From an uncultured Pelagibacteraceae bacterium (GTDB taxonomy: Bacteria > Pseudomonadota > Alphaproteobacteria > Pelagibacterales > Pelagibacteraceae), in assembly GCA_902605865.1 (NCBI GenBank), contig CACLEJ010000004.1:1-64000 (forward strand): a stretch of 64,000 bases of DNA, read 5' to 3'. The notes under the pieces are model-generated. The model worked only from the letters and a program-made list of their open reading frames with translations, made no database searches and had not been told where the DNA came from. The translations under genes were made by a program, and so were the position numbers. Position 1 is the stretch's first letter, and each line of letters opens with the position of its first letter. Of this stretch, positions 1 to 64,000 are shown one piece after another.

Positions 1-1457
1 TACCAATGCCAGTTTTTTCAGATCAAGAATATGCTGAGGAAATAAGACTTAAGTATAGATTTTTAGATTTAAGAAGAAAAAAAATACATCAAAATATTAT
101 CTTAAGATCAAAAGTAATCTCATTTATTAGAAATGAGATGCAAAAACTTGGTTTTTTAGAATTTCAAACTCCTATTTTAACTTCATCTAGCCCAGAGGGA
201 GCAAGAGATTTTCTTGTACCTAGTAGATTAAATCCTGGAAAGTTTTATGCTTTACCACAAGCTCCCCAACAATTTAAGCAATTAATAATGGTTTCTGGGT
301 TTGACAAATATTTTCAAATAGCGCCTTGTTTCAGAGACGAGGACGCCAGAGCAGATAGAAGTCCTGGAGAATTTTATCAATTAGATGTTGAAATGTCTTT
401 TGTTGAACAAGAGGATGTCTTTGGAGTAATTGAAACTTTATTTCTAAAATTATTTAAAACATTCAGTAATAATAAAATTCTTCATGAAAAGTTTCCAAGA
501 ATTACCTATGAAGATGCAATGCTTAAATACGGATCAGATAAACCAGATTTAAGAAATCCTTTAGAAATTTCAGATTTAACAATTATTTTTGAAAGAGAAG
601 ATGTGAAATTTGATATTTTTAAAAAATTAGTGAAAAGTGGCTCACTAGTTAGAGCATTAGTTACCAAAAATACAAAGGATAAACCTAGAAGTTTCTTTGA
701 TAGTATTGATAGATGGGCAAAAGAGCAAGGCTCATCTGGCCTAGCTTATTTTACATTGGAAAAAGATGATAAAATAAATGCCAAAGGTCCAATTGGAAAA
801 TTTTTTTCAGAGAATGCATTATTAGAAATCATGAAACTAACAAATGCGAATATAGGTGATACGGTATTTCTTTCTTGTGGAAAGAAAAATGATGTAGAGA
901 AAATATTAAGTGTTGCAAGAAATAAAATAGCTGAAGATTTAAATTTAATTGATAATGAAATATTTTCATTTTGTTGGATTATTGATTATCCAATGTATGA
1001 GATTGATGAAACTACTAAAAAAATAAAATTTAGTCATAATCCATTCTCAATGCCTCAAGGTGAAATAAATAAAATAGACTTATCTAATCCTTTAAATATT
1101 AAAGCCTATCAATATGATATTGTTTGTAATGGAATTGAGTTATCATCTGGTGCTATTAGAAACCATGTTCCTGAATTAATGTATAAATTATTTGAAATTG
1201 CAGGGTATTCAAAAAATGATGTTAATAGTAAATTTAGTGGAATGATAAATGCCTTGAGCTATGGGGCACCACCCCATGGAGGAATAGCTCCAGGAATTGA
1301 TAGAATTGTTATGCTTTTGGCAAATGAAAAGAACATAAGAGAAGTTACCATGTTCCCAATGAACCAAAATGCACAAGATTTGATGATGAATGCACCATCT
1401 GAAATTTCAGATGATCAACTAAAAGAGTTAAATTTAAATATTAAAAAGAAAAAATAA
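1..1457 (+). CDS. aspS: Aspartyl-tRNA synthetase, 5'-truncated by the window edge
   Basis: Class II aminoacyl-tRNA synthetase that charges tRNA(Asp) in the cytoplasm. The frame is open to the left edge, and the residues just before the first ATG (base 6) continue the family sequence (a Leu-Pro before the [14 protein letters not shown] segment), so that ATG is internal. The N-terminal OB-fold anticodon-binding domain lies outside the window. Visible are the catalytic core with motif 2 ([19 protein letters not shown]), the bacterial-type GAD insertion in the middle, and motif 3 near the C terminus ([13 protein letters not shown]). The identification is secure. Whether it also charges tRNA(Asn) cannot be judged here. 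Confidence 0.97.
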
Positions 1458-2282
1458 TTATTTCTTTCCTTTCAGATTTATTTTTATATCTGACAGATCT
1501 ACTAATTTCTTTTTGTAATTACTTCTAACAAAACCTTTACTTGTAATGTCTTTTACTAATTTTAAGAATTGAGTTTTATCCTCGCTGTTTTCATCTGTTA
1601 CAGCTTCATCCAAGTTATCAGATCCTCCAATAGATGGAGTATGGGCAAGATCTTCTCTGTTTAGATATGATATTGCTAGTTCTCGAAATATATAATCAAG
1701 AATTGATGTTGCACTTAATATTCTGTCATTTCCAAACACTTTACCCGATGGTTCAAATTTTGTATCAACAAAGGCATTTACAAATTCATCCAATGGAACT
1801 CCGTATTGCAATCCAAGTGAAACAGCAATAGCAAAGTTATTCATTGTTGCTTTTACTAGCTCACCTTCTTTACTTGTATCAATAAATATTTCTCCTATTT
1901 TGCCATCTTCATACTCACCAGTATGTAAGTAAACTTTATGATCTCCAATCGAAGCCTTTTGGATATATCCTTTTCTTCTGTCTGGCATACTAAATCTTCT
2001 ACCATTAGTATCTTTGATATTTTTAGTTAAAATTTCTTGATTAATCTTAAGACTATTTTTTTGTTCAGGTTTAGGAAGCTCTTTTTCAACAACATTTATC
2101 TTGTTTTTTTCAATTTTTTCCAAATTTTTGGTTTTTCTGTTATCTAGTTTTACATCTAATATTTCAAATTTTCCGTCATCCCTTTTCTCTAAATTTTGTA
2201 TATTTTTCTCATCAATATCGTCGAGATAATGACTTACCTTGAAACTACAAGTGTAGTACGTCTCTACTAAATATTTTGCCAT
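1458..2282 (-). CDS. Stand-alone protein related to the C-terminal region of B12-dependent ribonucleotide reductase (TSCPD-type)
   Basis: This 274-residue protein has a variable, charged N-terminal third. From about residue 98 to 215 it resembles the region near the C terminus of alphaproteobacterial Nrd[71 protein letters not shown]. In NrdJ, as I recall it, a cysteine-rich CPEC...C..C tail follows; here the protein ends in a lysine-rich stretch without those cysteines. No reductase catalytic domain is adjacent, since aspS and NDUFA12 flank it. It converges on aspS with no gap. A regulatory or accessory role in nucleotide reduction is possible but unproven. Confidence 0.75.
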
Positions 2283-2398
2283 TTAATTTCCTTATTTATT
2301 TATAAAATTGAATCTTAAAGATATAATGTATATAGAAATTTAAAATTTTAGTCTAATTTAATTTTTACAATTTTAAATTGAAAAAAAAATAAACTTTT

Positions 2399-2758
2399 AT
2401 GTTGACAGTAATTAAACAAATTTTTACCTGGTGGAATCATCAGACGTTTGGAACAAGACTGCAAATATTTTTTTCAGGAAAACTAGTTGGGGAAGATAAA
2501 AATGGAAATAAATATTATGAAAGTAAATCGGGAAGAAGATGGGTGATTTATAATGGTGAAGTAGAGGCATCAAAAATACCTAATGAATGGTATTCATGGA
2601 TGCATTACATGAATAATAAAATAGAAAATGATCATAATTTTAAAAAATATGATTGGCAGAAGGAACATTTGCCAAACCAAACTGGATCAGAAAATACTTA
2701 CCATCCTAAAAAATATAATAATGTCATTAAAAAAAAATATAAAAGCTGGAAAAGTTAA
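2399..2758 (+). CDS. NDUFA12-family protein (complex I 17.2-kDa subunit homologue)
   Basis: A 119-residue protein of the NDUFA12 family, an accessory subunit or assembly-related protein of NADH:ubiquinone oxidoreductase in mitochondria and alphaproteobacteria. The N-terminal part has the typical [26 protein letters not shown]-type start, and the middle has [20 protein letters not shown] followed by WMHYM. It overlaps the downstream DUF2155 gene by 38 bases; this pairing next to accC is common in alphaproteobacteria. It starts 116 bases from the divergent TSCPD-type gene, so its promoter should lie in that A+T-rich gap. Confidence 0.9.
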
Positions 2759-3125
2759 TTTTTTAATAGCGACAGTTTTAAGTATTCTTATAATTAATAA
2801 CATTTATGCTGTAACTTTACCAAAAAGTGAGACAACTGCAGAGTTAAGTGTTCTCGATAAGGTAAGTTCAAAAAATACAAACCTTAAAATTAAAGTTGGA
2901 GAAGAATTTTCTTTTCAAAATCTTAATATAAAAGTTTTGAAATGTTACAATTCAGAATTTGATGATGATCCAGAAGTTACAGCTTATATGCAGGTAAAAG
3001 ATAATACAATGAAAAATAATGATAAAGTATTTGTATTTAACGATTGGACATTTTCATCAAGCCCATCGATTAGACCATTCGATCATCCAGTTTATGATGT
3101 TTGGTTAAAAAAATGTTATAGTTAA
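2721..3125 (+). CDS. DUF2155 family exported protein
   Basis: A 134-residue secreted or envelope protein of unknown function. An ATG at base 2721 gives a normal signal peptide (basic [11 protein letters not shown], a hydrophobic stretch, then a likely cut after NIYA); an earlier in-frame start at 2628 would add a basic non-signal extension and is less likely. The mature part matches DUF2155: an ELSVLDKVS segment, a beta-rich middle with one Cys, then [28 protein letters not shown] at the end. It overlaps NDUFA12 upstream and the convergent accC stop by four bases. Confidence 0.85.
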
Positions 3126-4459
3126 ATAACTTTTTCTTTATCTAACCAACCAACGTTGAAGTCAGATGTTATAAATTTTTTGTTATTTAGTAAAACTTTA
3201 TGTAGTTCTATTGTAGTTGTTATTCCTTCAATCACAAACTCATCTAGAGATCTTTGCATTCTTTGAATTGCTTCTTCTCTATTTCTTCCATGAGTTATTA
3301 CTTTACAAACCATACTGTCATAATACGGAGTAATTTTGTATCCTTGGTAGATGGATCCATCGACTCTTGTTCTAAAACCAGACGGTTGGTGACACATTCC
3401 TATTTTACCTGGCGAAGGTTGAAAGTCATTACTTGGATCTTCGGCATTAATTCTGCATTCAATAGCATGACCTCTCGGGTTTACATCGCTTTGTTTTAAT
3501 GCAGTATCTCCCGAGAAAGCTATCCATATTTGTTCTTTTATAATGTCAATTCCAGTTACCATCTCAGTTACTGGATGTTCAACTTGCACCCTAGTATTCA
3601 TTTCTAAAAAATAGAATTTTCCATCCTCATATATAAATTCTACCGTTCCAGCTCCCTCATACCCAATTTTACTCACCATGCTAACAGTTCTATCGAATAG
3701 ATCTTTTCTTATATTATCATCTAAAACTGGACTAGGAGTTTCCTCTATTAGCTTTTGATGTCTTCGCTGAACAGAACAATCTCTTTCATGTAAATGAACA
3801 GTTCTATTTTTACCAGATAAAACTTGTACTTCAATATGTCTTGGATTTTGAAAAAATTTTTCAATATAAACTTCATCATTTCCAAAAAATTTTTTCGCTT
3901 CTTGCTTTGCTGTCAAAAATAAAGTTTCAAAATCTTCTAACTTGGTAACGATTTTCATTCCTTTTCCACCACCACCACCAGATGCTTTAATTAAAACTGG
4001 AAAACCTATCTTTTGACATATTTTTTTTGCTTCATTAATATCTTTAATACCACCGTCTGAACCTTCTATTACTGGAAGCCCGTATTCTTTAGCTACTTTT
4101 TTAGCTTCAATTTTGTCTCCCATCATTTTTATTAACTTAGATGAAGGACCTATAAATTTTATATTATTTTCCTCCAACATTTTTGCGAACTCAAAGTTTT
4201 CTGACAAGAAACCATAACCTGGATGAACAGCTTCAGCACCTGTGAGTTCGATAGCTGACATTATTGCAGGAATATTCAAATAACTAAATGTTGGTTGGTG
4301 AGGTCCTACACAAATACTTTCGTCAGCTAATCTAACATGCATACTCTCCCTATCAACATCTGAATGAATAGCTACAGTTGAAATCCCCCATTCTTTACAT
4401 GCTCTTATTATACGGACTGCTATTTCACCTCTGTTAGCTATTAAAATTTTTTTAAACAT
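3122..4459 (-). CDS. accC: Biotin carboxylase subunit of acetyl-CoA carboxylase
   Basis: ATP-dependent carboxylation of the biotin on AccB, the first step of fatty acid synthesis. About 445 residues. I chose the ATG at 4459 because the protein then begins MFKKILIANRGEIAVRIIRA, the canonical N terminus; an upstream in-frame start adds eleven residues overlapping accB. The glycine-rich ATP-grasp loop (KASGGGGGKGMKI), the HERDCSVQRRHQK segment and EMNTRVQVEHPVTE are all intact. It sits four bases after accB in an aroQ-accB-accC unit. Confidence 0.97.
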   Translation of the reverse strand: MFKKILIANRGEIAVRIIRACKEWGISTVAIHSDVDRESMHVRLADESICVGPHQPTFSYLNIPAIMSAIELTGAEAVHPGYGFLSENFEFAKMLEENNIKFIGPSSKLIKMMGDKIEAKKVAKEYGLPVIEGSDGGIKDINEAKKICQKIGFPVLIKASGGGGGKGMKIVTKLEDFETLFLTAKQEAKKFFGNDEVYIEKFFQNPRHIEVQVLSGKNRTVHLHERDCSVQRRHQKLIEETPSPVLDDNIRKDLFDRTVSMVSKIGYEGAGTVEFIYEDGKFYFLEMNTRVQVEHPVTEMVTGIDIIKEQIWIAFSGDTALKQSDVNPRGHAIECRINAEDPSNDFQPSPGKIGMCHQPSGFRTRVDGSIYQGYKITPYYDSMVCKVITHGRNREEAIQRMQRSLDEFVIEGITTTIELHKVLLNNKKFITSDFNVGWLDKEKVI

Positions 4460-4463
4460 TAAT

Positions 4464-4886
4464 TCAATCAAGAGTCGCAATAGTCTGGCCAAATTCTACA
4501 GGCTGGCCATCTTCGACACTAATTTCTTTCACAACTCCATCAAGTGGGCTTGGAACATGATTCATAGTTTTCATTGCTTCAACAATCATAACGGTATCAC
4601 CTTTTTTAATTTTTTGACCTACCTCTATAAATTTTTTTCCACCAGGTTCTGGAGCTAGGTAAGCTGTGCCTATTATAGGTGAAGTAATTTTTTTAGAGTT
4701 ATCACTTGAAACTTCTTCTTTTATAATCTTTCTCTCAATAGCAGGTGCTATGGCTTCTATATTTTTTGTTACTCTAGATTTTGAAACTTTTACCTTAATA
4801 TCTTTTTCAGTGTACTCAATTTCAGTAAGATTAAATTCATCTAAATAATCATTAAGCTCTTTAATAATATTTTTGTTAATTTTCAT
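4464..4886 (-). CDS. accB: Biotin carboxyl carrier protein of acetyl-CoA carboxylase
   Basis: A 140-residue carrier. The N-terminal helix region is followed by a linker shorter and less Pro/Ala-rich than in enterobacteria. The C-terminal biotinyl domain contains the EAMKTMNHV motif, whose lysine receives biotin, and ends with DGQPVEFGQTIATLD. The gene overlaps the end of aroQ by 11 bases and is followed immediately by accC, so all three should share a transcript. Confidence 0.96.
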   Translation of the reverse strand: MKINKNIIKELNDYLDEFNLTEIEYTEKDIKVKVSKSRVTKNIEAIAPAIERKIIKEEVSSDNSKKITSPIIGTAYLAPEPGGKKFIEVGQKIKKGDTVMIVEAMKTMNHVPSPLDGVVKEISVEDGQPVEFGQTIATLD

Positions 4887-5319
4887 TTTTTAAGATTTCA
4901 TGCATAGAATTTATGGCTAAAATATAGCCATTTATACCCAATCCACATATTATACCAGTAACAACTGGGCTTATAAGAGACTTATGTCTAAAATCCTCTC
5001 TTTTATAAATATTAGATATATGAAGTTCTATTATAGGTTTTTTGAAAATACTCAAAGCATCTCTTATAGCAACTGATGTGTGACTATATCCTGCAGCATT
5101 TATTATGATCCCATCATGTGATTTACGAGCATCTTGAATAATATTTACGATATCACCCTCAATATTTGATTGTTTAATTTCTAAATCAATTATTAAATCT
5201 TTTGCCCTATTTAGACAAATTTCTTTAAGATATGTGTAATCCTTACTACCATATTGAGTTTGTTCTCTTTCACCTAATAGATTAAGATTAGGACCATTAA
5301 TTATTATTAATTTACTCAT
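4876..5319 (-). CDS. aroQ: Type II 3-dehydroquinate dehydratase
   Basis: Dehydration of 3-dehydroquinate in the shikimate pathway. At 147 residues it has the normal length of the type II dodecameric family. Visible are IINGPNLNLLGEREQTQYG, with the active-site tyrosine of the lid loop, the SNIEGDIVNIIQDA segment, NAAGYSHTSVAIRDAL and the ELHISNIYKREDFRHKS signature with its histidine. First gene of the aroQ-accB-accC unit. Its start is only 16 bases from the divergent thiS start, so both promoters must overlap the opposing coding regions. Confidence 0.96.
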   Translation of the reverse strand: MSKLIIINGPNLNLLGEREQTQYGSKDYTYLKEICLNRAKDLIIDLEIKQSNIEGDIVNIIQDARKSHDGIIINAAGYSHTSVAIRDALSIFKKPIIELHISNIYKREDFRHKSLISPVVTGIICGLGINGYILAINSMHEILKNEN

Positions 5320-5335
5320 TAAAACTTTATATTAT

Positions 5336-5554
5336 ATGAATAAAAAAAATAAAATAAAAATAGTAGTCAACGGCAGGCTTTTGACTGTAAATACAAAATT
5401 TTCTTTAAAAAATCTTATCGAAAAGTTAAAAACACCGATTAATAAAGTAGCAATAGAATTAAATGAGGAAATAGTTAATAAAAAAAAATTAAATAAAATT
5501 TTTTTAAAAAATAAAGATAAAATAGAAATCGTACATTTTATAGGAGGCGGTTAA
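5336..5554 (+). CDS. thiS: ThiS sulfur-carrier protein
   Basis: A 72-residue ubiquitin-fold protein. The C-terminal Gly-Gly (ending HFIGGG) is the site that is adenylated and converted to a thiocarboxylate, which donates sulfur for the thiazole ring of thiamine. Its stop codon overlaps the thiG start in a TAATG arrangement, so the two are translationally coupled. AAGGAG-like sequence is absent before the start. Confidence 0.93.
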   Translation: MNKKNKIKIVVNGRLLTVNTKFSLKNLIEKLKTPINKVAIELNEEIVNKKKLNKIFLKNKDKIEIVHFIGGG

Positions 5555-6327
5555 TGAAATCTGATATTTTAAAAATTACGAATAAGAAATTTAAATCTAG
5601 ACTAATTGTTGGTACCGGAAAATATAAAAATATGAAAGAGTGTGCAAAGGCAATTAAAATTTCAGGAGCTGAAATTGTTACAGTTGCAGTGAGAAGAGTT
5701 AATATATCAGATAGATCCAAACCACTATTGATGGATTATATTGATCCAAAAAAAATTATGTATCTACCTAATACTGCTGGATGTTTTACATCTAAAGATG
5801 CTTTAAGAACATTAAGACTTGCAAGAGAAATTGGAGGTTGGAAAATAGTTAAATTAGAAGTTCTAGGAGATAAAAAAAATTTATTTCCGGATATGATTGA
5901 AACTTTAAAATCGACAGAGGTTTTAACAAAAGAAGGATTTAAAGTAATGGTTTATTGTAATGACGATCCTCTTATGTGTAAGAGATTAGAAAATTCTGGT
6001 GCCTCAGCTATTATGCCATTAGCTGCTCCAATTGGATCTGGTTTAGGGATACAAAATAAAATTAACATTAAAATCTTAAGACAACAAACAAAAGTTCCTT
6101 TGATTATTGATGCTGGAATAGGAAAGGCCTCTGATGCAGTAGAAGCCATGGAAATGGGATGTGATGCCGTATTAATTAATACAGCAATCGCAAAAGCTAA
6201 AAATCCATTTCAAATGGCCGAGTCTATGAAACTTGCGGTAATGTCTGGAAGAAAATCCTTTCTATCAGGAAGCATAACACCTAGTCTTCAAGGATCACCC
6301 TCATCTCCAAAAAAAGGACTAATTTAA
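5554..6327 (+). CDS. thiG: Thiazole synthase
   Basis: Forms the thiazole phosphate moiety of thiamine from 1-deoxy-D-xylulose 5-phosphate, dehydroglycine and ThiS thiocarboxylate. The 257-residue protein has the N-terminal FKSRLIVGTGKYKN segment, the Schiff-base lysine in KLEVLGD, the phosphate-binding PLAAPIGSGLGIQN loop and DAGIGKASDAVEAMEMGCDAVLINTAIA. The expected partners for making dehydroglycine (thiO or thiH) and thiF are not in the window. It converges with the RNase E/G gene and overlaps its end by nine bases. Confidence 0.96.
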   Translation: MKSDILKITNKKFKSRLIVGTGKYKNMKECAKAIKISGAEIVTVAVRRVNISDRSKPLLMDYIDPKKIMYLPNTAGCFTSKDALRTLRLAREIGGWKIVKLEVLGDKKNLFPDMIETLKSTEVLTKEGFKVMVYCNDDPLMCKRLENSGASAIMPLAAPIGSGLGIQNKINIKILRQQTKVPLIIDAGIGKASDAVEAMEMGCDAVLINTAIAKAKNPFQMAESMKLAVMSGRKSFLSGSITPSLQGSPSSPKKGLI

Positions 6328-8091
6328 TTTCTTTTTAATAAAATTTTTTCTCTTTTTAAATTTTTTTCTTTTGAAGTTTGATTTTTTTTCTTGCTTTAAT
6401 TCTTTGTTTTTATCAACCGTTTCGCCTACAATTTTTTGTAATGATTCAATTCTTTCAATTTTCTCCAATACTTTAGATAGTTTTGATTTAAATTCTATTT
6501 TGTAATCTTGCAGACCTAGTCCTTCGCCAGCTATGAGTTCAATCTTAATCTTATTCTTCTTTTTAAAATAATTTAAATCCTCGGAAAAATAATTTTCTAT
6601 AAAATGAAGTATTTTTTCATTAACATTGACTTCTACTACTTTAGCATTTGTTTCAAATGTCTTAATTTCAATTAATTTAATCACCTTCAGGGCTAAAGTT
6701 TCGTTAGTTAATTTAATAGACCATTTAATATTGCTTTCCCTTAGTCTTTGTCTAGACATCTCCAGTAAACCAAAATTACTTATTCTACCTATTTGAATTC
6801 TTGCTCTATCATTTCTGCATCGCTCCTTTAATCTTCTTTCAACTTGTTTACGATTATTAAAGCTAAGCATGTCTATGAAATCTATTATTATCAGACCCGA
6901 TAAATCTCTAATTTTAATTTGTCTAGCTATCTCCTCAGCCGCTTCAAGATTAGTATCTAGAGCGGTACTTTCAACATTCTTCTGCTTAATAGATTTACCT
7001 GAATTAATATCTATTGATACTAGTGCTTCTGTTGGGTTTATTACAAGATACCCCCCAGAGCTAAGCTTTACTTCTGATTTAAAAATTTCAAAAAGTTTTT
7101 TTTCAATATTTTCTTTAAAAAATAGTGGTATTTTTTCTCTGAATTTTTTTACTTTTTTTAATTGTTTAGGCATCATAATCTTCATGTAGTTTTTTGCCTT
7201 TTGATATCCGTCAGTACCTTCGACTATAATATTTTGAGTTTCATCATCATACATGTCCCTTATACTTCTTTTTATAATATCACTTTCTTGGTGAATTAAA
7301 GACGGAGCAATAGAATTTAATGCATTATCTTTTATTGAGTTCCAAACCGTAATTAAATTTTTAAGATCACCATCTATCTCATTTTTAGTTTTGTTTGAAC
7401 CAGCCGTTCTTACTATAATACCCATCTCTTTAGGAATTTCTATTTCGTTTAAAATTTTTCTTATTTTTTTTCTATCACCAGGGTTGAATATTTTTCTCGA
7501 AATGCCACCTCCTTTAGCAGTGTTGGGCATTAAAACTATATATTTTCCTGCAATACTAATAAATGTGCTAAGTGCTGCTCCTTTAAAACCTCTTTCATCT
7601 TTAAGCACCTGAACTAAAATAACTTGGTTTGGTTTAATTACTTCTTGAATTTTATATCTTTTAGATGGAAATTTTTTTTCTTTAATGATTTCATTTTTAC
7701 TATCATCTTCCAATTTTTCGACTGGATCACTTAATTTTATATCTTCGTTACCTTCTAAAATTTGGTTTTCATTGTTTTCACTCTCTTTAGATAATTCTTC
7801 TCTAACTTTTTCCTCCTCTTCTTTTATCTTTTCTAAATCAGTTTGCGGTAATTGATAATAATCAGACTGAATATCATTAAAAGACAGAAATCCATGTCTT
7901 TCTCGACCAAAATCAACAAATGCTGCTTGTAGCGAAGGTTCTATTCTACTTACTTTACCTAAGTAAATATTGTTTTTAATTAATGTGTTGTTTACGCTTT
8001 CATATTCGTAGTCTTCAATATGATTATCTTTCTTAAGCACAACTCTAGTTTCATTTGGATGCGATGCATCGATGTATAAATTTTTTGACAT
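6319..8091 (-). CDS. rne: Ribonuclease E/G family endoribonuclease lacking the zinc-link
   Basis: RNA decay and processing nuclease of 590 residues. The N-terminal S1 domain (NIYLGKVSRIEPSLQAAFVDFG) is interrupted at about residues 80-145 by an acidic, Glu-rich insertion as in other alphaproteobacteria. The DNase I-like catalytic region follows, with VSIDINSGK and GLIIIDFIDM, whose Asp residues bind magnesium. After LLEMSRQRLR the family normally has a CPxCxG zinc-link; here about a dozen residues without any cysteine replace it. The C terminus is a short Lys-rich tail rather than a long scaffold region, so it could equally be named rng. Confidence 0.92.
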   Translation of the reverse strand: MSKNLYIDASHPNETRVVLKKDNHIEDYEYESVNNTLIKNNIYLGKVSRIEPSLQAAFVDFGRERHGFLSFNDIQSDYYQLPQTDLEKIKEEEEKVREELSKESENNENQILEGNEDIKLSDPVEKLEDDSKNEIIKEKKFPSKRYKIQEVIKPNQVILVQVLKDERGFKGAALSTFISIAGKYIVLMPNTAKGGGISRKIFNPGDRKKIRKILNEIEIPKEMGIIVRTAGSNKTKNEIDGDLKNLITVWNSIKDNALNSIAPSLIHQESDIIKRSIRDMYDDETQNIIVEGTDGYQKAKNYMKIMMPKQLKKVKKFREKIPLFFKENIEKKLFEIFKSEVKLSSGGYLVINPTEALVSIDINSGKSIKQKNVESTALDTNLEAAEEIARQIKIRDLSGLIIIDFIDMLSFNNRKQVERRLKERCRNDRARIQIGRISNFGLLEMSRQRLRESNIKWSIKLTNETLALKVIKLIEIKTFETNAKVVEVNVNEKILHFIENYFSEDLNYFKKKNKIKIELIAGEGLGLQDYKIEFKSKLSKVLEKIERIESLQKIVGETVDKNKELKQEKKSNFKRKKFKKRKNFIKKKLN

Positions 8092-8174
8092 ATATTTTGA
8101 GTATTTTTCATTAGTTTAAATTTATAAATTCGGTGCCTTATCTTTAACAAATTCAATCAATAATTTAAACTAAA

Positions 8175-10514
8175 ATGAGTAATCTAATCAAAAAATTTCT
8201 AATAGCTTTAACACTTTTTTCATTATCCAGCTTTATTGCAATTTTTGCTATTCTTTGGACATATTCAAACAAGTTACCAGATTATAAATTTTTAAAAAGT
8301 TATAAGCCACCAGTTTCAAGCAAAGTATATTCTGGAAATGGAGTTTTAATAAGTGATTTTTCATCTGAAAAAAGAATATTCATTCCCTATAATGCAATTC
8401 CCAAAAAAATAATAAACTCTTTTTTGTCTTCTGAAGATAAAAATTTTTTTAAGCATCCTGGAGTAGATGCAAAAGGAGTATTAAGAGCAGTTAAAAATAA
8501 TTTTTTTAATTTGATTAAATCTAATAGACTTGAAGGCGCTTCTACAATTACTCAACAAGTAGCTAAAAATTTTCTTTTATCTAACGAAGTTAGTTTAGAT
8601 AGGAAAATAAAAGAGGCTATCTTGGCATTTAGAATAGAAAGAGCGTTATCTAAAGAGAGAATATTAGAACTTTATTTAAATCAGATTTATTTAGGTGAAG
8701 GATCATATGGCATAGCATCTGCGAGCCTAAGATATTTTGATAAACCAATTGGTGAGTTAAATTATTCAGAGTCTGCATTATTAGCTGCATTACCTAAAGC
8801 ACCAAGTAAATACAATCCATATAAAAATAAAGAATTAGCAACTTATAGAAGGAATTTAGTAATAAAAAATCTCTATGATAATAAATATATTTCTAAAGAT
8901 TTGTATAATGAATTAATTAATTCACAAATTATTTTAAAGAAGAGAAAAAGAATTTTTTTAGAAGATACAAGATATTTTGTTGAAGATGTTAGAAAAAAAG
9001 TAATCCAAGATTATGGTTACGAAAAAGTTTATAAACAGGGTTTTAATATAAAAACTCCAATTAATTTAGAACTTCAGAATTTAGCCGCTGCTTCACTCAG
9101 AAAAGGGTTGTTAGAATATGATAAAAGGAAAGGGTGGCGCGGTCCTTTAGATAATAGAAAAGATAAGAATTGGCATAAAAACCTAGATAAGTTTAATTTA
9201 GAAAAAATAATAGGTTGGCAAATAGCAATTGTAAAAAGAATAGATAAGTTCGAGACTGTAATTCAAACATCAAATAAAGAAAATGGCATTATAAGTTATG
9301 AAGATATTAATTGGACGAGAAAAAACTTTGATCAAATATTTAAAGTTAATGATCTAATTTATGTAAAAAAAATATCAGATGGAATTTTTAGCTTAAGACA
9401 ATTACCTAGAGTAAATGGAGGAATAGTTGTTATGGATCCTTACAGCGGAAGAGTATTGGCAATGTCAGGAGGGTTTAGTTTTAAAAAAAGTGAGTTTAAT
9501 AGAGTTTCGCAAGCAAAGAGACAGCCTGGTTCAGCTTTTAAACCATTCATATATGCTTTGGCTTTAGAAAACAATTATACGCCATCTTCTTTAATTCTTG
9601 ATGCGCCGATAGTACTTGATCAAGGTGGAGATCTTAAAATGTGGAAACCCGAAAATTATGGTAAGAAATTTTATGGACTTTCAACTCTAAGAACTGGAGT
9701 AGAAAAATCTAGAAACCTTATGACTGTCAGAATTTCACAAGATTTAGGAATAGATAAGATCATAAATTTTTCAAAAAAACTTAATATTTATGAAAATCCT
9801 GAGGAATTGATGTCAGTATCATTAGGTTCTGCAGAAACTACATTATTAAATATTACAAGTGCATATTGCTCTTTTGCAAATGGTGGGAAACTAGTTTCTC
9901 CAGTTATAATAGATAGAATTCAAGATAGTTTAGGAAATACAATTTTTAATAATGAAAAAAGATTTTGTGAAAATTGTGATAAGATTTCGTATCAGGGTAA
10001 CAATATACCAATAATAAATAATAGCTTTGAGCAAATTTTTTCTCCTCAGACAGCTTATCAAATGACATCAATATTAGAGGGAGCAATTCAAAGAGGAACA
10101 GGAAAAAAATTAAAAGATTTGAATTTACAACTTGCTGGAAAAACTGGTACGACCAATAATAATACTGATACGTGGTTTATTGGTTATACTTCAAATTTAG
10201 TAGTTGGTGTATATGTTGGTTTTGATAGTCCAAAAAAACTAGGAAGATATGAGACAGGTTCTAAAACTGCACTACCCATTTTTAAAGAATTCATTAAAAA
10301 AGCTGCAAATAATTATGAAGCACGACCTTTTAAAATTGCAAAAGGAATTAAAATGATGGTTATCGATGCTGATACAGGTAAAAAGGCTGATTTTGGCTCA
10401 AAAAAAACGATTATAGAGTCTTTTAAAAAAGAAAAAATTGATAAAATCAGAAATTTTAGTAGTGATAAGACTTATTCTATTGAATTAAAAAATAATATTC
10501 TTAAATTTTACTAA
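8175..10514 (+). CDS. mrcA: Penicillin-binding protein 1A, bifunctional murein synthase
   Basis: A 779-residue inner-membrane enzyme that polymerises and cross-links peptidoglycan. One N-terminal transmembrane segment (about residues 8-29) is followed by a glycosyltransferase domain with Glu87 in SSEDKNFFKHPGVD and the GASTITQQ motif. After an OB-like insert comes the transpeptidase domain with Ser453-x-x-Lys456, Ser512-Arg-Asn514 and Lys656-Thr-Gly-Thr. Its stop overlaps the prfB start as TAATG. Confidence 0.95.
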   Translation: MSNLIKKFLIALTLFSLSSFIAIFAILWTYSNKLPDYKFLKSYKPPVSSKVYSGNGVLISDFSSEKRIFIPYNAIPKKIINSFLSSEDKNFFKHPGVDAKGVLRAVKNNFFNLIKSNRLEGASTITQQVAKNFLLSNEVSLDRKIKEAILAFRIERALSKERILELYLNQIYLGEGSYGIASASLRYFDKPIGELNYSESALLAALPKAPSKYNPYKNKELATYRRNLVIKNLYDNKYISKDLYNELINSQIILKKRKRIFLEDTRYFVEDVRKKVIQDYGYEKVYKQGFNIKTPINLELQNLAAASLRKGLLEYDKRKGWRGPLDNRKDKNWHKNLDKFNLEKIIGWQIAIVKRIDKFETVIQTSNKENGIISYEDINWTRKNFDQIFKVNDLIYVKKISDGIFSLRQLPRVNGGIVVMDPYSGRVLAMSGGFSFKKSEFNRVSQAKRQPGSAFKPFIYALALENNYTPSSLILDAPIVLDQGGDLKMWKPENYGKKFYGLSTLRTGVEKSRNLMTVRISQDLGIDKIINFSKKLNIYENPEELMSVSLGSAETTLLNITSAYCSFANGGKLVSPVIIDRIQDSLGNTIFNNEKRFCENCDKISYQGNNIPIINNSFEQIFSPQTAYQMTSILEGAIQRGTGKKLKDLNLQLAGKTGTTNNNTDTWFIGYTSNLVVGVYVGFDSPKKLGRYETGSKTALPIFKEFIKKAANNYEARPFKIAKGIKMMVIDADTGKKADFGSKKTIIESFKKEKIDKIRNFSSDKTYSIELKNNILKFY

Positions 10515-11612
10515 TGGAACAAGAAATAGAAAAATATAAATCTGAAGTAATTAAAATAAATCAAAGAATAAAGGAGTTTCTTTGAAACACAAAATATTGA
10601 GATAAAAAGAAATAAACTTAATAAACTAGTGGATGATCCAAAATTTTGGGATGATAGAAAACAAGCAGAAAAAATATTAAAAGAAAAAAAAGGTTACGAT
10701 GATTTATTAGATGCTCATAAGTTGTCAGAGAATGAGATAAATGAGTTATATGATATTTTTCAATTAGCTACTGAAGAAAATGATAAACAATTAGCTCAAG
10801 AAACTTTAAATAATTTTCTTGATCTTAAAGAAGAATTCAAAAAATTAGAAATTAAATGTTTCCTTTCTAATGAAAATGATATTTTAGATAGTTATTTGGA
10901 ATTCCATGCAGGAGCAGGAGGTACTGAAAGTCAGGATTGGGCTGAAATGTTAAGAAGAATGTATATGAAGTGGGCAGCTAATCGAGGTCACAAAGTAGAA
11001 TTAATCAGTGAACATAAAGGAGACGAAGCAGGAATAAAATCATCTGTAATTAAAATTTCTGGAGAGTATATTTATGGTTTTTTAAAATCAGAGTCAGGAA
11101 TTCATCGATTAGTAAGAATATCTCCTTTTGACTCCGGAGCTAGACGACATACCAGTTTTGCAAGTGTTTGGGTTTATCCAGTAATTAGCGAGGATATAGA
11201 TATAGAGATATTAGATAAAGACTTAAGAATAGATACTTATAGGTCTAGTGGGGCGGGAGGACAGCATGTTAACACCACAGATAGTGCAGTTAGAATCACA
11301 CATATTCCTAGTAAAATCGTTGTTCAATGTCAGAACGAAAGATCCCAGCATAAAAATAAGGAAACTTGCATGAATATGTTGAAAGCAAGGCTTTATGAGC
11401 ATGAAATTCAAAAAAGAAAAAAGAAAAGTGATAATATTGAGAATTCAAAATCAGAAATTGGGTGGGGTTATCAAATTAGATCTTATGTTTTGCACCCCTA
11501 CAGAATGGTAAAAGATAATAGAACTAATTATGAGAACTCCAATCCTGATAAAGTTTTAGATGGTGAAATTGACAATTTTTTAGAAAAATCTTTATATAAA
11601 ATAAATGCGTAA
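10514..11612 (+). CDS. prfB: Peptide chain release factor 2, expressed through a programmed +1 frameshift
   Basis: Release factor for UGA and UAA stops. Translation starts at the ATG at 10514, overlapping the mrcA stop, and meets an in-frame TGA at 10583-10585 after 23 codons. A +1 shift on CTT-T continues into the long frame that ends at 11612, giving about 365 residues, the family's usual length. The SPF tripeptide that recognises stops (RISPFDSGARRH) and the GGQ loop (SSGAGGQHVNTTDSAVR) are intact. A GTG at 10629 is not the real start, because family-like sequence continues upstream of it. The last eight bases overlap the AsmA-like gene. Confidence 0.96.
10571..10585 (+). promoter_or_regulatory. 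prfB programmed frameshift site
   Basis: AAGGAG (10571-10576), an internal Shine-Dalgarno-like element, stands three bases before CTT-TGA (10580-10585). This is the classic autoregulatory layout: low RF2 lets the ribosome slip from CTT to TTT in the +1 frame at the UGA. The element-to-slip-site spacing agrees with what is known for the E. coli site. Confidence 0.92.
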
Positions 11613-14577
11613 GTTAATATTTATTACAACTTTAACAATTTTAACATTCTTGCTGGTTTCAATAATTTATTTAAGCATTTATGGATTAAAAACGGACAAT
11701 TTTAACACTTTTATAAATGGTAAAGTTAGAGAATATAATTCTAGATTAAACATAAGACTTAATGATGTATTTATTAAGCTAAATCTTTCTCAAGGCTCAA
11801 TAAATATTAACACAAAAGACTCAATATTAATTTCTGGAAAAAATGCTGTGAAAATTTCAAATACAGACATAAATTTAAATATTTTAAAATTTATAAGAAG
11901 CGAAAATTCAATTAAAAATATAAGAATAGAGTCCTCAGAAAATACTATTCAAGATCTTACGTCATTATTGAATTCAATAGAGTATGACTTGTCTAAATAT
12001 ATATTTTATAGTCAAATTAAAAAAGGATTTATTAAATTTAAACTAAATGCTGAATTTGATAATATAAAGCAGAGAGTCAGTTCATATCTACTAACTGGCT
12101 TTGTTAAAGATTCAAATTTTAATTTGGTAGGTATGGGCAATCTTGATAATATTAATTTCAATTTTGATACAAAAAATAATCGAACTATAATTTCAAATTT
12201 AAATTTTAATTTCCAAAATTTAAATTTATCATCTGAGAGTATTGAAATTAAAAATGAGGGATCTGACTCATATTTCATTAAAGGTGATATTGAAAACATT
12301 AAAGTATCAACCGATCCAAATATATTATTTAAAATTATAAATGTTAAACAAGATTTTTTATCTAATAGAAAAATTGCAATCCAAACTAAAAATTTTTTCT
12401 CATTTAGATTAAATAAACTTTATAAATTAAAAAATATTAAAATTGATACAATTGTAAAATTTGATGAAATATATTTTAATAATAAGTATCAAAATTTAAT
12501 TTTTCTTAAGGATGGTACAATTAAATCTAAATACGAAAAAGACATATTTACTGCTGGATTAGTATCAAATTTTGCTTTTATCCATGATTTAAAATTAAAT
12601 AACAATTATAAAAATAATAAATTAAAATTATCTTTAAAAGGAAAAAAAAATAAAATTATTAAAATAAATGGGAAAATAAGTAATGAAAGTACATTAATTG
12701 ATCCTAAAATTTTTTCAAATTTTTTAGGACTAGACACTAGTATAATTTCAGATGAAAATGTTTATATCGAAACAGAAAATGATTTCAAATTAGAGCTTAA
12801 TAAGGGCAAAATAGAAAATTACCTTGTCAACTCATTCATTAATTTGGATAAATTAAAGTTTAACAAAGAAATCCAAGATACCCTGTACTTAAAGAACATT
12901 AAAACTAAACTAAATTTTGAGGATAAATTATTCAAATTAGATTTAAAAAGTAACTATTCCTTTTTAAATCAAAATTACAATAATAAATTAGATAATAATA
13001 TTTTAAATTTAAAATTAGATAAAAATAATTCAAAAACATCTGATGTAGAAATTTTTCTACAGGGTGACAATAACAATATTAAAATAAAGGAATTTAAAAA
13101 ATACTTTAATCTTCCAGAAAGTTTAATAGAAGATCAAATTGTCAACTTAGACTCTAATTTGTTAGTTAACTTTTCGATTGATGATAAATTTAATATAAAA
13201 AACCTTGATGTTAAATCTGATTTTAATTTTGATAAATTAGATATCAACTATAAATCAAGTTTAATAAAAAAATATTTAGAAAATTACAAAAATAAAATAT
13301 TAATAAAAAATCCAAATCTTTCATTTAAATATACAAATGACATAATTAATTTACAACTAGATGGAAAATATTCTTTAAACAATAAAGTAGATAATCTTTT
13401 TATAAAATTTGAAGGTGGTAAGAACAATTTTGATTTTTATTCTTTGATAGATTTAGACAATAGCATTTTAAATATAAACGATTTTCAATATTATAAGAAA
13501 AATAACATACCTTCTAAATTAGAAATTTTATTAAATAACTCTAAAAAAGGATTACTCTTTAAAAAAATTAATTTAAGTGAAAATCAGAACTATATCTCAG
13601 CTAAAAATTTATATATTTCAAATGATTTTAAAATAAGGAGTGTAGATGAAATAGATGTAAATTTTTTTAATAAAAAAAAAGTTTTAAATAACTTTAAAAT
13701 AAAAAAAAATTCAAATAATTATAATTTAATCGGAGATCAAATTGATGGAGAAAAACTAATTGAAAGATTATTGAAAGGCAATAAAACAAAAACATTTTCC
13801 AGGTTATTTGATAATATTAATACTTCTGTAAAATTAAACCTGAATAAGATATATTTAGAAAGAAATGCATATCTTGAAAAATTTGTCGCTGAACTTGATA
13901 TTAAAGATAATAAGTTATTTTTAGCCAAAATCGATGCAATTTTGAAAAATAAAAAAAAATTCTCTTATTCTTTTAGAACAACAATCAAAAATGAAAAAAT
14001 TACAAATATTTATGTAGAAGAACCAGAGCCTTTTATAAATAACTATAAATTTATAAATGGTTTTGAAGGAGGTAAATTAAAATTAAACTCGATAAGGATT
14101 GATAATAGTTCCAGATCAAATCTCGAAATAACTAATTTTAAAGTAAAGGAAGTCCCAGTTTTAGCAAAAATACTTACACTTGCATCTTTTCAAGGAATTG
14201 CTGATCTTCTTACTGGGGAAGGAATAAGGTTTGATCAATTTGAAATGGACTTTAAAACAAAAAATAACCTAACGGAAATTGAAGAGCTATATGCATTTGG
14301 GCCAGCTATTTCAATCATGATGGAAGGCTATATAGAAAAAAATAGGCTAACAAGCTTAAGAGGAACCTTAGTTCCCGCAACCACAATTAATAAATACATA
14401 GCTAAAATACCTTTACTTGGTAACATTTTAGTAGGTAACAAAACTGGAGAAGGTGTATTTGGAATAAGTTTTAAGATAAAAGGAAAACCTAACGATTTAA
14501 AAAGTACAGTTAATCCAATAAAAACTCTTACCCCAAGATTTATTACTAGAACACTTGAAAGTATCAAAGGTAATTAA
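11605..14577 (+). CDS. AsmA-like / YhdP-type large envelope protein
   Basis: A 990-residue protein with one N-terminal transmembrane helix (about residues 3-28) followed by a very long Asn/Lys/Ile-rich, beta-predicted body. The last 200 residues are the best conserved and match the AsmA-like C-terminal domain: GGKLKLNSIRIDNS, VPVLAKILTLASFQGIADLLTGEGIRFDQFEMDF and the PLLGNILVG segment. Relatives such as TamB, YhdP and AsmA bridge the periplasm and are implicated in phospholipid transport to the outer membrane. That role is inferred here. It overlaps prfB by eight bases and ends four bases into the convergent tyrS. Confidence 0.8.
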   Translation: MRKLIFITTLTILTFLLVSIIYLSIYGLKTDNFNTFINGKVREYNSRLNIRLNDVFIKLNLSQGSININTKDSILISGKNAVKISNTDINLNILKFIRSENSIKNIRIESSENTIQDLTSLLNSIEYDLSKYIFYSQIKKGFIKFKLNAEFDNIKQRVSSYLLTGFVKDSNFNLVGMGNLDNINFNFDTKNNRTIISNLNFNFQNLNLSSESIEIKNEGSDSYFIKGDIENIKVSTDPNILFKIINVKQDFLSNRKIAIQTKNFFSFRLNKLYKLKNIKIDTIVKFDEIYFNNKYQNLIFLKDGTIKSKYEKDIFTAGLVSNFAFIHDLKLNNNYKNNKLKLSLKGKKNKIIKINGKISNESTLIDPKIFSNFLGLDTSIISDENVYIETENDFKLELNKGKIENYLVNSFINLDKLKFNKEIQDTLYLKNIKTKLNFEDKLFKLDLKSNYSFLNQNYNNKLDNNILNLKLDKNNSKTSDVEIFLQGDNNNIKIKEFKKYFNLPESLIEDQIVNLDSNLLVNFSIDDKFNIKNLDVKSDFNFDKLDINYKSSLIKKYLENYKNKILIKNPNLSFKYTNDIINLQLDGKYSLNNKVDNLFIKFEGGKNNFDFYSLIDLDNSILNINDFQYYKKNNIPSKLEILLNNSKKGLLFKKINLSENQNYISAKNLYISNDFKIRSVDEIDVNFFNKKKVLNNFKIKKNSNNYNLIGDQIDGEKLIERLLKGNKTKTFSRLFDNINTSVKLNLNKIYLERNAYLEKFVAELDIKDNKLFLAKIDAILKNKKKFSYSFRTTIKNEKITNIYVEEPEPFINNYKFINGFEGGKLKLNSIRIDNSSRSNLEITNFKVKEVPVLAKILTLASFQGIADLLTGEGIRFDQFEMDFKTKNNLTEIEELYAFGPAISIMMEGYIEKNRLTSLRGTLVPATTINKYIAKIPLLGNILVGNKTGEGVFGISFKIKGKPNDLKSTVNPIKTLTPRFITRTLESIKGN

Positions 14578-15797
14578 TTTATAATTTTAAAGTGCTTTTT
14601 CTTTCCTATTGACAGCTTTACAAAGCCTTTATCTAAAAACTTACTAGGATCAATAATATATTTTTCATCCTGTATATTTTTATTATCTAATTTAATAGCG
14701 TTTGATTTGATTAATCTTCTTATTTCGGATTTTGAGATATCTTTAGTCACATATGAAATTAGCTCAATAATATTTTTTGACAGAACATCCTTTGCAACTT
14801 TTGTTTCAGGAAGACTTTCTCCTGTAGAATTTTCTTTAAATGTACTATTCGCAAGATAATCAGATTTGTCAGCTTCTTTTTTACCATGCAGCATTTCAGT
14901 TGCATTGTTTGCAAGTAAAATTTTTAATTCATTAATATTTTTATTTTTAATATTGTTAATTTCTTCTAAAGATAAATCAGTAAACATTTTTAAAAACTTC
15001 AATACATCGCGATCATCTGTATTTCTCCAAAACTGCCAATAGTCATAAGGAGATACCATTTCTTTATTAAGCCATACTGCACCTTTTTCAGTTTTTCCCA
15101 TTTTTGCACCCGAAGCCAAAGTTATTAGTGGTGTAGTTAAACCATATACGTGATTTCCAGACTCTCTTTTAATAAGCTCAACCCCATTCACTATATTGCC
15201 CCATTGATCCGATCCACCAATTTGTAAATTACAATTATTTGATTTATTAAGTTCAAAAAAATCATATGCTTGTAAAATCATATAATTAAATTCCATGTAA
15301 CTTAATGATTGTTCTCTCTCCAATCTTAATTTTACACTATCGAATGTTAACATTTTATTTATTGTAAAATGTCTACCAATATCTCTTAAAAAATTTATAT
15401 AATTAAGTTTACTCAACCATTTATAATTATTAACAAAAATTGGTTTTAATTTTGAATTTTTTGTTTTAAGAAAAATTTTAAAAACTCTTTTTATGTTATT
15501 AATATTGCTTTCTATCTGTTTTTCAGAGAGTATTTTTCTAGTTTCCTCTTTTCCAGACGGATCTCCTATTCTGGTTGTTCCTCCACCCAAAAGAACAATT
15601 GGTCTATGCCCGTATTTCTGTAAAAGTCTTAGACACATTATTTGTAATAAACTACCAACGTGCAGACTTGGAGCTGTACTGTCAAAACCAATATAGGCGT
15701 TAGTACTTTCTTTGGTTAATAAATCTGATAATTCAGTCTCATTAGTGCACTGATAATAATATCCCCTTTCTTTAAACTCTTTTAAAAAATTATTCAT
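14574..15797 (-). CDS. tyrS: Tyrosyl-tRNA synthetase
   Basis: Class I synthetase of 407 residues. The HIGH-equivalent is HVGS in STAPSLHVGSLLQ, the tyrosine pocket appears in YMILQAYDFFEL and GGSDQWGNIVNG, and the KMSKS-equivalent is KMGKTEKGAVW. The C terminus carries an S4-like RNA-binding domain (SKSEIRRLIKSNAIKLDNKNI). The KMGKT form and length fit the TyrRS type common in alphaproteobacteria. It converges with the AsmA-like gene and diverges from anmK. Confidence 0.96.
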   Translation of the reverse strand: MNNFLKEFKERGYYYQCTNETELSDLLTKESTNAYIGFDSTAPSLHVGSLLQIMCLRLLQKYGHRPIVLLGGGTTRIGDPSGKEETRKILSEKQIESNINNIKRVFKIFLKTKNSKLKPIFVNNYKWLSKLNYINFLRDIGRHFTINKMLTFDSVKLRLEREQSLSYMEFNYMILQAYDFFELNKSNNCNLQIGGSDQWGNIVNGVELIKRESGNHVYGLTTPLITLASGAKMGKTEKGAVWLNKEMVSPYDYWQFWRNTDDRDVLKFLKMFTDLSLEEINNIKNKNINELKILLANNATEMLHGKKEADKSDYLANSTFKENSTGESLPETKVAKDVLSKNIIELISYVTKDISKSEIRRLIKSNAIKLDNKNIQDEKYIIDPSKFLDKGFVKLSIGKKKHFKIIN

Positions 15798-15844
15798 ATG
15801 GCTATAATCTTACAATATACATATTTTAATAAAAAAAAATAAGA

Positions 15845-16939
15845 ATGGAAAAAAATTTATCTGCACTAGGGTTTATGAGTGGAACTTCTGGTGATGGTGT
15901 AGATACTTCTGTTATAAGTTCTAATGGTATAGACACTGTTAATATCAAGTATAATAGATTTAATCCCTATCCATCAAGCCTCTCAAATAAAATTCATGTG
16001 GTAAAAGAAAATATTTCAGTACCGCAAGACCTACTAAAATATTCATCTGATATTAATAAATTAGAGCAAGAAATTACTAATTTTCACATTGATATAGCAA
16101 TTAAAACATCTAAAGAAATTGATTACGACCTCATTGGTTTTCATGGTCATACAATTTATCATAATGCAGATGAAAAAATTACTAAACAGATAGGGTTTGG
16201 TGACAATTTATCAAAAAAAACCAATAAAACTGTAGTTTATGATTTTAGACAAAACGATATCAAAAATGGAGGAGAAGGCGCACCCTTATCCCCAATTTAT
16301 CATCTTGCTCTAATAAAAGCTTTGTTTTTTGAAAATAAAGTAAAAATTCCTATTTCTATATTAAACATCGGTGGAATTGCCAACATTACTGAAATTGATA
16401 AAGACTTGAAAATTACAAGCAGGGATATAGGACCAGGAAATTGTTTGATAGACAAATGGATAAGGAAAAATTCTGATAAACTTTTTGATCTAGATGGAAA
16501 TTTAGCAAAGAATGGAAAGACAGATAAATTTATTTTTGATCAATATTTAGATAACTATTATTATAGTAAAATAAATTCTAAGAGATCTCTTGACACTAAT
16601 GATTTTGATATTTCTTTTGCCAAAGGTCTTTCATTAGAAAATGGATCAACTACAATTACTGATTTAACATCTGAATTATTATCCAAAAAAATTGGAAGTA
16701 ATAATATTTATGTTTGTGGCGGAGGTAGGAAAAATAAATTCTTAATCAATTTATTGAAAAGTAAAGTTGATAATAAAATATTTTATATTGATGAATTAAA
16801 TATTGATGGTGACTATATAGAATCGCAAGCATTTGCATTTCTCGCGATTAGATCGTATTTAGGATTGCCTAGCTCATTTCCATCTACAACTAATTGTAAA
16901 GAGCCTACTATTGGAGGAACTATTATTAAAAATTCTTAA
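15845..16939 (+). CDS. anmK: Anhydro-N-acetylmuramic acid kinase
   Basis: Phosphorylates and opens 1,6-anhydro-MurNAc released during murein turnover, allowing recycling. The 364-residue protein shows the N-terminal phosphate loop (GFMSGTSGDGVDTS), DFRQNDIKNGGEGAPLSP with catalytic Asp, NIGGIANIT, and a C-terminal CGGGRKNKFL segment. It lies 47 bases from the divergent tyrS. No other murein-recycling gene is next to it. Confidence 0.95.
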   Translation: MEKNLSALGFMSGTSGDGVDTSVISSNGIDTVNIKYNRFNPYPSSLSNKIHVVKENISVPQDLLKYSSDINKLEQEITNFHIDIAIKTSKEIDYDLIGFHGHTIYHNADEKITKQIGFGDNLSKKTNKTVVYDFRQNDIKNGGEGAPLSPIYHLALIKALFFENKVKIPISILNIGGIANITEIDKDLKITSRDIGPGNCLIDKWIRKNSDKLFDLDGNLAKNGKTDKFIFDQYLDNYYYSKINSKRSLDTNDFDISFAKGLSLENGSTTITDLTSELLSKKIGSNNIYVCGGGRKNKFLINLLKSKVDNKIFYIDELNIDGDYIESQAFAFLAIRSYLGLPSSFPSTTNCKEPTIGGTIIKNS

Positions 16940-17605
16940 TTAGTATAGAGCAGTTTCTTTTTTTATATATTTATTCAAAGATTTTATTAAAACTATATCA
17001 GTATTAGAAAAAAAATGGTTAGCATCGGGAATAGGTTCAAATTCAACTTTAATACCTTTTTGTTCGCTTAGTCTTTTATTTAAATCATTTATATGCTCTA
17101 TTGGAACTAGCTCATCTTTTTTGCCGTAAATCATTGTACCAGAGGTAGGACATGGGGATAAAAAAGAAAAGTCATAAACGTTGGGTTGAGGTGAGACTAC
17201 AACAAATCTATTTATTTCTGGCCTCCTCATTAATAATTGCATTGCTATTAAAGAACCAAAAGAAAAACCTGATATCCAGCATTGAGAGTTATCAAAATTT
17301 TCTCTCTCTAACCAGTCTAATGCTGCAGCTGCATCGGCAAGTTCTCCTTGTCCATTATCAAACTCTCCATCACTTTTTCCAACACCTCTAAAATTAACTC
17401 TGCAAACAGAAAAATCATTTTCCACAAATGTCTGAAATATGTCGACTACGACTTTGTTATTCATTGTTCCGCCATATTGTGGATGAGGATGTAAAACTAA
17501 TGCAATTGGAGATGTGTTTTTTTTACTTTTAAAATATTTAGCCTCTAGTCTACCTGCAGGACCTGGTATAAATATTTCTACAATTTTGTTATCTGCTGAT
17601 GCCAT
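16940..17605 (-). CDS. Alpha/beta hydrolase, uncharacterised
   Basis: A 221-residue serine hydrolase-fold protein. The probable nucleophile is in GFSFGS, with a later Asp in GKKDELVP and His in DANHFF completing the triad. HPHPQYGGTMNNKVV and VNFRGVGKSDGEFDNGQGE are typical of a small conserved bacterial group sometimes called dienelactone-hydrolase-like. The substrate is unknown. It diverges from iscR with about 130 bases between them and abuts anmK tail to tail. Confidence 0.75.
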   Translation of the reverse strand: MASADNKIVEIFIPGPAGRLEAKYFKSKKNTSPIALVLHPHPQYGGTMNNKVVVDIFQTFVENDFSVCRVNFRGVGKSDGEFDNGQGELADAAAALDWLERENFDNSQCWISGFSFGSLIAMQLLMRRPEINRFVVVSPQPNVYDFSFLSPCPTSGTMIYGKKDELVPIEHINDLNKRLSEQKGIKVEFEPIPDANHFFSNTDIVLIKSLNKYIKKETALY

Positions 17606-17684
17606 TGATTATTAATCTCAAAAAAAAATATGGTTTTTTCTATCAAAATTGAGTGACAAAATGCAAGTTTTAAAAATAATGATT

Positions 17685-17716
17685 AATCTTGACTAAAATA
17701 GTCGGGTATATATAAA
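17685..17716 (+). promoter_or_regulatory. IscR-type operator overlapping the iscR-suf promoter
   Basis: Bases 17685-17709 closely follow the type 1 IscR site, with inverted TTGACT and AGTCGGGTAT halves around AAAAT. The same TTGACT (17689-17694) can serve as a -35 box, with TATAAA (17711-17716) as -10 after 16 bases. The start codon is 20 bases beyond. This predicts that [2Fe-2S]-IscR represses its own operon. The motif is seen directly; binding is inferred from E. coli IscR. Confidence 0.8.
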
Positions 17717-17736
17717 TCCCATAAATTGCGGAAAAT

Positions 17737-18159
17737 ATGAAATTATCAAGTAAAGGTAGATACGCTGTAATGGCACTAGCGGATCTAGCTAAATTTAATT
17801 TAAAAGAGCCAGTATCTTTAAGAGACATATCTTTAAGACAAGGTATATCGCTTGTTTACTTGGAACAGCTTTTTTCTAAATTAAAAAAGAACCAAATTGT
17901 TACAAGCGTTAGAGGTAATAAGGGTGGTTACGTATTATCAAAACAAGCTTCTGAGATAAAAATTTCAGATGTATTTATTGCTGTAGATGAAAAAGTAAAA
18001 ACTGTTGGGTGTGAAAAACATTCAGAGAGTGGATGTAATGGTAAGTCATCTAAGTGTATCACCCATGATTTATGGGACGAACTAGAAGATTATATAAATA
18101 ATTTTTTCCAACAAAAAACATTAAGTGATTTAATTAATAAGAGAACTTTAAATGGATAA
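17737..18159 (+). CDS. iscR: Rrf2-family regulator IscR
   Basis: Iron-sulfur sensing transcription factor of 140 residues. The N-terminal winged helix-turn-helix starts [18 protein letters not shown]. Cysteines at about positions 92, 100 and 107, followed by His110, can hold the [2Fe-2S] cluster, in the place of the E. coli IscR ligands. It is the first gene of the suf operon and overlaps sufB by eight bases. The operator just upstream supports autorepression. Confidence 0.93.
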
Positions 18160-19594
18160 TAGACAAAAAGAAATCGACAACTTAAAAGATTATAAGTATG
18201 GTTTTACAACTGATATAGAAAACACAAGAGCACCCAAGGGATTAAATGAAGATGTGATAAAATTTATCTCTAATATTAAAAAAGAACCACGATGGATGCT
18301 TGAATTTAGATTAAAAGCATTTGAAAGATTTAAACAGTTAAAAGAACCTGGTTGGCAAAAACCAAAATACCCAAAAATAGATTACCAAGATTTATATTAT
18401 TATTCAGCACCTAAAAGTATGAAAGATAAACCAAAAAACTTAGATGATTTAGACCCTAAACTTTTAGAAACTTATAAAAAATTAGGTATACCACTACAAG
18501 AGCAAAAAAGACTTAATGGAATTGCAGTAGATGCTGTATTTGACTCAGTCTCCGTTGCAACTACATTCAGAGAAGAACTTACAAAACAAGGAATTATTTT
18601 CTGTCCTATATCAGAAGCTATACAAAATCATCCTGAATTAGTTAAAAAATATTTAGGGTCGGTTATACCAGTAACTGACCATTTCTTTGCAACTTTAAAC
18701 TCTGCAGTTTTTACTGACGGATCATTTGCCTACATACCTGAAAATGTACGTTGCCCAATGGAACTTTCAACATACTTTAGAATTAACGCATCTAATACAG
18801 GACAATTTGAAAGAACACTAATTGTTGCTGATAAGGGAAGTTATGTAAGTTATTTAGAAGGTTGTACTGCTCCAATGCGAGACGAAAATCAGTTACATGC
18901 TGCAAATGTTGAATTAGTCGCATTAGATGATGCGGAGATAAAATATTCTACAGTTCAGAATTGGTACCCTGGTGACAAAGATGGAAAAGGTGGAATTTAT
19001 AATTTTGTTACAAAGCGTGGATTATGTAAAGGTAAGAACTCCAAAATCTCTTGGACTCAGGTTGAAACTGGTTCTGCTATTACTTGGAAATATCCAAGTT
19101 GTATTTTAAAGGGTGATAATTCTGTGGGAGAATTTTACTCTATAGCTATTACAAATAATCATCAAAAAGCAGATACTGGAACTAAAATGATACATTTAGG
19201 AAAAAATACTAAAAGCAAAATAATATCAAAAGGTATTAGTGCTGGTTTCTCTGATATGACCTATAGAGGTTTAGTTGATATTTCATCAAAAGCCGCAAAT
19301 TCCAATAATTATACTCAATGTGACTCTTTATTAATGGGTAACAAATGTGGGGCGCATACAGTTCCGTATATTAAAAATAAAAATTCAGAGTCAAATATTG
19401 CTCATGAAGCAACAACATCGAAAATTAGTGAAGAGCAGTTACATTACTGTCAACAGAGAGGTTTGAGTGCTGAGGAGGCAGTGGGGTTAATTGTTAATGG
19501 ATTTTGTAAAGAGGTATTACAACAATTACCAATGGAATTTGCCGTAGAGGCTCAAAAACTAGTTGGTATCAGCTTAGAAGGTAGTGTTGGTTAA
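18152..19594 (+). CDS. sufB: Fe-S cluster scaffold subunit SufB
   Basis: Core of the SufBCD scaffold that assembles iron-sulfur clusters, 480 residues. The start at 18152 ([18 protein letters not shown]) gives the usual N terminus. [33 protein letters not shown] and [19 protein letters not shown] are characteristic, and a conserved Cys (SYLEGC, about 235) sits in the beta-helix core. Its stop overlaps the sufC start by one base. Confidence 0.97.
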
Positions 19595-20328
19595 TGTTAA
19601 AAATAAATAAATTAAACGCAAAAATTGATAGCAAAGAAATTTTAAAAGAGTTTTCTTTAAATATAAATCCTGGTGAGGTTCATGCTATTATGGGTCCAAA
19701 TGGATCGGGTAAAAGCACTTTATCAAATATTTTGTCAGGTAAAAAGGGATATGAAGTTTCAGGAGAAGTACTTTTTGAGGAAAAAGATTTGTTTGAGCTT
19801 GAAACAGAAGAAAGAGCTCATAAAGGTATTTTTCTTGCCTTTCAATATCCATTAGAAATTCCAGGTGTTAATACAAATATATTTCTAAAGACTTCATTAA
19901 ATGCAGTAAGAAAGGCAAGAGGTGAAAAAGAACTTGATGCTATAGAATTTTTAAAATTAGTGAAGGAAAAGTCTAAAGAACTTAAATTTGATGAGGAAAA
20001 ATTAAATAGACAACTAAATGTTGGTTTTTCAGGTGGAGAAAAAAAGAAAAATGAAATTTTACAAATGTCGTTACTTGCTCCAAAATTATCAATTTTAGAT
20101 GAAACAGATTCAGGTCTAGATATTGATGCATTAAAAATCGTAGCTGATGGAGTTAATTCATTAAGGGATAATAAAAATTCATTTTTAATAATTACACATT
20201 ACCAAAGATTACTTGATTATATTAAACCTGATTTTGTCCATGTTTTAATGGACGGAAAAATTGTTAAATCTGGTGGGGCTGAGTTAGCTTTGGAGCTAGA
20301 AAAAAAGGGGTATGAAAATTTTCATTAG
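19594..20328 (+). CDS. sufC: SufC ATPase
   Basis: ABC-type ATPase that drives SufBCD conformational change, 244 residues. Walker A is GPNGSGKST, the signature is the SufC-specific NVGFSGGEKKKNEILQM, Walker B ends with SILDETDSGLD, and the switch histidine is in ITHYQRLL. sufD starts at the next base. Confidence 0.97.
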   Translation: MLKINKLNAKIDSKEILKEFSLNINPGEVHAIMGPNGSGKSTLSNILSGKKGYEVSGEVLFEEKDLFELETEERAHKGIFLAFQYPLEIPGVNTNIFLKTSLNAVRKARGEKELDAIEFLKLVKEKSKELKFDEEKLNRQLNVGFSGGEKKKNEILQMSLLAPKLSILDETDSGLDIDALKIVADGVNSLRDNKNSFLIITHYQRLLDYIKPDFVHVLMDGKIVKSGGAELALELEKKGYENFH

Positions 20329-21576
20329 ATGAAAGAGCAATTACAAAAAGATTTTGATAATACTATTAGAAATTTAACTTTATCTCAAAAAGATATTGAA
20401 ATAAAAAAATTTTATTTAGATAATTTTATTAACAAAGGTTTTCCAAACAGAAAAGAAGAAGACTGGAAATTTTCTGATCTTAACCAAATAATAAAAAAAA
20501 ATATTGGAGAGCTAAGTTTTTATAGTGACTATACTTCTACAAATAAAGTTGATACTTCTGCATTCGTAGATGGTCTAGAGCATAACAAAATAGTATTTAT
20601 AAATGGAAGAATAGAAAAAATTGATTTTGATTATGAAAAAAAAGACCAAATAGAAATAATTGATCAGTCGGAAACTATCAATAAATTTAATAATTATAAC
20701 GCTTTATCGGACTTAAATAGTGCATTTACCAATAAGTCTTTTAAAATTGTGGTTAAAGAGGGTTATCAATTAACAAAACCTCTTATTATCTATCATACAA
20801 CCAACTCTAAAATCTGGTCTAAAAATATTAATTTAAGATTAAATTTTGAATTATATGAAAATAGTTCATTAAGATTAATTGATTTATTTAGGGATACTTC
20901 TGAAAAAAATTTTCTAAATATTTTTTACAATTTTGATTTAAAAGAAAATTCTATTTTAAAAAATTACAAAGTAGATAAGTTTGAAAATAAAAATATTAAG
21001 TATTCCTTCAATAATATTGAGCAAGAAAAAAATAGTATTTCAGAGACATTTATTTTATCCTCTGGATCAAATTTTTGTAAGAATGAAATTAATTGTAACT
21101 TAAATGGAGAATATTCATCAGCTTTTGTAAGTGGTATTTTTTCTTTAAATAATAATAAGCATCATGAAATTAGAACAATCGTAAATCATTTAACTGAGAA
21201 CACGAAAAGCTATCAACTTATAAAAAGTGTTTTAGAAGATAGTTCAAAAGCAGTATATCAAGGAAAAATATTTGTTAACTCTAAGGCTCAAAAAACAGAT
21301 GGTTATCAACTGAGTAAAGCAATATTATTAAATAAAGATTCTGAGTTTAATGCTAAGCCAGAGTTAGAAATTTATGCAGATGATGTAAAATGTTCACACG
21401 GTTCTGCGTCAGGTAGTCTTAATGAGGACTCGATATTTTATTTAATGTCTAGAGGTTTAAATTATCAACAATCAAGAGAACTTTTAATAAACGGGTTTCT
21501 GTTAGATGTTGTTGAAAAAATTACAGATCCTGAAGTAAAAAATTTAATTAAAAATATGATTGGAATAAAGGAATGA
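20329..21576 (+). CDS. sufD: SufD scaffold subunit
   Basis: A 415-residue partner of SufB in the SufBCD complex. The N-terminal helical part includes NRKEEDWKFSDL. The C-terminal beta-helix contains the family signature with a His in CSHGSASGSLNEDSIFYLMSRGL. The central part is less conserved and Asn/Lys-rich, as expected at this base composition. It overlaps sufS by four bases. Confidence 0.94.
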   Translation: MKEQLQKDFDNTIRNLTLSQKDIEIKKFYLDNFINKGFPNRKEEDWKFSDLNQIIKKNIGELSFYSDYTSTNKVDTSAFVDGLEHNKIVFINGRIEKIDFDYEKKDQIEIIDQSETINKFNNYNALSDLNSAFTNKSFKIVVKEGYQLTKPLIIYHTTNSKIWSKNINLRLNFELYENSSLRLIDLFRDTSEKNFLNIFYNFDLKENSILKNYKVDKFENKNIKYSFNNIEQEKNSISETFILSSGSNFCKNEINCNLNGEYSSAFVSGIFSLNNNKHHEIRTIVNHLTENTKSYQLIKSVLEDSSKAVYQGKIFVNSKAQKTDGYQLSKAILLNKDSEFNAKPELEIYADDVKCSHGSASGSLNEDSIFYLMSRGLNYQQSRELLINGFLLDVVEKITDPEVKNLIKNMIGIKE

Positions 21577-22793
21577 AAATTGAGAATATAAAAGATGAGT
21601 TTCCTATTTTTGATGAAAAAATTCAAAATAATGATTTAGTTTATTTAGATAGCGCTAACTCATCACAAAAACCAAAAGTAGTAGCCGATAAAATAAATGA
21701 GTTTTATACTAAGCAATTTTCAAATGTTGGAAGAAGTGTTCATTATTTAGCAGTTGCAGCAACAAACTTATATGAAAATACTAGGTCGTCTGTTCAAAAA
21801 TATATTAATGCTAAAGATAAAAATGAAATAGTTTTTACCAAAGGAGCGACAGAGGCATTAAATTTGGTAGCCAATACTCTAGGGCAAAAATATCTAAATG
21901 AGGGTGATGAAATTTTAATTACAGAGCTTGAGCATCATTCAAATTATGTGCCTTGGCATTTCTTAAGAAAATCAAAGAATATAAAAATTAATTTTGCAGA
22001 GGTAAATGAAGATGGAGATATTTCTCTTGAAGATATTGAAAAAAAAATAACTTCTAAGACTAAAGTAATTGCAATTACTCATCTATCTAACGTTACTGGG
22101 GCAATATTGCCTGTTAAAGAAATAACAGATCTTGCTCACTCAAAAGGAATAATAGTTGTCATTGATGGTTGTCAGGGAGCTCCTCATCTTAAATTAGATA
22201 TGCAAGACTTAGATTGTGATTTTTATGCAATATCATGCCATAAAATGTATGGGCCTACTGGACTAGGTGTTTTGTACGGTAAAAAGAAGTGGTTAGAAGA
22301 ACTGCCACCTTATCAAGGTGGAGGTGGAATGATTAGAGAAGTAAAAAAAGATAAAATATCTTATGGTGATTTACCAAATAAATATGAGGCTGGGACCATG
22401 GCTACAGCTCAAGTTATTGCATTTGATCAGTCAATAAAATTTATGGAAAGTGTTGGAATAGAGAATATCATGAAACATGAAGCTGATTTAGTTGAATATG
22501 GTCAAGAGTTATTACAAAAAAATAATTCTGTTAAATTGATTGGTAGCCCAAAAAACAAAGGTGGAGTTCTATCTTTTACGTTAGAAGGTGTTCACCCACA
22601 CGACATTGCAACAATACTAGATGAAGATGGTGTTGCAATAAGAGCAGGCCATCATTGTTGCCAGATATTACATGATAAATTAAATATACCTGCTAGTGCA
22701 AGAGCGTCAGTTGGAATTTATAATACTAAAGATGATTTAGACAAGTTAAATGACTCAATTAATAACTGTAAAAAAATATTTAATTTAAAATGA
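21573..22793 (+). CDS. sufS: Cysteine desulfurase SufS
   Basis: PLP enzyme that takes sulfur from cysteine, 406 residues. The PLP lysine lies in the SCHKMYGPTGLGVLYG motif, and the persulfide cysteine is in RAGHHCCQ near residue 362. The substrate-binding TELEHHSNYVPW segment is present. In this operon it pairs with SufU rather than SufE. It overlaps the sufU start by four bases. Confidence 0.96.
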   Translation: MKIENIKDEFPIFDEKIQNNDLVYLDSANSSQKPKVVADKINEFYTKQFSNVGRSVHYLAVAATNLYENTRSSVQKYINAKDKNEIVFTKGATEALNLVANTLGQKYLNEGDEILITELEHHSNYVPWHFLRKSKNIKINFAEVNEDGDISLEDIEKKITSKTKVIAITHLSNVTGAILPVKEITDLAHSKGIIVVIDGCQGAPHLKLDMQDLDCDFYAISCHKMYGPTGLGVLYGKKKWLEELPPYQGGGGMIREVKKDKISYGDLPNKYEAGTMATAQVIAFDQSIKFMESVGIENIMKHEADLVEYGQELLQKNNSVKLIGSPKNKGGVLSFTLEGVHPHDIATILDEDGVAIRAGHHCCQILHDKLNIPASARASVGIYNTKDDLDKLNDSINNCKKIFNLK

Positions 22794-23254
22794 ACTTAAA
22801 AGAACTTTATCAAGAAATTATTTTAGAACATGGAAAAAATCCAAGGAACCTTGGCAAAACACATGAGTTTAATAAAGATGCCAAAGGTCATAATCCATTA
22901 TGTGGAGACAATGTTCATGTTTATCTTAAATTAAACGGACAAAAAATTGTCGAGGATATTTCATTTGAGGGAAGTGGATGCGCTATTTCAATGGCATCAG
23001 CTTCGATCATGACTGATTTAATTAAAGGGAAAAATGAACACGAAGCTAAAGAGATAGTTGAAGATTTTTTAGGAATGATAAAAGAAAATCCAGAGTTAAA
23101 ATCAGAATACTTGAAAGAAGATGAAAAAACTAAATTAATGTGCCTATCTGGTGTTAAACAATATCCAATGAGAGTAAAGTGTGCAACACTATCATGGCAT
23201 ACTTTTATATCTGCAATAGATAACTCAGAAGAGACAACTAATACCGAGTCGTAA
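22790..23254 (+). CDS. sufU: SufU zinc-dependent sulfur-transfer protein
   Basis: A 154-residue IscU-fold protein that accepts sulfur from SufS by zinc-ligand exchange in Gram-positive bacteria. The three conserved cysteines appear in NPLCGDN, GSGCAISMASASIMTD and RVKCATLSW. The long stretch between the second and third cysteines matches the insertion that separates SufU from the IscU scaffold. No sufE is in the operon. Confidence 0.9.
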   Translation: MNLKELYQEIILEHGKNPRNLGKTHEFNKDAKGHNPLCGDNVHVYLKLNGQKIVEDISFEGSGCAISMASASIMTDLIKGKNEHEAKEIVEDFLGMIKENPELKSEYLKEDEKTKLMCLSGVKQYPMRVKCATLSWHTFISAIDNSEETTNTES

Positions 23255-23258
23255 CTTT

Positions 23259-23555
23259 ATGGAATTAAAAGACAAAGTAATTGAAGAAATTAAAAAAATT
23301 TATGATCCAGAAATACCTGTAAATATTTATGAACTTGGATTAATATATGATATTGCCGTAGATAAAAAAAATATTAGTGTAAAAATGACACTTACCACTC
23401 CAAATTGCCCAGTAGCTGAAAGTTTGCCTAAAGAAGTTAAAGATAGTATTATGCAATTAGAAGAAGTTGATAAAGTAGATTTAGATTTAGTTTGGGAACC
23501 ACCATGGGATAAATCTATGATGTCAGAGGCAGCAAAATTGGAATTAAATTTATGA
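23259..23555 (+). CDS. sufT: SufT / MIP18-family (DUF59) Fe-S assembly protein
   Basis: A 98-residue protein with the DUF59 fold (YDPEIPVNIYELGLIYDI, TTPNCPVAESLP, VWEPPWDKSMMSEAAK). Such proteins help mature Fe-S proteins. The position between sufU and an A-type carrier gene matches alphaproteobacterial suf operons. It overlaps the next gene by four bases. Confidence 0.93.
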   Translation: MELKDKVIEEIKKIYDPEIPVNIYELGLIYDIAVDKKNISVKMTLTTPNCPVAESLPKEVKDSIMQLEEVDKVDLDLVWEPPWDKSMMSEAAKLELNL

Positions 23556-23887
23556 CGAAACAAGTTATATCATTAAGCGATCAAGCAGCAGTGAGGATAA
23601 AAGAAATCATGTCTTCTGCTGAAAATGACTCTATTGGAGTTAGAGTTGGAGTAAAATCAGGTGGATGCGCAGGAATGTCTTATATTATGGAATACACAAA
23701 AGAGATTAATCCTAATGACGAGGTTATTGAAGATAAGGGAGTAAAAGTATTCATTGATCCAGCAGCAGTAATGTATCTTTTTGGAACTGAAATGGATTAT
23801 AAAAAAGAGCAATTTTCTTCTCAATTTGTATTTAATAATCCAAATGAAACTGAAAGATGTGGCTGCGGAGAGTCTTTTAAAATTTAA
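23552..23887 (+). CDS. sufA: A-type Fe-S carrier (HesB/IscA/SufA)
   Basis: A 111-residue carrier that passes clusters to apoproteins. The three ligand cysteines are in GGCAGMSY and the C-terminal CGCGESF. It ends the suf operon; its TAA is directly adjacent to the stop of a convergent small gene on the other strand. Confidence 0.94.
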   Translation: MTKQVISLSDQAAVRIKEIMSSAENDSIGVRVGVKSGGCAGMSYIMEYTKEINPNDEVIEDKGVKVFIDPAAVMYLFGTEMDYKKEQFSSQFVFNNPNETERCGCGESFKI

Positions 23888-24025
23888 TTATTGGTAATAA
23901 GAAATAAACCAATATTGGCCTCTTTTATTCATAGAGTAAGTTTTATTTTTTCTACGCTTAGGCTTTCTAATTTCAGGCCTATTATAACCAATAATATTCT
24001 TAATTGTTGATATTAGCTTAGCCAT
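23888..24025 (-). CDS. Small basic protein, 45 residues, unrecognised
   Basis: An open frame from the ATG at 24025 to a TAA that touches the sufA stop tail to tail. The product begins MAKLISTIKNIIG, has a strongly basic middle (KPKRRKNK) and ends RGQYWFISYYQ. An AAAAGG-like ribosome binding site precedes the start. It follows glnA on the same strand, with a hairpin between them. I do not recognise the family. The exact fit against sufA and the non-random composition favour a real gene, but a chance frame is possible at this length. Confidence 0.45.
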   Translation of the reverse strand: MAKLISTIKNIIGYNRPEIRKPKRRKNKTYSMNKRGQYWFISYYQ

Positions 24026-24051
24026 ACCTTTTAATAACAAAATTGAATGAA

Positions 24052-24065
24052 ATTAGAATTCTAAT
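24052..24065. repeat. Perfect 14-base palindrome downstream of glnA
   Basis: ATTAGAATTCTAAT reads the same on both strands and abuts the larger hairpin at 24065-24101. It could be an operator or part of a bidirectional 3' structure. It is mostly A+T, so chance is not excluded. Confidence 0.4.
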
Positions 24066-24101
24066 ATGGGAATACCTGCTATTACTACAGGTAATCCCAT
24101 A
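24065..24101 (-). terminator. Imperfect hairpin after glnA
   Basis: ATGGGAATACCTG (24066-24078) pairs with CAGGTAATCCCAT (24088-24100) around a nine-base loop, with a single A/A mismatch. It lies 13 bases after the glnA stop. No T-run follows on either strand, so it may end or protect the glnA message by another route, or process the glnA to small-gene transcript. Confidence 0.5.
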
Positions 24102-24113
24102 AAAATAAGCTTT

Positions 24114-25520
24114 TTAACAGCTATAATACATGTCGAATTCAATAGGGTGCGGCGTGTGTTCAAAATTATGAATTTCTTCATATTTTAGCTCAATGTACGC
24201 ATCTATTTGATCATCAGTAAATACATTACCTTGAGTTAAGAAACTCCTATCTTTATCTAAAGCTTCCATTGCTTCTCTCAAAGAACCACAAACAGTTGGC
24301 ACTTTCTTAACTTGCTTTTCTGATAAAGCATAAAGGTCTTTATCGAACGATTTACCTGGATCAATTTTATTTTTAATTCCATCAATTCCAGCCATAAGCA
24401 TGGAAGCAAATGTTAAATATGGATTTCCAGATGCATCTGGGAACCTGATTTCACATCTTGCACCTTTTTTACTTAACGTGATTGGAATTCTACATGAAGC
24501 CGATCTATTTCTTGCAGAGTATGCAAGTAAAACAGGAGCCTCAAATCCTGGTATTAATCTTTTGTAACTATTTGTAGTAGCATTAGCAAATGCATTAATT
24601 GCTTTTGCATGCTTTAATACTCCACCAATATAATAAAGAGCAGTTTGAGATAATCCAGCGTATTTATTTCCAGAAAATACCGGAGTTTTCCCTTTCCAAA
24701 TTGATTGGTGAGTATGCATTCCAGAACCATTATCTCCTTTAACTGGCTTAGGCATAAAAGTTGCAGTTTTTCCAAAAGAGTGAGAAACCATTTGAACTAC
24801 ATATTTATATAGCTGAACGTTGTCTGCTTGATCAACCAAAGTTCCAAATAACATTCCAAGTTCATGTTGACTTGGAGCAACCTCATGGTGATGTTTTTCT
24901 ACTGTAATTCCAACATCTCTTAGTCCTTTAAGATATTCACCTCTCATATCTTGTGCACTATCTACTGGTGGTACAGGAAAATATCCTCCTTTTACTCCAG
25001 GTCTATGACCCATGTTTCCATTATCATAAGATTTTCCAGAGTTATAAGGACCTTCTGAACTATCAATTGAAAAACTTGTTTCATTCATGTCGTTTTTAAT
25101 TCTGACGTCATCAAAAACAAAAAACTCAGGTTCTGGACCAAAGTAAGCTGTATCACCAATTCCTGTTTTTTTTAAATACGCTTCAGCTTTTTTTGCAATA
25201 CCTCTTGGATCTCTTTCATATGGATCTCTCTTAACAGCATCTAAAATATCGCAAAATAAAATTAAAGTATTATGAGATGTATAAGGATCTATTACTTTTC
25301 TACTTAAATCAGGCTTTAAAATCATGTCAGATTCATTAATTGCTTTCCATCCTGCAATTGAAGATCCATCAAAAAATACTCCGTCGTTTAACATTTCTTC
25401 ATCAACAATCGTTGTATCCATTGTTAAATGCTGAAGTTTGCCTCTTGGGTCTGTAAATCTAAGATCCACAAACTCAATATTCTTAGACTTCATTAATTTT
25501 AGTACGTCCTTAGCGCTCAT
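24114..25520 (-). CDS. glnA: Type I glutamine synthetase
   Basis: Assimilates ammonium into glutamine; 468 residues, the normal GSI length. Visible are the N-terminal VDLRFTDPRGKLQHLT segment, metal-site FDGSSIAGW, PVKGDNGSGMHTHQS, the ATP-site NRSASCRIP and the PHPIEFDMYYSC end. The adenylylation tyrosine is kept in DLYALS, though the loop differs from the enterobacterial NLYDLP. A strong AGGAGATAAT stands before the start. No ntrBC or glnB lies nearby. Confidence 0.97.
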   Translation of the reverse strand: MSAKDVLKLMKSKNIEFVDLRFTDPRGKLQHLTMDTTIVDEEMLNDGVFFDGSSIAGWKAINESDMILKPDLSRKVIDPYTSHNTLILFCDILDAVKRDPYERDPRGIAKKAEAYLKKTGIGDTAYFGPEPEFFVFDDVRIKNDMNETSFSIDSSEGPYNSGKSYDNGNMGHRPGVKGGYFPVPPVDSAQDMRGEYLKGLRDVGITVEKHHHEVAPSQHELGMLFGTLVDQADNVQLYKYVVQMVSHSFGKTATFMPKPVKGDNGSGMHTHQSIWKGKTPVFSGNKYAGLSQTALYYIGGVLKHAKAINAFANATTNSYKRLIPGFEAPVLLAYSARNRSASCRIPITLSKKGARCEIRFPDASGNPYLTFASMLMAGIDGIKNKIDPGKSFDKDLYALSEKQVKKVPTVCGSLREAMEALDKDRSFLTQGNVFTDDQIDAYIELKYEEIHNFEHTPHPIEFDMYYSC

Positions 25521-25542
25521 ATTATCTCCTATAATTTTTTAA

Positions 25543-25563
25543 TTTTCTTATCAGTTAAGAAAA
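25543..25563 (-). promoter_or_regulatory. Inverted repeat in the glnA leader
   Basis: TTTTCTTA (25543-25550) and TAAGAAAA (25556-25563) form a perfect eight-base stem with a five-base loop, 20 or so bases upstream of the glnA ribosome binding site. It could act in the leader RNA or as a protein site. It does not resemble a glutamine riboswitch that I can recognise. Confidence 0.35.
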
Positions 25564-25661
25564 GATAAATAATGCCTATTAAATAGATATCACTTATGCT
25601 TTTTTTACATGTATATTAACCTTAAAAAATTAGAATTTTCAATCAATCCTAAGTTGCAATA

Positions 25662-26141
25662 ATGAGTTTATTAAATAAAGAACCAGTTAAAAGAGCTGAA
25701 AAAGCATTAAAAGAATTTGATGAGACTTTATCAGTCACAGAATTAGAAAATACAGCAAGAACAGCTCTAGATGCAGCAAAATCATTAAACTGTGAAGTAG
25801 GAGCGATCGTAAAAAGTCTACTTTTTAAAAATGGTGAAAATTATTTTCTATGTTTGGTCTCTGGTGACAAAAGATGTTCATTAAACAAACTAAAAAAGTT
25901 TTTTAATAGTAAAGATTTAAGCATGGCATCTCCAAATGACGTGAAAGAACAAACTGGATATACAATTGGAGGAGTCTCTCCAATAGGACACAAAAATAGG
26001 TTGCAGATATTAGTTGATAGTTCTTTGAATAGATTTGAAGATTTGTTTGCTGCTGCTGGACATCCAAACTGTATTTTTAAAATAAATTTTGAAGATCTAA
26101 AAAAAATTACTAATGGAATAATAGAGGATATAATTGAATGA
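25662..26141 (+). CDS. YbaK/ProX-family aminoacyl-tRNA deacylase
   Basis: A 159-residue protein of the YbaK-like editing family, which hydrolyses mischarged tRNA such as Cys- or Ala-tRNA(Pro). The catalytic lysine is in AIVKSLLFK, and GGVSPIGH gives the conserved loop; a GHPNCIFKI segment ends the domain. Which tRNA it edits cannot be read from sequence. It overlaps the next gene by four bases. Confidence 0.85.
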   Translation: MSLLNKEPVKRAEKALKEFDETLSVTELENTARTALDAAKSLNCEVGAIVKSLLFKNGENYFLCLVSGDKRCSLNKLKKFFNSKDLSMASPNDVKEQTGYTIGGVSPIGHKNRLQILVDSSLNRFEDLFAAAGHPNCIFKINFEDLKKITNGIIEDIIE

Positions 26142-27031
26142 AATCTCCAAATGCTACTGATTATTTTATTCTTACTTTTTTAGCCTTACTTTGGGCTTCA
26201 GCTTTTTTTAATATTAAAATTGCAACATATTCTTATGGACCAATAACTATAGCTTTTTTAAGAATTTTTTTTGGAATGATACCTCTAATATTACTTTGTT
26301 ATTTCAAAAAAATTAAAATTGAGGCTTTCTCCAAGGATTGGAAATGGTTTGCAGCAATTGGCATCATTAATTTAGTTATACCTTTTTTCCTAATAGCATA
26401 CGGAGTTCAAAAGGTTCAAAGTAACTTAGCTGCAATTTTAATGTCAACAACACCTATAAGCGCAACAATACTCGCACATTTCTTTGCAGATGGAGAGAAA
26501 ATAAACGTAATCAAAATATTCGGAATAGTATTAGGATTTTCTGGAATTGTTTATTTATTTTCAGAAAATTTACTTATAAATAATGAAAATTTATTTTCTG
26601 CTCTTATGATCCTATTGGGATCCACTTTTTATGTTATTGGAGGAATTTTAACATTAAAAATTAGTAATAAGAAAAATGAAAATGTAACTGCATCAATTCT
26701 TATTTGGGGAGCTATAATTGCTTGTCCAATATCACTTATAATTGAGCAACCATGGAATTTAAATCCATCACTAGAGTCCACATTATCTTTGATTTATCTT
26801 GGTATTTTTCCAACTGGAATAGCGTGGTTATTAAGATTTATGATTTTAAAGAAAAATGGCTTAGTTTTCCAAAGTCAGGTTGCTTATCTAATACCAATTT
26901 TTGGTGTTATTTTAGGATTTATTTTCCTAAACGAATTAGTAACACCTAAAATTTTAATTGCTTTATCTGCTGTTGTCCTAGGAATTTATTTTGTAAAAAA
27001 AGCAGGAGATAAAAAAATACAAAGTATATAA
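26138..27031 (+). CDS. EamA-type DMT superfamily permease
   Basis: A 297-residue integral membrane protein with about ten hydrophobic helices and the two-fold EamA repeat. FLALLWASAFFNIKIATYSYGPITIAFLR starts the first half, and FLNELVTPKILIALSAVVLGIY ends the second. DMT exporters handle amino acids or other small metabolites; the substrate is unknown. It is coupled to the deacylase gene. It is the last gene before the accessory carbohydrate region. Confidence 0.85.
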   Translation: MKSPNATDYFILTFLALLWASAFFNIKIATYSYGPITIAFLRIFFGMIPLILLCYFKKIKIEAFSKDWKWFAAIGIINLVIPFFLIAYGVQKVQSNLAAILMSTTPISATILAHFFADGEKINVIKIFGIVLGFSGIVYLFSENLLINNENLFSALMILLGSTFYVIGGILTLKISNKKNENVTASILIWGAIIACPISLIIEQPWNLNPSLESTLSLIYLGIFPTGIAWLLRFMILKKNGLVFQSQVAYLIPIFGVILGFIFLNELVTPKILIALSAVVLGIYFVKKAGDKKIQSI

Positions 27032-27038
27032 AAAATTT

Positions 27039-28055
27039 CTAATTTATTTTTAATTTTTCAAATTTTTTTGACTTTACTGATTTTTGTGCAGCTTCTGCTA
27101 ACATTATAGACTTTCTTCCATCTTCAAAAACAGCTCTAGGTTTAGTATTTTTTTTACAAAAGTTTGCAAGGTCAGATAGTTGCAACCTAAAAGCTTCTGC
27201 ATATCTCTCTATAAAAAAATGTAGTAGAGGGGATTTATTATTTGTTGAATTTTTTAAAAAGAGATTGGTTTCAGTATCTCTTTTATTATCCGATATCATC
27301 ATTCCTTTTGTTCCAAAAAGCTCAACTCTTTGGTCATAACCAAAACTACAATGCCTTGAATTAGTTATAACGCACTGCACTCCTTTTTTTGACTTAAGCA
27401 CAGTAGTTGCAAGTTCATAGTCTTTTATCTTATTAAATCTTTGATCTGACATATTACTGCCAGTAGCAAACACTGATATAAATTCATCCGTACTCAAGTA
27501 ATATCTTGCTAAATCAAAATCATGTATCATCATATCTTTAAAAATACCTCCTGAACCTTTTAAATAAGATAATGAAGGAGGAGCAGGGTCTCGACTAGTT
27601 ATAATAATTTTTTCTAGTTTACCTATTTTATTCTTTAATAAATTCTTTTTAAGTAAATTATGCCCTGGATCATATCTTCTATTAAAACCTATTTGTACTT
27701 TAGGATTAAGCTTTTTAATTTTCTTTAGAGATGAATTAATTTTTTTTAAATTTAAATCTAGTGGTTTTTCACAAAAGACTACTTTTTTATATTTTGCACC
27801 CTTTTCAATAAACTTTAAATGCGTAGAAGTAGAGGAGGCTATAAAAATACATTTAATTTCGTTATCTTTAAAAGCAACATCTGGATTATTTATTGAAATA
27901 GCATTTAATCTTTTTGAAATTTTGCTTGATAGATTTTTATTTAAATCAAAAACATATTTTAAATCGAATTCACTATTTTTTCTTAAATTGTTAGCATGCA
28001 TCTGGCCAATTCTACCAAGGCCAAACAGAGCAGTTTTTATTTTATTTTTACCCAT
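27039..28055 (-). CDS. iolG: myo-Inositol 2-dehydrogenase
   Basis: Oxidises myo-inositol to 2-keto-myo-inositol with NAD, the entry step of the iol pathway. With the ATG at 28055 the protein has 338 residues and begins MGKNKIKTALFGLGRIGQMH, a standard GxGxxG Rossmann start; an earlier ATG at 28082 would extend the overlap with the upstream gene. The catalytic set is Lys97 (EKPL), Asp174 and His178 (KDMMIHDFD). GFNRRYDP and ITSRDPAPP are features I associate with IolG rather than other Gfo/Idh/MocA enzymes. Confidence 0.88.
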   Translation of the reverse strand: MGKNKIKTALFGLGRIGQMHANNLRKNSEFDLKYVFDLNKNLSSKISKRLNAISINNPDVAFKDNEIKCIFIASSTSTHLKFIEKGAKYKKVVFCEKPLDLNLKKINSSLKKIKKLNPKVQIGFNRRYDPGHNLLKKNLLKNKIGKLEKIIITSRDPAPPSLSYLKGSGGIFKDMMIHDFDLARYYLSTDEFISVFATGSNMSDQRFNKIKDYELATTVLKSKKGVQCVITNSRHCSFGYDQRVELFGTKGMMISDNKRDTETNLFLKNSTNNKSPLLHFFIERYAEAFRLQLSDLANFCKKNTKPRAVFEDGRKSIMLAEAAQKSVKSKKFEKLKIN

Positions 28056-29182
28056 CTTTTTTTTCTGTTTGAAACTTTGCATGCCTCAATAAATTTTGCA
28101 GTTTCAAGTCCCTCATCTTCATTTGGATAAAAAAACCTTTTTTTTGAATTATTTTTCAAAGAATCTGCAAATTCACGATAAATATTTGCAAATGCATCCA
28201 AATATCCTTCAGGATGTCCAAATTTTAATCTAGAAAATTTTTTAGACAATTCAGCATTAAAAAAACCTCTTTCAATAAATTTTACCGCACCATTAGACGG
28301 ATTAAGTTTTAAATAGTTTGGATCGTTTTGAACCCATTCCAAACTTCCTTTTGTTCCAAATATTCTTATTCGTAATCCATAAACTCCACCTCTGGCCATC
28401 ACACTTGTCCAAAACATTCCTTTAGCACCATTATTAAAATTAATCATTACTTGAGCATTGTTGTCCATTTTAATTTTATTTGAAACTTGTTTAATATCTG
28501 CAAAAATAGTTTCACCTTTTAAACCTGATATGTAAGTTACCATATGATATGCATGAGAGCCAATTTCGTTTAATACTGCTGAAGCTCCAACAATATTTTT
28601 ATCTATTTTCCATTTAAACTTTTTCTTTGCATTTTTTTGTGAAATATTTTCTCCACCTGACCAATCTTGAACATATTCAACGTTTATGTATTCAACTTTT
28701 CCAATTTTACCTTTTTCAATTAATACTTTTGCCTCTCTAACCATAGGATAGGCAGAATAATTATGTGTCAAAGCGTACTTAATTTTTTTATTTGATTTTA
28801 TTTTTTTAAATAATTTCTTAGCTTGAGTCAGATTTCCAGCAAATGGTTTATCAGAAATCACATGTATATTTTTATCAATAAATTTTTCTGCAATAATTTG
28901 GTGACTTGAAGGAGGTGTCATTATTGCAACAACATTAATACCATCTTTTCTTACTGCTTCTCTTTCAGCCATTTCTCTAAAATTTGAATAGCATCTCTCT
29001 TTTAAAATACCTAGGCTTTGACCAAAGCTTTTAGATAGTTTTGAATTTCTCGAAAAAACACCAGCAACTATCTCATATTGATTATCAAATCTTGATGAAA
29101 TTCTATGAACATGACCAATCCAAGATTTTGGACCACCTCCAACTACGCCAAGCTGAATTTTTTTTCCTTTAATTAATCTCAT
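28037..29182 (-). CDS. Gfo/Idh/MocA family oxidoreductase of the inositol cluster
   Basis: A 381-residue NAD(P)-dependent sugar or inositol oxidoreductase. I place the start at 29182 (MRLIKGKKIQLGVVGGG); a longer frame would run into the divergent iolE. DKPFAGN carries the conserved lysine, and NEIGSHAYH the histidine. The GWIGxVHR-type start and the DGINVVAIMTPPSSH segment resemble oxidoreductases found beside iol genes in rhizobia, possibly for scyllo- or chiro-inositol. The substrate is inferred from context. It overlaps iolG by 19 bases. Confidence 0.8.
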   Translation of the reverse strand: MRLIKGKKIQLGVVGGGPKSWIGHVHRISSRFDNQYEIVAGVFSRNSKLSKSFGQSLGILKERCYSNFREMAEREAVRKDGINVVAIMTPPSSHQIIAEKFIDKNIHVISDKPFAGNLTQAKKLFKKIKSNKKIKYALTHNYSAYPMVREAKVLIEKGKIGKVEYINVEYVQDWSGGENISQKNAKKKFKWKIDKNIVGASAVLNEIGSHAYHMVTYISGLKGETIFADIKQVSNKIKMDNNAQVMINFNNGAKGMFWTSVMARGGVYGLRIRIFGTKGSLEWVQNDPNYLKLNPSNGAVKFIERGFFNAELSKKFSRLKFGHPEGYLDAFANIYREFADSLKNNSKKRFFYPNEDEGLETAKFIEACKVSNRKKRWVKIK

Positions 29183-29213
29183 GATTAAATATATCTTAAC
29201 AAATAAAAAATTT

Positions 29214-30116
29214 ATGTCAGTAAAATTAGGTATAGCACCAATTGCTTGGAGTAATGATGACATGCCTGAGCTAGGCGGAGATACTCCTCTAGAACAATGT
29301 TTGTCAGAGGCAAGTCAGGCTGGATTTGTTGGGATTGAGTCAGGTGGTAAATTCCCAAAAACATCCAAAGAATTATTACCAAAATTAGATAAGTATAACT
29401 TAAAATTATGTTCTGGTTGGTATAGCGGAAATCTTAGAAAAAATTCTGTTGAACAAGAAAAAAATTTAATTCAAGACCAACTTAAATTATTTAAAGATTG
29501 TGAAGCTCCATGTATCGTTTTTGCTGAAGTTTTTGGATCAATACAGGGTGATCCAACAAAAAAACTTTCCAGTAGACCTAAGATGATGGATCAAGAATGG
29601 AAAGATTATTGCGAAAAAATATCTGAACTTGCAAAATATCTTGAAGATGAGGGTATGCCTTTAGCTTACCACCATCATATGGGAACAGTTATTGAAACAG
29701 AAGAAGAAACAATTAGATTGCTAGAAAATACAGATGATAGTGTAAAATTAACTTTAGATACTGGTCATATGTTATTTGCTCAGGGAAATTCAATTAATTT
29801 AATTAATAAATTCAAGGAAAGAGTAATCCATATTCACTGCAAAGATATTAGAGAAGAAGTATTAAAAAAAGCTCTTTCTGAAGATTTAAGTTTTAGGGAT
29901 GCCTTTTTAGAAGGTGCCTTTACCGTACCTGGTGATGGGTGTATCGACTATAAACCTTTGTTTGATATTTTAAAAAAAAATAATTATCAGGGTTGGCTTG
30001 TTGTGGAGGCTGAACAAGATCCTAAAAAAGCTAATCCACTTGAATATGCTATTAAGGGTTACAAATATATTACAGATACTTTAAAGAAATCAAATTTAGA
30101 GATTAATAATCTATAA
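29214..30116 (+). CDS. iolE: 2-Keto-myo-inositol dehydratase
   Basis: Second step of inositol breakdown: inosose to 3,5/4-trihydroxycyclohexane-1,2-dione. The start at 29214 gives MSVKLGIAPIAWSNDDMPELGG, the normal IolE N terminus, and 300 residues. The xylose-isomerase-like TIM barrel shows YHHHMGT, LTLDTGHMLFA, IHIHCKDI and VVEAEQDP, which supply metal ligands. Its start is 31 bases from the divergent oxidoreductase start. Confidence 0.93.
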   Translation: MSVKLGIAPIAWSNDDMPELGGDTPLEQCLSEASQAGFVGIESGGKFPKTSKELLPKLDKYNLKLCSGWYSGNLRKNSVEQEKNLIQDQLKLFKDCEAPCIVFAEVFGSIQGDPTKKLSSRPKMMDQEWKDYCEKISELAKYLEDEGMPLAYHHHMGTVIETEEETIRLLENTDDSVKLTLDTGHMLFAQGNSINLINKFKERVIHIHCKDIREEVLKKALSEDLSFRDAFLEGAFTVPGDGCIDYKPLFDILKKNNYQGWLVVEAEQDPKKANPLEYAIKGYKYITDTLKKSNLEINNL

Positions 30117-31067
30117 TTTTACTTTTTTACTATCTTCAAGTTTACCATCGAAAAAATCAAAAATATTTTGAATAGTTTCTTTTGCCATTCTTGTCATGCA
30201 TTCCTCAGTGAATGCAGCAGCATGAGGACTTAGGAAAACTTTGTCATTTTTTAATAGAGGATTATCAGCTTCTGGAGGTTCTACCTCAAATACATCAATT
30301 CCTGCTCCAAAAATCAAATTCTCATTTAAGGCTTTATTTAAGTCTTTCTCATTAATAATACCGCCCCTTGCAGCGTTAATGATTATACAGTTCTTTTTCA
30401 TCGTTTTAAGAAGTTCATAATTTATAATATTTTTAGTCTGATCAGTTAATGGTATATGGAGTGAGACAGCATCCATATCTTTAATAGCCTCCGCTAAATC
30501 TTCAACTTTTTTCCCACCCATTTTGCTTATTGTTTCCGCATCTACAAACGGATCATAAACAAAAACGTTCATTTCAAATCCTAAACATCTTTTAATCAAT
30601 GCTTTACCTATTCTTCCAAATCCAGCTATAAGAATGTTTTTGTCCCAAATCTCTATAGTTTTTGGTAATTTGTTCCTTTCAGTAAATTTTCCACTTTTGA
30701 CCGAATGGTCATACATACTTTTTCTTTTTGAGATACTTAAAAGCATAAAAAGAACATGTTCTGCAACTGCTACAGCATTTGCTGTTGCGGTTATTGCTAC
30801 ATCGATATTTCCTTTTTTACAGCTATTTAAATCAATATTATCGTAACCAACTCCATGTCTTGAAATTATTTTGAGGTTTTTTGCATTTTCAATTGCCTCA
30901 GCAGGCAATATTGAAGTTCTTAAAGAAACTGCATCTGCATCTACAATTTTTTGTTTCACGTTTTCAACGCTTAAATCCTCAACTACTTCGTAACTATAGT
31001 TACTATTACTTTTTAATAATTCCATACCTTTTTCATGAATAGGTTGGACAATGAGAATTTTTTTCAT
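30111..31067 (-). CDS. D-isomer-specific 2-hydroxyacid dehydrogenase (PGDH-like)
   Basis: A 318-residue NAD-dependent dehydrogenase. The Rossmann motif is ILIAGFGRIGKALIKR; catalytic residues are Arg in NAARGGIINE, Glu in DVFEVEPPEA and His in LSPHAAAFT. It lacks the C-terminal ACT domain of regulated SerA. In this neighbourhood it more likely acts on a sugar-derived hydroxy or keto acid than in serine synthesis. It converges with iolE with a six-base overlap. Confidence 0.8.
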   Translation of the reverse strand: MKKILIVQPIHEKGMELLKSNSNYSYEVVEDLSVENVKQKIVDADAVSLRTSILPAEAIENAKNLKIISRHGVGYDNIDLNSCKKGNIDVAITATANAVAVAEHVLFMLLSISKRKSMYDHSVKSGKFTERNKLPKTIEIWDKNILIAGFGRIGKALIKRCLGFEMNVFVYDPFVDAETISKMGGKKVEDLAEAIKDMDAVSLHIPLTDQTKNIINYELLKTMKKNCIIINAARGGIINEKDLNKALNENLIFGAGIDVFEVEPPEADNPLLKNDKVFLSPHAAAFTEECMTRMAKETIQNIFDFFDGKLEDSKKVKL

Positions 31068-31082
31068 AATTTAAAAAAGAAA

Positions 31083-32072
31083 TTATACTAGTCTAGCAAG
31101 ATCTCTTTTACTATTTTTAAATGTTGGAAGTGGATATTTAAATGCATACTTTCTTGGTATACATTTATTCTTTGCCTTTTCCCACAAAGCAATCCATTGC
31201 TTATAATTGTGGATAGTAATATTTTTTTTATTTTTGCTTCTTACATAAAAATTGGGCAAAGGTTTCCTACCAGATGGGGTTCCAGCCCTATTGTATCTTA
31301 AATCAGCGCTAATTCTAAAATCATTAGATCTATTAGGCAATGAACAATGAATGGAATGTTTGTGCAAAATAATAATATCACCAACATTAGCTTCTAGAAA
31401 AACTGGTTTGTAATTATCAAGTAATTTACTATTTTTTATTTCGACCTGACCTCTATATCCCGATATATGATTTAATAGTCCCAATTTATTAATTTCTTTT
31501 ACTGTAATCATACATCCATTTTTTTTTGTAGTTTTAGTAAATGGAATCCAAACAGTTACCATATCTGTTAATCTTTGTCCTAAAGATGATAATACTGCTG
31601 CATCCTGATGCCATGGCGTTCTGCCTGAGAGACCATCGTGAACAGAATGTTTAGGTAATTTATTTTCAGGTTGTTTAATTCTTGTATTTTGAACTGGATT
31701 TGACAGAATTTCTGGCCCTAATAATTTTTCAACCACATCCAAGATTTTTTTGTGATTTATTAAATTCCATAAAGATTGAGATGCAAAATAATCACTCTCT
31801 TTCTTCACGTGATCTCTTGGAAGTCTAGTATTAAAATATTGATCAAGATCATAAATATTTAGCTTTGAAATGTATGTGTATTTTTTCCTAAAGTTATATT
31901 TAAAAATCTTTTCTTTCATGTGCTCAGGAGCAAATTTATGAACTAAATTGTCCATTACATATTCCATGTCATTTAAAATTGGTTTTAAATCTTTATTGAA
32001 GTTAAGAACATTCCTTACTCTTAGGAAGCCATCCCTATCTAAAATACTCTTTAATTTAGTCTTAATCTGCAT
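31083..32072 (-). CDS. PhyH-type Fe(II)/2-oxoglutarate dioxygenase
   Basis: A 329-residue member of the phytanoyl-CoA dioxygenase-like family. The iron motif is HQD in TPWHQDAAVL with a distal His in HKHSIHCS, and the 2-oxoglutarate arginine is probably in FRISADLRYN. These enzymes hydroxylate small molecules; the substrate here is unknown. It follows a second Fe(II)/2OG oxygenase gene by five bases, on the same strand. Confidence 0.8.
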   Translation of the reverse strand: MQIKTKLKSILDRDGFLRVRNVLNFNKDLKPILNDMEYVMDNLVHKFAPEHMKEKIFKYNFRKKYTYISKLNIYDLDQYFNTRLPRDHVKKESDYFASQSLWNLINHKKILDVVEKLLGPEILSNPVQNTRIKQPENKLPKHSVHDGLSGRTPWHQDAAVLSSLGQRLTDMVTVWIPFTKTTKKNGCMITVKEINKLGLLNHISGYRGQVEIKNSKLLDNYKPVFLEANVGDIIILHKHSIHCSLPNRSNDFRISADLRYNRAGTPSGRKPLPNFYVRSKNKKNITIHNYKQWIALWEKAKNKCIPRKYAFKYPLPTFKNSKRDLARLV

Positions 32073-32077
32073 AATTA

Positions 32078-32938
32078 CTAATTTTTTAGCAAATAATTTG
32101 AGTCATGAAAAGATGTAAGCATTCTTTTTTTCGTCGCAACAATATGTGGATGATATTCAGAATTTTTATATTTCCATATTACAGGTTTATTAAGGGCATA
32201 ACTTCCATAAATAAAAAATCTTTTTGGACAGTTTTTTTCCTTAAATCTTTTTACACCGTGGTACGAATTAGGAGTAGATTTAAAGAAAATTACACTCCCC
32301 TGTTTTGGTGTAAATTCCTTTAATTTATCAAGTTCATTAATCTTAGGAAATCTTCTAAAGCTTTTTCTAAGGTTTTTGTTTGCTTTTTTCTTGTATAATG
32401 TAAGAGATCCTCCATTTTTTTTTGGTATATCAGTTAAATAGATCAAAAAATTATATAGCCTATTCACATCATCTCTATGCGGTCTCAATCTATATCCTCC
32501 TTTAGATATTGAGAAATCAATGTCTAAATTTAAATTTGGATTTTTATAATTTTTACCTAGTAGTTTTTTTAGCTCTTTGGAATTTACTTTTTTTTTTACT
32601 GTATATTTTTTTTTATTAAATTTTTTTGGTTTAAATAAACTTTCCCATGTATTTGCCTTAAACTCTGTTTTAAATTTCTTATCAATTTTATTATAAAATG
32701 TTTGTGTATTGAAAGTAGCAAAAAGTTTTTTTGAGATTTTAGAACTTGAGATATATTTGTTGAAATTTTTTGATCCTTTGTTAATCCTATTTCTGCCACC
32801 CATAATCATATCGTCAAAACTTTTTGAATTACTTATTTCTTTAATTAAATAATTGCAGGCTTTTTTACTGATTATTTGTTCTCCAACAATGACTGGGAAG
32901 TTTGATTCAATTTTCTTTAGTTTACTAATTTTCAGCAT
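32078..32938 (-). CDS. 2OG-Fe(II) oxygenase, prolyl-4-hydroxylase-like
   Basis: A 286-residue, very basic oxygenase. The iron triad is HxD in RPHRDDVNRLYN and a His in NSYHGVKRF, followed by the 2-oxoglutarate arginine in KRFFIYG. It is longer at both ends than the core domain, with many lysines. The substrate is unknown. Its stop is five bases from the PhyH start, and it starts immediately before the ketopantoate-reductase-like stop, so the three genes form a unit. Confidence 0.75.
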   Translation of the reverse strand: MLKISKLKKIESNFPVIVGEQIISKKACNYLIKEISNSKSFDDMIMGGRNRINKGSKNFNKYISSSKISKKLFATFNTQTFYNKIDKKFKTEFKANTWESLFKPKKFNKKKYTVKKKVNSKELKKLLGKNYKNPNLNLDIDFSISKGGYRLRPHRDDVNRLYNFLIYLTDIPKKNGGSLTLYKKKANKNLRKSFRRFPKINELDKLKEFTPKQGSVIFFKSTPNSYHGVKRFKEKNCPKRFFIYGSYALNKPVIWKYKNSEYHPHIVATKKRMLTSFHDSNYLLKN

Positions 32939-33883
32939 TTAGCTGTACATGCCCTCTTTTACTTTAATCATTTTGTACATAAGGTCATTTAATGGTGTGG
33001 CTATTCCATGTTTTTTTCCTATTTTAGATACGGCGCCACTAATGAAATCAATTTCAGTTTTTCTTTTATAAAGTACATCAAAAGCCATTGAAGACTTATT
33101 TGTTTGTTTTGAATCAACAATTTTATTAAACATAAATAAACATTCATCCTCAGAAACATTAACACCATCTGCTAAAGCAACATCTCTTGTTTCTAATATT
33201 ATCTCTTTTCCTAAACTTCTAGAAACATCGTTAGCATTATTATTTATGTAAAGATCAGTATGATGTAGATCAAAAATAGCTGAAAGTGGGCCTATTGCGG
33301 TTAAAGCAAAAAGTTTCATCCATTTTCTTTTTTTAACATCCTCAGCTGCAATCATTTCTAAATTATGAGCAGTAAATGTGTCTGCAATTTCGGTTATTCT
33401 ATCTGAAATCCCACCATCATATTCTCCAATCCAAGAGGGTAGAGCTGCATGATTCATAATATGACCAGGGCCTAAGATATTTGATGCTTGAGTTGTTGTT
33501 CCCCCAATTACTTTTTCATCACCAACAATACTTTTAATTATAGCTTCATGTCCAATTCCATTTTGAAAAGACATAAAAACTGTTTTATCGTTAATAATGT
33601 TTTTTATACTTTTTAAAGCAGGTTCTAGAGCCGTTGCTTTACACATGACTATCACAGCATCAACTTTTCCAATTGTAGAGGGATCTGATGTTGCTGGTAC
33701 TTTTATAAATCTATCACCACCATGACCATCCATTTTTAGACCATTTTTATTTATTTCATCAACATGCTCTTTCCAAACGTCAATGAGCGTTACATTTAGA
33801 CCCTTTTCTGCTAGTAGGCCTCCGAATAGACAACCCATTGCCCCTGCACCAAGAACCGCAACTTTTAGATCTTTATTATTCAT
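32939..33883 (-). CDS. Ketopantoate reductase-family (ApbA/PanE) oxidoreductase
   Basis: A 314-residue NAD(P)-dependent reductase. GAGAMGCLFGGLLAEKG is the N-terminal Rossmann loop; the helical C-terminal domain includes the lysine of KRKWMKLFALTAIGP and a Ser-rich SSMAFDVLYKRKTEIDFISGAV typical of PanE. Paralogues in catabolic clusters often reduce or oxidise other alpha-keto acids, and this setting suggests that rather than pantothenate synthesis. It heads the run of minus-strand genes ending with the dioxygenases. Confidence 0.75.
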   Translation of the reverse strand: MNNKDLKVAVLGAGAMGCLFGGLLAEKGLNVTLIDVWKEHVDEINKNGLKMDGHGGDRFIKVPATSDPSTIGKVDAVIVMCKATALEPALKSIKNIINDKTVFMSFQNGIGHEAIIKSIVGDEKVIGGTTTQASNILGPGHIMNHAALPSWIGEYDGGISDRITEIADTFTAHNLEMIAAEDVKKRKWMKLFALTAIGPLSAIFDLHHTDLYINNNANDVSRSLGKEIILETRDVALADGVNVSEDECLFMFNKIVDSKQTNKSSMAFDVLYKRKTEIDFISGAVSKIGKKHGIATPLNDLMYKMIKVKEGMYS

Positions 33884-33946
33884 TTTTAAAATCGAAATAT
33901 ATTTATGTAAAAAAATTATGCAATATATTATGTAACTAATTTATAT

Positions 33947-34915
33947 ATGGAATTAAAAATAGAAAAAGGAATTTTTAAGAAATTCGAGTTAGAAGAAATA
34001 ACAAATGCTTTGCAAGTTGGATTGTCAAAAAATTTTGAAAGTGTCACAGCAAAGATAGTTGATTGTCCAAATTTAAGAGATTGGAATTGTCCATCAGAAG
34101 GAATGAGTGGTAACCAAAGAATAATTGATGTTGGAGGAGAACCATATATGCACGATCCTAAATATATTGGTGCTGAATTCGATTATGCAGAAATATCAAA
34201 ATTGATTGGGTCAGAGAAATCATACGCACTTGGCGCAGGATCTGGAGCAATGTCTTGTCTTGATGGGCACTGCGGAGAATTGGTTATAAACGAAAACTTA
34301 ACAACAAAGGAGTATAGATCTTTAATAGCAAGGGTAGGTACAGATAAAAAATGTATTGTAGAGGACTATAATGATAGTAAACATGGCGGACTTGGTAATG
34401 TTTATTATTCAGATGGTGTTAAGGGTAAAGTTATTTATTTAAAGATAAAGAAAAGAATTGGAAAACAAGGCTCATTGCCTCAAGCAATCAGAGCAGCACT
34501 TTCAGAAAATTTAAAAATATTTAACAACGATCATATCGCTTTAGCTGGTGTATTTAGAGTTTTAAATGGAAAAATAAGATCGCATGTTCAACCAGATTAT
34601 AAGGATATAAAACATGAATACTACGATCCAAAATTAATGAAATGTACAAAAGATTTTCTTCAATTTTATGAGCCAGTAGGGCCAAAATTACAATGTTATA
34701 CCGTTTTATGGACAGGAGATCCAATGGGTGGAGAATTAAATCTAAGAGAGTCTGGAGAGCATACACATTTTCATTCATACGAACATAAAAATGATGCAGG
34801 ACATTATCATTTTGATGTGACACCAGACGAGATAGAATACGAAGGATATTTTAATACTGCACAAGAAGTTCACAGAGTAAATAATATTTATAAAGAATTA
34901 GCTGCGAAAAATTAA
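33947..34915 (+). CDS. C11orf54/PTD012-like (DUF1907) metal-dependent protein
   Basis: A 322-residue homologue of the animal protein C11orf54. Matches seen by eye include VDCPNLRDWN, the LGAGSGA loop, IGKQGSLPQAIR, NGKIRSHVQPD and the C-terminal HTH...HYHFD...YEGYF block. His272, His274, His286 and His288 are likely metal ligands; the human protein is known from its structure to bind zinc through such histidines and to have ester hydrolase activity. It stands alone on the plus strand between genes for a PanE-like enzyme and an HpcH aldolase, suggesting action on a sugar-acid intermediate. Its role in bacteria is not established to my knowledge. Confidence 0.8.
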   Translation: MELKIEKGIFKKFELEEITNALQVGLSKNFESVTAKIVDCPNLRDWNCPSEGMSGNQRIIDVGGEPYMHDPKYIGAEFDYAEISKLIGSEKSYALGAGSGAMSCLDGHCGELVINENLTTKEYRSLIARVGTDKKCIVEDYNDSKHGGLGNVYYSDGVKGKVIYLKIKKRIGKQGSLPQAIRAALSENLKIFNNDHIALAGVFRVLNGKIRSHVQPDYKDIKHEYYDPKLMKCTKDFLQFYEPVGPKLQCYTVLWTGDPMGGELNLRESGEHTHFHSYEHKNDAGHYHFDVTPDEIEYEGYFNTAQEVHRVNNIYKELAAKN

Positions 34916-34916
34916 T

Positions 34917-35708
34917 TTAGTAAGTTTCAGACTCTTTTTTGCTTATTGAGCCTTTAATTTTTTCAACAATTGCCTTAGCTCCAGCACTCATTGCTCTTTG
35001 ATCTGCACCAATAGTTACAAAGTTAAATCCTTTGTCGATCATTTTTTGTGCGTACTCTGGTGTTCCATTGTGAATTCCTGCAAAAATATTATTTTTTTTG
35101 GCATGTTCTAATATTCTTAATATTTCTGAATAAGCTTTTGTATCTTCTGGTCTATCAAATCCAGGCTTTTCTCCAATTGCTAAACTTAAGTCAGCTGGGC
35201 CAATATATATTCCATCTACACCATCTGTAGACATAATCTCATCTAATTTATCTAATGATTCTTTTGTTTCAATCATAGCTAATTTTAAAATTTCATCATT
35301 TGCATGGTCGGCATAATCAGCTCCGCCATAAATCAATCCTCTAACAGGACCAAAACTTCTATATCCTCTTGGAGGATACATGCATGCTTGTACAAATCTT
35401 TCTGCCTCTTCTTTATTGCTAACCATAGGACATATAATTCCATAACAACCAGCGTCTAAAATTTTCATGATTTGGCCTGGTTCATTCCAATTTACTCTTG
35501 CAAGAGGAGTTACATCAGTTGATGAAATAGTTTGAAGCATTGGAAGTGCGTTTGTGTAATCAACAAGTCCATGCTGCATATCTACAGTTAGAGAATCCCA
35601 ACCTTGATGAGCCATAACTTCAGCTGATACAGTGCTTGGTATTTGTAGCCAACCATTTACAATAGGCTTACCTTCAGCCATCATTTGTTTGACTTTATTT
35701 TTTCTCAT
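34917..35708 (-). CDS. HpcH/HpaI-family class II aldolase
   Basis: A 263-residue TIM-barrel aldolase that reversibly cleaves 4-hydroxy-2-oxo acids. The base-related histidine is in DMQHGLVDY, the pyruvate-carboxylate arginine in PLARVNW, and metal ligands are the Glu of AMIET and Asp of GPADLS. Relatives cleave 2-keto-3-deoxy acid sugars or homoprotocatechuate products. A 2-keto-3-deoxy sugar acid is the likely substrate here. Its ATG overlaps the stop of the upstream aldehyde dehydrogenase gene by one base. Confidence 0.85.
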   Translation of the reverse strand: MRKNKVKQMMAEGKPIVNGWLQIPSTVSAEVMAHQGWDSLTVDMQHGLVDYTNALPMLQTISSTDVTPLARVNWNEPGQIMKILDAGCYGIICPMVSNKEEAERFVQACMYPPRGYRSFGPVRGLIYGGADYADHANDEILKLAMIETKESLDKLDEIMSTDGVDGIYIGPADLSLAIGEKPGFDRPEDTKAYSEILRILEHAKKNNIFAGIHNGTPEYAQKMIDKGFNFVTIGADQRAMSAGAKAIVEKIKGSISKKESETY

Positions 35709-37150
35709 TAATAATTGAGACCAAAGTGAGTATACTTAACGTTCAAATAATCTTTGATGGCCATAGAACCACCTTCTCTTCCATAACCTGTTTGTTTTAT
35801 TCCTCCAAAAGGCACTTCAGCAAAAGCAATTGTTGGATGGTTCACTGCGCATGTTCCAGTTTCCATTTTTTCTGAGACTTTGTGCGCTTTTTCTAAGGAA
35901 TTTGTATAGATATAGCTTGCTAAACCAAGGTCATTATCATTAGCTCGCTTAACAACTTCATCTGTGTCTTTAAAAGTAAGCAATGGAACTAAAGGTCCAA
36001 ATGGCTCTTCTTTAGCAATTGTAAAATTATCTTTAACATTGTCAAAAATAGTTGGTTCGTAAAAATACCCTTTATTAAAACCAGCAGGTCTTTTTCCACC
36101 ACATAAAACAGTCGCTCCTTCACTTTTAGTTTTTTCTACTAATGCCTCTATTTCATTTAATCTTTTTTCTGTTGTTAAAGGCCCCAGAATTGTATCTTCA
36201 TCCATACCGTTACCAACTTTAAGCTTAGTAACCTTTTCAACTAATGTTTTAGCAAATTCATCTTTTTTACTTTCATGAATATAAAATCTCGCAGGTGATA
36301 TACAAACTTGACCATTATTTCTAAATTTAGCAGTGATTGCCATGTCAGTAACCTTATTAATATCTACATCATCAAAAACAATAAAAGGTGAATGACCACT
36401 TAACTCCATTGTAACTCTTTGCACTTTTTCAGCAGCTTGTTTTAAAATTAGTTTTCCAACTCTTGTTGAACCAGTTATAGAAACTTTTTTTACTATGTCA
36501 GATGATATTAATTGAGATGAAATTTTAGCTGGGTCACCAGATAGTAAATTTACTACTCCTGGAGGAACACCCGCATCATTTATAATATTCATAAGCTCCA
36601 TTACACTACCTGGAGTAATTACATCAGGCTTACAAATTACTGAACATCCTGCAGCTAAAGCAGTAGAAATTTTTCTTGAAGATAAAACTATTGGAAAATT
36701 CCATGGTATTAATCCAGCAACTACTCCAACTGGCTCATATTTTACATACATTCTTGTATGTTCAAATCTACTTTCAACTATTTGACCATAAATTCTTTTT
36801 GTCTCTTCAGAGTTCCATTCAAAAATATCTGCAGCTCCTCCAACTTCTCCTTTTGCTTCTGATAGTGGCTTTCCAACTTCTAATGTTAACCACTTAGCTA
36901 ATACATCAGTTCTCTCTCTCATTAGGTCGGCAATTTTTCTTATAATTTTTGATCTTTGCCAAGGTGGAGTATTTCTCCAAACCTCAAGACCTTTTTCTGC
37001 AGACTTAAGTGCTTTGTTTACATCTTCTTCACCTGCTTTAGATGCCTTACCTAAAACTTCCTCAGTTGCAGGATTTAAAACATCATAAGTTTCATTATTT
37101 TGTGATGCTTGCCATTTGCCATCAATGAATTGTCCAAATTTGCTATACAT
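35708..37150 (-). CDS. NAD(P)-dependent aldehyde dehydrogenase
   Basis: A 480-residue aldehyde dehydrogenase of the succinate-semialdehyde-like branch. Visible are the IPWNFP nucleotide-site motif, the general base Glu in MELSGHSP, the nucleophilic cysteine in NGQVCISPARF and the EEPFGPLVP segment. It does not look like IolA (methylmalonate-semialdehyde dehydrogenase). Paired with the downstream aldolase gene, it could oxidise the aldehyde product of cleavage or, by analogy with the Weimberg route, 2-oxoglutarate semialdehyde. Divergent from iolD. Confidence 0.88.
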   Translation of the reverse strand: MYSKFGQFIDGKWQASQNNETYDVLNPATEEVLGKASKAGEEDVNKALKSAEKGLEVWRNTPPWQRSKIIRKIADLMRERTDVLAKWLTLEVGKPLSEAKGEVGGAADIFEWNSEETKRIYGQIVESRFEHTRMYVKYEPVGVVAGLIPWNFPIVLSSRKISTALAAGCSVICKPDVITPGSVMELMNIINDAGVPPGVVNLLSGDPAKISSQLISSDIVKKVSITGSTRVGKLILKQAAEKVQRVTMELSGHSPFIVFDDVDINKVTDMAITAKFRNNGQVCISPARFYIHESKKDEFAKTLVEKVTKLKVGNGMDEDTILGPLTTEKRLNEIEALVEKTKSEGATVLCGGKRPAGFNKGYFYEPTIFDNVKDNFTIAKEEPFGPLVPLLTFKDTDEVVKRANDNDLGLASYIYTNSLEKAHKVSEKMETGTCAVNHPTIAFAEVPFGGIKQTGYGREGGSMAIKDYLNVKYTHFGLNY

Positions 37151-37205
37151 AATTTTTATTTTGTGGTTTATTAGTTGAATATTAGAGGAGAATATAACTA
37201 GAAAA

Positions 37206-39050
37206 ATGAGAAAAATAAAGCTTACTTGCGCGCATGCATTGGTAAAACATTTAATCGCTCAGAAAGTCTATATTGATGGTCAAGTTAAGCCTTTGTTTCC
37301 TGGTGTATTCGGTATATTTGGGCATGGAAATGTCGCCTGTCTAGGACAAGCATTAGAGGAAAATAAAGATCAACTTCCAACATATAGGGGTCATCACGAA
37401 CAAAATATGGCTTTAACAGGTGTTGCTTATGCAAGAGCTAAAAGAAGAAAGCAAATTTTTATTGCAACAAGTTCGGTTGGACCAGGATCTACAAACCTAG
37501 TTACAGCATCAGCTGTAGCAATGAGTAATAGATTGCCAATTTTATTTTTACCTGGTGACACTTACGCAAATAGAATGCCAGATCCAGTTTTGCAACAGGT
37601 TGAACACTTTTCAAATCCGGGAATGACAGCTAACGACTCATTTAAACCAGTTACAAAATATTTTGATAGAATTACAAGACCAGAGCAAATATTACAGTCA
37701 CTCCCTCAAGCAATTCAAACTATGTTAGATCCAGCAGAGTGTGGACCCGCATGTTTATCTTTGTGCCAAGATGTACAAGGCGAAACTTTTGATTATCCTG
37801 AGGAATTTTTTAAAGAAAGAATTCATAATATTAGAAGACCTAGACCTGATGATTTTCAAATTAAACAAGCAGTTGAAAAAATTAAAAATTCGAAAAAACC
37901 TATTATAATTTCTGGAGGTGGAGTATTTTATTCTGATGCCATGGATGAGTTAGGAAATTTTGCAATTAAACATAATATACCAGTAACCCAAACAGTTATG
38001 GGATACTCAACAATGAAAAAAGATCATTCTCATTTTGTAGGACCAATAGGTGGCCTTGGTGGCAAGGCAGCAAATAACTTGGCAAAAGAAACTGATTTAG
38101 CAATTTGCATAGGAACTAAGCTTGCAGATTTTACAACCGGCTCGTGGGCTAATTTTGAAAATCCTGAATTTAAATTAGTTTCAATTAATATAGCAAGACA
38201 TGATGCCAACAAACATTTAGCAGAAGCAGTTATAGGTGACGCAAAAGTTACCTTAACAGAATTATCTAAAGCTATTGGGGATTGGAAATCATCTGATAGC
38301 TGGCATAAAAAATCACAAGTCGAGTTAAAATCTTGGAATGAATACGTGGATAAAGAGAGCGGTCCAACAAATCAAGAATTACCAAGTTATGCTCATGCTG
38401 TTGGAGCAATTTATAGAAATTCAGATCCAACTGATATAGCTGTTACAGCAGCTGGAGGTTTGGTTGGAGAAGTTGTTCAAGTTTGGCGTCCAAAAGAGTT
38501 AAATACTCATGAAACGGAGTGGGGATTTAGTTGCATGAGTTATGAAATTTCTGGTGCTCTTGGTATAAAAATGGCCAATCCTGATAAAGACGTAATTGCT
38601 TTTGTTGGTGATGGATCATACCTACTTAACAATTCAGATATATATTCTTCAGTAATTACTAATAATAAATTAATAATCATTGTATGTGATAATGGAGGTC
38701 ATGCTGTTATAAATAGACTTCAATTGTTTAAGGGTGGAAAAGAATTTAATTGTTTGTTTAATTCCTCAAATATTCAAAACTCCAAAGAAGTAAATTTCGC
38801 TCAACATGCAGCAAGCATGGGTGCAAAATCAGAACATGTTTCTAGTATTTCAGAATTAGAAGAAGCATTTAAAAGAGCTAAACAATCAGATGTAACTTAT
38901 GTTATATCAATTAAAACACATAGTTACGAATGGCTTGAAGGATCTGCTTATTGGGAAAGCCCTACGCTTGAAATACCAACATCAAAAGAAAATGAAGAAG
39001 CATTAAAACTCCACAAAGAAGGAAAATCAAAACAGAGACAAGGTGTTTAA
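37206..39050 (+). CDS. iolD: 3D-(3,5/4)-Trihydroxycyclohexane-1,2-dione hydrolase
   Basis: ThDP-dependent ring-opening enzyme of the inositol pathway, yielding 5-deoxy-D-glucuronate. The 614-residue protein aligns by eye with Bacillus IolD from the start: KIKLTCAHALVKHL, FGIFGHGNVACLGQALE, the ThDP glutamate in GHHEQNMA, SSVGPGSTNLVTA, MPDPVLQQVEH, and the ThDP-binding VAFVGDGSYLLNNSD...NGGH in the C-terminal third. A GAGGAG lies about 15 bases before the ATG. Nine bases separate it from the next gene. Confidence 0.93.
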   Translation: MRKIKLTCAHALVKHLIAQKVYIDGQVKPLFPGVFGIFGHGNVACLGQALEENKDQLPTYRGHHEQNMALTGVAYARAKRRKQIFIATSSVGPGSTNLVTASAVAMSNRLPILFLPGDTYANRMPDPVLQQVEHFSNPGMTANDSFKPVTKYFDRITRPEQILQSLPQAIQTMLDPAECGPACLSLCQDVQGETFDYPEEFFKERIHNIRRPRPDDFQIKQAVEKIKNSKKPIIISGGGVFYSDAMDELGNFAIKHNIPVTQTVMGYSTMKKDHSHFVGPIGGLGGKAANNLAKETDLAICIGTKLADFTTGSWANFENPEFKLVSINIARHDANKHLAEAVIGDAKVTLTELSKAIGDWKSSDSWHKKSQVELKSWNEYVDKESGPTNQELPSYAHAVGAIYRNSDPTDIAVTAAGGLVGEVVQVWRPKELNTHETEWGFSCMSYEISGALGIKMANPDKDVIAFVGDGSYLLNNSDIYSSVITNNKLIIIVCDNGGHAVINRLQLFKGGKEFNCLFNSSNIQNSKEVNFAQHAASMGAKSEHVSSISELEEAFKRAKQSDVTYVISIKTHSYEWLEGSAYWESPTLEIPTSKENEEALKLHKEGKSKQRQGV

Positions 39051-39059
39051 AAACTTTAT

Positions 39060-40217
39060 ATGAATAAAGTTTTTAAAATTGGATTAATAGGTTGTGGACA
39101 TATTGCTGAAACATATTTTAGAGCTGAAAAATATTTTAATAATATAAAAATTATTAAATGTGCTGATATTAATGAGAAAGCTTCTAAGCGTTGTGCTTTA
39201 AATTTTGGAATAAAATCTGTAACTGTTAATGAGCTTCTTAAAGATAATGAAATAGAAATTATTTTAAACCTTACAATTCCAAAAGCACATTATCAAATAT
39301 CTAAAAAAGCTTTAATAAATGGAAAACATATTTATTCAGAAAAACCATTAGCAATAAATTTAAATGATGGAAAAAAATTATTAAAAATTTCAAAAAAGAA
39401 AAAATTATATTTAGGAAACGCTCCTGATACTTTTTTAGGAGGTGGAATTCAAAAATCTAAAGAATTAGTTGAAAAAAATATTATAGGAAATGTAAAATTA
39501 GGAAATGCAGTTTTTGCATTTCCTGGTATTCAATCCTACCATCCTAATCCTGAACCCTGGTTTACAAAAAAAGAGGGAGGTCCTGTTATCGATATGGGAC
39601 CATATTATATTACTGCTTTAGTAAATCTTTTAGGACCAGCAAAAAAAGTTACAGGCACCATCATTCAAGGCCAAAAATATAGAACTATTGGGATAGGACC
39701 AAAAAAAGGCAAGAAATTTAAGGTAGAATGTCCAACTACTTATTTATCTACAATTACTTTTAAAAATAACTCCGTTATAAGATTAACATTATCATTTGAT
39801 GTTATAGCTCATCAAAGAAATCATATTGAATTATATGGAGAAAAAGGGTCAATGATAGTTCCAGATCCAAATATGTTCGGTGGATCAGTATTAACTTGCA
39901 ATAAATTAGGCGATAACTGGAAAGAGTTTAAGACCTCAAAAATGCCATTAGGGAGGATTAATATAAGAACACAAAGTTCAAGAGCTAATGAAACACCAAC
40001 TAATGCAAACTATCGAGGCGTGGGGTTGTCAGAGATGGCATATTCGATTGAAAATAAAAGAAAACATTTGTGTAGTGGTGAAATTTCTCTTCATGTATTA
40101 GACATTATAACTTCTATTATGAAAGCGGCCAGGTCTGGCAAAATTCAATACATTAATACCTTTTGCGCAAAACCAAAAAAGTTTTCAAAATTAGATATTA
40201 AGAAATTACTAAAATAA
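39060..40217 (+). CDS. Gfo/Idh/MocA family oxidoreductase
   Basis: A 385-residue dehydrogenase. The N-terminal Rossmann motif is IGLIGCGHIAETY, the conserved lysine is in SEKPLAIN, and a GGPVIDMGPYYITALVNLLGP segment occupies the active-site face where other members have DxxxH. The lack of the usual His in this segment may mean a different substrate from IolG. It follows iolD by nine bases and is followed by a 2-hydroxyacid dehydrogenase gene seven bases later. Confidence 0.8.
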   Translation: MNKVFKIGLIGCGHIAETYFRAEKYFNNIKIIKCADINEKASKRCALNFGIKSVTVNELLKDNEIEIILNLTIPKAHYQISKKALINGKHIYSEKPLAINLNDGKKLLKISKKKKLYLGNAPDTFLGGGIQKSKELVEKNIIGNVKLGNAVFAFPGIQSYHPNPEPWFTKKEGGPVIDMGPYYITALVNLLGPAKKVTGTIIQGQKYRTIGIGPKKGKKFKVECPTTYLSTITFKNNSVIRLTLSFDVIAHQRNHIELYGEKGSMIVPDPNMFGGSVLTCNKLGDNWKEFKTSKMPLGRINIRTQSSRANETPTNANYRGVGLSEMAYSIENKRKHLCSGEISLHVLDIITSIMKAARSGKIQYINTFCAKPKKFSKLDIKKLLK

Positions 40218-40224
40218 ATATAAA

Positions 40225-41247
40225 ATGAAAAAACATATCGTAATTTCAGATCCATTTCCAAGAACATTAGATTTAATTTTTTCAAAAAAAAAACTTAAGG
40301 AATTAAAATCAAAATATAAGTTAATAACAGCTCCCAAGTTTAATAAAAAGGATTTTTATGAAAAAAATATTCATAAAGCCACTTTTATAATGGGCCAACC
40401 AGATCTTGACAAAAATCTTTTATCAAAAGCCACACAATTGAAATGTATTATAAATGTTGAAAGTAATTTTATGGATAATATTGACTATGAATATTGTTTT
40501 AAAAAAAAAATTGATGTCATAGCTACATCACCCGTATTTTCAAAGCCAGTTGCTGAAATAGCTTTAGGTATGACTTTATCCATATTAAGAAACATCCATA
40601 ATGCTCATTTCGATTTTGTAAGAGGAAAAGAAAAATATGGTTTAGAAAGTAATTTAAGTGCTTCTCTTTTAACAAATAAAAAAATTGGATTATTGGGGTT
40701 TGGAGATTTAGCAAAGGCGCTTTATCCTCTTTTACTACCCTTTACAAAAAATATAAATGTATACGATCCCTGGGTACCTAACAAAATTATTAAAAAAGCT
40801 GGTTTTAAATCAGTTAATCTAAGTAAAATGTTTAGCGATTGTGAGATTATTTATGTACTAGCAACAATCACAACTAAAAATAAAAATTTAATAGACAAAA
40901 AATTATTAAATAGAATGAGGTCGAAATCAGTTTTTGTTTTAATGAGTAGAGCAGCAATTGTTAATTTTGGGGATCTTAAAAAAAGAATTAAAAAAGGAGA
41001 TATCTTTGTAGCAACGGATGTATTTCCTGAAGAGCCGGTTAAAAAAAATGATCCAATTAGAAAACTGAAAAATGTATTGTTTTCAGCTCATAGGGCGGGA
41101 GCTTTAGAACAGGCTTTTTTTGAAATGGGTGAAATTGTTCTAAAAGATATGAGCTTAATTTTAAAAAAAAAGGCTCCAAAATTCTGTAAAAGAGCTCGAA
41201 GCAAAACAGTAAATCTTTTAGCCTCAAAACCTGTTGCAATTAACTGA
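40225..41247 (+). CDS. D-isomer-specific 2-hydroxyacid dehydrogenase
   Basis: A 340-residue dehydrogenase. The nucleotide loop GLLGFGDLAKAL departs from GxGxxG at the third glycine. Catalytic Arg is in MSRAAIVNF, Glu in DVFPEEPV and His in FSAHRAGA. Substrate unknown; clustering with iolD and a Gfo/Idh/MocA enzyme suggests a polyol or acid-sugar product. It begins seven bases after the previous gene and precedes an ABC transporter gene by 22 bases. Confidence 0.78.
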   Translation: MKKHIVISDPFPRTLDLIFSKKKLKELKSKYKLITAPKFNKKDFYEKNIHKATFIMGQPDLDKNLLSKATQLKCIINVESNFMDNIDYEYCFKKKIDVIATSPVFSKPVAEIALGMTLSILRNIHNAHFDFVRGKEKYGLESNLSASLLTNKKIGLLGFGDLAKALYPLLLPFTKNINVYDPWVPNKIIKKAGFKSVNLSKMFSDCEIIYVLATITTKNKNLIDKKLLNRMRSKSVFVLMSRAAIVNFGDLKKRIKKGDIFVATDVFPEEPVKKNDPIRKLKNVLFSAHRAGALEQAFFEMGEIVLKDMSLILKKKAPKFCKRARSKTVNLLASKPVAIN

Positions 41248-41269
41248 TTTTTTTATATTTTCATGATTT

Positions 41270-42019
41270 ATGTCATCAATTAACCAACTACTTCTCGAAG
41301 CAAAAAGTGTAACAAAGTACTTTGGAACCATAACGGCTCTTGAGAATGTAAATTTAAAGATACATGCAGGAGAGTGCCTCGGTGTTGTGGGTGATAATGG
41401 GGCTGGAAAAACGACATTAATGAAGGTTTTATCTGGACTTTATAAACCAAGTTCTGGCTCACTATATTTTGATGGTAAAAAAGAGATATTAGAAAGCCCA
41501 AAAGACTCTCAGGAGTTGGGTTTAGAAATGGTTTACCAGGATTTGGCTTTAGCGGGAAATCTTCCTATTGGTGAAAATATTTTTTTGGGACGTGAGCCTA
41601 CTAAAAATCTTGGTTTTATCAAGCTGCTAGATTTTAAGAAAATTAAAGAACTCACTGATGCTCATTTAGGTAAGTTAAAAATTAATGTAAAAAGTGCAGA
41701 TCAAAAAGTCGAGGAACTATCAGGGGGTCAAAGACAAGCGGTAGCCATAGCAAGATCTACTGCGTTCAATGCAAAGGTAGTTATTATGGATGAACCCACA
41801 GCTGCTCTTGCCATTAAGGAAGTTGGAAAAGTTTTAGATTTAATTAATAGCTTAAAAAAAACTGGAGTAGGTGTAATTGTAATAAGCCACAGAATGGATG
41901 ATATATTTGCTGTATGTGATCGTGTGATGGCTTTATTTCAAGGAACTAATTTTGCTGAGTCAGAATTATCAAAAACTTCTAGAGACGAAGTAATTGGTTG
42001 GATCATGGGAAAAAAATAA
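41270..42019 (+). CDS. CUT2-type sugar ABC transporter, single-domain ATP-binding subunit
   Basis: A 249-residue ATPase with Walker A GDNGAGKTTLMK, signature LSGGQRQAVAIA, Walker B VVIMDEPTAAL and switch ISHRMDD. Most CUT2 ATPases (RbsA, AraG) have two fused domains of about 500 residues; this has one, like FrcA of rhizobial fructose transporters. The gene order ATPase, permease, binding protein, mutarotase, kinase suggests a pentose or hexose importer. Confidence 0.88.
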   Translation: MSSINQLLLEAKSVTKYFGTITALENVNLKIHAGECLGVVGDNGAGKTTLMKVLSGLYKPSSGSLYFDGKKEILESPKDSQELGLEMVYQDLALAGNLPIGENIFLGREPTKNLGFIKLLDFKKIKELTDAHLGKLKINVKSADQKVEELSGGQRQAVAIARSTAFNAKVVIMDEPTAALAIKEVGKVLDLINSLKKTGVGVIVISHRMDDIFAVCDRVMALFQGTNFAESELSKTSRDEVIGWIMGKK

Positions 42020-42021
42020 TT

Positions 42022-43035
42022 ATGGATAATAAAGATCAAGAAAAAGATTCACTATATTTAAAATTAATTCCATACTTTGATAGATATGGAATTTTATTAT
42101 TATTACTTATAATGATAGTGGTAATGCATTTCTTGCAACCAGATGTTTTTTTGTCGTGGAGAAATGTAACCAACGTATTTAAACAAATATCTTGGCAATC
42201 TATGCTCGCCTTAGGTGTTTTCATGGTGATTGTAACCGCAGGTATTGACCTTTCAGTTGGTTCTATAATGATGTTGTCATTGATGATATTGGCAATTGTA
42301 GCAAAAGCAGGAGCCCCATGGTTTGTTGTTGCTATGACACCACTTATAGCAGGATTAATATGTGGACTAATAAATGGTCTTGGAATTACTATTTTGCGGA
42401 TGCCTCATCCTTTCATAATGACACTAGGTACATTATATATATTTAGAGGTACTGGAAATTTAATTTCAGGTGGAACACCAATAAGTGGCTTTACCGATGA
42501 AGTAAGATACCTTGGACATGGACGGATAGATTTAACTTGGTTAGGTCTCGAAAAATCTCAGTACCTTCCAGTGAGTTTAGTTCTTATTGCAATTGTATAC
42601 ATAATTTTCTGGGTTTTCATGAATCATACTAGAACTGGTAAATGGATTTATGCTATTGGAGGTAACCCGAGTGCAGCGAGGGCATCGGGCGTAAATGTAA
42701 ATAAAATATTAGTAATTGTTTACTCTTTATGCGGATTTTTATCAGGTATTGGAGCATTAATTTTAGCAGGAAGAACAGACTCTGGTTATCCGAATGCTGG
42801 ATTACAATCAGAATTAGATGCTATTGCAGCCTGCATAATTGGTGGAGCAAGTTTTTTTGGTGGAAGGGGTACAGTGCTTGGAGTGTTTGCTGGCGTAATG
42901 ATTATGGGTATTTTAAGAAATGGCCTAAACCTTATGGATGTGAGCTCGTTTTGGCAACAAGTCTTAATTGGTTCTATAATAGTATTAGCTGTATATATCG
43001 ACGTGCTAAGAAGAGATCTTGGAACAAGAAAATAA
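42022..43035 (+). CDS. CUT2-type sugar ABC transporter permease
   Basis: A 337-residue RbsC/FrcC-like membrane subunit. I use the ATG at 42022, three bases after the ATPase stop; a TTG at 41998 would overlap it. About eight to ten helices are visible, with VTAGIDLSVGSIMMLSLM, the MTLGTLYIFRG loop, and IGGNPSAARASGVNVNKI, the cytoplasmic motif that contacts the ATPase. GGASFFGGRGTVLGVFAGVMIMG closes the core. Confidence 0.9.
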   Translation: MDNKDQEKDSLYLKLIPYFDRYGILLLLLIMIVVMHFLQPDVFLSWRNVTNVFKQISWQSMLALGVFMVIVTAGIDLSVGSIMMLSLMILAIVAKAGAPWFVVAMTPLIAGLICGLINGLGITILRMPHPFIMTLGTLYIFRGTGNLISGGTPISGFTDEVRYLGHGRIDLTWLGLEKSQYLPVSLVLIAIVYIIFWVFMNHTRTGKWIYAIGGNPSAARASGVNVNKILVIVYSLCGFLSGIGALILAGRTDSGYPNAGLQSELDAIAACIIGGASFFGGRGTVLGVFAGVMIMGILRNGLNLMDVSSFWQQVLIGSIIVLAVYIDVLRRDLGTRK

Positions 43036-43126
43036 TACACGTATTAGTTGAGCTAAAAAATAGTGTCTTTTATAAACAGTTGAATTTTTATTAAAAATTT
43101 AATTAAATTAATCTTTAATAATTATT

Positions 43127-43136
43127 AAAGGGGAAA
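43127..43136 (+). promoter_or_regulatory. Strong ribosome binding site of the CUT2 binding-protein gene
   Basis: AAAGGGGAAA stands three bases before the ATG at 43140. It decides this start over an in-frame ATG four codons later, and is purine-rich compared with the weak leaders of surrounding enzymes. Confidence 0.75.
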
Positions 43137-43139
43137 TTT

Positions 43140-44072
43140 ATGAGAGAACTAATGAGAAAAGTTGTTGTATTTTTTTCAACAATTTTTTTATTAACAACTA
43201 TGGCGTCAGTATCTTTTGCTGATGGTCATGGTAAAAAAATCCTATTTAGCATCAAAGGTCCTGGTTCAGGAAACCCATTTTGGGCTTCTGTAACTAAAGG
43301 TGCTGAAGAAGAGGCAAAAAAACTAGGTGTTAAATTAATTTTAATTGCACCTCCACAAGAAGGTGATGTTCAGGCACAAATTAACCAAGTAGAAGACCAA
43401 CTTGCAAAAGGTGTTGATGCTTTAGCACTTGCTCCAGGAGATCCAAATGCTTTTGCTCCAATCGTAGATGATGCGATTAAAAGCGGAGTTCCAGTTGTGT
43501 TTGTTGACACTAAAGGAATTAACGAAGGCGTAACTTTTATTGGAACAAATAATATGAATGGTGCAGAATTAGCTGCTAAATTTATATGTGATAAAACTCC
43601 AAAAGGTTCAGATGTTGCAATTCTTACAGGAATTGAATCTCAATCAACTGCACTGTTAAGAAGAGATGGTGCAATTAAAGGATTTAAAAATTGTGGTTTA
43701 AATCTTGTTGCTACACAAACTGCAGAGTGGGATACAGCAAAAGGAAGATCTGTAACAGAGTCAATCATACTAAAAAATCCAAATATCAAAGCAATATTTG
43801 CTTCTAATGACAATATGGGATTAGGTGCTATGCAAGCTTTAAAAGATGCTGACATGAATGATGTAATTGTTGTTGGTTTTGATGCAACTCCTGATGCAGC
43901 TACGAGTATTTTGAAAGGTGAAATGACTGCAACGATTGCTCAGTTCTCATACAACATGGGTGCTTATGGTGTTAAGTACGCTCTTGAGCTAGCTAACGGT
44001 GGAAGTATTGATATAAACATCGACACTGGAACACAATTAGTAACTACTGCAAACGCTAACGATTTTAAATAA
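43140..44072 (+). CDS. CUT2-family periplasmic sugar-binding protein
   Basis: A 310-residue secreted RbsB-like protein. The signal peptide (MRELMRKVVVFFSTIFLL...) ends near SFADG. The mature type I fold shows GSGNPFWASVTKGAEEEAKKLG, then NQVEDQLAKGVDALALAP, VPVVFVDTKG and FASNDNMGLGAMQAL, all typical for ribose/galactose/xylose-type binders. The ligand cannot be read by eye. It is preceded by a 104-base gap and followed by a strong terminator. Confidence 0.9.
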   Translation: MRELMRKVVVFFSTIFLLTTMASVSFADGHGKKILFSIKGPGSGNPFWASVTKGAEEEAKKLGVKLILIAPPQEGDVQAQINQVEDQLAKGVDALALAPGDPNAFAPIVDDAIKSGVPVVFVDTKGINEGVTFIGTNNMNGAELAAKFICDKTPKGSDVAILTGIESQSTALLRRDGAIKGFKNCGLNLVATQTAEWDTAKGRSVTESIILKNPNIKAIFASNDNMGLGAMQALKDADMNDVIVVGFDATPDAATSILKGEMTATIAQFSYNMGAYGVKYALELANGGSIDINIDTGTQLVTTANANDFK

Positions 44073-44095
44073 TCTTTAGTTTTAAAGAACAATTT

Positions 44096-44128
44096 AAAGG
44101 GTGGAATTTTATTCCACCCTTTTTTTTT
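44096..44128 (+). terminator. Rho-independent terminator after the CUT2 binding-protein gene
   Basis: A perfect 12-base stem (AAAGGGTGGAAT with ATTCCACCCTTT), a three-base loop and a T-run to 44128. The mutarotase gene starts 18 bases later, so downstream expression depends on read-through or a promoter inside the terminator region. Confidence 0.93.
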
Positions 44129-44146
44129 ATGTATTATAATCTCTAA

Positions 44147-44608
44147 ATGTTAATTAATATTAATCCCGTATTAAGCCCTGAATTACTCTTTCACCTGCGA
44201 TCAATGGGTCATGGAGAAAAATTAATTTTAGCAGATGCAAATTTTCCATCAAACTCTACAAATAATAAAGTAATTCGATTAGATGGAGTAAATATTAAAG
44301 ATGCTGCGACTGCCATATTATCTGTATTTCCATTAGATAGTTTTGTTGTGTCTCAAGGTGAATCTCCAGCTCTTAGAATGGAGGTCGATAACAAACCAGA
44401 CGAATTAACTGAGACACATAAAGAATTTATTGAAGCAGTAAAATTAGTCTCAGGAGAACATTGGAAAGTTGGATCAATTTCAAGACAAGATTTTTATGAG
44501 GAAGCAAAGAAAGCTTATTGCATAGTAACTACTACAGATGCTAGGCCATTTGGATGTTTTGTAATTACTAAGGGTGTTATTTTACCAGATGGAAAAGTCT
44601 GGACCTAA
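44147..44608 (+). CDS. fucU: FucU/RbsD-family sugar mutarotase
   Basis: A 153-residue protein that interconverts sugar anomers for kinases or dehydrogenases. The start ININPVLSPELLFHLRSMGHGEKLILADANFP has the family's catalytic His and Asp; the later FYEEAKKAYCIVTTTDARPFGCFVITKGV is FucU-like rather than RbsD-like. FucU also acts on ribose, so context with a ribokinase-like gene four bases downstream leaves the sugar open. Confidence 0.85.
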   Translation: MLININPVLSPELLFHLRSMGHGEKLILADANFPSNSTNNKVIRLDGVNIKDAATAILSVFPLDSFVVSQGESPALRMEVDNKPDELTETHKEFIEAVKLVSGEHWKVGSISRQDFYEEAKKAYCIVTTTDARPFGCFVITKGVILPDGKVWT

Positions 44609-44611
44609 AAA

Positions 44612-45526
44612 ATGAAATCCATTTGTGTTTTTGGTGTTTTTGTAGCTGACCTTTGTTTTGTCGCTGATGCAATTCCTGAAAAAGGGCAAACTATTTTAGG
44701 TAGTAAACATATTGTTGGTCCAGGTGGGAAAGGATCAAACCAAGCAATAACTGCAGCTAGACTTGGAGGTAAGGTAAATTTTATAACAAAGATCGGGAAC
44801 GACCAAAATGCAAATATGGCCCTAAACCTCTACAAGGAAGTAGGTATAAATACAGACTCAATAATTCAAGATGAAAATCAGTTAACAGGTGTAGCAGGTA
44901 TAATGATAAACGAAAAAACTGGAGACAACGCTATAAACATTGTACCAGGTGCAGCTGGTTCTTTAACTAACAAAGATATTGATAAAAATATAAGTTTTAT
45001 TGAAAATTCAGAAATTTTCTTAACTCAGTTAGAGACACCTTATGAAGTAACTAGTTATGCACTTCAAAAAGCTAAAGAAACAGGTTCAATAACTATTTTT
45101 AATCCAGCACCTGCATCAAATATCAATGAGAGTGATTTTAAATATATGGATTATTTTACACCTAATGAAACAGAAGCAAGTTTTTATCTAAAAAAAAATG
45201 TTGAAAGCAAAACAGAAATTGAAGAAGCTGCAAAAAATTTTCTAAATAAAGGAGTTAAAAATATTATTATAACTCTAGGCTCAAAAGGAGTTTATTTTGC
45301 AAGCTCATCTGAAAGTTATTTTCTAGATGCCTTTAATTTGAAAGATAAAGTTATTGACACAACAGGAGCAGGGGATGCATTTAATGGAGCTTTTGCATAT
45401 GCATTGTCTAAAAATCATAAAGATAAAGATGCTTTAGAATTTGCAAATAAGGTTGCGGGTATTTCAACCACTAGGGTTGGGGCAGCCAATGCAATGCCTA
45501 AACTTAAAGAAGTAGAAGACTATTAG
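44612..45526 (+). CDS. rbsK: PfkB-family ribokinase-like sugar kinase
   Basis: A 304-residue kinase. The N-terminal substrate site has VGPGGKGSNQAITAARLGG, and the C-terminal anion hole and base are in DTTGAGDAFNGAFAYAL. TPNETEA is the middle motif typical of ribokinase. It lacks the fused DUF2090 domain of many IolC proteins and does not resemble IolC. It likely phosphorylates the sugar brought in by the upstream transporter, perhaps ribose. Confidence 0.8.
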   Translation: MKSICVFGVFVADLCFVADAIPEKGQTILGSKHIVGPGGKGSNQAITAARLGGKVNFITKIGNDQNANMALNLYKEVGINTDSIIQDENQLTGVAGIMINEKTGDNAINIVPGAAGSLTNKDIDKNISFIENSEIFLTQLETPYEVTSYALQKAKETGSITIFNPAPASNINESDFKYMDYFTPNETEASFYLKKNVESKTEIEEAAKNFLNKGVKNIIITLGSKGVYFASSSESYFLDAFNLKDKVIDTTGAGDAFNGAFAYALSKNHKDKDALEFANKVAGISTTRVGAANAMPKLKEVEDY

Positions 45527-46702
45527 TTATTCTATAATTTTAAAATCAGATTTATATTTATCAGTAATTGTTAAACCAAGACCAGGTTTATTATCATCTA
45601 AATCTATATATCCATTTTTAGGAGCAGGATCACCTTCAAAAATGTAATAGAATAATTCATTGCCTATTTCTACATCATGGACTGGAAAAAACTCTGAAAT
45701 TGGACAATTGAAATTAGACATTGTTAAATGATAATTATGCATTTGACCAGCATGCGGAATAACTGGCACTTGATACGCTTCTGCTAATGCATTTATTTTA
45801 TTTGCAATTGTAAATCCACCAACTCTGTTATTATCATATTGAATATAACTAACTGCTTTAATGTCTAACAATTGTTTAAATCCAAATAAGTTGAACTCAT
45901 GTTCTCCTCCAGAAATTGGAATTGCATTCATATTATTTAATTCAGCATAACCATGAATATCGTCAGCTATAACTGGCTCTTCTAACCATCTAGGATTAAA
46001 CTTTACCAATTTAGGGATCATTCTCTTTGCATAATCCAGGTTCCAGCCCATATAACATTCCATCATTAAGTCAGTATCATATCCAATAACTTCTCTAACT
46101 GCTTCAGCTAGCTCAATATTTTTTTTCATACCTTCAGGTCCATCTTTTGGCCCCCACCCAAATCTCATTTTAAACATTTTAAAACCTTGCTTAACATAGC
46201 TTTCAGCTTCTTTTTGCAAATCCTTAATTGGTTGGCTGTAAAGTTTAGATGCGTAAACAGGTATCTTTTCTTTAGTTCGCCCACCTAATAGTTTAAAAAT
46301 AGGTTTGTTTGTAACTTTTCCCATTATGTCCCAGAGCGCAATATCAATAGCAGAAATAGCTACCATCCCCAATCCTCTTCTTCCCCATGCATGTGTTCTT
46401 CTGTACATTTTTTCCCAGATGTAGGAATAATCAAAAGGATCTTCACCTACTACTAACGGTGTTAAATAAGTATCGATTGTTTTTTTTACCAATTGAGGTG
46501 CAAGTGCTGCATTTCCAATTCCAATAATTCCATCATCAGTTTCAATTTCACATATTAACCATTCATGAAATCTAAATGATCCCATTGCATCTGATTTTTC
46601 AAACAAAAGGTCTGAAGCATTTGTGCAAAAATTATTTTGTGGAGGAACTGTTTTACCGTTCCATTGATATACTTTGGTGCGTATACTTTTTATTTTAGAC
46701 AT
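45527..46702 (-). CDS. Enolase-superfamily acid-sugar dehydratase (RhmD-like)
   Basis: A 391-residue mandelate-racemase/enolase member that dehydrates aldonates to 2-keto-3-deoxy acids. Metal ligands are probably Asp in [12 protein letters not shown], Glu in RWLEEPV and Glu in ISGGEHEF; the catalytic histidine is in [26 protein letters not shown], the SGEHE segment and the [15 protein letters not shown] end resemble L-rhamnonate dehydratase, with L-lyxonate or L-fuconate as alternatives. It abuts rbsK tail to tail and follows the PdxA-like gene directly on its strand. Confidence 0.8.
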
Positions 46703-47698
46703 TTAATTGTTTTTATTTTGTGCCATTGTTAATGCAATTTTGAATGAATTCAAAGTAGGTTCTAAATTTGCCTTATTTTTTCCAGCAATATCAAATGCAG
46801 TTCCATGAGCAGGAGTGGTTATAGGGACTGGCAAACCTCCTTGTACAGTTACCCCTCGATCAAATCCAAATGCTTTTAAACCTGATTGTAAAGCATCATG
46901 ATACATACCAACAATACAATCATGATTTCTATTTTTATAAGCAGTGATAAAAGAAGTGTCACATGGCAAAGGTCCATCAGCATTAATACCTAATTTTTTT
47001 GCCTCTTCTATTGCGGGTATAATTTCATCTTTTTCCTCTGTCCCAAATTCAGCGTGAGGGTTTAGTGCTTGGACTGCTACTCTTGGACTTTTAATACCAT
47101 TTAATTTCATAGCTTCATTTATAAGTTTAATTGGCTTAATAATTTTGTCCTTTTTTACATGTTCAGGAACTTCTTTTATTGGAATATGCGATGATACCCT
47201 TGCTGTCCAAAAATTATCAATAACATTAAACTCGCAAAAAAAATTTTTAACCTCTAACTTTTCAGCCATTAAATGTAATTCATCAGAATATTTATTTCCT
47301 CCAAGTTTAAGGCTTGTTTTGTTAAATGGTCCAAAGTTTATTGCATGAATTTTATTTTCTTTAGCAAGATCTAACGCTAAATTTAACGAAGCTAAAACGC
47401 TTTCTCCTGCCTCTTTAGAACACTCAGACAATTTATAGTTATGATTTTTACCTTTAGATATATCTAGAAAAAATTTACTACCTTTTGCAAAATCAATATT
47501 ATTGAAATCATCTACATAATTTAAATTATGTGATTTGCCTGAAATTTTATTTCCGCTTTCTAAAATATTTTTTTCACCTATGATAATTACATTAGCTTTG
47601 TCAGTGATTTCCTCTGACAATAGTTTTGAGACCAATTCGGGCCCTATACCAGAAGGATCACCTAAAAGAACTGCTATGTTAATTTTATTTTGAGCCAT
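46703..47698 (-). CDS. PdxA-family (PdxA2-like) phosphate-sugar-acid dehydrogenase
   Basis: A 331-residue homologue of 4-hydroxythreonine-4-phosphate dehydrogenase. GDPSGIGPELVSKLL is the N-terminal signature; metal-binding His residues are likely in VSSHIPIKEVP, LNPHAEFG and VGMYHDALQSGLKAFGFDRGV. In catabolic clusters such proteins (PdxA2) oxidise four-carbon acid phosphates rather than making vitamin B6. The usual partner kinase (DUF1537) is not in the window, so its substrate is unclear. It diverges from the tripartite transporter genes. Confidence 0.82.
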   Translation of the reverse strand: MAQNKINIAVLLGDPSGIGPELVSKLLSEEITDKANVIIIGEKNILESGNKISGKSHNLNYVDDFNNIDFAKGSKFFLDISKGKNHNYKLSECSKEAGESVLASLNLALDLAKENKIHAINFGPFNKTSLKLGGNKYSDELHLMAEKLEVKNFFCEFNVIDNFWTARVSSHIPIKEVPEHVKKDKIIKPIKLINEAMKLNGIKSPRVAVQALNPHAEFGTEEKDEIIPAIEEAKKLGINADGPLPCDTSFITAYKNRNHDCIVGMYHDALQSGLKAFGFDRGVTVQGGLPVPITTPAHGTAFDIAGKNKANLEPTLNSFKIALTMAQNKNN

Positions 47699-47759
47699 TT
47701 TTTACTTTACGCTATGTATCAGATTATGTTTATATATTTAAATATAAATTAACTAAAAA

Positions 47760-47767
47760 GAGGGAAA
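47760..47767 (+). promoter_or_regulatory. Strong ribosome binding site GAGGGAAA of the TctC-like gene
   Basis: GAGGGAAA stands two bases before the ATG at 47770. The same octamer precedes two other binding-protein genes in the window. Confidence 0.75.
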
Positions 47768-47769
47768 TT

Positions 47770-48744
47770 ATGAAAAAAAGTTTTAAACTTTTCTTAGCAG
47801 CTGCATTTCTAGTAACAGAATTTTTCGTTGTTGCACTTCCACTTATGATTACTTCTGCAAAAGCAGATGGTCACCCAATTCAAGCTATTACTCATGCTGG
47901 TTTTGGTGGTGGTACAGACGTAACTACTAGAATGATGCTTCTAAGAGCACGTAGAGTTCTTAAACAAGATATGCAATTGGTTAACAAAAAAGGTGGTGGT
48001 GGAGCAGTATCAATGGATTACATGATGAGTTTACCCGCTGACGGACAACATACTTTAACTTGGACTACAGGTCATGCTGTTTCAATGGCGTTAGGTAAAA
48101 CTAAAGTTAAAATAAGTGATATGCAACCACTAGCAAGAGGAACTGATGATCCTCAATTGTTTGTTGTAAATTGTAAGGCAGACATTAAAGATGCTAAAAA
48201 ATTTATTAGTACTCAAAAATCAAAATCACTTAAATACGGAACAACACATGTAGGTGGAATTGATGATGTGAGTGCTATTGCATTTACAAAAAAAGGTGGA
48301 TTAAAAGATCCAACTATTGTTGCTTATAAGGGTGTAGCTCCAATTAAAACTAACTTAATCAAAGGCGATATTGATGTAGGTGTTTTAAACTTAGGGGAAG
48401 CATTAACAGAAATAAATGACGGAACACTTTGTGTGTCTGTTGTCTTAGCAAATAATAGAATGGCTAAAATTGGGGATTCTCCAACAGCTAAAGAATTAGG
48501 AATACCTGTTTCTTTATCTACTGTTAGAGGTTTTGTAACTAAAAAAGGAGCACCAGCTGAAAGAGTTAAAGAATTAGAAGCTGGAATGATGAAAGCTATG
48601 AGCCATAACTACTACAAAAATTTCTTAACAGAAATTGGTCTTGATGAGACAAGTGTAGTTGGTGCTGATGAATGGGGTAAGCAAATGGAAGAAATGCTTA
48701 CAGAGATGACAGCGCAACTTAAAGCTTTGGGTTACATTAATTAG
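47770..48744 (+). CDS. TctC-family periplasmic binding protein of a tripartite tricarboxylate-type transporter
   Basis: A 324-residue secreted solute-binding protein. A signal peptide precedes KADGHPIQAITHAGFGGGTDVTTRMM, the TctC-type start of the mature protein. The family's KGGGGAVSMDYM and GTTHVGGIDDVSA segments follow. TctC proteins bind carboxylates; the ligand is unknown, but the neighbouring dehydratase and dehydrogenases suggest a sugar acid. It is followed within 40 bases by a terminator that lies in the start of the next gene. Confidence 0.87.
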   Translation: MKKSFKLFLAAAFLVTEFFVVALPLMITSAKADGHPIQAITHAGFGGGTDVTTRMMLLRARRVLKQDMQLVNKKGGGGAVSMDYMMSLPADGQHTLTWTTGHAVSMALGKTKVKISDMQPLARGTDDPQLFVVNCKADIKDAKKFISTQKSKSLKYGTTHVGGIDDVSAIAFTKKGGLKDPTIVAYKGVAPIKTNLIKGDIDVGVLNLGEALTEINDGTLCVSVVLANNRMAKIGDSPTAKELGIPVSLSTVRGFVTKKGAPAERVKELEAGMMKAMSHNYYKNFLTEIGLDETSVVGADEWGKQMEEMLTEMTAQLKALGYIN

Positions 48745-48765
48745 TCATAAGAAAGTACATTTTTT

Positions 48766-49272
48766 ATGAATAATGTACGAAATAAAAAAAGGGCAAACAA
48801 AAGTTTGCCCTTTTTTTTTAAAGATGAGTTTATAGTTTCATTTATTATTGTTTTTATCTCAATAATTTTACTAATAAGTACTTTTTCGTTTGATATTGTT
48901 CCTCCAATTCTAAACAGAGGTATACAACCTGCAACTTTTCCTAAAGCTTTATTAATATTAATAATAAGCCTAACTTTAATTATTTATTATCTATCAATAA
49001 AGAGTCCATGGAAAATAGGAAAGAAATTACCTAAAACATTTTTTTTAACTTTACTTAGTTTTTTAATATTTGTTATTATTTCAAAAACTTTAGACTTCTT
49101 TTTAGCAATATCAGTATTATCAATTTTTGTTTCCTATAATTGGGGTGAAAGAAGAATATTTTATTTATTATTAGTAAGTATTATTTTTCCTATTTTGGTT
49201 TTTATTTTTTTTGAAACAATCTTAGGCTTAAGATTTCCTCCAGGAATAATTACTAATCTTTATTATTATTAA
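48766..49272 (+). CDS. TctB-like small membrane subunit
   Basis: A 168-residue protein with four hydrophobic segments beginning at about residue 22 (FIVSFIIVFISIILLIS). RGIQPATFPKALLILI fits the TctB family. The only in-frame ATG near the first helix is at 48766, upstream of a terminator hairpin, so codons 6-18 (RNKKRANKSLPFFF) are encoded by that hairpin and its flanks. No clear ribosome binding site is seen. It ends one base before tctA. Confidence 0.78.
   Translation: MNNVRNKKRANKSLPFFFKDEFIVSFIIVFISIILLISTFSFDIVPPILNRGIQPATFPKALLILIISLTLIIYYLSIKSPWKIGKKLPKTFFLTLLSFLIFVIISKTLDFFLAISVLSIFVSYNWGERRIFYLLLVSIIFPILVFIFFETILGLRFPPGIITNLYYY
48784..48819 (+). terminator. Terminator hairpin inside the tctB-like reading frame
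   Basis: A seven-base A-run, GGGCAAAC (48791-48798), a four-base loop, GTTTGCCC (48803-48810) and nine Ts. This is a complete intrinsic terminator located 15-50 bases into the next gene. It should lower permease expression relative to the binding protein. Confidence 0.9.
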
Positions 49273-49273
49273 A

Positions 49274-50746
49274 ATGGATAATCTTTTATTAATGCTGACC
49301 CCTTTATTTAGTTCAAAACTATTGATAGTTTTACTTTTTGGAACTTTGTTTGGATTAATTCTAGGAGTTCTTCCAGGTTTGGGGCCAACAACTGGTGGAG
49401 CATTAATTTTACCATTTACAATGACGCTAGATCCTTTATCTGCAATAGTATTGTTAACTTCTATTTATTGTGCAGGAACTTATGGAGGAGCAATTACTGC
49501 AGTATTAATTAATACTCCAGGAACTCCAGCAGCTGCAGCCACATGTTTAGATGGATATCCTCTAGCCCAAAAAGGCGAAGCGGGTAGAGCTTTGGGAATG
49601 GCAACTGTATCAAGCACTGTTGGAGGAATTTTTAGTGTTATAATTTTAGTATTTTTTGCACCACTTTTAGCGAAACTCGCTTATGAATTTGGACAACCCG
49701 AATATTTTGCATTAGCAATTTTTGGTTTAACTATGCTTTCTTCTATAGGAGAAGGTAGTCCTATTAAAAACTTAATTGCTGGGGCATTTGGAATTTTAAT
49801 TTCAACTATTGGTAAAGATTTTATGACATCAATAGATAGGTTTACTTACGGAATTAACGAACTCTCAGTTGGTATTGGTTTTATTCCAGTAGTTGTTGGT
49901 TTATTTGCAATTAGCGAAATGTTAACTCAATCAACGCTTCTTGATCAAGTATTTAAGAGAGTAGCTTTAAAGGCAGTAAAACTTCCAACCAAAGATGATT
50001 ATAAAAAAACATGGAAAACAATTCTTAGATCAAGTGGAATAGGTTCATTCATTGGAGTTTTGCCAGCTGAAGGTGGAACTGTAGCATCGTTAATTGGTTA
50101 TTCAGAGGCCAAAAGATTTTCTAAAAATCCTGAAGAATTTGGCAAAGGATCAATTGAAGGTATTGCTGGTGCAGAAGCTGCAAATAATGCTGCAACTGGT
50201 GGAGCAATGGTACCTACATTAGCACTAGGAATTCCAGGAAGTGCCACGACAGCTGTAATACTAACAGGTTTAATTATTCATGGTGTTAGACCAGGTCCAG
50301 ATTTATTCAGAGAACAGCCCGATTTCTTATATGGAATATTTGGGGCCATGTTAATTGCAAATGTTTTATTTTTTATCTTTGGATTTTTTGGAGCAAAAAT
50401 ATTTGCGAGAATAACATTAGTTCCTAACAAAATTTTGTGGCCAATGATATTTGCAGTATCTGTTTGTGGAACGTATTCACTTAGCCAATCAATTATTGAT
50501 GTTTGGATTATGTTATTTTTTGGAGTATTAGGATTTTTTATGAGAAGATTTGGATTTTCTGTTGTTCCTGTAATTATAGGATTAATTTTAGGAGAATTGG
50601 TAGAGGGAACATTAAGACAATCTTTAGTTATTTTTGATGGAAATTGGTTGATGTTTTTAACAAGACCAATAGCTTTAACCTTTTTTATTTTATCTTTAAT
50701 TGCGTTAGCTTTTCCTTTATTAAGATCAAAAAAACAAAAAAAATAA
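49274..50746 (+). CDS. TctA-family large membrane subunit
   Basis: A 490-residue permease with about twelve helices. GTLFGLILGVLPGLGPTTGGALILPFT is the characteristic first motif, repeated as GSFIGVLPAEGGTVASLIGYSEAKR in the second half, and ALGIPGSATTAVILTGL follows. With the binding protein and TctB-like subunit it makes a sodium- or proton-coupled carboxylate importer. Confidence 0.93.
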   Translation: MDNLLLMLTPLFSSKLLIVLLFGTLFGLILGVLPGLGPTTGGALILPFTMTLDPLSAIVLLTSIYCAGTYGGAITAVLINTPGTPAAAATCLDGYPLAQKGEAGRALGMATVSSTVGGIFSVIILVFFAPLLAKLAYEFGQPEYFALAIFGLTMLSSIGEGSPIKNLIAGAFGILISTIGKDFMTSIDRFTYGINELSVGIGFIPVVVGLFAISEMLTQSTLLDQVFKRVALKAVKLPTKDDYKKTWKTILRSSGIGSFIGVLPAEGGTVASLIGYSEAKRFSKNPEEFGKGSIEGIAGAEAANNAATGGAMVPTLALGIPGSATTAVILTGLIIHGVRPGPDLFREQPDFLYGIFGAMLIANVLFFIFGFFGAKIFARITLVPNKILWPMIFAVSVCGTYSLSQSIIDVWIMLFFGVLGFFMRRFGFSVVPVIIGLILGELVEGTLRQSLVIFDGNWLMFLTRPIALTFFILSLIALAFPLLRSKKQKK

Positions 50747-50747
50747 T

Positions 50748-51497
50748 ATGATTAATTTTGATTTAAAAGATAGAGTTGCAATAGTGACAGGAGGCGCCCA
50801 AGGTTTTGGACTAGCTATTACGGAGAGATTTATTGCTTCTGGAGCAAGCGTTATAATTTGGGATATAGACGAGGAAGCAATCAAAACTGCAACAAAAAAA
50901 ATTAATTCAGATAAGGTTTCATACCAAATTGTTGATGTTGGAAATTATGAGAATATAGAAAAAAATTTAGCTGAAATTGAAAAAACTCACAAAAAAATTG
51001 ATATTTTCATCAATAATGCAGGTGTTGCAGGAAAAAATACTACAGTAGTTGATTATCCACTTGATGAGTGGAAAAAAGTTATAGACCTAAATCTAAATGC
51101 AGTATTTTATTGTTGTAAAGCCGTAACGCCTTACATGCTTAAAAATAATTATGGAAGAATTGTAAATATTGCCTCTATAGCTGGGAAAGAGGGCAATCCT
51201 AATGCCAGTGCATATAGTACATCTAAAGCTGGAGTTATAGGTTTAACCAAATCACTTGGAAAAGAATTAGCATTAAAAAATATAGCTGTTAATTGCGTAA
51301 CCCCAGCTGCTGCAAAAACTAGAATTTTTGATCAAATGACTGAGGAACATATTAATTATATGTTATCTAAAATCCCAAGAAATAAATTTGCCAAAGTAGA
51401 TGAATTAGCATCTCTTGTAACATGGTTATCCAGTGAAGAAAATTCTTTTTCTACAGCTGCTGTTTTTGATTTGAGTGGTGGAAGAGCAACTTATTAG
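50748..51497 (+). CDS. Short-chain dehydrogenase/reductase
   Basis: A 249-residue classical SDR with TGGAQGFG for NAD(P), NNAG, catalytic Ser in IASIAGKEG and Tyr-x-x-x-Lys in AYSTSKAG. It begins one base after tctA. Together with the RhmD-like dehydratase in the same block it may oxidise a 2-keto-3-deoxy acid, as in the L-rhamnose and L-fucose diketo pathways; this is inference from context. Confidence 0.85.
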   Translation: MINFDLKDRVAIVTGGAQGFGLAITERFIASGASVIIWDIDEEAIKTATKKINSDKVSYQIVDVGNYENIEKNLAEIEKTHKKIDIFINNAGVAGKNTTVVDYPLDEWKKVIDLNLNAVFYCCKAVTPYMLKNNYGRIVNIASIAGKEGNPNASAYSTSKAGVIGLTKSLGKELALKNIAVNCVTPAAAKTRIFDQMTEEHINYMLSKIPRNKFAKVDELASLVTWLSSEENSFSTAAVFDLSGGRATY

Positions 51498-51500
51498 TTT

Positions 51501-52403
51501 ATGCAGATAGGTATTGATGTTGGAGCTACCAAAATTGAAAGTGTAGTTCTTGACGAGAAAGGCAATGAAAGTAATCGTGAAAGAACAGATTGCCCAAAAG
51601 ACTATTTTCAAATTGTAAAAACCATTAAAGAAATTGATAAGAAGTTAGAGAAAAAATTTAATAAAGAGTTGCCAATAGGTGTTTGTCATCCTGGCGTACA
51701 TTCTCCTCAAACTGGATTAGTTAAGAATGCGCCAAATTGTTATTGGTTAGAAAAAAAACCATTTCAAAATGATTTAAGGAAAGAATTGGGTAAAGAAGTA
51801 TTTTGTGAAAATGATGCCAATTGCTTTGCTTTATCAGAGGCTTTAGATGGCTCAGGAAAACACTATAAAATTGTTTATGGAATTATAGTTGGTTCTGGTG
51901 TTGGAGGAGGTTTGGTAATAGATAAAAAAATTGTGAGTGGACCTAATGGAGTAGCGGGAGAGTGGGGGCATAATCAAATTACTCATTTAATCGCAAAAAA
52001 AGAAAAATTTGAATCTACCAATTTAAGAGAAGGTGAGATTGAAAGTTTTATGTCAGGTTTAAGTTTAGCAAAAAAATTTAATAAAAAGTTTAAAAAGAAT
52101 TTAACGACAAATCAAATTTTTGAATTATATAGAAAGCATGATTTAGATGCTGAAGATTTAATTGACAACTTTAAATTAAATTTAGCCATGTCATTGGCAA
52201 ATATAATAAATATTCTCGATCCTGATTGTTTTGTATTTGGAGGAGGTGTTTCAAATGAAATTGATTTTTTAAGTGAAATTGAAACTATAGTAAGAAAATT
52301 TGTAACCGGAAGAGAATATGAAGGTGTGTTTCTAAAACCTAAATATGGAGATGCCAGCGGTGTAAGAGGTGCAGCAAGATTAGGGAGAAAATCAATCTAT
52401 TAA
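51501..52403 (+). CDS. ROK-family sugar kinase lacking the zinc-binding cysteines
   Basis: A 300-residue kinase with DVGATKIE as the first phosphate loop, catalytic Asp106 in ENDANCF, GSGVGGGLVI and GGGVSN as the later ATP motifs. Residues GEWGH (154-158) keep the histidine of the ROK signature, but the following C-x-C-G-x-x-G-C-x-E cluster is replaced by a segment with no Cys (LREGEIESFMSG). It has no helix-turn-helix domain, so it is not a NagC-type repressor. Adjacent to a glucose-type ABC transporter, it may be a glucokinase or a related kinase. Confidence 0.82.
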   Translation: MQIGIDVGATKIESVVLDEKGNESNRERTDCPKDYFQIVKTIKEIDKKLEKKFNKELPIGVCHPGVHSPQTGLVKNAPNCYWLEKKPFQNDLRKELGKEVFCENDANCFALSEALDGSGKHYKIVYGIIVGSGVGGGLVIDKKIVSGPNGVAGEWGHNQITHLIAKKEKFESTNLREGEIESFMSGLSLAKKFNKKFKKNLTTNQIFELYRKHDLDAEDLIDNFKLNLAMSLANIINILDPDCFVFGGGVSNEIDFLSEIETIVRKFVTGREYEGVFLKPKYGDASGVRGAARLGRKSIY

Positions 52404-52476
52404 TATTACAAATCAATTAATAGTTGTGTTTTTTTTTCTTGTAGTCTTTGAATAAATCAATCTATAATTGTTTTTT

Positions 52477-52490
52477 TTAAGTTAACTTAA
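52477..52490. promoter_or_regulatory. Palindrome upstream of gtsA
   Basis: TTAAGTTAACTTAA is a perfect 14-base palindrome 24 bases upstream of the gtsA start, in the 110-base gap after the ROK gene. It could be an operator, but no regulator gene is in this region. Chance is possible in such A+T-rich DNA. Confidence 0.35.
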
Positions 52491-52502
52491 TTTAATAAAT
52501 AA

Positions 52503-52510
52503 GAGGGAAA
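52503..52510 (+). promoter_or_regulatory. Strong ribosome binding site GAGGGAAA of gtsA
   Basis: GAGGGAAA stands three bases before the ATG at 52514, matching those of the other binding-protein genes in the window. Confidence 0.75.
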
Positions 52511-52513
52511 TAT

Positions 52514-53770
52514 ATGAAAAAAATGTTAATTGCTTTAATTGCGTTTGCATTCACTTCCACATCTTCTTTTGCTGGACCAAAAATTGAGGTTTTGCACTGG
52601 TGGACATCAGGTGGTGAAGCAGCTGCACTAAAAGTATTAAAAGACGATTTCGCTGCAAATGGTGGTGAATGGTTAGATATGCCTGTAACTGGTGGTGGTG
52701 GAGACGCTGCCAACGTTGCATTAAAAGCAAGAATAGTTGCGGGAGATCCTCCATCAGCTTCTCAAATTAAAGGTCCAACAATTCAAGAATATGATCAAGA
52801 GGGTGTTGTTGCTCCTTATAATATTGATCCAATTGCTCAATCAGAAGGTTGGGACAGTTTATTAGATCCAATGATTGCTGCAGTTCACAAATGTCAAGAT
52901 AATAGTGGTCCATATTGTGCAGCTCCAGTAAACATTCATAGGATTGATTGGATGTGGGCTAACAAAGCAGTATTCGATGCTAATGGAATTTCAGTTCCAA
53001 CATCTTGGGATGAATTAAATGCAGCAGCAGAAAAACTTCAAGCTGCAGGAATTATTCCTTTTGCTCACGGTGGTCAAGCTTGGCAAGACGCAACAGTCTT
53101 CGAAGCAGTAGCTATGGGTATTGGTGGAAATAACTATTATAAAAACTGTTATGTAGATCTTAAAGAAACTTGTTTAAGAAGTGAGACAACTGTAAAAGTT
53201 TTTGATCAAATGAGAAAACTTCAAGGTTTTACAGATGAAGGTAGCCCAGGAAGAGATTGGAACGTCGCAACTGGAATGGTTATTGAAGGAAAAGCTGGTT
53301 TCCAAATTATGGGTGACTGGGCAAAAGGTGAATTTACTGCTGCTGGAAAAGTACCAGGAGTAGATTACTATTGTGCTGCAACTCCATCTAATAATGGATA
53401 CTTGTATAACGTAGATAGCTTTATATTCTACAAAACAAGTGACCCAGACAAACAAGAAGGTCAAAAATTATTAGCTAAATTAATGATGGGTAAGAATTTC
53501 CAAAAAGTTTTTAACCTATACAAAGGATCAATTCCAGCACGTTTAGATGTACCAATGGATGAATTTGATAAATGTGCAAAAACATCAAATTCTGACATCA
53601 AAACTGCAGGAGCAAGCGGTGGATTAGTGCCAAGTTTTGCTCACGGAATGGCCCAAGGCAATACTATGAAAGCTGCTTTACAAGACGTGATCACAGAACA
53701 CTTTAATTCTGACATGTCTTCTGTTGATGCAGCAAATGCTTTAGCTGATTCAGTTTTAGACAATATGTAA
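52514..53770 (+). CDS. gtsA: Glucose/mannose-type ABC transporter periplasmic binding protein
   Basis: A 418-residue secreted CUT1-family binding protein. After the signal peptide (cut near SSFAG) it closely follows Pseudomonas GtsA as I remember it: EVLHWWTSGGEAAALKVLK, GGGGDAANVALKARIVAGDPPSASQIKGP, VNIHRIDWMWANKAVF, AHGGQAWQDATVFEAV and IMGDWAKGEFTAAGK. Glucose or a similar aldose is the likely ligand. A terminator sits directly after it. Confidence 0.85.
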   Translation: MKKMLIALIAFAFTSTSSFAGPKIEVLHWWTSGGEAAALKVLKDDFAANGGEWLDMPVTGGGGDAANVALKARIVAGDPPSASQIKGPTIQEYDQEGVVAPYNIDPIAQSEGWDSLLDPMIAAVHKCQDNSGPYCAAPVNIHRIDWMWANKAVFDANGISVPTSWDELNAAAEKLQAAGIIPFAHGGQAWQDATVFEAVAMGIGGNNYYKNCYVDLKETCLRSETTVKVFDQMRKLQGFTDEGSPGRDWNVATGMVIEGKAGFQIMGDWAKGEFTAAGKVPGVDYYCAATPSNNGYLYNVDSFIFYKTSDPDKQEGQKLLAKLMMGKNFQKVFNLYKGSIPARLDVPMDEFDKCAKTSNSDIKTAGASGGLVPSFAHGMAQGNTMKAALQDVITEHFNSDMSSVDAANALADSVLDNM

Positions 53771-53783
53771 AAATATAAAAATT

Positions 53784-53817
53784 AAGGCCACCTAAAATTT
53801 AGGTGGCCTTTTTTTTT
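53784..53817 (+). terminator. Rho-independent terminator after gtsA
   Basis: AAGGCCACCT (53784-53793) pairs with AGGTGGCCTT (53801-53810) around an A+T loop, then seven or more Ts. The permease genes start 25 bases later, so only read-through transcripts would reach them. Confidence 0.93.
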
Positions 53818-53841
53818 AATCAAAATTAGAATATATTTATA

Positions 53842-54717
53842 ATGCTCAAGTGGTTAGAAAAAAACCTACCTAAAATCGTAATGGCGCCAGCTGTTGGATT
53901 AATTGGTTGGTTTGTCTATGGTTTTGTACTTTGGACTTTATATATATCTTTTACAAATTCTAAAATTTTACCCAAATACGAGCTTTGGGGAGTAGGACAA
54001 TATGTTAAACTTTGGGGTTCTAGAAAATGGCTTATTGCAGTAGATAACTTACTTATTTTCACAGCGTTGTTCTTAATTTTTTGTGTTGTGATTGGAATTA
54101 TTCTTGCAATATTTTTAGATCAAAAAATTAGAGCTGAAGGTGTCTTAAGAACTATTTACCTGTATCCAATGGCTTTATCTTTCATAGTTACTGGAACAGC
54201 TTGGAAATGGATTTTAAATCCAACACTCGGTATCCAAAAAATGTTTATCGATTGGGGTTTTGAAAACTTCACATTTGATTGGTTAGTAAACAGAGAAATG
54301 GCAATCTACACTATTGTGATCGCAGGTGTTTGGCAATCTGCTGGATTCGTAATGGCATTATTTCTAGCTGGATTGAGATCAGTTGAAGATGAAATTGTGA
54401 AAGCAGCTAAAATAGATGGTGCAAATTTATTTACAGTTTATTGGAAAATTTTACTTCCTATGATGAGGCCAGTCTTTTTTACAAGTTTTGTGATTTTAGT
54501 TCACATTTCTATAAAAAGTTATGATCTTATAGTTGCGCTAACCCAGGGTGGACCTGGTATATCCACAACTATGCCTGCCTTATATATGACCCAAACTGCA
54601 TTCCATAAAAGTCAAGTTGGTTTGTCAGCCGCAAGTGCAATCATGATGTTTATGGCTGTAGCGGCAGTAATTATCCCGTATTTATATTCTGAGCTAAGGA
54701 GAGAAAATGCAAGATAA
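53842..54717 (+). CDS. gtsB: Glucose-type ABC transporter permease, MalF-like
   Basis: A 291-residue membrane subunit with six helices. It matches GtsB along its length: SFTNSKILPKYELWG, FLDQKIRAEGVLRTIYLYPMALSFIVTGTAWKWILNP, and the EAA-type loop VKAAKIDGANLFTVYWKILLPMMRPV that meets the ATPase. It overlaps gtsC by 11 bases. Confidence 0.88.
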   Translation: MLKWLEKNLPKIVMAPAVGLIGWFVYGFVLWTLYISFTNSKILPKYELWGVGQYVKLWGSRKWLIAVDNLLIFTALFLIFCVVIGIILAIFLDQKIRAEGVLRTIYLYPMALSFIVTGTAWKWILNPTLGIQKMFIDWGFENFTFDWLVNREMAIYTIVIAGVWQSAGFVMALFLAGLRSVEDEIVKAAKIDGANLFTVYWKILLPMMRPVFFTSFVILVHISIKSYDLIVALTQGGPGISTTMPALYMTQTAFHKSQVGLSAASAIMMFMAVAAVIIPYLYSELRRENAR

Positions 54718-55609
54718 GTTACAGACTTCATACAAACAACTTGAAATGAAGTCTAAATATACAAATATGTTTTTGAGATGGTTTTTGTATTTTGCTTTAA
54801 TACTTTTTGCATTGTATTTTATTTTTCCTCTATACGTAATGGTAGTAACTTCATTAAAAACTATGGAGGAAATACGTCAAGGAACACTTTTAACATGGCC
54901 AAGTGGATTAAATTTTGAGTCCTGGGCAGTTGCATGGGGAGGTAGAGGATATGGAGCGGGAGATACCTTTTTAAGACCATATTTTTGGAATTCATTCAAG
55001 ATGGTTGTTCCAGCTGTATTTTTTTCTACATTTATAGGAGCTATGACTGGATATGTTTTAACAAAATGGAGATTTAAAGGAGATCAATGGGTTTTTCTTT
55101 TTTTACTATTTGGATGTTTTATTCCATTTCAGGCAATTCTGTTACCAATGGCAAGAACTCTTGGAGTTTTAGGAATATCAAATTCTATAATAGGACTAGT
55201 ATTAGTCCACACAGTTTATGGAATTCCATTTACAACTTTGTTTTTTAGAAATTACTATATTTCTGTTCCTACAGAATTAGTAAAAGCTGCACGAATTGAT
55301 GGAGCAGGTTTCTTTAAAATATTTTTTAAAATTTTACTTCCAATTTCAGCACCCATTATTGTTGTAACTGTTATTTGGCAATTTACACAAATCTGGAATG
55401 ACTTTTTGTTTGGATCAACTTTTTCATTTGGAAAAGCAGCACCAATTCAAGTTGCTTTAAATAACATGGTTTTATCAAGTACAAGTGTTAAAGAATATAA
55501 CGTAGATATGGCATCAGCTATAATTGCGGGTATTCCAACACTTATTGTTTATGTTTTAGCTGGTAAATATTTTATTAGAGGATTAACTTCAGGAGCAGTA
55601 AAAGGATAA
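54707..55609 (+). CDS. gtsC: Glucose-type ABC transporter permease, MalG-like
   Basis: A 300-residue second permease. Six helices are visible, together with the EAA loop VKAARIDGAGFFKIFFKILLPISAP. A clear AAGGAGAG precedes its ATG inside the gtsB end. Two bases separate it from the ATPase gene. Confidence 0.88.
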   Translation: MQDKLQTSYKQLEMKSKYTNMFLRWFLYFALILFALYFIFPLYVMVVTSLKTMEEIRQGTLLTWPSGLNFESWAVAWGGRGYGAGDTFLRPYFWNSFKMVVPAVFFSTFIGAMTGYVLTKWRFKGDQWVFLFLLFGCFIPFQAILLPMARTLGVLGISNSIIGLVLVHTVYGIPFTTLFFRNYYISVPTELVKAARIDGAGFFKIFFKILLPISAPIIVVTVIWQFTQIWNDFLFGSTFSFGKAAPIQVALNNMVLSSTSVKEYNVDMASAIIAGIPTLIVYVLAGKYFIRGLTSGAVKG

Positions 55610-55611
55610 TA

Positions 55612-56706
55612 ATGAAAACATTAAGAATTGAGGAATTATCAAAAAACTTTGGATCTACTGAAGTTTTAAGAAAAATTAATCTAGAAATAGATGAAGGGAA
55701 TTTCTTAGTTCTTTTAGGCCCTTCAGGCTGTGGTAAATCAACTTTGCTAAATATTATTGCAGGCTTAGAAACTATAAATGAAGGTAATGTTCACATTGAT
55801 GATTACAACGTAAGTAAAGTAGAACCAAAAGACCGAAATATTGCAATGGTATTTCAATCGTATGCTTTGTACCCATCAATGAACGTACGTGAGAACATGA
55901 TTTTTGGTCTTAAACAAGCAAAAGTTTCAAAAGAAAAAATAGAAGAGCAGCTAGAAAAAGTATCAAAATTTTTACAAGTAGACGCATTATTAGAGAGAAA
56001 ACCTTCACAGTTATCAGGCGGGCAAAGACAACGAGTTGCAATCGGTAGAGCGCTTGTGAGAGAACCAAGAATATTTTTATTTGATGAACCTTTGTCTAAT
56101 TTAGATGCAAAATTAAGAGTTGAGATGAGACGAGAAATAAAAAAACTTCATCAACAACTTAAAACAACAGTAGTTTATGTGACGCACGATCAAACAGAAG
56201 CAATGAGTTTAGGTACAAATATTGCAATCATGAATCACGGAGTAATCCAACAAAATGATACTCCAGAAAATATTTACAATAAACCTAGTAACACCTTTGT
56301 TGCAGATTTTATTGGATCTCCTTCAATGAATTTGATTAAAGGTAATCTTAAAGAAAGTTCTAACAAAATTTCATTTATTGCCAATGGATCTAATGTCGAA
56401 ATTCCAATAAATGGATATAACTTCAATGAAAAATCTAATTTAAATAATAAAGAAGTTTTTTTTGGAATTAGACCAGAACATATATTCTTTAAAAAATCTA
56501 ATGACAGTGATTTTGAGATCTCTTTAAAAGCTGATTTAAGTGAGTATATAGGTCATGAGCAGATAATGACATTTGATTATGAAAATCAAGAAGTATTAGC
56601 TAAATTTCCCTCAACAATAAAAATAGAACTCTCAAAAAATACAAATTTATTTTTTGATTTAACGCAAATTTCCTTATTTGATGCTAAAACAGAAGAGAGA
56701 ATATAA
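55612..56706 (+). CDS. MalK/UgpC-type ABC transporter ATP-binding subunit
   Basis: A 364-residue CUT1 ATPase. Walker A is GPSGCGKSTLLN, signature LSGGQRQRVAIGRAL, Walker B IFLFDEPLSNLD, switch VTHDQTEAMSLG. After about residue 235 a TOBE-like regulatory domain follows (GIRPEHIFF). It should power the GtsBC permeases. Its stop is directly followed by the aldose-dehydrogenase gene. Confidence 0.93.
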   Translation: MKTLRIEELSKNFGSTEVLRKINLEIDEGNFLVLLGPSGCGKSTLLNIIAGLETINEGNVHIDDYNVSKVEPKDRNIAMVFQSYALYPSMNVRENMIFGLKQAKVSKEKIEEQLEKVSKFLQVDALLERKPSQLSGGQRQRVAIGRALVREPRIFLFDEPLSNLDAKLRVEMRREIKKLHQQLKTTVVYVTHDQTEAMSLGTNIAIMNHGVIQQNDTPENIYNKPSNTFVADFIGSPSMNLIKGNLKESSNKISFIANGSNVEIPINGYNFNEKSNLNNKEVFFGIRPEHIFFKKSNDSDFEISLKADLSEYIGHEQIMTFDYENQEVLAKFPSTIKIELSKNTNLFFDLTQISLFDAKTEERI

Positions 56707-57468
56707 ATGAAAGTTAAGTATTTTGATTTAAAAAACAAAAACGTTTTTATCACAGGTGGTGGTTCAGGAATAGGTGCTTCAATTGTTGAACATTTTTGTG
56801 AACAGGAATGCGATGTATATTTCGTTGATATAAATAAAAAAGAATCAAATAAATTAATTAAAAATCTTAAAAAAAAGGGTCTTAAAACACCTCATTTTAT
56901 TGAATGTAATCTTATTAAAATCAAAAAATTACAAACCATCATTCAAAAAATAATTAAAACAAAAGGACCTATCGATATTTTAATCAATAATGCAGCTAAT
57001 GATGATCGACACTCAACAGATCAAGTAGATGAAAAATATTGGAATAATAGAATGGATGTGAATTTAAAGCATTTTTTCTTTACAATTAAAGCAGTTTTAA
57101 AAGGAATGATTAAAAATAAGGGTGGCGCCATCGTGAATCTAAGTTCAGTTTCATGGATGTTAGGTGAAGGTGATAAAGTTGCTTACGAGACAGCAAAGTC
57201 AGCTGTTATTGGATTGACTAGATCTTTTGCTAGAGAGTTTGGTAAATATAATATTCGGTGTAACTCAGTTACACCAGGATCTATTGCAACTGAAAGACAA
57301 ATAAAACATTGGTTAACTCCAAAATATAAAAAATTTATTCTTGATAAACAATGTTTGAAGAGACAACTAAAGCCTGATGATGTAGCAAGTTTAGTTGTTC
57401 ATCTTTCTTCTGATGTATCGTCAGGATGTACAAAACAAAACTTTATTATAGATGCTGGTATCACTTAA
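56707..57468 (+). CDS. XylB-like aldose 1-dehydrogenase (SDR)
   Basis: A 253-residue SDR that closely resembles Caulobacter D-xylose 1-dehydrogenase XylB: TGGGSGIGASIVEHF, NNAANDDRH, SVSWMLGEGDKVAYETAKSAVIGLTRSFARE, and VTPGSIATERQIKHW. Such enzymes oxidise free aldoses to lactones. D-xylose, or the sugar carried by the GtsABC transporter, is a likely substrate. It begins with no gap after the ATPase gene, supporting a shared operon. Confidence 0.83.
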   Translation: MKVKYFDLKNKNVFITGGGSGIGASIVEHFCEQECDVYFVDINKKESNKLIKNLKKKGLKTPHFIECNLIKIKKLQTIIQKIIKTKGPIDILINNAANDDRHSTDQVDEKYWNNRMDVNLKHFFFTIKAVLKGMIKNKGGAIVNLSSVSWMLGEGDKVAYETAKSAVIGLTRSFAREFGKYNIRCNSVTPGSIATERQIKHWLTPKYKKFILDKQCLKRQLKPDDVASLVVHLSSDVSSGCTKQNFIIDAGIT

Positions 57469-57479
57469 AATTTATATAA

Positions 57480-58520
57480 GTGCCTAAAAAAATTCAAATA
57501 TCAGTTGTTGGAATAGGTTTAATGGGACTACAACATATTAAAGCTATTCAAAAATCAAAATTTGCGTCTTTACATTCTATTGTTGAAATAAAAAAAACTG
57601 GGGTAGAGTTATCAAATAAATTTAAAGTACCACTATATAAAGATATCAAAATTTTATTAGAAAAGAATAAACCCGATGCTGTGATAGTTGCCACTCCTAA
57701 TATTTTGCACGAAACTGATACAATAAAATTTTTAAAATCAAAAATACCTGTTTTATTAGAGAAACCAATTTCAGATAATATTAAATCTGCAAAGAAAATC
57801 ATTAGTAGTGCAAGGTCAAATAGAACCTCATTATTAATAGGATATCACAGACGACATAATTCAATTGTTAATAATGTAAAAAAAATAATAGAAAATAAAA
57901 AACTTGGAAAAATAGTATCTGCAAATATTTTATGTTGGCTATATAAACATAAAAAATATTTTAATGAAAAATGGAGAGTAACCGAGGGTGGCGGTCCATT
58001 AGGTATTAACTTAGTTCATGATATCGATATGATTTGTTATTTACTTGGTCCTGTTAATTATGTTCAGGCATTTAAATCAAATAGTATTAGAAAACATAAG
58101 GTTGAGGATACTGCTTCAGTAAATTTATTTTTTAAATCTGGAACCTTATGTACTCTAAACGTATCTGATACCATAGTCTCACCATGGAGCTATGAATTAA
58201 CAGCAGGTGAAAATCCTGCCTATCCAATAACTGACCAATCTTCTTATTTTATTGGAGGAACCAAAGGTTCTCTTCAATTCCCGAATTTAAAGTTATGGTA
58301 CTACAAAAAAGAAAGAAGTTGGTGGAACAATATTTATAATAATAAAATTAAAGTTCAAAAAAGTAATAAAACTCTAATTAATCAGATTGATCACTTTTCA
58401 AAAGTAGTTATGAAAAAAGAAAAACCAAAAGTGACTGGTAAAGATGGTTTAAATTCTTTAATAATTTTTGACGCAATAAACAAAAGTTCTAAATCAGGTA
58501 AAAAAATAAGAATTAGTTAA
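57480..58520 (+). CDS. Gfo/Idh/MocA family oxidoreductase
   Basis: A 346-residue enzyme with a GTG start at 57480. The nucleotide site is VVGIGLMGLQHIKA, the conserved lysine is in LEKPISDN, and the DxxxxH-type segment appears as NLVHDIDMICYLLGP. Two domains of normal length. The substrate is unknown; it may act on a lactone, aldonate or polyol in this pathway. Eleven bases follow the preceding SDR, and it overlaps the convergent DMT gene by eight. Confidence 0.8.
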   Translation: MPKKIQISVVGIGLMGLQHIKAIQKSKFASLHSIVEIKKTGVELSNKFKVPLYKDIKILLEKNKPDAVIVATPNILHETDTIKFLKSKIPVLLEKPISDNIKSAKKIISSARSNRTSLLIGYHRRHNSIVNNVKKIIENKKLGKIVSANILCWLYKHKKYFNEKWRVTEGGGPLGINLVHDIDMICYLLGPVNYVQAFKSNSIRKHKVEDTASVNLFFKSGTLCTLNVSDTIVSPWSYELTAGENPAYPITDQSSYFIGGTKGSLQFPNLKLWYYKKERSWWNNIYNNKIKVQKSNKTLINQIDHFSKVVMKKEKPKVTGKDGLNSLIIFDAINKSSKSGKKIRIS

Positions 58521-59397
58521 TTTTTTTTACCTTCTTTGTACCCTCAACTCTAATAAACAAAACTCCAAAAATTATAATTCCTATAAGACCTATTATTTTA
58601 CTTATATCTGCTGGAACTCCAAAAATTAAAAAGTTTATTATTGTTGACCATAATAATTGAGAATATTGAAAATTAGTTACAAATGATAAATTAGATAATT
58701 GAATTGCATAAATAATTATAAAATGACTTATGAAACCAAAAATTCCCATAGCAACTAAACCAATCCAATAAATATTATTTTCAATCGGTACCCAATTAAA
58801 TGAAATATAAATTGTAAATATCAAAGCCCCAGTAACAGCGGTATAGAACACCGCTGAGAAAGGCTCATTGTTTCCTGAAATAAGTTTTGTAAAAAATTGA
58901 TAAAGTGCCCAACATAATGGTGGCACAATAGGAAAGATGAGTTCTGGTGATAATACTTTCATACTAGGTCCTAGGGCATAAATAATTGATCCAAAACTTA
59001 GCAACATCAAAATTGTACCTTTTGGTGACAATATATCTTTTAAAAAATATGCTGATAAAAGTGAAACAATTAATGGAGCGCTAAAAAAAACTACGTATAT
59101 GTCAACCAAATCAAATCTTTGCAATGAGTTGAACATAAAAAATGTTGCTGTAACCATTAATAATGATCTAATAATTTGAATTTTAAAATTTCTAGTTAAA
59201 TTTAGCTTCGGCTTAAAGATTAAGAAATAGACACAAAGAGCAACAAAGTGAAAAAAAAATCTTCCCCACACGGCTTGCGTAACCGGCATAACATTTCCCA
59301 AATATTTTGCAGTTGAATCCATACATACAAATAAAAAAAACCCTGAAGCGGACAGAAAAATAACCTTAATTAAAGAAGCTTTTTTATTTTCTGACAT
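58513..59397 (-). CDS. EamA-type DMT superfamily permease
   Basis: A 294-residue protein with about ten hydrophobic helices. The first half has FVCMDSTAKYLGNVMPVTQAVWGRF and the second the WALYQFFTKLISG and IGLIGIIIFGVLFIRVEG ends. Its place among sugar genes suggests export or uptake of a related metabolite, but the substrate is unknown. It is the third gene in a convergent arrangement with the preceding oxidoreductase gene. Confidence 0.8.
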   Translation of the reverse strand: MSENKKASLIKVIFLSASGFFLFVCMDSTAKYLGNVMPVTQAVWGRFFFHFVALCVYFLIFKPKLNLTRNFKIQIIRSLLMVTATFFMFNSLQRFDLVDIYVVFFSAPLIVSLLSAYFLKDILSPKGTILMLLSFGSIIYALGPSMKVLSPELIFPIVPPLCWALYQFFTKLISGNNEPFSAVFYTAVTGALIFTIYISFNWVPIENNIYWIGLVAMGIFGFISHFIIIYAIQLSNLSFVTNFQYSQLLWSTIINFLIFGVPADISKIIGLIGIIIFGVLFIRVEGTKKVKKIN

Positions 59398-59425
59398 GAT
59401 AATTTATGAAAATTTTTTCAAAAAA

Positions 59426-60931
59426 CTACATTACTACGCCTACTTGCCAAGGATTAAATTCCTCGTCACCGTAGCCATTAATTTCACTTTTTGATTTATT
59501 TCCTGAAGCTGTATTTACAACTAGCTCAAATATTCTATTTCCAACTTTATCAATGTCCTCTTTACCTTCTGCAATAGTCCCACAATTTATATCCATATCT
59601 TCTTCCATTTTTTCATACATCGCAGTATTTGTTGATAATTTTAAACTCGGAACAGGTTTACAACCAAAACATGAACCTCTACCTGTTGTGAAACATATTA
59701 CATTTGCACCTGAAGCAACTTGCCCTGTTACAGACACAGGGTCATACCCTGGAGAGTCCATAAAATTAAAGCCTTTATTTTTTAATGGCTCTGCGTATTC
59801 AAGTACATCTTCTAATATTGATTTGCCACCTTTGGCAACTGCGCCAAGTGATTTTTCTAGTATTGTAGTTAAGCCACCTCGTTTATTTCCTGGAGCAGGA
59901 TTATTATCCATGGTGCTATTATTTATTGAAGTGTAATTTTTCCACCATTTTAATCTTTCCATTAATTTGTCTGCTGTTTCTTGGCTGTTAGCTCTATTAA
60001 TTAGCAGATGCTCGGCCCCATAAATTTCAGGAGTTTCAGATAATATTGAACTTCCACCTTTTTTGACTAACAAATCAGCTGCAACACCTAAAGCTGGATT
60101 AGCTGTAATGCCAGAATATCCATCTGAACCTCCACATTGAAGAGCTAAAGTTAAGTGACTAACAGACTGAGGCGTTCTCTTAATTTTGTTAGCCTCAGGT
60201 AACAAATTTTTTATTTGCGATAGAACTTTTTCTACAATTTTTTTTGTTCCACCTTCGTCTTGGATTGTTAGAAAATGAATTCTATTGTGTTTTTTTAAAG
60301 ACTCATTAAACAAACTCACTTGAGCACACTCACAACCTAAACCAATAACAAATACATGAGAAAAATTTGGATGATTTTTAAATCCATCTATTGTTCTTTG
60401 AAACATTTGCATTCCTTCACTTACAGTATTCATTCCGCACCCAGTGGAGTGAGTAATTGGAACTATCCCATCAATATTTGGATAATCATTTAAAATGTTT
60501 GAATATTTTATTTTTTCAACAATCATCTTAGTAACAGTTGCTGAACAATTAACTGTACTAACGATCCCTATATAATTTCTAGTGGCAACTTGACCATTAT
60601 CTCTTAAGATCCCATTGAAAAAAGTATCAACTTTTTCATCAATAACAGTTTTTTTATTTTGAACTCTAAAAGCTCTCTCAAAATCTTTAAATTCTAAGTT
60701 ATGAGAATGAACATGTTCACCAGCAGTGATATTTTTTGATGCAAATCCAATTATCTGATCATACTTAATTATTGGATCACCTTTGTTTATAGGTTTTAAA
60801 CAAACTTTATGTCCAAAAGGTATTGGATCAATTGTACTTATCTCCTGACCACTAATTTTAGTTTTTTCCGGTATAATAAATTGACTTACGCCAACATTAT
60901 CATTCTTATTGAGAACAATTAGACTATTCAT
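59426..60931 (-). CDS. UxaA-type altronate dehydratase
   Basis: A 501-residue protein in which the N-terminal SAF domain (about residues 1-85) and the C-terminal dehydratase domain are in one chain, as in UxaA. Conserved elements include GTIAEG, HSTGCGMN, LGCECAQVS, LALQCGGSDGYSGITANPALG and CFTTGRGSCFGCKPVPS, several of which carry the metal-binding Cys and His. It yields 2-keto-3-deoxy-D-gluconate if altronate is the substrate; galactarate is an alternative. uxaB and uxaC are absent here. It diverges from the XylD-like gene. Confidence 0.85.
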   Translation of the reverse strand: MNSLIVLNKNDNVGVSQFIIPEKTKISGQEISTIDPIPFGHKVCLKPINKGDPIIKYDQIIGFASKNITAGEHVHSHNLEFKDFERAFRVQNKKTVIDEKVDTFFNGILRDNGQVATRNYIGIVSTVNCSATVTKMIVEKIKYSNILNDYPNIDGIVPITHSTGCGMNTVSEGMQMFQRTIDGFKNHPNFSHVFVIGLGCECAQVSLFNESLKKHNRIHFLTIQDEGGTKKIVEKVLSQIKNLLPEANKIKRTPQSVSHLTLALQCGGSDGYSGITANPALGVAADLLVKKGGSSILSETPEIYGAEHLLINRANSQETADKLMERLKWWKNYTSINNSTMDNNPAPGNKRGGLTTILEKSLGAVAKGGKSILEDVLEYAEPLKNKGFNFMDSPGYDPVSVTGQVASGANVICFTTGRGSCFGCKPVPSLKLSTNTAMYEKMEEDMDINCGTIAEGKEDIDKVGNRIFELVVNTASGNKSKSEINGYGDEEFNPWQVGVVM

Positions 60932-60978
60932 TTTTCAATATAAGTTTTATAAACCAATATAATATAATTTAAAAATTA

Positions 60979-62754
60979 ATGAAAAAGAAGAATTTAAGAA
61001 GCAAACAATGGTTTGATGACCCTAAAGACCCAGGGATGACTGCTATGTATTTAGAAAGATATCTAAATTATGGTCTTACAAGAGAAGAACTTCAATCAGG
61101 AAATCCGATTATTGGTATTGCGCAATCAGGAAGTGATTTATCCCCATGTAATAGACACTTTTTATCACTTAGCAAAAGAATTAAAGATGGAATTAGAAGA
61201 GCAGGCGGTATTCCGATGGAATTCCCCACCCATCCAATCCAAGAAACTGGCAAGAAACCAACTGCTATGTTGGATAGAAATTTATCATACTTATCATTAG
61301 TAGAGGTACTTTATGGGTACCCACTTGATGGAGTTATACTTACTACTGGATGTGATAAGACTACTCCAGCAGCTTTAATGGCGGCTGCAACAGTTAATAT
61401 TCCTGCAATTGTTTTATCCGGCGGTCCAATGCTTGATGGAAATTATAAAGGAAAGAAAGCTGGTTCAGGAACGATAATTTGGGAAGCAAGAAGATTGCAT
61501 GCCAAAGGAGAAATTAATTACGAAGAATTTATGGATATGGCAGCAGCATCTGCACCAAGCCCTGGTCATTGTAATACAATGGGAACTGCTTCTTCCATGA
61601 ATTCTGTTGCAGAAGCATTAGGAATGTCTTTACCTGGGTGTGCAGTAATACCAGCTCCATATAGAGAAAGAGAACAAATTTCTTTTGAGACAGGATCCAG
61701 AATTGTAAAAATGGTTCACGAAGATTTAACACCTTCTAAAATTATGACAAAGAAAGCGTTTGAAAATGCAGTCATAGTTGCAAGTGCTATAGGAGCTTCT
61801 AGTAATTGTACCACACATTTAATTGCAATTGCTAAACACATGGGTGTAAAATTTGATTTATCTAATTGGCAAAAGCTTGGACACAAAATACCTTTATTAG
61901 CAAACTGTCAACCTGCTGGAGAACATTTAATGGAGGGTTTTTACAGAGCAGGTGGAATTCCAGCAATCATGAAAGAATTAATGAAGCACAAAAAAATTCA
62001 CCAAAACTTACTTACTGTTACTGGCAAAACAGTTGCCCAGAATTTAAGAAAAAAAGTTAATGTAGATAGGAATGTAATTAAAACATTTAAAGATAGTTTA
62101 ACTGCTAAGGCTGGATTTTTAGTTATGAAAGGAAATTTCTTTTCATCAGCAATTATGAAAACTTCAGTAATTAGTAAAGAATTTAGAGATAGATACTTAT
62201 CAAACCCTAAACATCCAAACGTTTTTAAAGGAAAAGCAGTAGTTTTTGAAGGTCCAGAGGATTATCATGACAGGATTAATAGTAAGAAACTTAAAATAGA
62301 TGAAAATTCTATTTTAATAGTAAGAGGCTGTGGCCCTGTTGGATATCCAGGTTCAGCCGAAGTAGTTAATATGCAACCACCAGATAGACTTCTAAAAAAA
62401 GGTATTAATGCACTTCCAACTCTTGGAGATGGAAGACAAAGTGGTACTTCAGAAAGTCCATCTATACTTCATGTATCACCAGAATCCGCTGTTGGCGGTG
62501 ATTTAGCAATTGTTAAAACTGGAGACAAAATGACAATAGATCTAAATAAAAGAAGAGTAGACCTTCAAATTACTAAATCTGAATTTATCAAAAGAAGAAA
62601 AAATAAAAAAATTAAAAAACTTACAAATCAAACTCCTTGGCAAGAAATTTCTAGATCAAATGTTGGTCAACTTGAAGACGGTGCATGTATTATGTCAAGA
62701 GATCAATATTTAGATATCACTAAAACAAAAGGTGTTTTAAGAAACTCTCATTAG
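60979..62754 (+). CDS. IlvD/Edd-family aldonate dehydratase (XylD-like)
   Basis: A 591-residue Fe-S dehydratase, the same length as Caulobacter D-xylonate dehydratase XylD and similar throughout: MTAMYLERYLNYG, IGIAQSGSDLSPCNRH, TTGCDKTTPAALMAA, GHCNTMGTASSMNS, IPAPYRER, and SLPTLGDGRQSGTSESPSIL-type C-terminal sequence. Cys57, Cys125 and Cys198 are the likely cluster ligands. D-xylonate, L-arabinonate or a hexonate could be used. Four Fe-S ligands cannot be confirmed by eye. It abuts the next gene. Confidence 0.85.
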   Translation: MKKKNLRSKQWFDDPKDPGMTAMYLERYLNYGLTREELQSGNPIIGIAQSGSDLSPCNRHFLSLSKRIKDGIRRAGGIPMEFPTHPIQETGKKPTAMLDRNLSYLSLVEVLYGYPLDGVILTTGCDKTTPAALMAAATVNIPAIVLSGGPMLDGNYKGKKAGSGTIIWEARRLHAKGEINYEEFMDMAAASAPSPGHCNTMGTASSMNSVAEALGMSLPGCAVIPAPYREREQISFETGSRIVKMVHEDLTPSKIMTKKAFENAVIVASAIGASSNCTTHLIAIAKHMGVKFDLSNWQKLGHKIPLLANCQPAGEHLMEGFYRAGGIPAIMKELMKHKKIHQNLLTVTGKTVAQNLRKKVNVDRNVIKTFKDSLTAKAGFLVMKGNFFSSAIMKTSVISKEFRDRYLSNPKHPNVFKGKAVVFEGPEDYHDRINSKKLKIDENSILIVRGCGPVGYPGSAEVVNMQPPDRLLKKGINALPTLGDGRQSGTSESPSILHVSPESAVGGDLAIVKTGDKMTIDLNKRRVDLQITKSEFIKRRKNKKIKKLTNQTPWQEISRSNVGQLEDGACIMSRDQYLDITKTKGVLRNSH

Positions 62755-63723
62755 ATGAAACCAAAAATTTTAGTTTCTCGAAAAATTTCTGATGGTGCTG
62801 AAGAAATATTAAAAAAAGAATTTGATGTAACTCTTAATTTAGAAGACAAACCTTATACATATGAGGAATTAATAAAACTTTCTAATGAATATGATGGTTT
62901 GATATCTACAAGTTTTGATAAATTAGATAAAAATTTTTTTGATAGTTTAAATGGAAAATTAAAAATTATTGGTCATGTTGGAGTTGGATACGACAATATT
63001 CATACACAATCAGCCAAAGAAAAAAATATCAAAGTTTCAAATACGCCAAATGTATTAAACGATGCTGTAGCAGAAATAACAATCCTTTTAATTTTAGCAT
63101 CTTCAAGAAGAGTTGGTGAGGCTTATAATCTAGTTAAGTCAAATACTTGGAAAGATCATAGACCAGACATTACTAAACTAATGGTTGGTAATGAAATTAC
63201 AGGAAAAACTTTAGGTATAATAGGAATGGGAAGGATTGGACAAATAGTTGCTGACAGAGCCAGAGCGTTTAAAATGAAAATAGTTTATTACAATAGAAAC
63301 AAGTTATCTAATGCTCTTGAAAAAGATGCAACTTATTACCCTGATTTAAAATCAATGCTTCCAAATTGTGATTATGTAAGTTTACATACTCCTGCCACAT
63401 CAGAAACTAAAAATATAATTAATTCAGAAATCTTAAAACTGTTCCCAAAACATTCCGTGTTCATAAATACTTCAAGAGGATCAACTGTGGATGATAATGC
63501 TCTGATTGAAGCTTTACAAAATAAAAAAATCTATGGAGCTGGATTAGATGTTTTCAATAATGAACCTAACCTTGATAAGAGATATCTAGAGTTAGAAAAT
63601 TGTTTTGTTCTTCCTCATGTAGGCAGTGCGACACATGAAACTAGATTGGCTATGAGTATGTTAGCTGTACATAATATAAAATGTTTTTTTTCTCAAAAAC
63701 CTCTTTTATCAGAAGTTGTTTAA
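62755..63723 (+). CDS. D-isomer-specific 2-hydroxyacid dehydrogenase (glyoxylate reductase-like)
   Basis: A 322-residue dehydrogenase with Rossmann motif GIIGMGRIGQIVADRA, catalytic Arg in NTSRGSTVDD, Glu in DVFNNEPN and His in LPHVGSATH. It begins one base after the dehydratase stop, implying co-expression. Reduction of glyoxylate or 2-keto acids from the aldonate route (in the Dahms branch, glycolaldehyde-derived products) fits the context but is unproven. Confidence 0.84.
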   Translation: MKPKILVSRKISDGAEEILKKEFDVTLNLEDKPYTYEELIKLSNEYDGLISTSFDKLDKNFFDSLNGKLKIIGHVGVGYDNIHTQSAKEKNIKVSNTPNVLNDAVAEITILLILASSRRVGEAYNLVKSNTWKDHRPDITKLMVGNEITGKTLGIIGMGRIGQIVADRARAFKMKIVYYNRNKLSNALEKDATYYPDLKSMLPNCDYVSLHTPATSETKNIINSEILKLFPKHSVFINTSRGSTVDDNALIEALQNKKIYGAGLDVFNNEPNLDKRYLELENCFVLPHVGSATHETRLAMSMLAVHNIKCFFSQKPLLSEVV

Positions 63724-63836
63724 AGGGTACAACCTTTAGTTGTAATTATATAAATTAATTATCTTAAGAAATTTATTACTGTCTTTTGTTTGAATTTTTT
63801 TTCTCTTTATGTTTAAATTTAGAAAAACATAACCGA

Positions 63837-63844
63837 GAGGGAAA
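63837..63844 (+). promoter_or_regulatory. Strong ribosome binding site GAGGGAAA at the right edge
   Basis: GAGGGAAA stands three bases before the ATG at 63848, matching the sites before the TctC-like and gtsA genes. Confidence 0.75.
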
Positions 63845-63847
63845 ATA

Positions 63848-64000
63848 ATGTTAAAATTAATAACAAAAATAACTGCTGCTATAGCTGTGGTCTCTATTGC
63901 TTTATTTGGTTCTGCAAATGCAAAAACTTTAAAAATAGAAACTCACTTTACAGCTAGTTCACCAAATGGTGAAGTTGCAGCTCAATTCGCTAAAAACGTT
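63848..64000 (+). CDS. Secreted solute-binding protein, probably TRAP-type DctP, 3'-truncated
   Basis: The first 51 codons of a gene that runs off the window. An N-terminal signal peptide (MLKLITKITAAIAVVSIALFG, cut near SANA) is followed by KTLKIETHFTASSPNGEVAAQFAKNV, which fits the start of a DctP-family TRAP binding protein. Only that N terminus is visible, so the class is tentative. It follows the dehydrogenase by 124 bases, in which no other gene is seen. Confidence 0.7.
   Translation, partial: MLKLITKITAAIAVVSIALFGSANAKTLKIETHFTASSPNGEVAAQFAKNV

Follow-up and report, generated by a model that had tools for sequence, protein, structure and literature searches.

SAR11 bacteria, which are among the most abundant bacterial groups of the ocean, encode a homologue of the human protein C11orf54 (DUF1907 family) whose constant partners are a PanE-like dehydrogenase and a PhyH-type hydroxylase. 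We found the gene at positions 33947-34915 (forward strand) of a 64,000-nucleotide stretch of DNA from an uncultured Pelagibacteraceae bacterium, called the window here, as an open reading frame for 322 amino acids. By analogy with the human enzyme the activity class of its product can now be predicted, and it would be a zinc decarboxylase. Our analysis suggests, with a probability of about 0.55, that it acts on a 3-oxo acid, possibly a 2-hydroxy-3-oxo acid, made by the PanE-like dehydrogenase, within a cassette that would hydroxylate, oxidise and decarboxylate an acid. The novelty lies in the SAR11 cassette and in its PanE-like and PhyH partners, of which we found no description in the literature searched; a function had already been assigned to the human protein.

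Known functions of the family

Malatesta et al. are said to have given the original report of the decarboxylase function of human C11orf54 in 2025, and we know of no activity for any bacterial member of the family. The human protein (PTD012, PDB 1xcr) is the 3-dehydro-L-gulonate (beta-ketogulonate) decarboxylase, EC 4.1.1.34, with L-xylulose as its product (PMC12435205, a 2025 commentary by Galperin), and a passage of PMC12921845 likewise states that C11orf54 is a decarboxylase. Its zinc has three histidine ligands, its fold is related to that of bacterial acetolactate decarboxylase and the substrates of the two are similar; rotifers have fusions of the DUF1907 domain with a dehydrogenase domain of the 3HCDH type (PMC12435205). 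An earlier report that human C11orf54 hydrolyses p-nitrophenyl acetate led to the annotation of the family as ester hydrolases (cited in PMC12435205).

For bacteria, a table in a marine metagenome paper has DUF1907 under 'Sig' and gives no function there (PMC3597751). Among the matches listed in our literature searches, judged by title and the opening of the abstract, there is no study on the function of a bacterial DUF1907 member. An earlier note on this DNA had taken the function to be undescribed, which no longer holds for the family as the human member is a decarboxylase, and may still hold for bacteria. Its broad expectation of an enzyme for open-chain keto acids would agree, by analogy, with the 3-dehydro-L-gulonate decarboxylated by the human protein (PMC12435205).

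The DUF1907 protein and its predicted metal site

The profile check proposed in the earlier note gave a clear hit, and the homology with C11orf54 indeed runs over the whole protein. The PF08925 (DUF1907) profile scores 199.4 bits (cut-off 25; E 1.1e-58), with residues 22-311 aligned to positions 1-285 of its 285, i.e. its full length. The human protein (1xcr_A) is matched by residues 14-313 in phmmer with E 3.9e-36, and 102 of the 279 aligned positions (37%) are identical to human C11orf54. The window's genome has no DUF1907 match other than this gene. The homology to 1xcr is clear from the sequences, and the window protein would accordingly be expected to have the alpha-beta-beta-alpha fold of 1xcr; the AlphaFold model that we built from 19 SAR11 sequences is of poor quality, with a pLDDT of 47. 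An hmmsearch of the PDB with the DUF1907 profile at E up to 10 gave only 1xcr and a ribosomal protein (E 0.49) and did not match acetolactate decarboxylase.

We aligned 101 SAR11 copies, 95 of them distinct, with the human protein. The histidines H272, H274, H286 and H288, pointed out before as a His-rich site, are conserved in all 101 copies and in human, and they are among the 66 positions that are invariant over this whole set. The codons of E271-H288 (EHTHF...GHYH), the predicted zinc site, are located at 34757-34810 on the forward strand. We take H272, H274 and H286 to be the zinc ligands by analogy with the human structure. The interval between H274 and H286 was rightly noted to be two residues longer than in human, having 11 residues in the window protein and 9 in the human one (EHTHFHSYEHKNDAGHYH and EHTHFFSRHGEGGHYH, respectively). 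The window protein differs further by four additional residues (RESG) just before EHTHF.

Pairwise comparisons of the gene with five SAR11 relatives gave dN of 0.06-0.16 and dS of 0.89-1.97, and a sixth, more distant pair, with locus L035, gave no usable dS. dN is far lower than dS, a sign that purifying selection acts on the gene.

Distribution of the gene and its constant partners

DUF1907 is encoded in 90 of the 397 genomes sampled from the order, all within the window's own family and in three of 13 genera, labelled g1 (the window's genus), g5 and g6. Our samples of the class and the phylum, restricted to genomes at least 80% complete, contain one positive genome each (1/386 and 1/397), which is the window's own copy in both cases. 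A pattern scan of GTDB contigs yielded 258 DUF1907 relatives, the best 80 of which are all from SAR11; the patterns were biased towards SAR11 and human sequences. Among these best 80 of 258, the nearest 12 named records (L052-L063) are 96-100% identical and belong to uncultured Pelagibacteraceae or Pelagibacterales. The 26 pattern matches in viral contigs include no relative, and plasmids have none at E 1e-5. The family is stated to occur in some bacteria (PMC12435205).

We then compared 71 SAR11 genomes, i.e. all 36 DUF1907-positive ones up to G199 and 35 negative ones up to G037, of which 29 and 11, respectively, are from the window's genus. An orthologue of the PanE-like gene (at least 74% identity) is present in 36/36 positive and 0/35 negative genomes, counts which, like all those below, are not independent because the genomes are related and come from one order. 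The orthologue is split over two contigs in G148, and the other PanE hits are about 35% identical or less. The PhyH orthologue (at least 51% identity; E up to 1e-10) follows the same pattern, with 36/36 and 0/35. A PanB-like orthologue (at least 71% identity) was found in 31 of the 36 positive genomes, the exceptions being G000, G148, G170, G187 and G195, and in none of the 35 negative ones. IolD exceeds its cut-off in 32 of the 36 positive and three of the 35 negative genomes. A Liv-type binding protein is encoded in all seven g5/g6 genomes with DUF1907, in none of the 29 from g1 and in none of the 35 negative genomes (E up to 1e-30). In L035, a g5 stretch, the gene for this solute-binding protein is at 16355-17557 on the reverse strand.

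The core of DUF1907, PanE-like and PhyH genes is kept in three genera despite different surroundings, and all three genes are jointly absent from G034, a g5 genome. Distance matrices over 71 loci did not discriminate among the neighbours, as the correlations of DUF1907 with PanE, PhyH, IolD, HpcH and aldehyde dehydrogenase are all 0.74-0.86.

Gene order around DUF1907

We compared 100 loci, namely 20 genome stretches (nine from g5, three from g6 and eight from g1) and 80 loci from the GTDB contigs (best 80 of 258), all at least 80% identical and taken as g1. The usual order in the 88 g1 loci is a 2-hydroxyacid dehydrogenase (2HADH), PhyH, a 2OG oxygenase and the PanE-like gene, with DUF1907 divergent from the latter and followed by a 138-aa gene (in some loci), a PanB-like gene, HpcH, an aldehyde dehydrogenase and IolD.

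In the window the PanE/ApbA-like dehydrogenase is encoded at 32939-33883 on the reverse strand, divergent from DUF1907. Its product matches PF02558 (135.8 bits) and PF08546 (96.4 bits), scores 236.9 bits against the subfamily model TIGR00745 (cut-off 141.35) and is below the cut-offs of the other 17 listed NCBIfam models. The match to 3HCDH_N (25.8 bits, cut-off 22) covers only the nucleotide-binding start of the protein, residues 7-47. We did not encounter an L-gulonate 3-dehydrogenase from the 3HCDH family at the locus, the linked enzyme being of the PanE/ApbA type with both of its domains. The 63 bases between the two divergent genes (33884-33946) presumably hold a shared promoter region. 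The PanE-like gene is directly divergent from DUF1907 in 85 of the 100 loci. The remaining 15 are the 12 g5/g6 stretches, in seven of which the PanE-like gene is further away, plus L096, L122 and L126, where the gene is near a contig end. In L096 the DUF1907 gene (903-1856) is at the contig end and is followed by 2OG and PhyH genes on the same strand with no PanE-like gene between; this rearranged order is unique among the compared loci and could be an assembly effect.

The PhyH-type 2OG-Fe(II) dioxygenase (31083-32072, reverse strand; PF05721) has its best relatives in the PDB at just E 3.5e-6. A second 2OG-Fe(II) oxygenase of 286 aa (32078-32938, reverse strand; PF13640) abuts the PanE-like gene and has no relative in the PDB at E up to 0.1. 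This oxygenase was found in most g1 loci and in 8/9 g5 stretches, and it was not seen in the three g6 stretches. It is no constant partner, because the place between PhyH and PanE also shows no such gene in six of the 12 loci of the window's clade.

On the other side of DUF1907, positions 34915-34917 mark the site where most relatives have a PanB-like gene, some with the 138-aa gene before it; the window has neither. The PanB-like gene is downstream of DUF1907 in 78 of the 100 loci and in none of the 12 closest to the window (L052-L063). The window's genome has no PanB-like orthologue, the best match being 33% identical, and this lineage manages without the gene. Copies over the PF02548 cut-off are at L035:10883-11695 and L047:11316-12131, both on the forward strand. 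The 138-aa protein, encoded between DUF1907 and the PanB-like gene at L047:10903-11319 (forward strand), has no Pfam match and occurs in part of g1 and in L036 and L037. Our guess is that it may be a winged-helix regulator.

PanE-like and PanB-like genes side by side could be taken for pantoate enzymes serving coenzyme A synthesis, with DUF1907 as an accessory, as the former passes TIGR00745 and the latter the PF02548 cut-off. We consider this explanation very improbable. The PanB-like protein of L035 scores 96.3 bits against TIGR00222, the PanB equivalog model, below the cut-off of 207.55, and the copy of L047, aligned with E. coli PanB, is changed at the presumed positions of the metal ligands and the active-site lysine. 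In addition, PanC is found in 29/36 DUF1907-positive and 34/35 negative genomes, a second, distant PanB homologue is present in 64 of the 71 genomes, and the window's genome does without the PanB-like orthologue.

In g5 and g6 the iol genes do not adjoin the cassette, and a Liv-type importer, an HpaH-like gene and other genes are found there instead. The HpaH-like gene is upstream of and divergent from DUF1907 in all 12 g5/g6 loci (e.g. L035:9072-9851 and L042:9084-9854, both on the reverse strand). The HpaH-like genes fall into two families that share only about 38%, which would fit independent acquisition or replacement, and the one copy tested is below the NCBIfam cut-off.

Elsewhere in the window, positions 45527-63723 hold a long sugar-acid island, with genes for an enolase-superfamily dehydratase, a PdxA2-like protein, a TTT-type transporter, a ROK kinase, a Ugp-like ABC importer, and UxaA-like and IlvD-like dehydratases; all these names except the enolase-superfamily dehydratase were assigned by eye.

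The inositol module beside the cassette

The cassette of the window is bordered on the left by the 2HADH gene (30111-31067, reverse strand) and on the right by the genes for HpcH aldolase and aldehyde dehydrogenase (reverse strand) and IolD (forward strand), which occupy 34917-39050 and were identified with PF03328, PF00171 and NCBIfam. IolD and IolE are both over their NCBIfam cut-offs. The HpcH, aldehyde dehydrogenase and iol neighbours, as well as the PanE-like reductase with its PF02558 and PF08546 matches, are those named in the earlier note; the functional link that it suggested between DUF1907 and the iol, HpcH and aldehyde dehydrogenase genes was not supported by the comparison with other genomes. 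In G003 (L132) the genes for IolD, aldehyde dehydrogenase, HpcH, 2HADH, a 166-aa ORF and IolE are in a row with no cassette, and only 6 bases separate HpcH from 2HADH, which is the cassette's place in the DUF1907-positive g1 genomes. G034 (L134) has IolD and the aldehyde dehydrogenase, no cassette and no recognised HpcH there. In six g5/g6 genomes with both, IolD and DUF1907 are on different contigs, and the cassette is nested inside the inositol module only in g1. The surroundings are thus unrelated with respect to the iol genes in two of the three genera, but not with respect to the PanE-like gene. The HpcH, aldehyde dehydrogenase and iol genes form an inositol module separate from the cassette, although IolD-centred inositol catabolism adjoins it in g1, and hence these neighbours say little about DUF1907.

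One could still suppose that DUF1907 fills a gap in the inositol pathway after IolD. Such a gap exists, as IolB (PF04962) is found in 0/71 genomes (control over the cut-off in 5/14) and IolC is over its cut-off in 0/35 IolD-positive genomes (control 3/14), and the cassette is physically nested among iol genes in g1. The association with IolD (32/36 against 3/35) also goes beyond what linkage can fully explain, because it includes 6/7 g5/g6 genomes where the two are unlinked. However, of the 35 genomes with IolD over the cut-off three lack DUF1907, and these (G003, G022 and G034) have neither the PanE-like gene nor PhyH. Together with the location on different contigs in the sister genera, and with IolD adjoining the aldehyde dehydrogenase in G003 and G034 where there is no cassette, this makes a role in inositol breakdown unlikely in our view.

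The SAR11 inositol module itself (window positions 29181-30116 and 34917-40217; L132-L138, L140 and L141) includes IolE, IolD and a Gfo-type dehydrogenase. An aldehyde dehydrogenase is beside IolD in 8/9 stretches, the ninth being only 5.7 kb long, and an HpcH aldolase in 6/9. These two enzymes may provide a non-phosphorylating route, in which, for example, 5-deoxyglucuronate may be oxidised, dehydrated and cleaved to pyruvate and malonate semialdehyde.

Probable recombination at the DUF1907 segment

The window and L064 differ at 33% of the third codon positions of DUF1907, compared with 8-11% for PhyH, 2OG and PanE, 14-19% for aldehyde dehydrogenase and HpcH, and 27% for IolD. The dS values for the same pair are 0.89 for DUF1907 and 0.15-0.19 for PanE, 2OG and PhyH. 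As the synonymous divergence is raised too, the DUF1907 segment has probably been exchanged between lineages. We considered a changed function after the loss of the PanB-like gene and rejected it, since the dS of DUF1907 is elevated as well, which recombination with replacement of the allele explains better. The site of the absent PanB-like gene in the window's clade touches this segment.

Proposed reaction

We propose that EHTHF...GHYH provides three histidine ligands for a zinc ion, which would polarise the 3-keto group of the substrate. This substrate would be a 3-oxo acid, probably one with a 2-hydroxy group, and its carboxylate could then leave as CO2. The 3-oxo acid would be supplied by the PanE-like dehydrogenase through oxidation of a hydroxyl, which might be native to the substrate or added by the PhyH-type dioxygenase. 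DUF1907, PanE-like and PhyH proteins, presumably all acting in the cytosol, would thus shorten an acid by one carbon. PhyH enzymes add hydroxyls using 2-oxoglutarate, and hence the three proteins make chemical sense as a series of hydroxylation, oxidation and decarboxylation. Our computations show that the protein belongs to the family, that its site is conserved, and that the genes co-occur and form a cassette. The decarboxylase activity, the zinc and the fold related to acetolactate decarboxylase are carried over from published work on human C11orf54, and the bacterial activity, the order of the steps and the class of substrate are what we infer.

The pairing of a dehydrogenase with DUF1907 is common to SAR11, the animal couple of CRYL1 and C11orf54 and the rotifer 3HCDH-DUF1907 fusions. 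SAR11 differs in having a PanE/ApbA-type enzyme rather than a 3HCDH one, and a PhyH hydroxylase in addition. PanE and 3HCDH enzymes have a two-domain build in common, and the PanE-like dehydrogenase would naturally supply the keto group, a part played in animals by CRYL1. Counting against the proposed reaction, the usual substrates of PanE enzymes are 2-keto acids, yet a 3-keto product is needed; human C11orf54 has been reported to hydrolyse p-nitrophenyl acetate; and the association with IolD is strong, if incomplete.

An alternative hypothesis could be that SAR11 carries out the human reaction on the human substrate, i.e. that oxidation of L-gulonate at C3 yields 3-dehydro-L-gulonate, which then loses CO2 to give L-xylulose. 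The full-length homology at 37% identity, the four conserved histidines and 66 invariant positions shared with human C11orf54 would fit, as would the further sugar-acid genes within the window. However, the bacterial gene is in a cluster with a partner dehydrogenase of another family, PanE-like and not the 3HCDH type of animals, and the constant PhyH and the Liv-type importer of the sister genera have no obvious fit to the use of sugar acids. No gene for making L-gulonate or using L-xylulose was recognised among the scanned neighbours. The gene context lends no specific support to this possibility, which we regard as rather unlikely.

A hydrolase of esters or lactones, as the family annotation has it after the p-nitrophenyl acetate assay, seems quite improbable to us. 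That activity was reported for the human protein (cited in PMC12435205), but the same commentary accepts decarboxylation as its function, and the tested partners, PanE-like, PhyH and PanB-like, neither make nor use a lactone or an ester.

Returning to the decarboxylase reading, we speculate, tentatively and with low confidence, on a complete acid-shortening route in SAR11. PhyH might hydroxylate an imported acid, the PanE-fold dehydrogenase might take the place of L-gulonate 3-dehydrogenase, the C11orf54-type zinc enzyme might decarboxylate the product, and the remainder might, in most lineages, be handled by a PanB-like aldolase with an altered active site. If true, both the substrate and the enzyme pairing of this route would be new to the C11orf54 family.

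With the gene in 90 of 397 genomes and the partners in 36 of 36 tested, the cassette gives the search for a marine carbon source a concrete starting point. The cassette would also show the role of the C11orf54 family outside animals and which dehydrogenase the family pairs with there, and the co-occurring genes suggest that organic acids are shortened by a small pathway not described so far.
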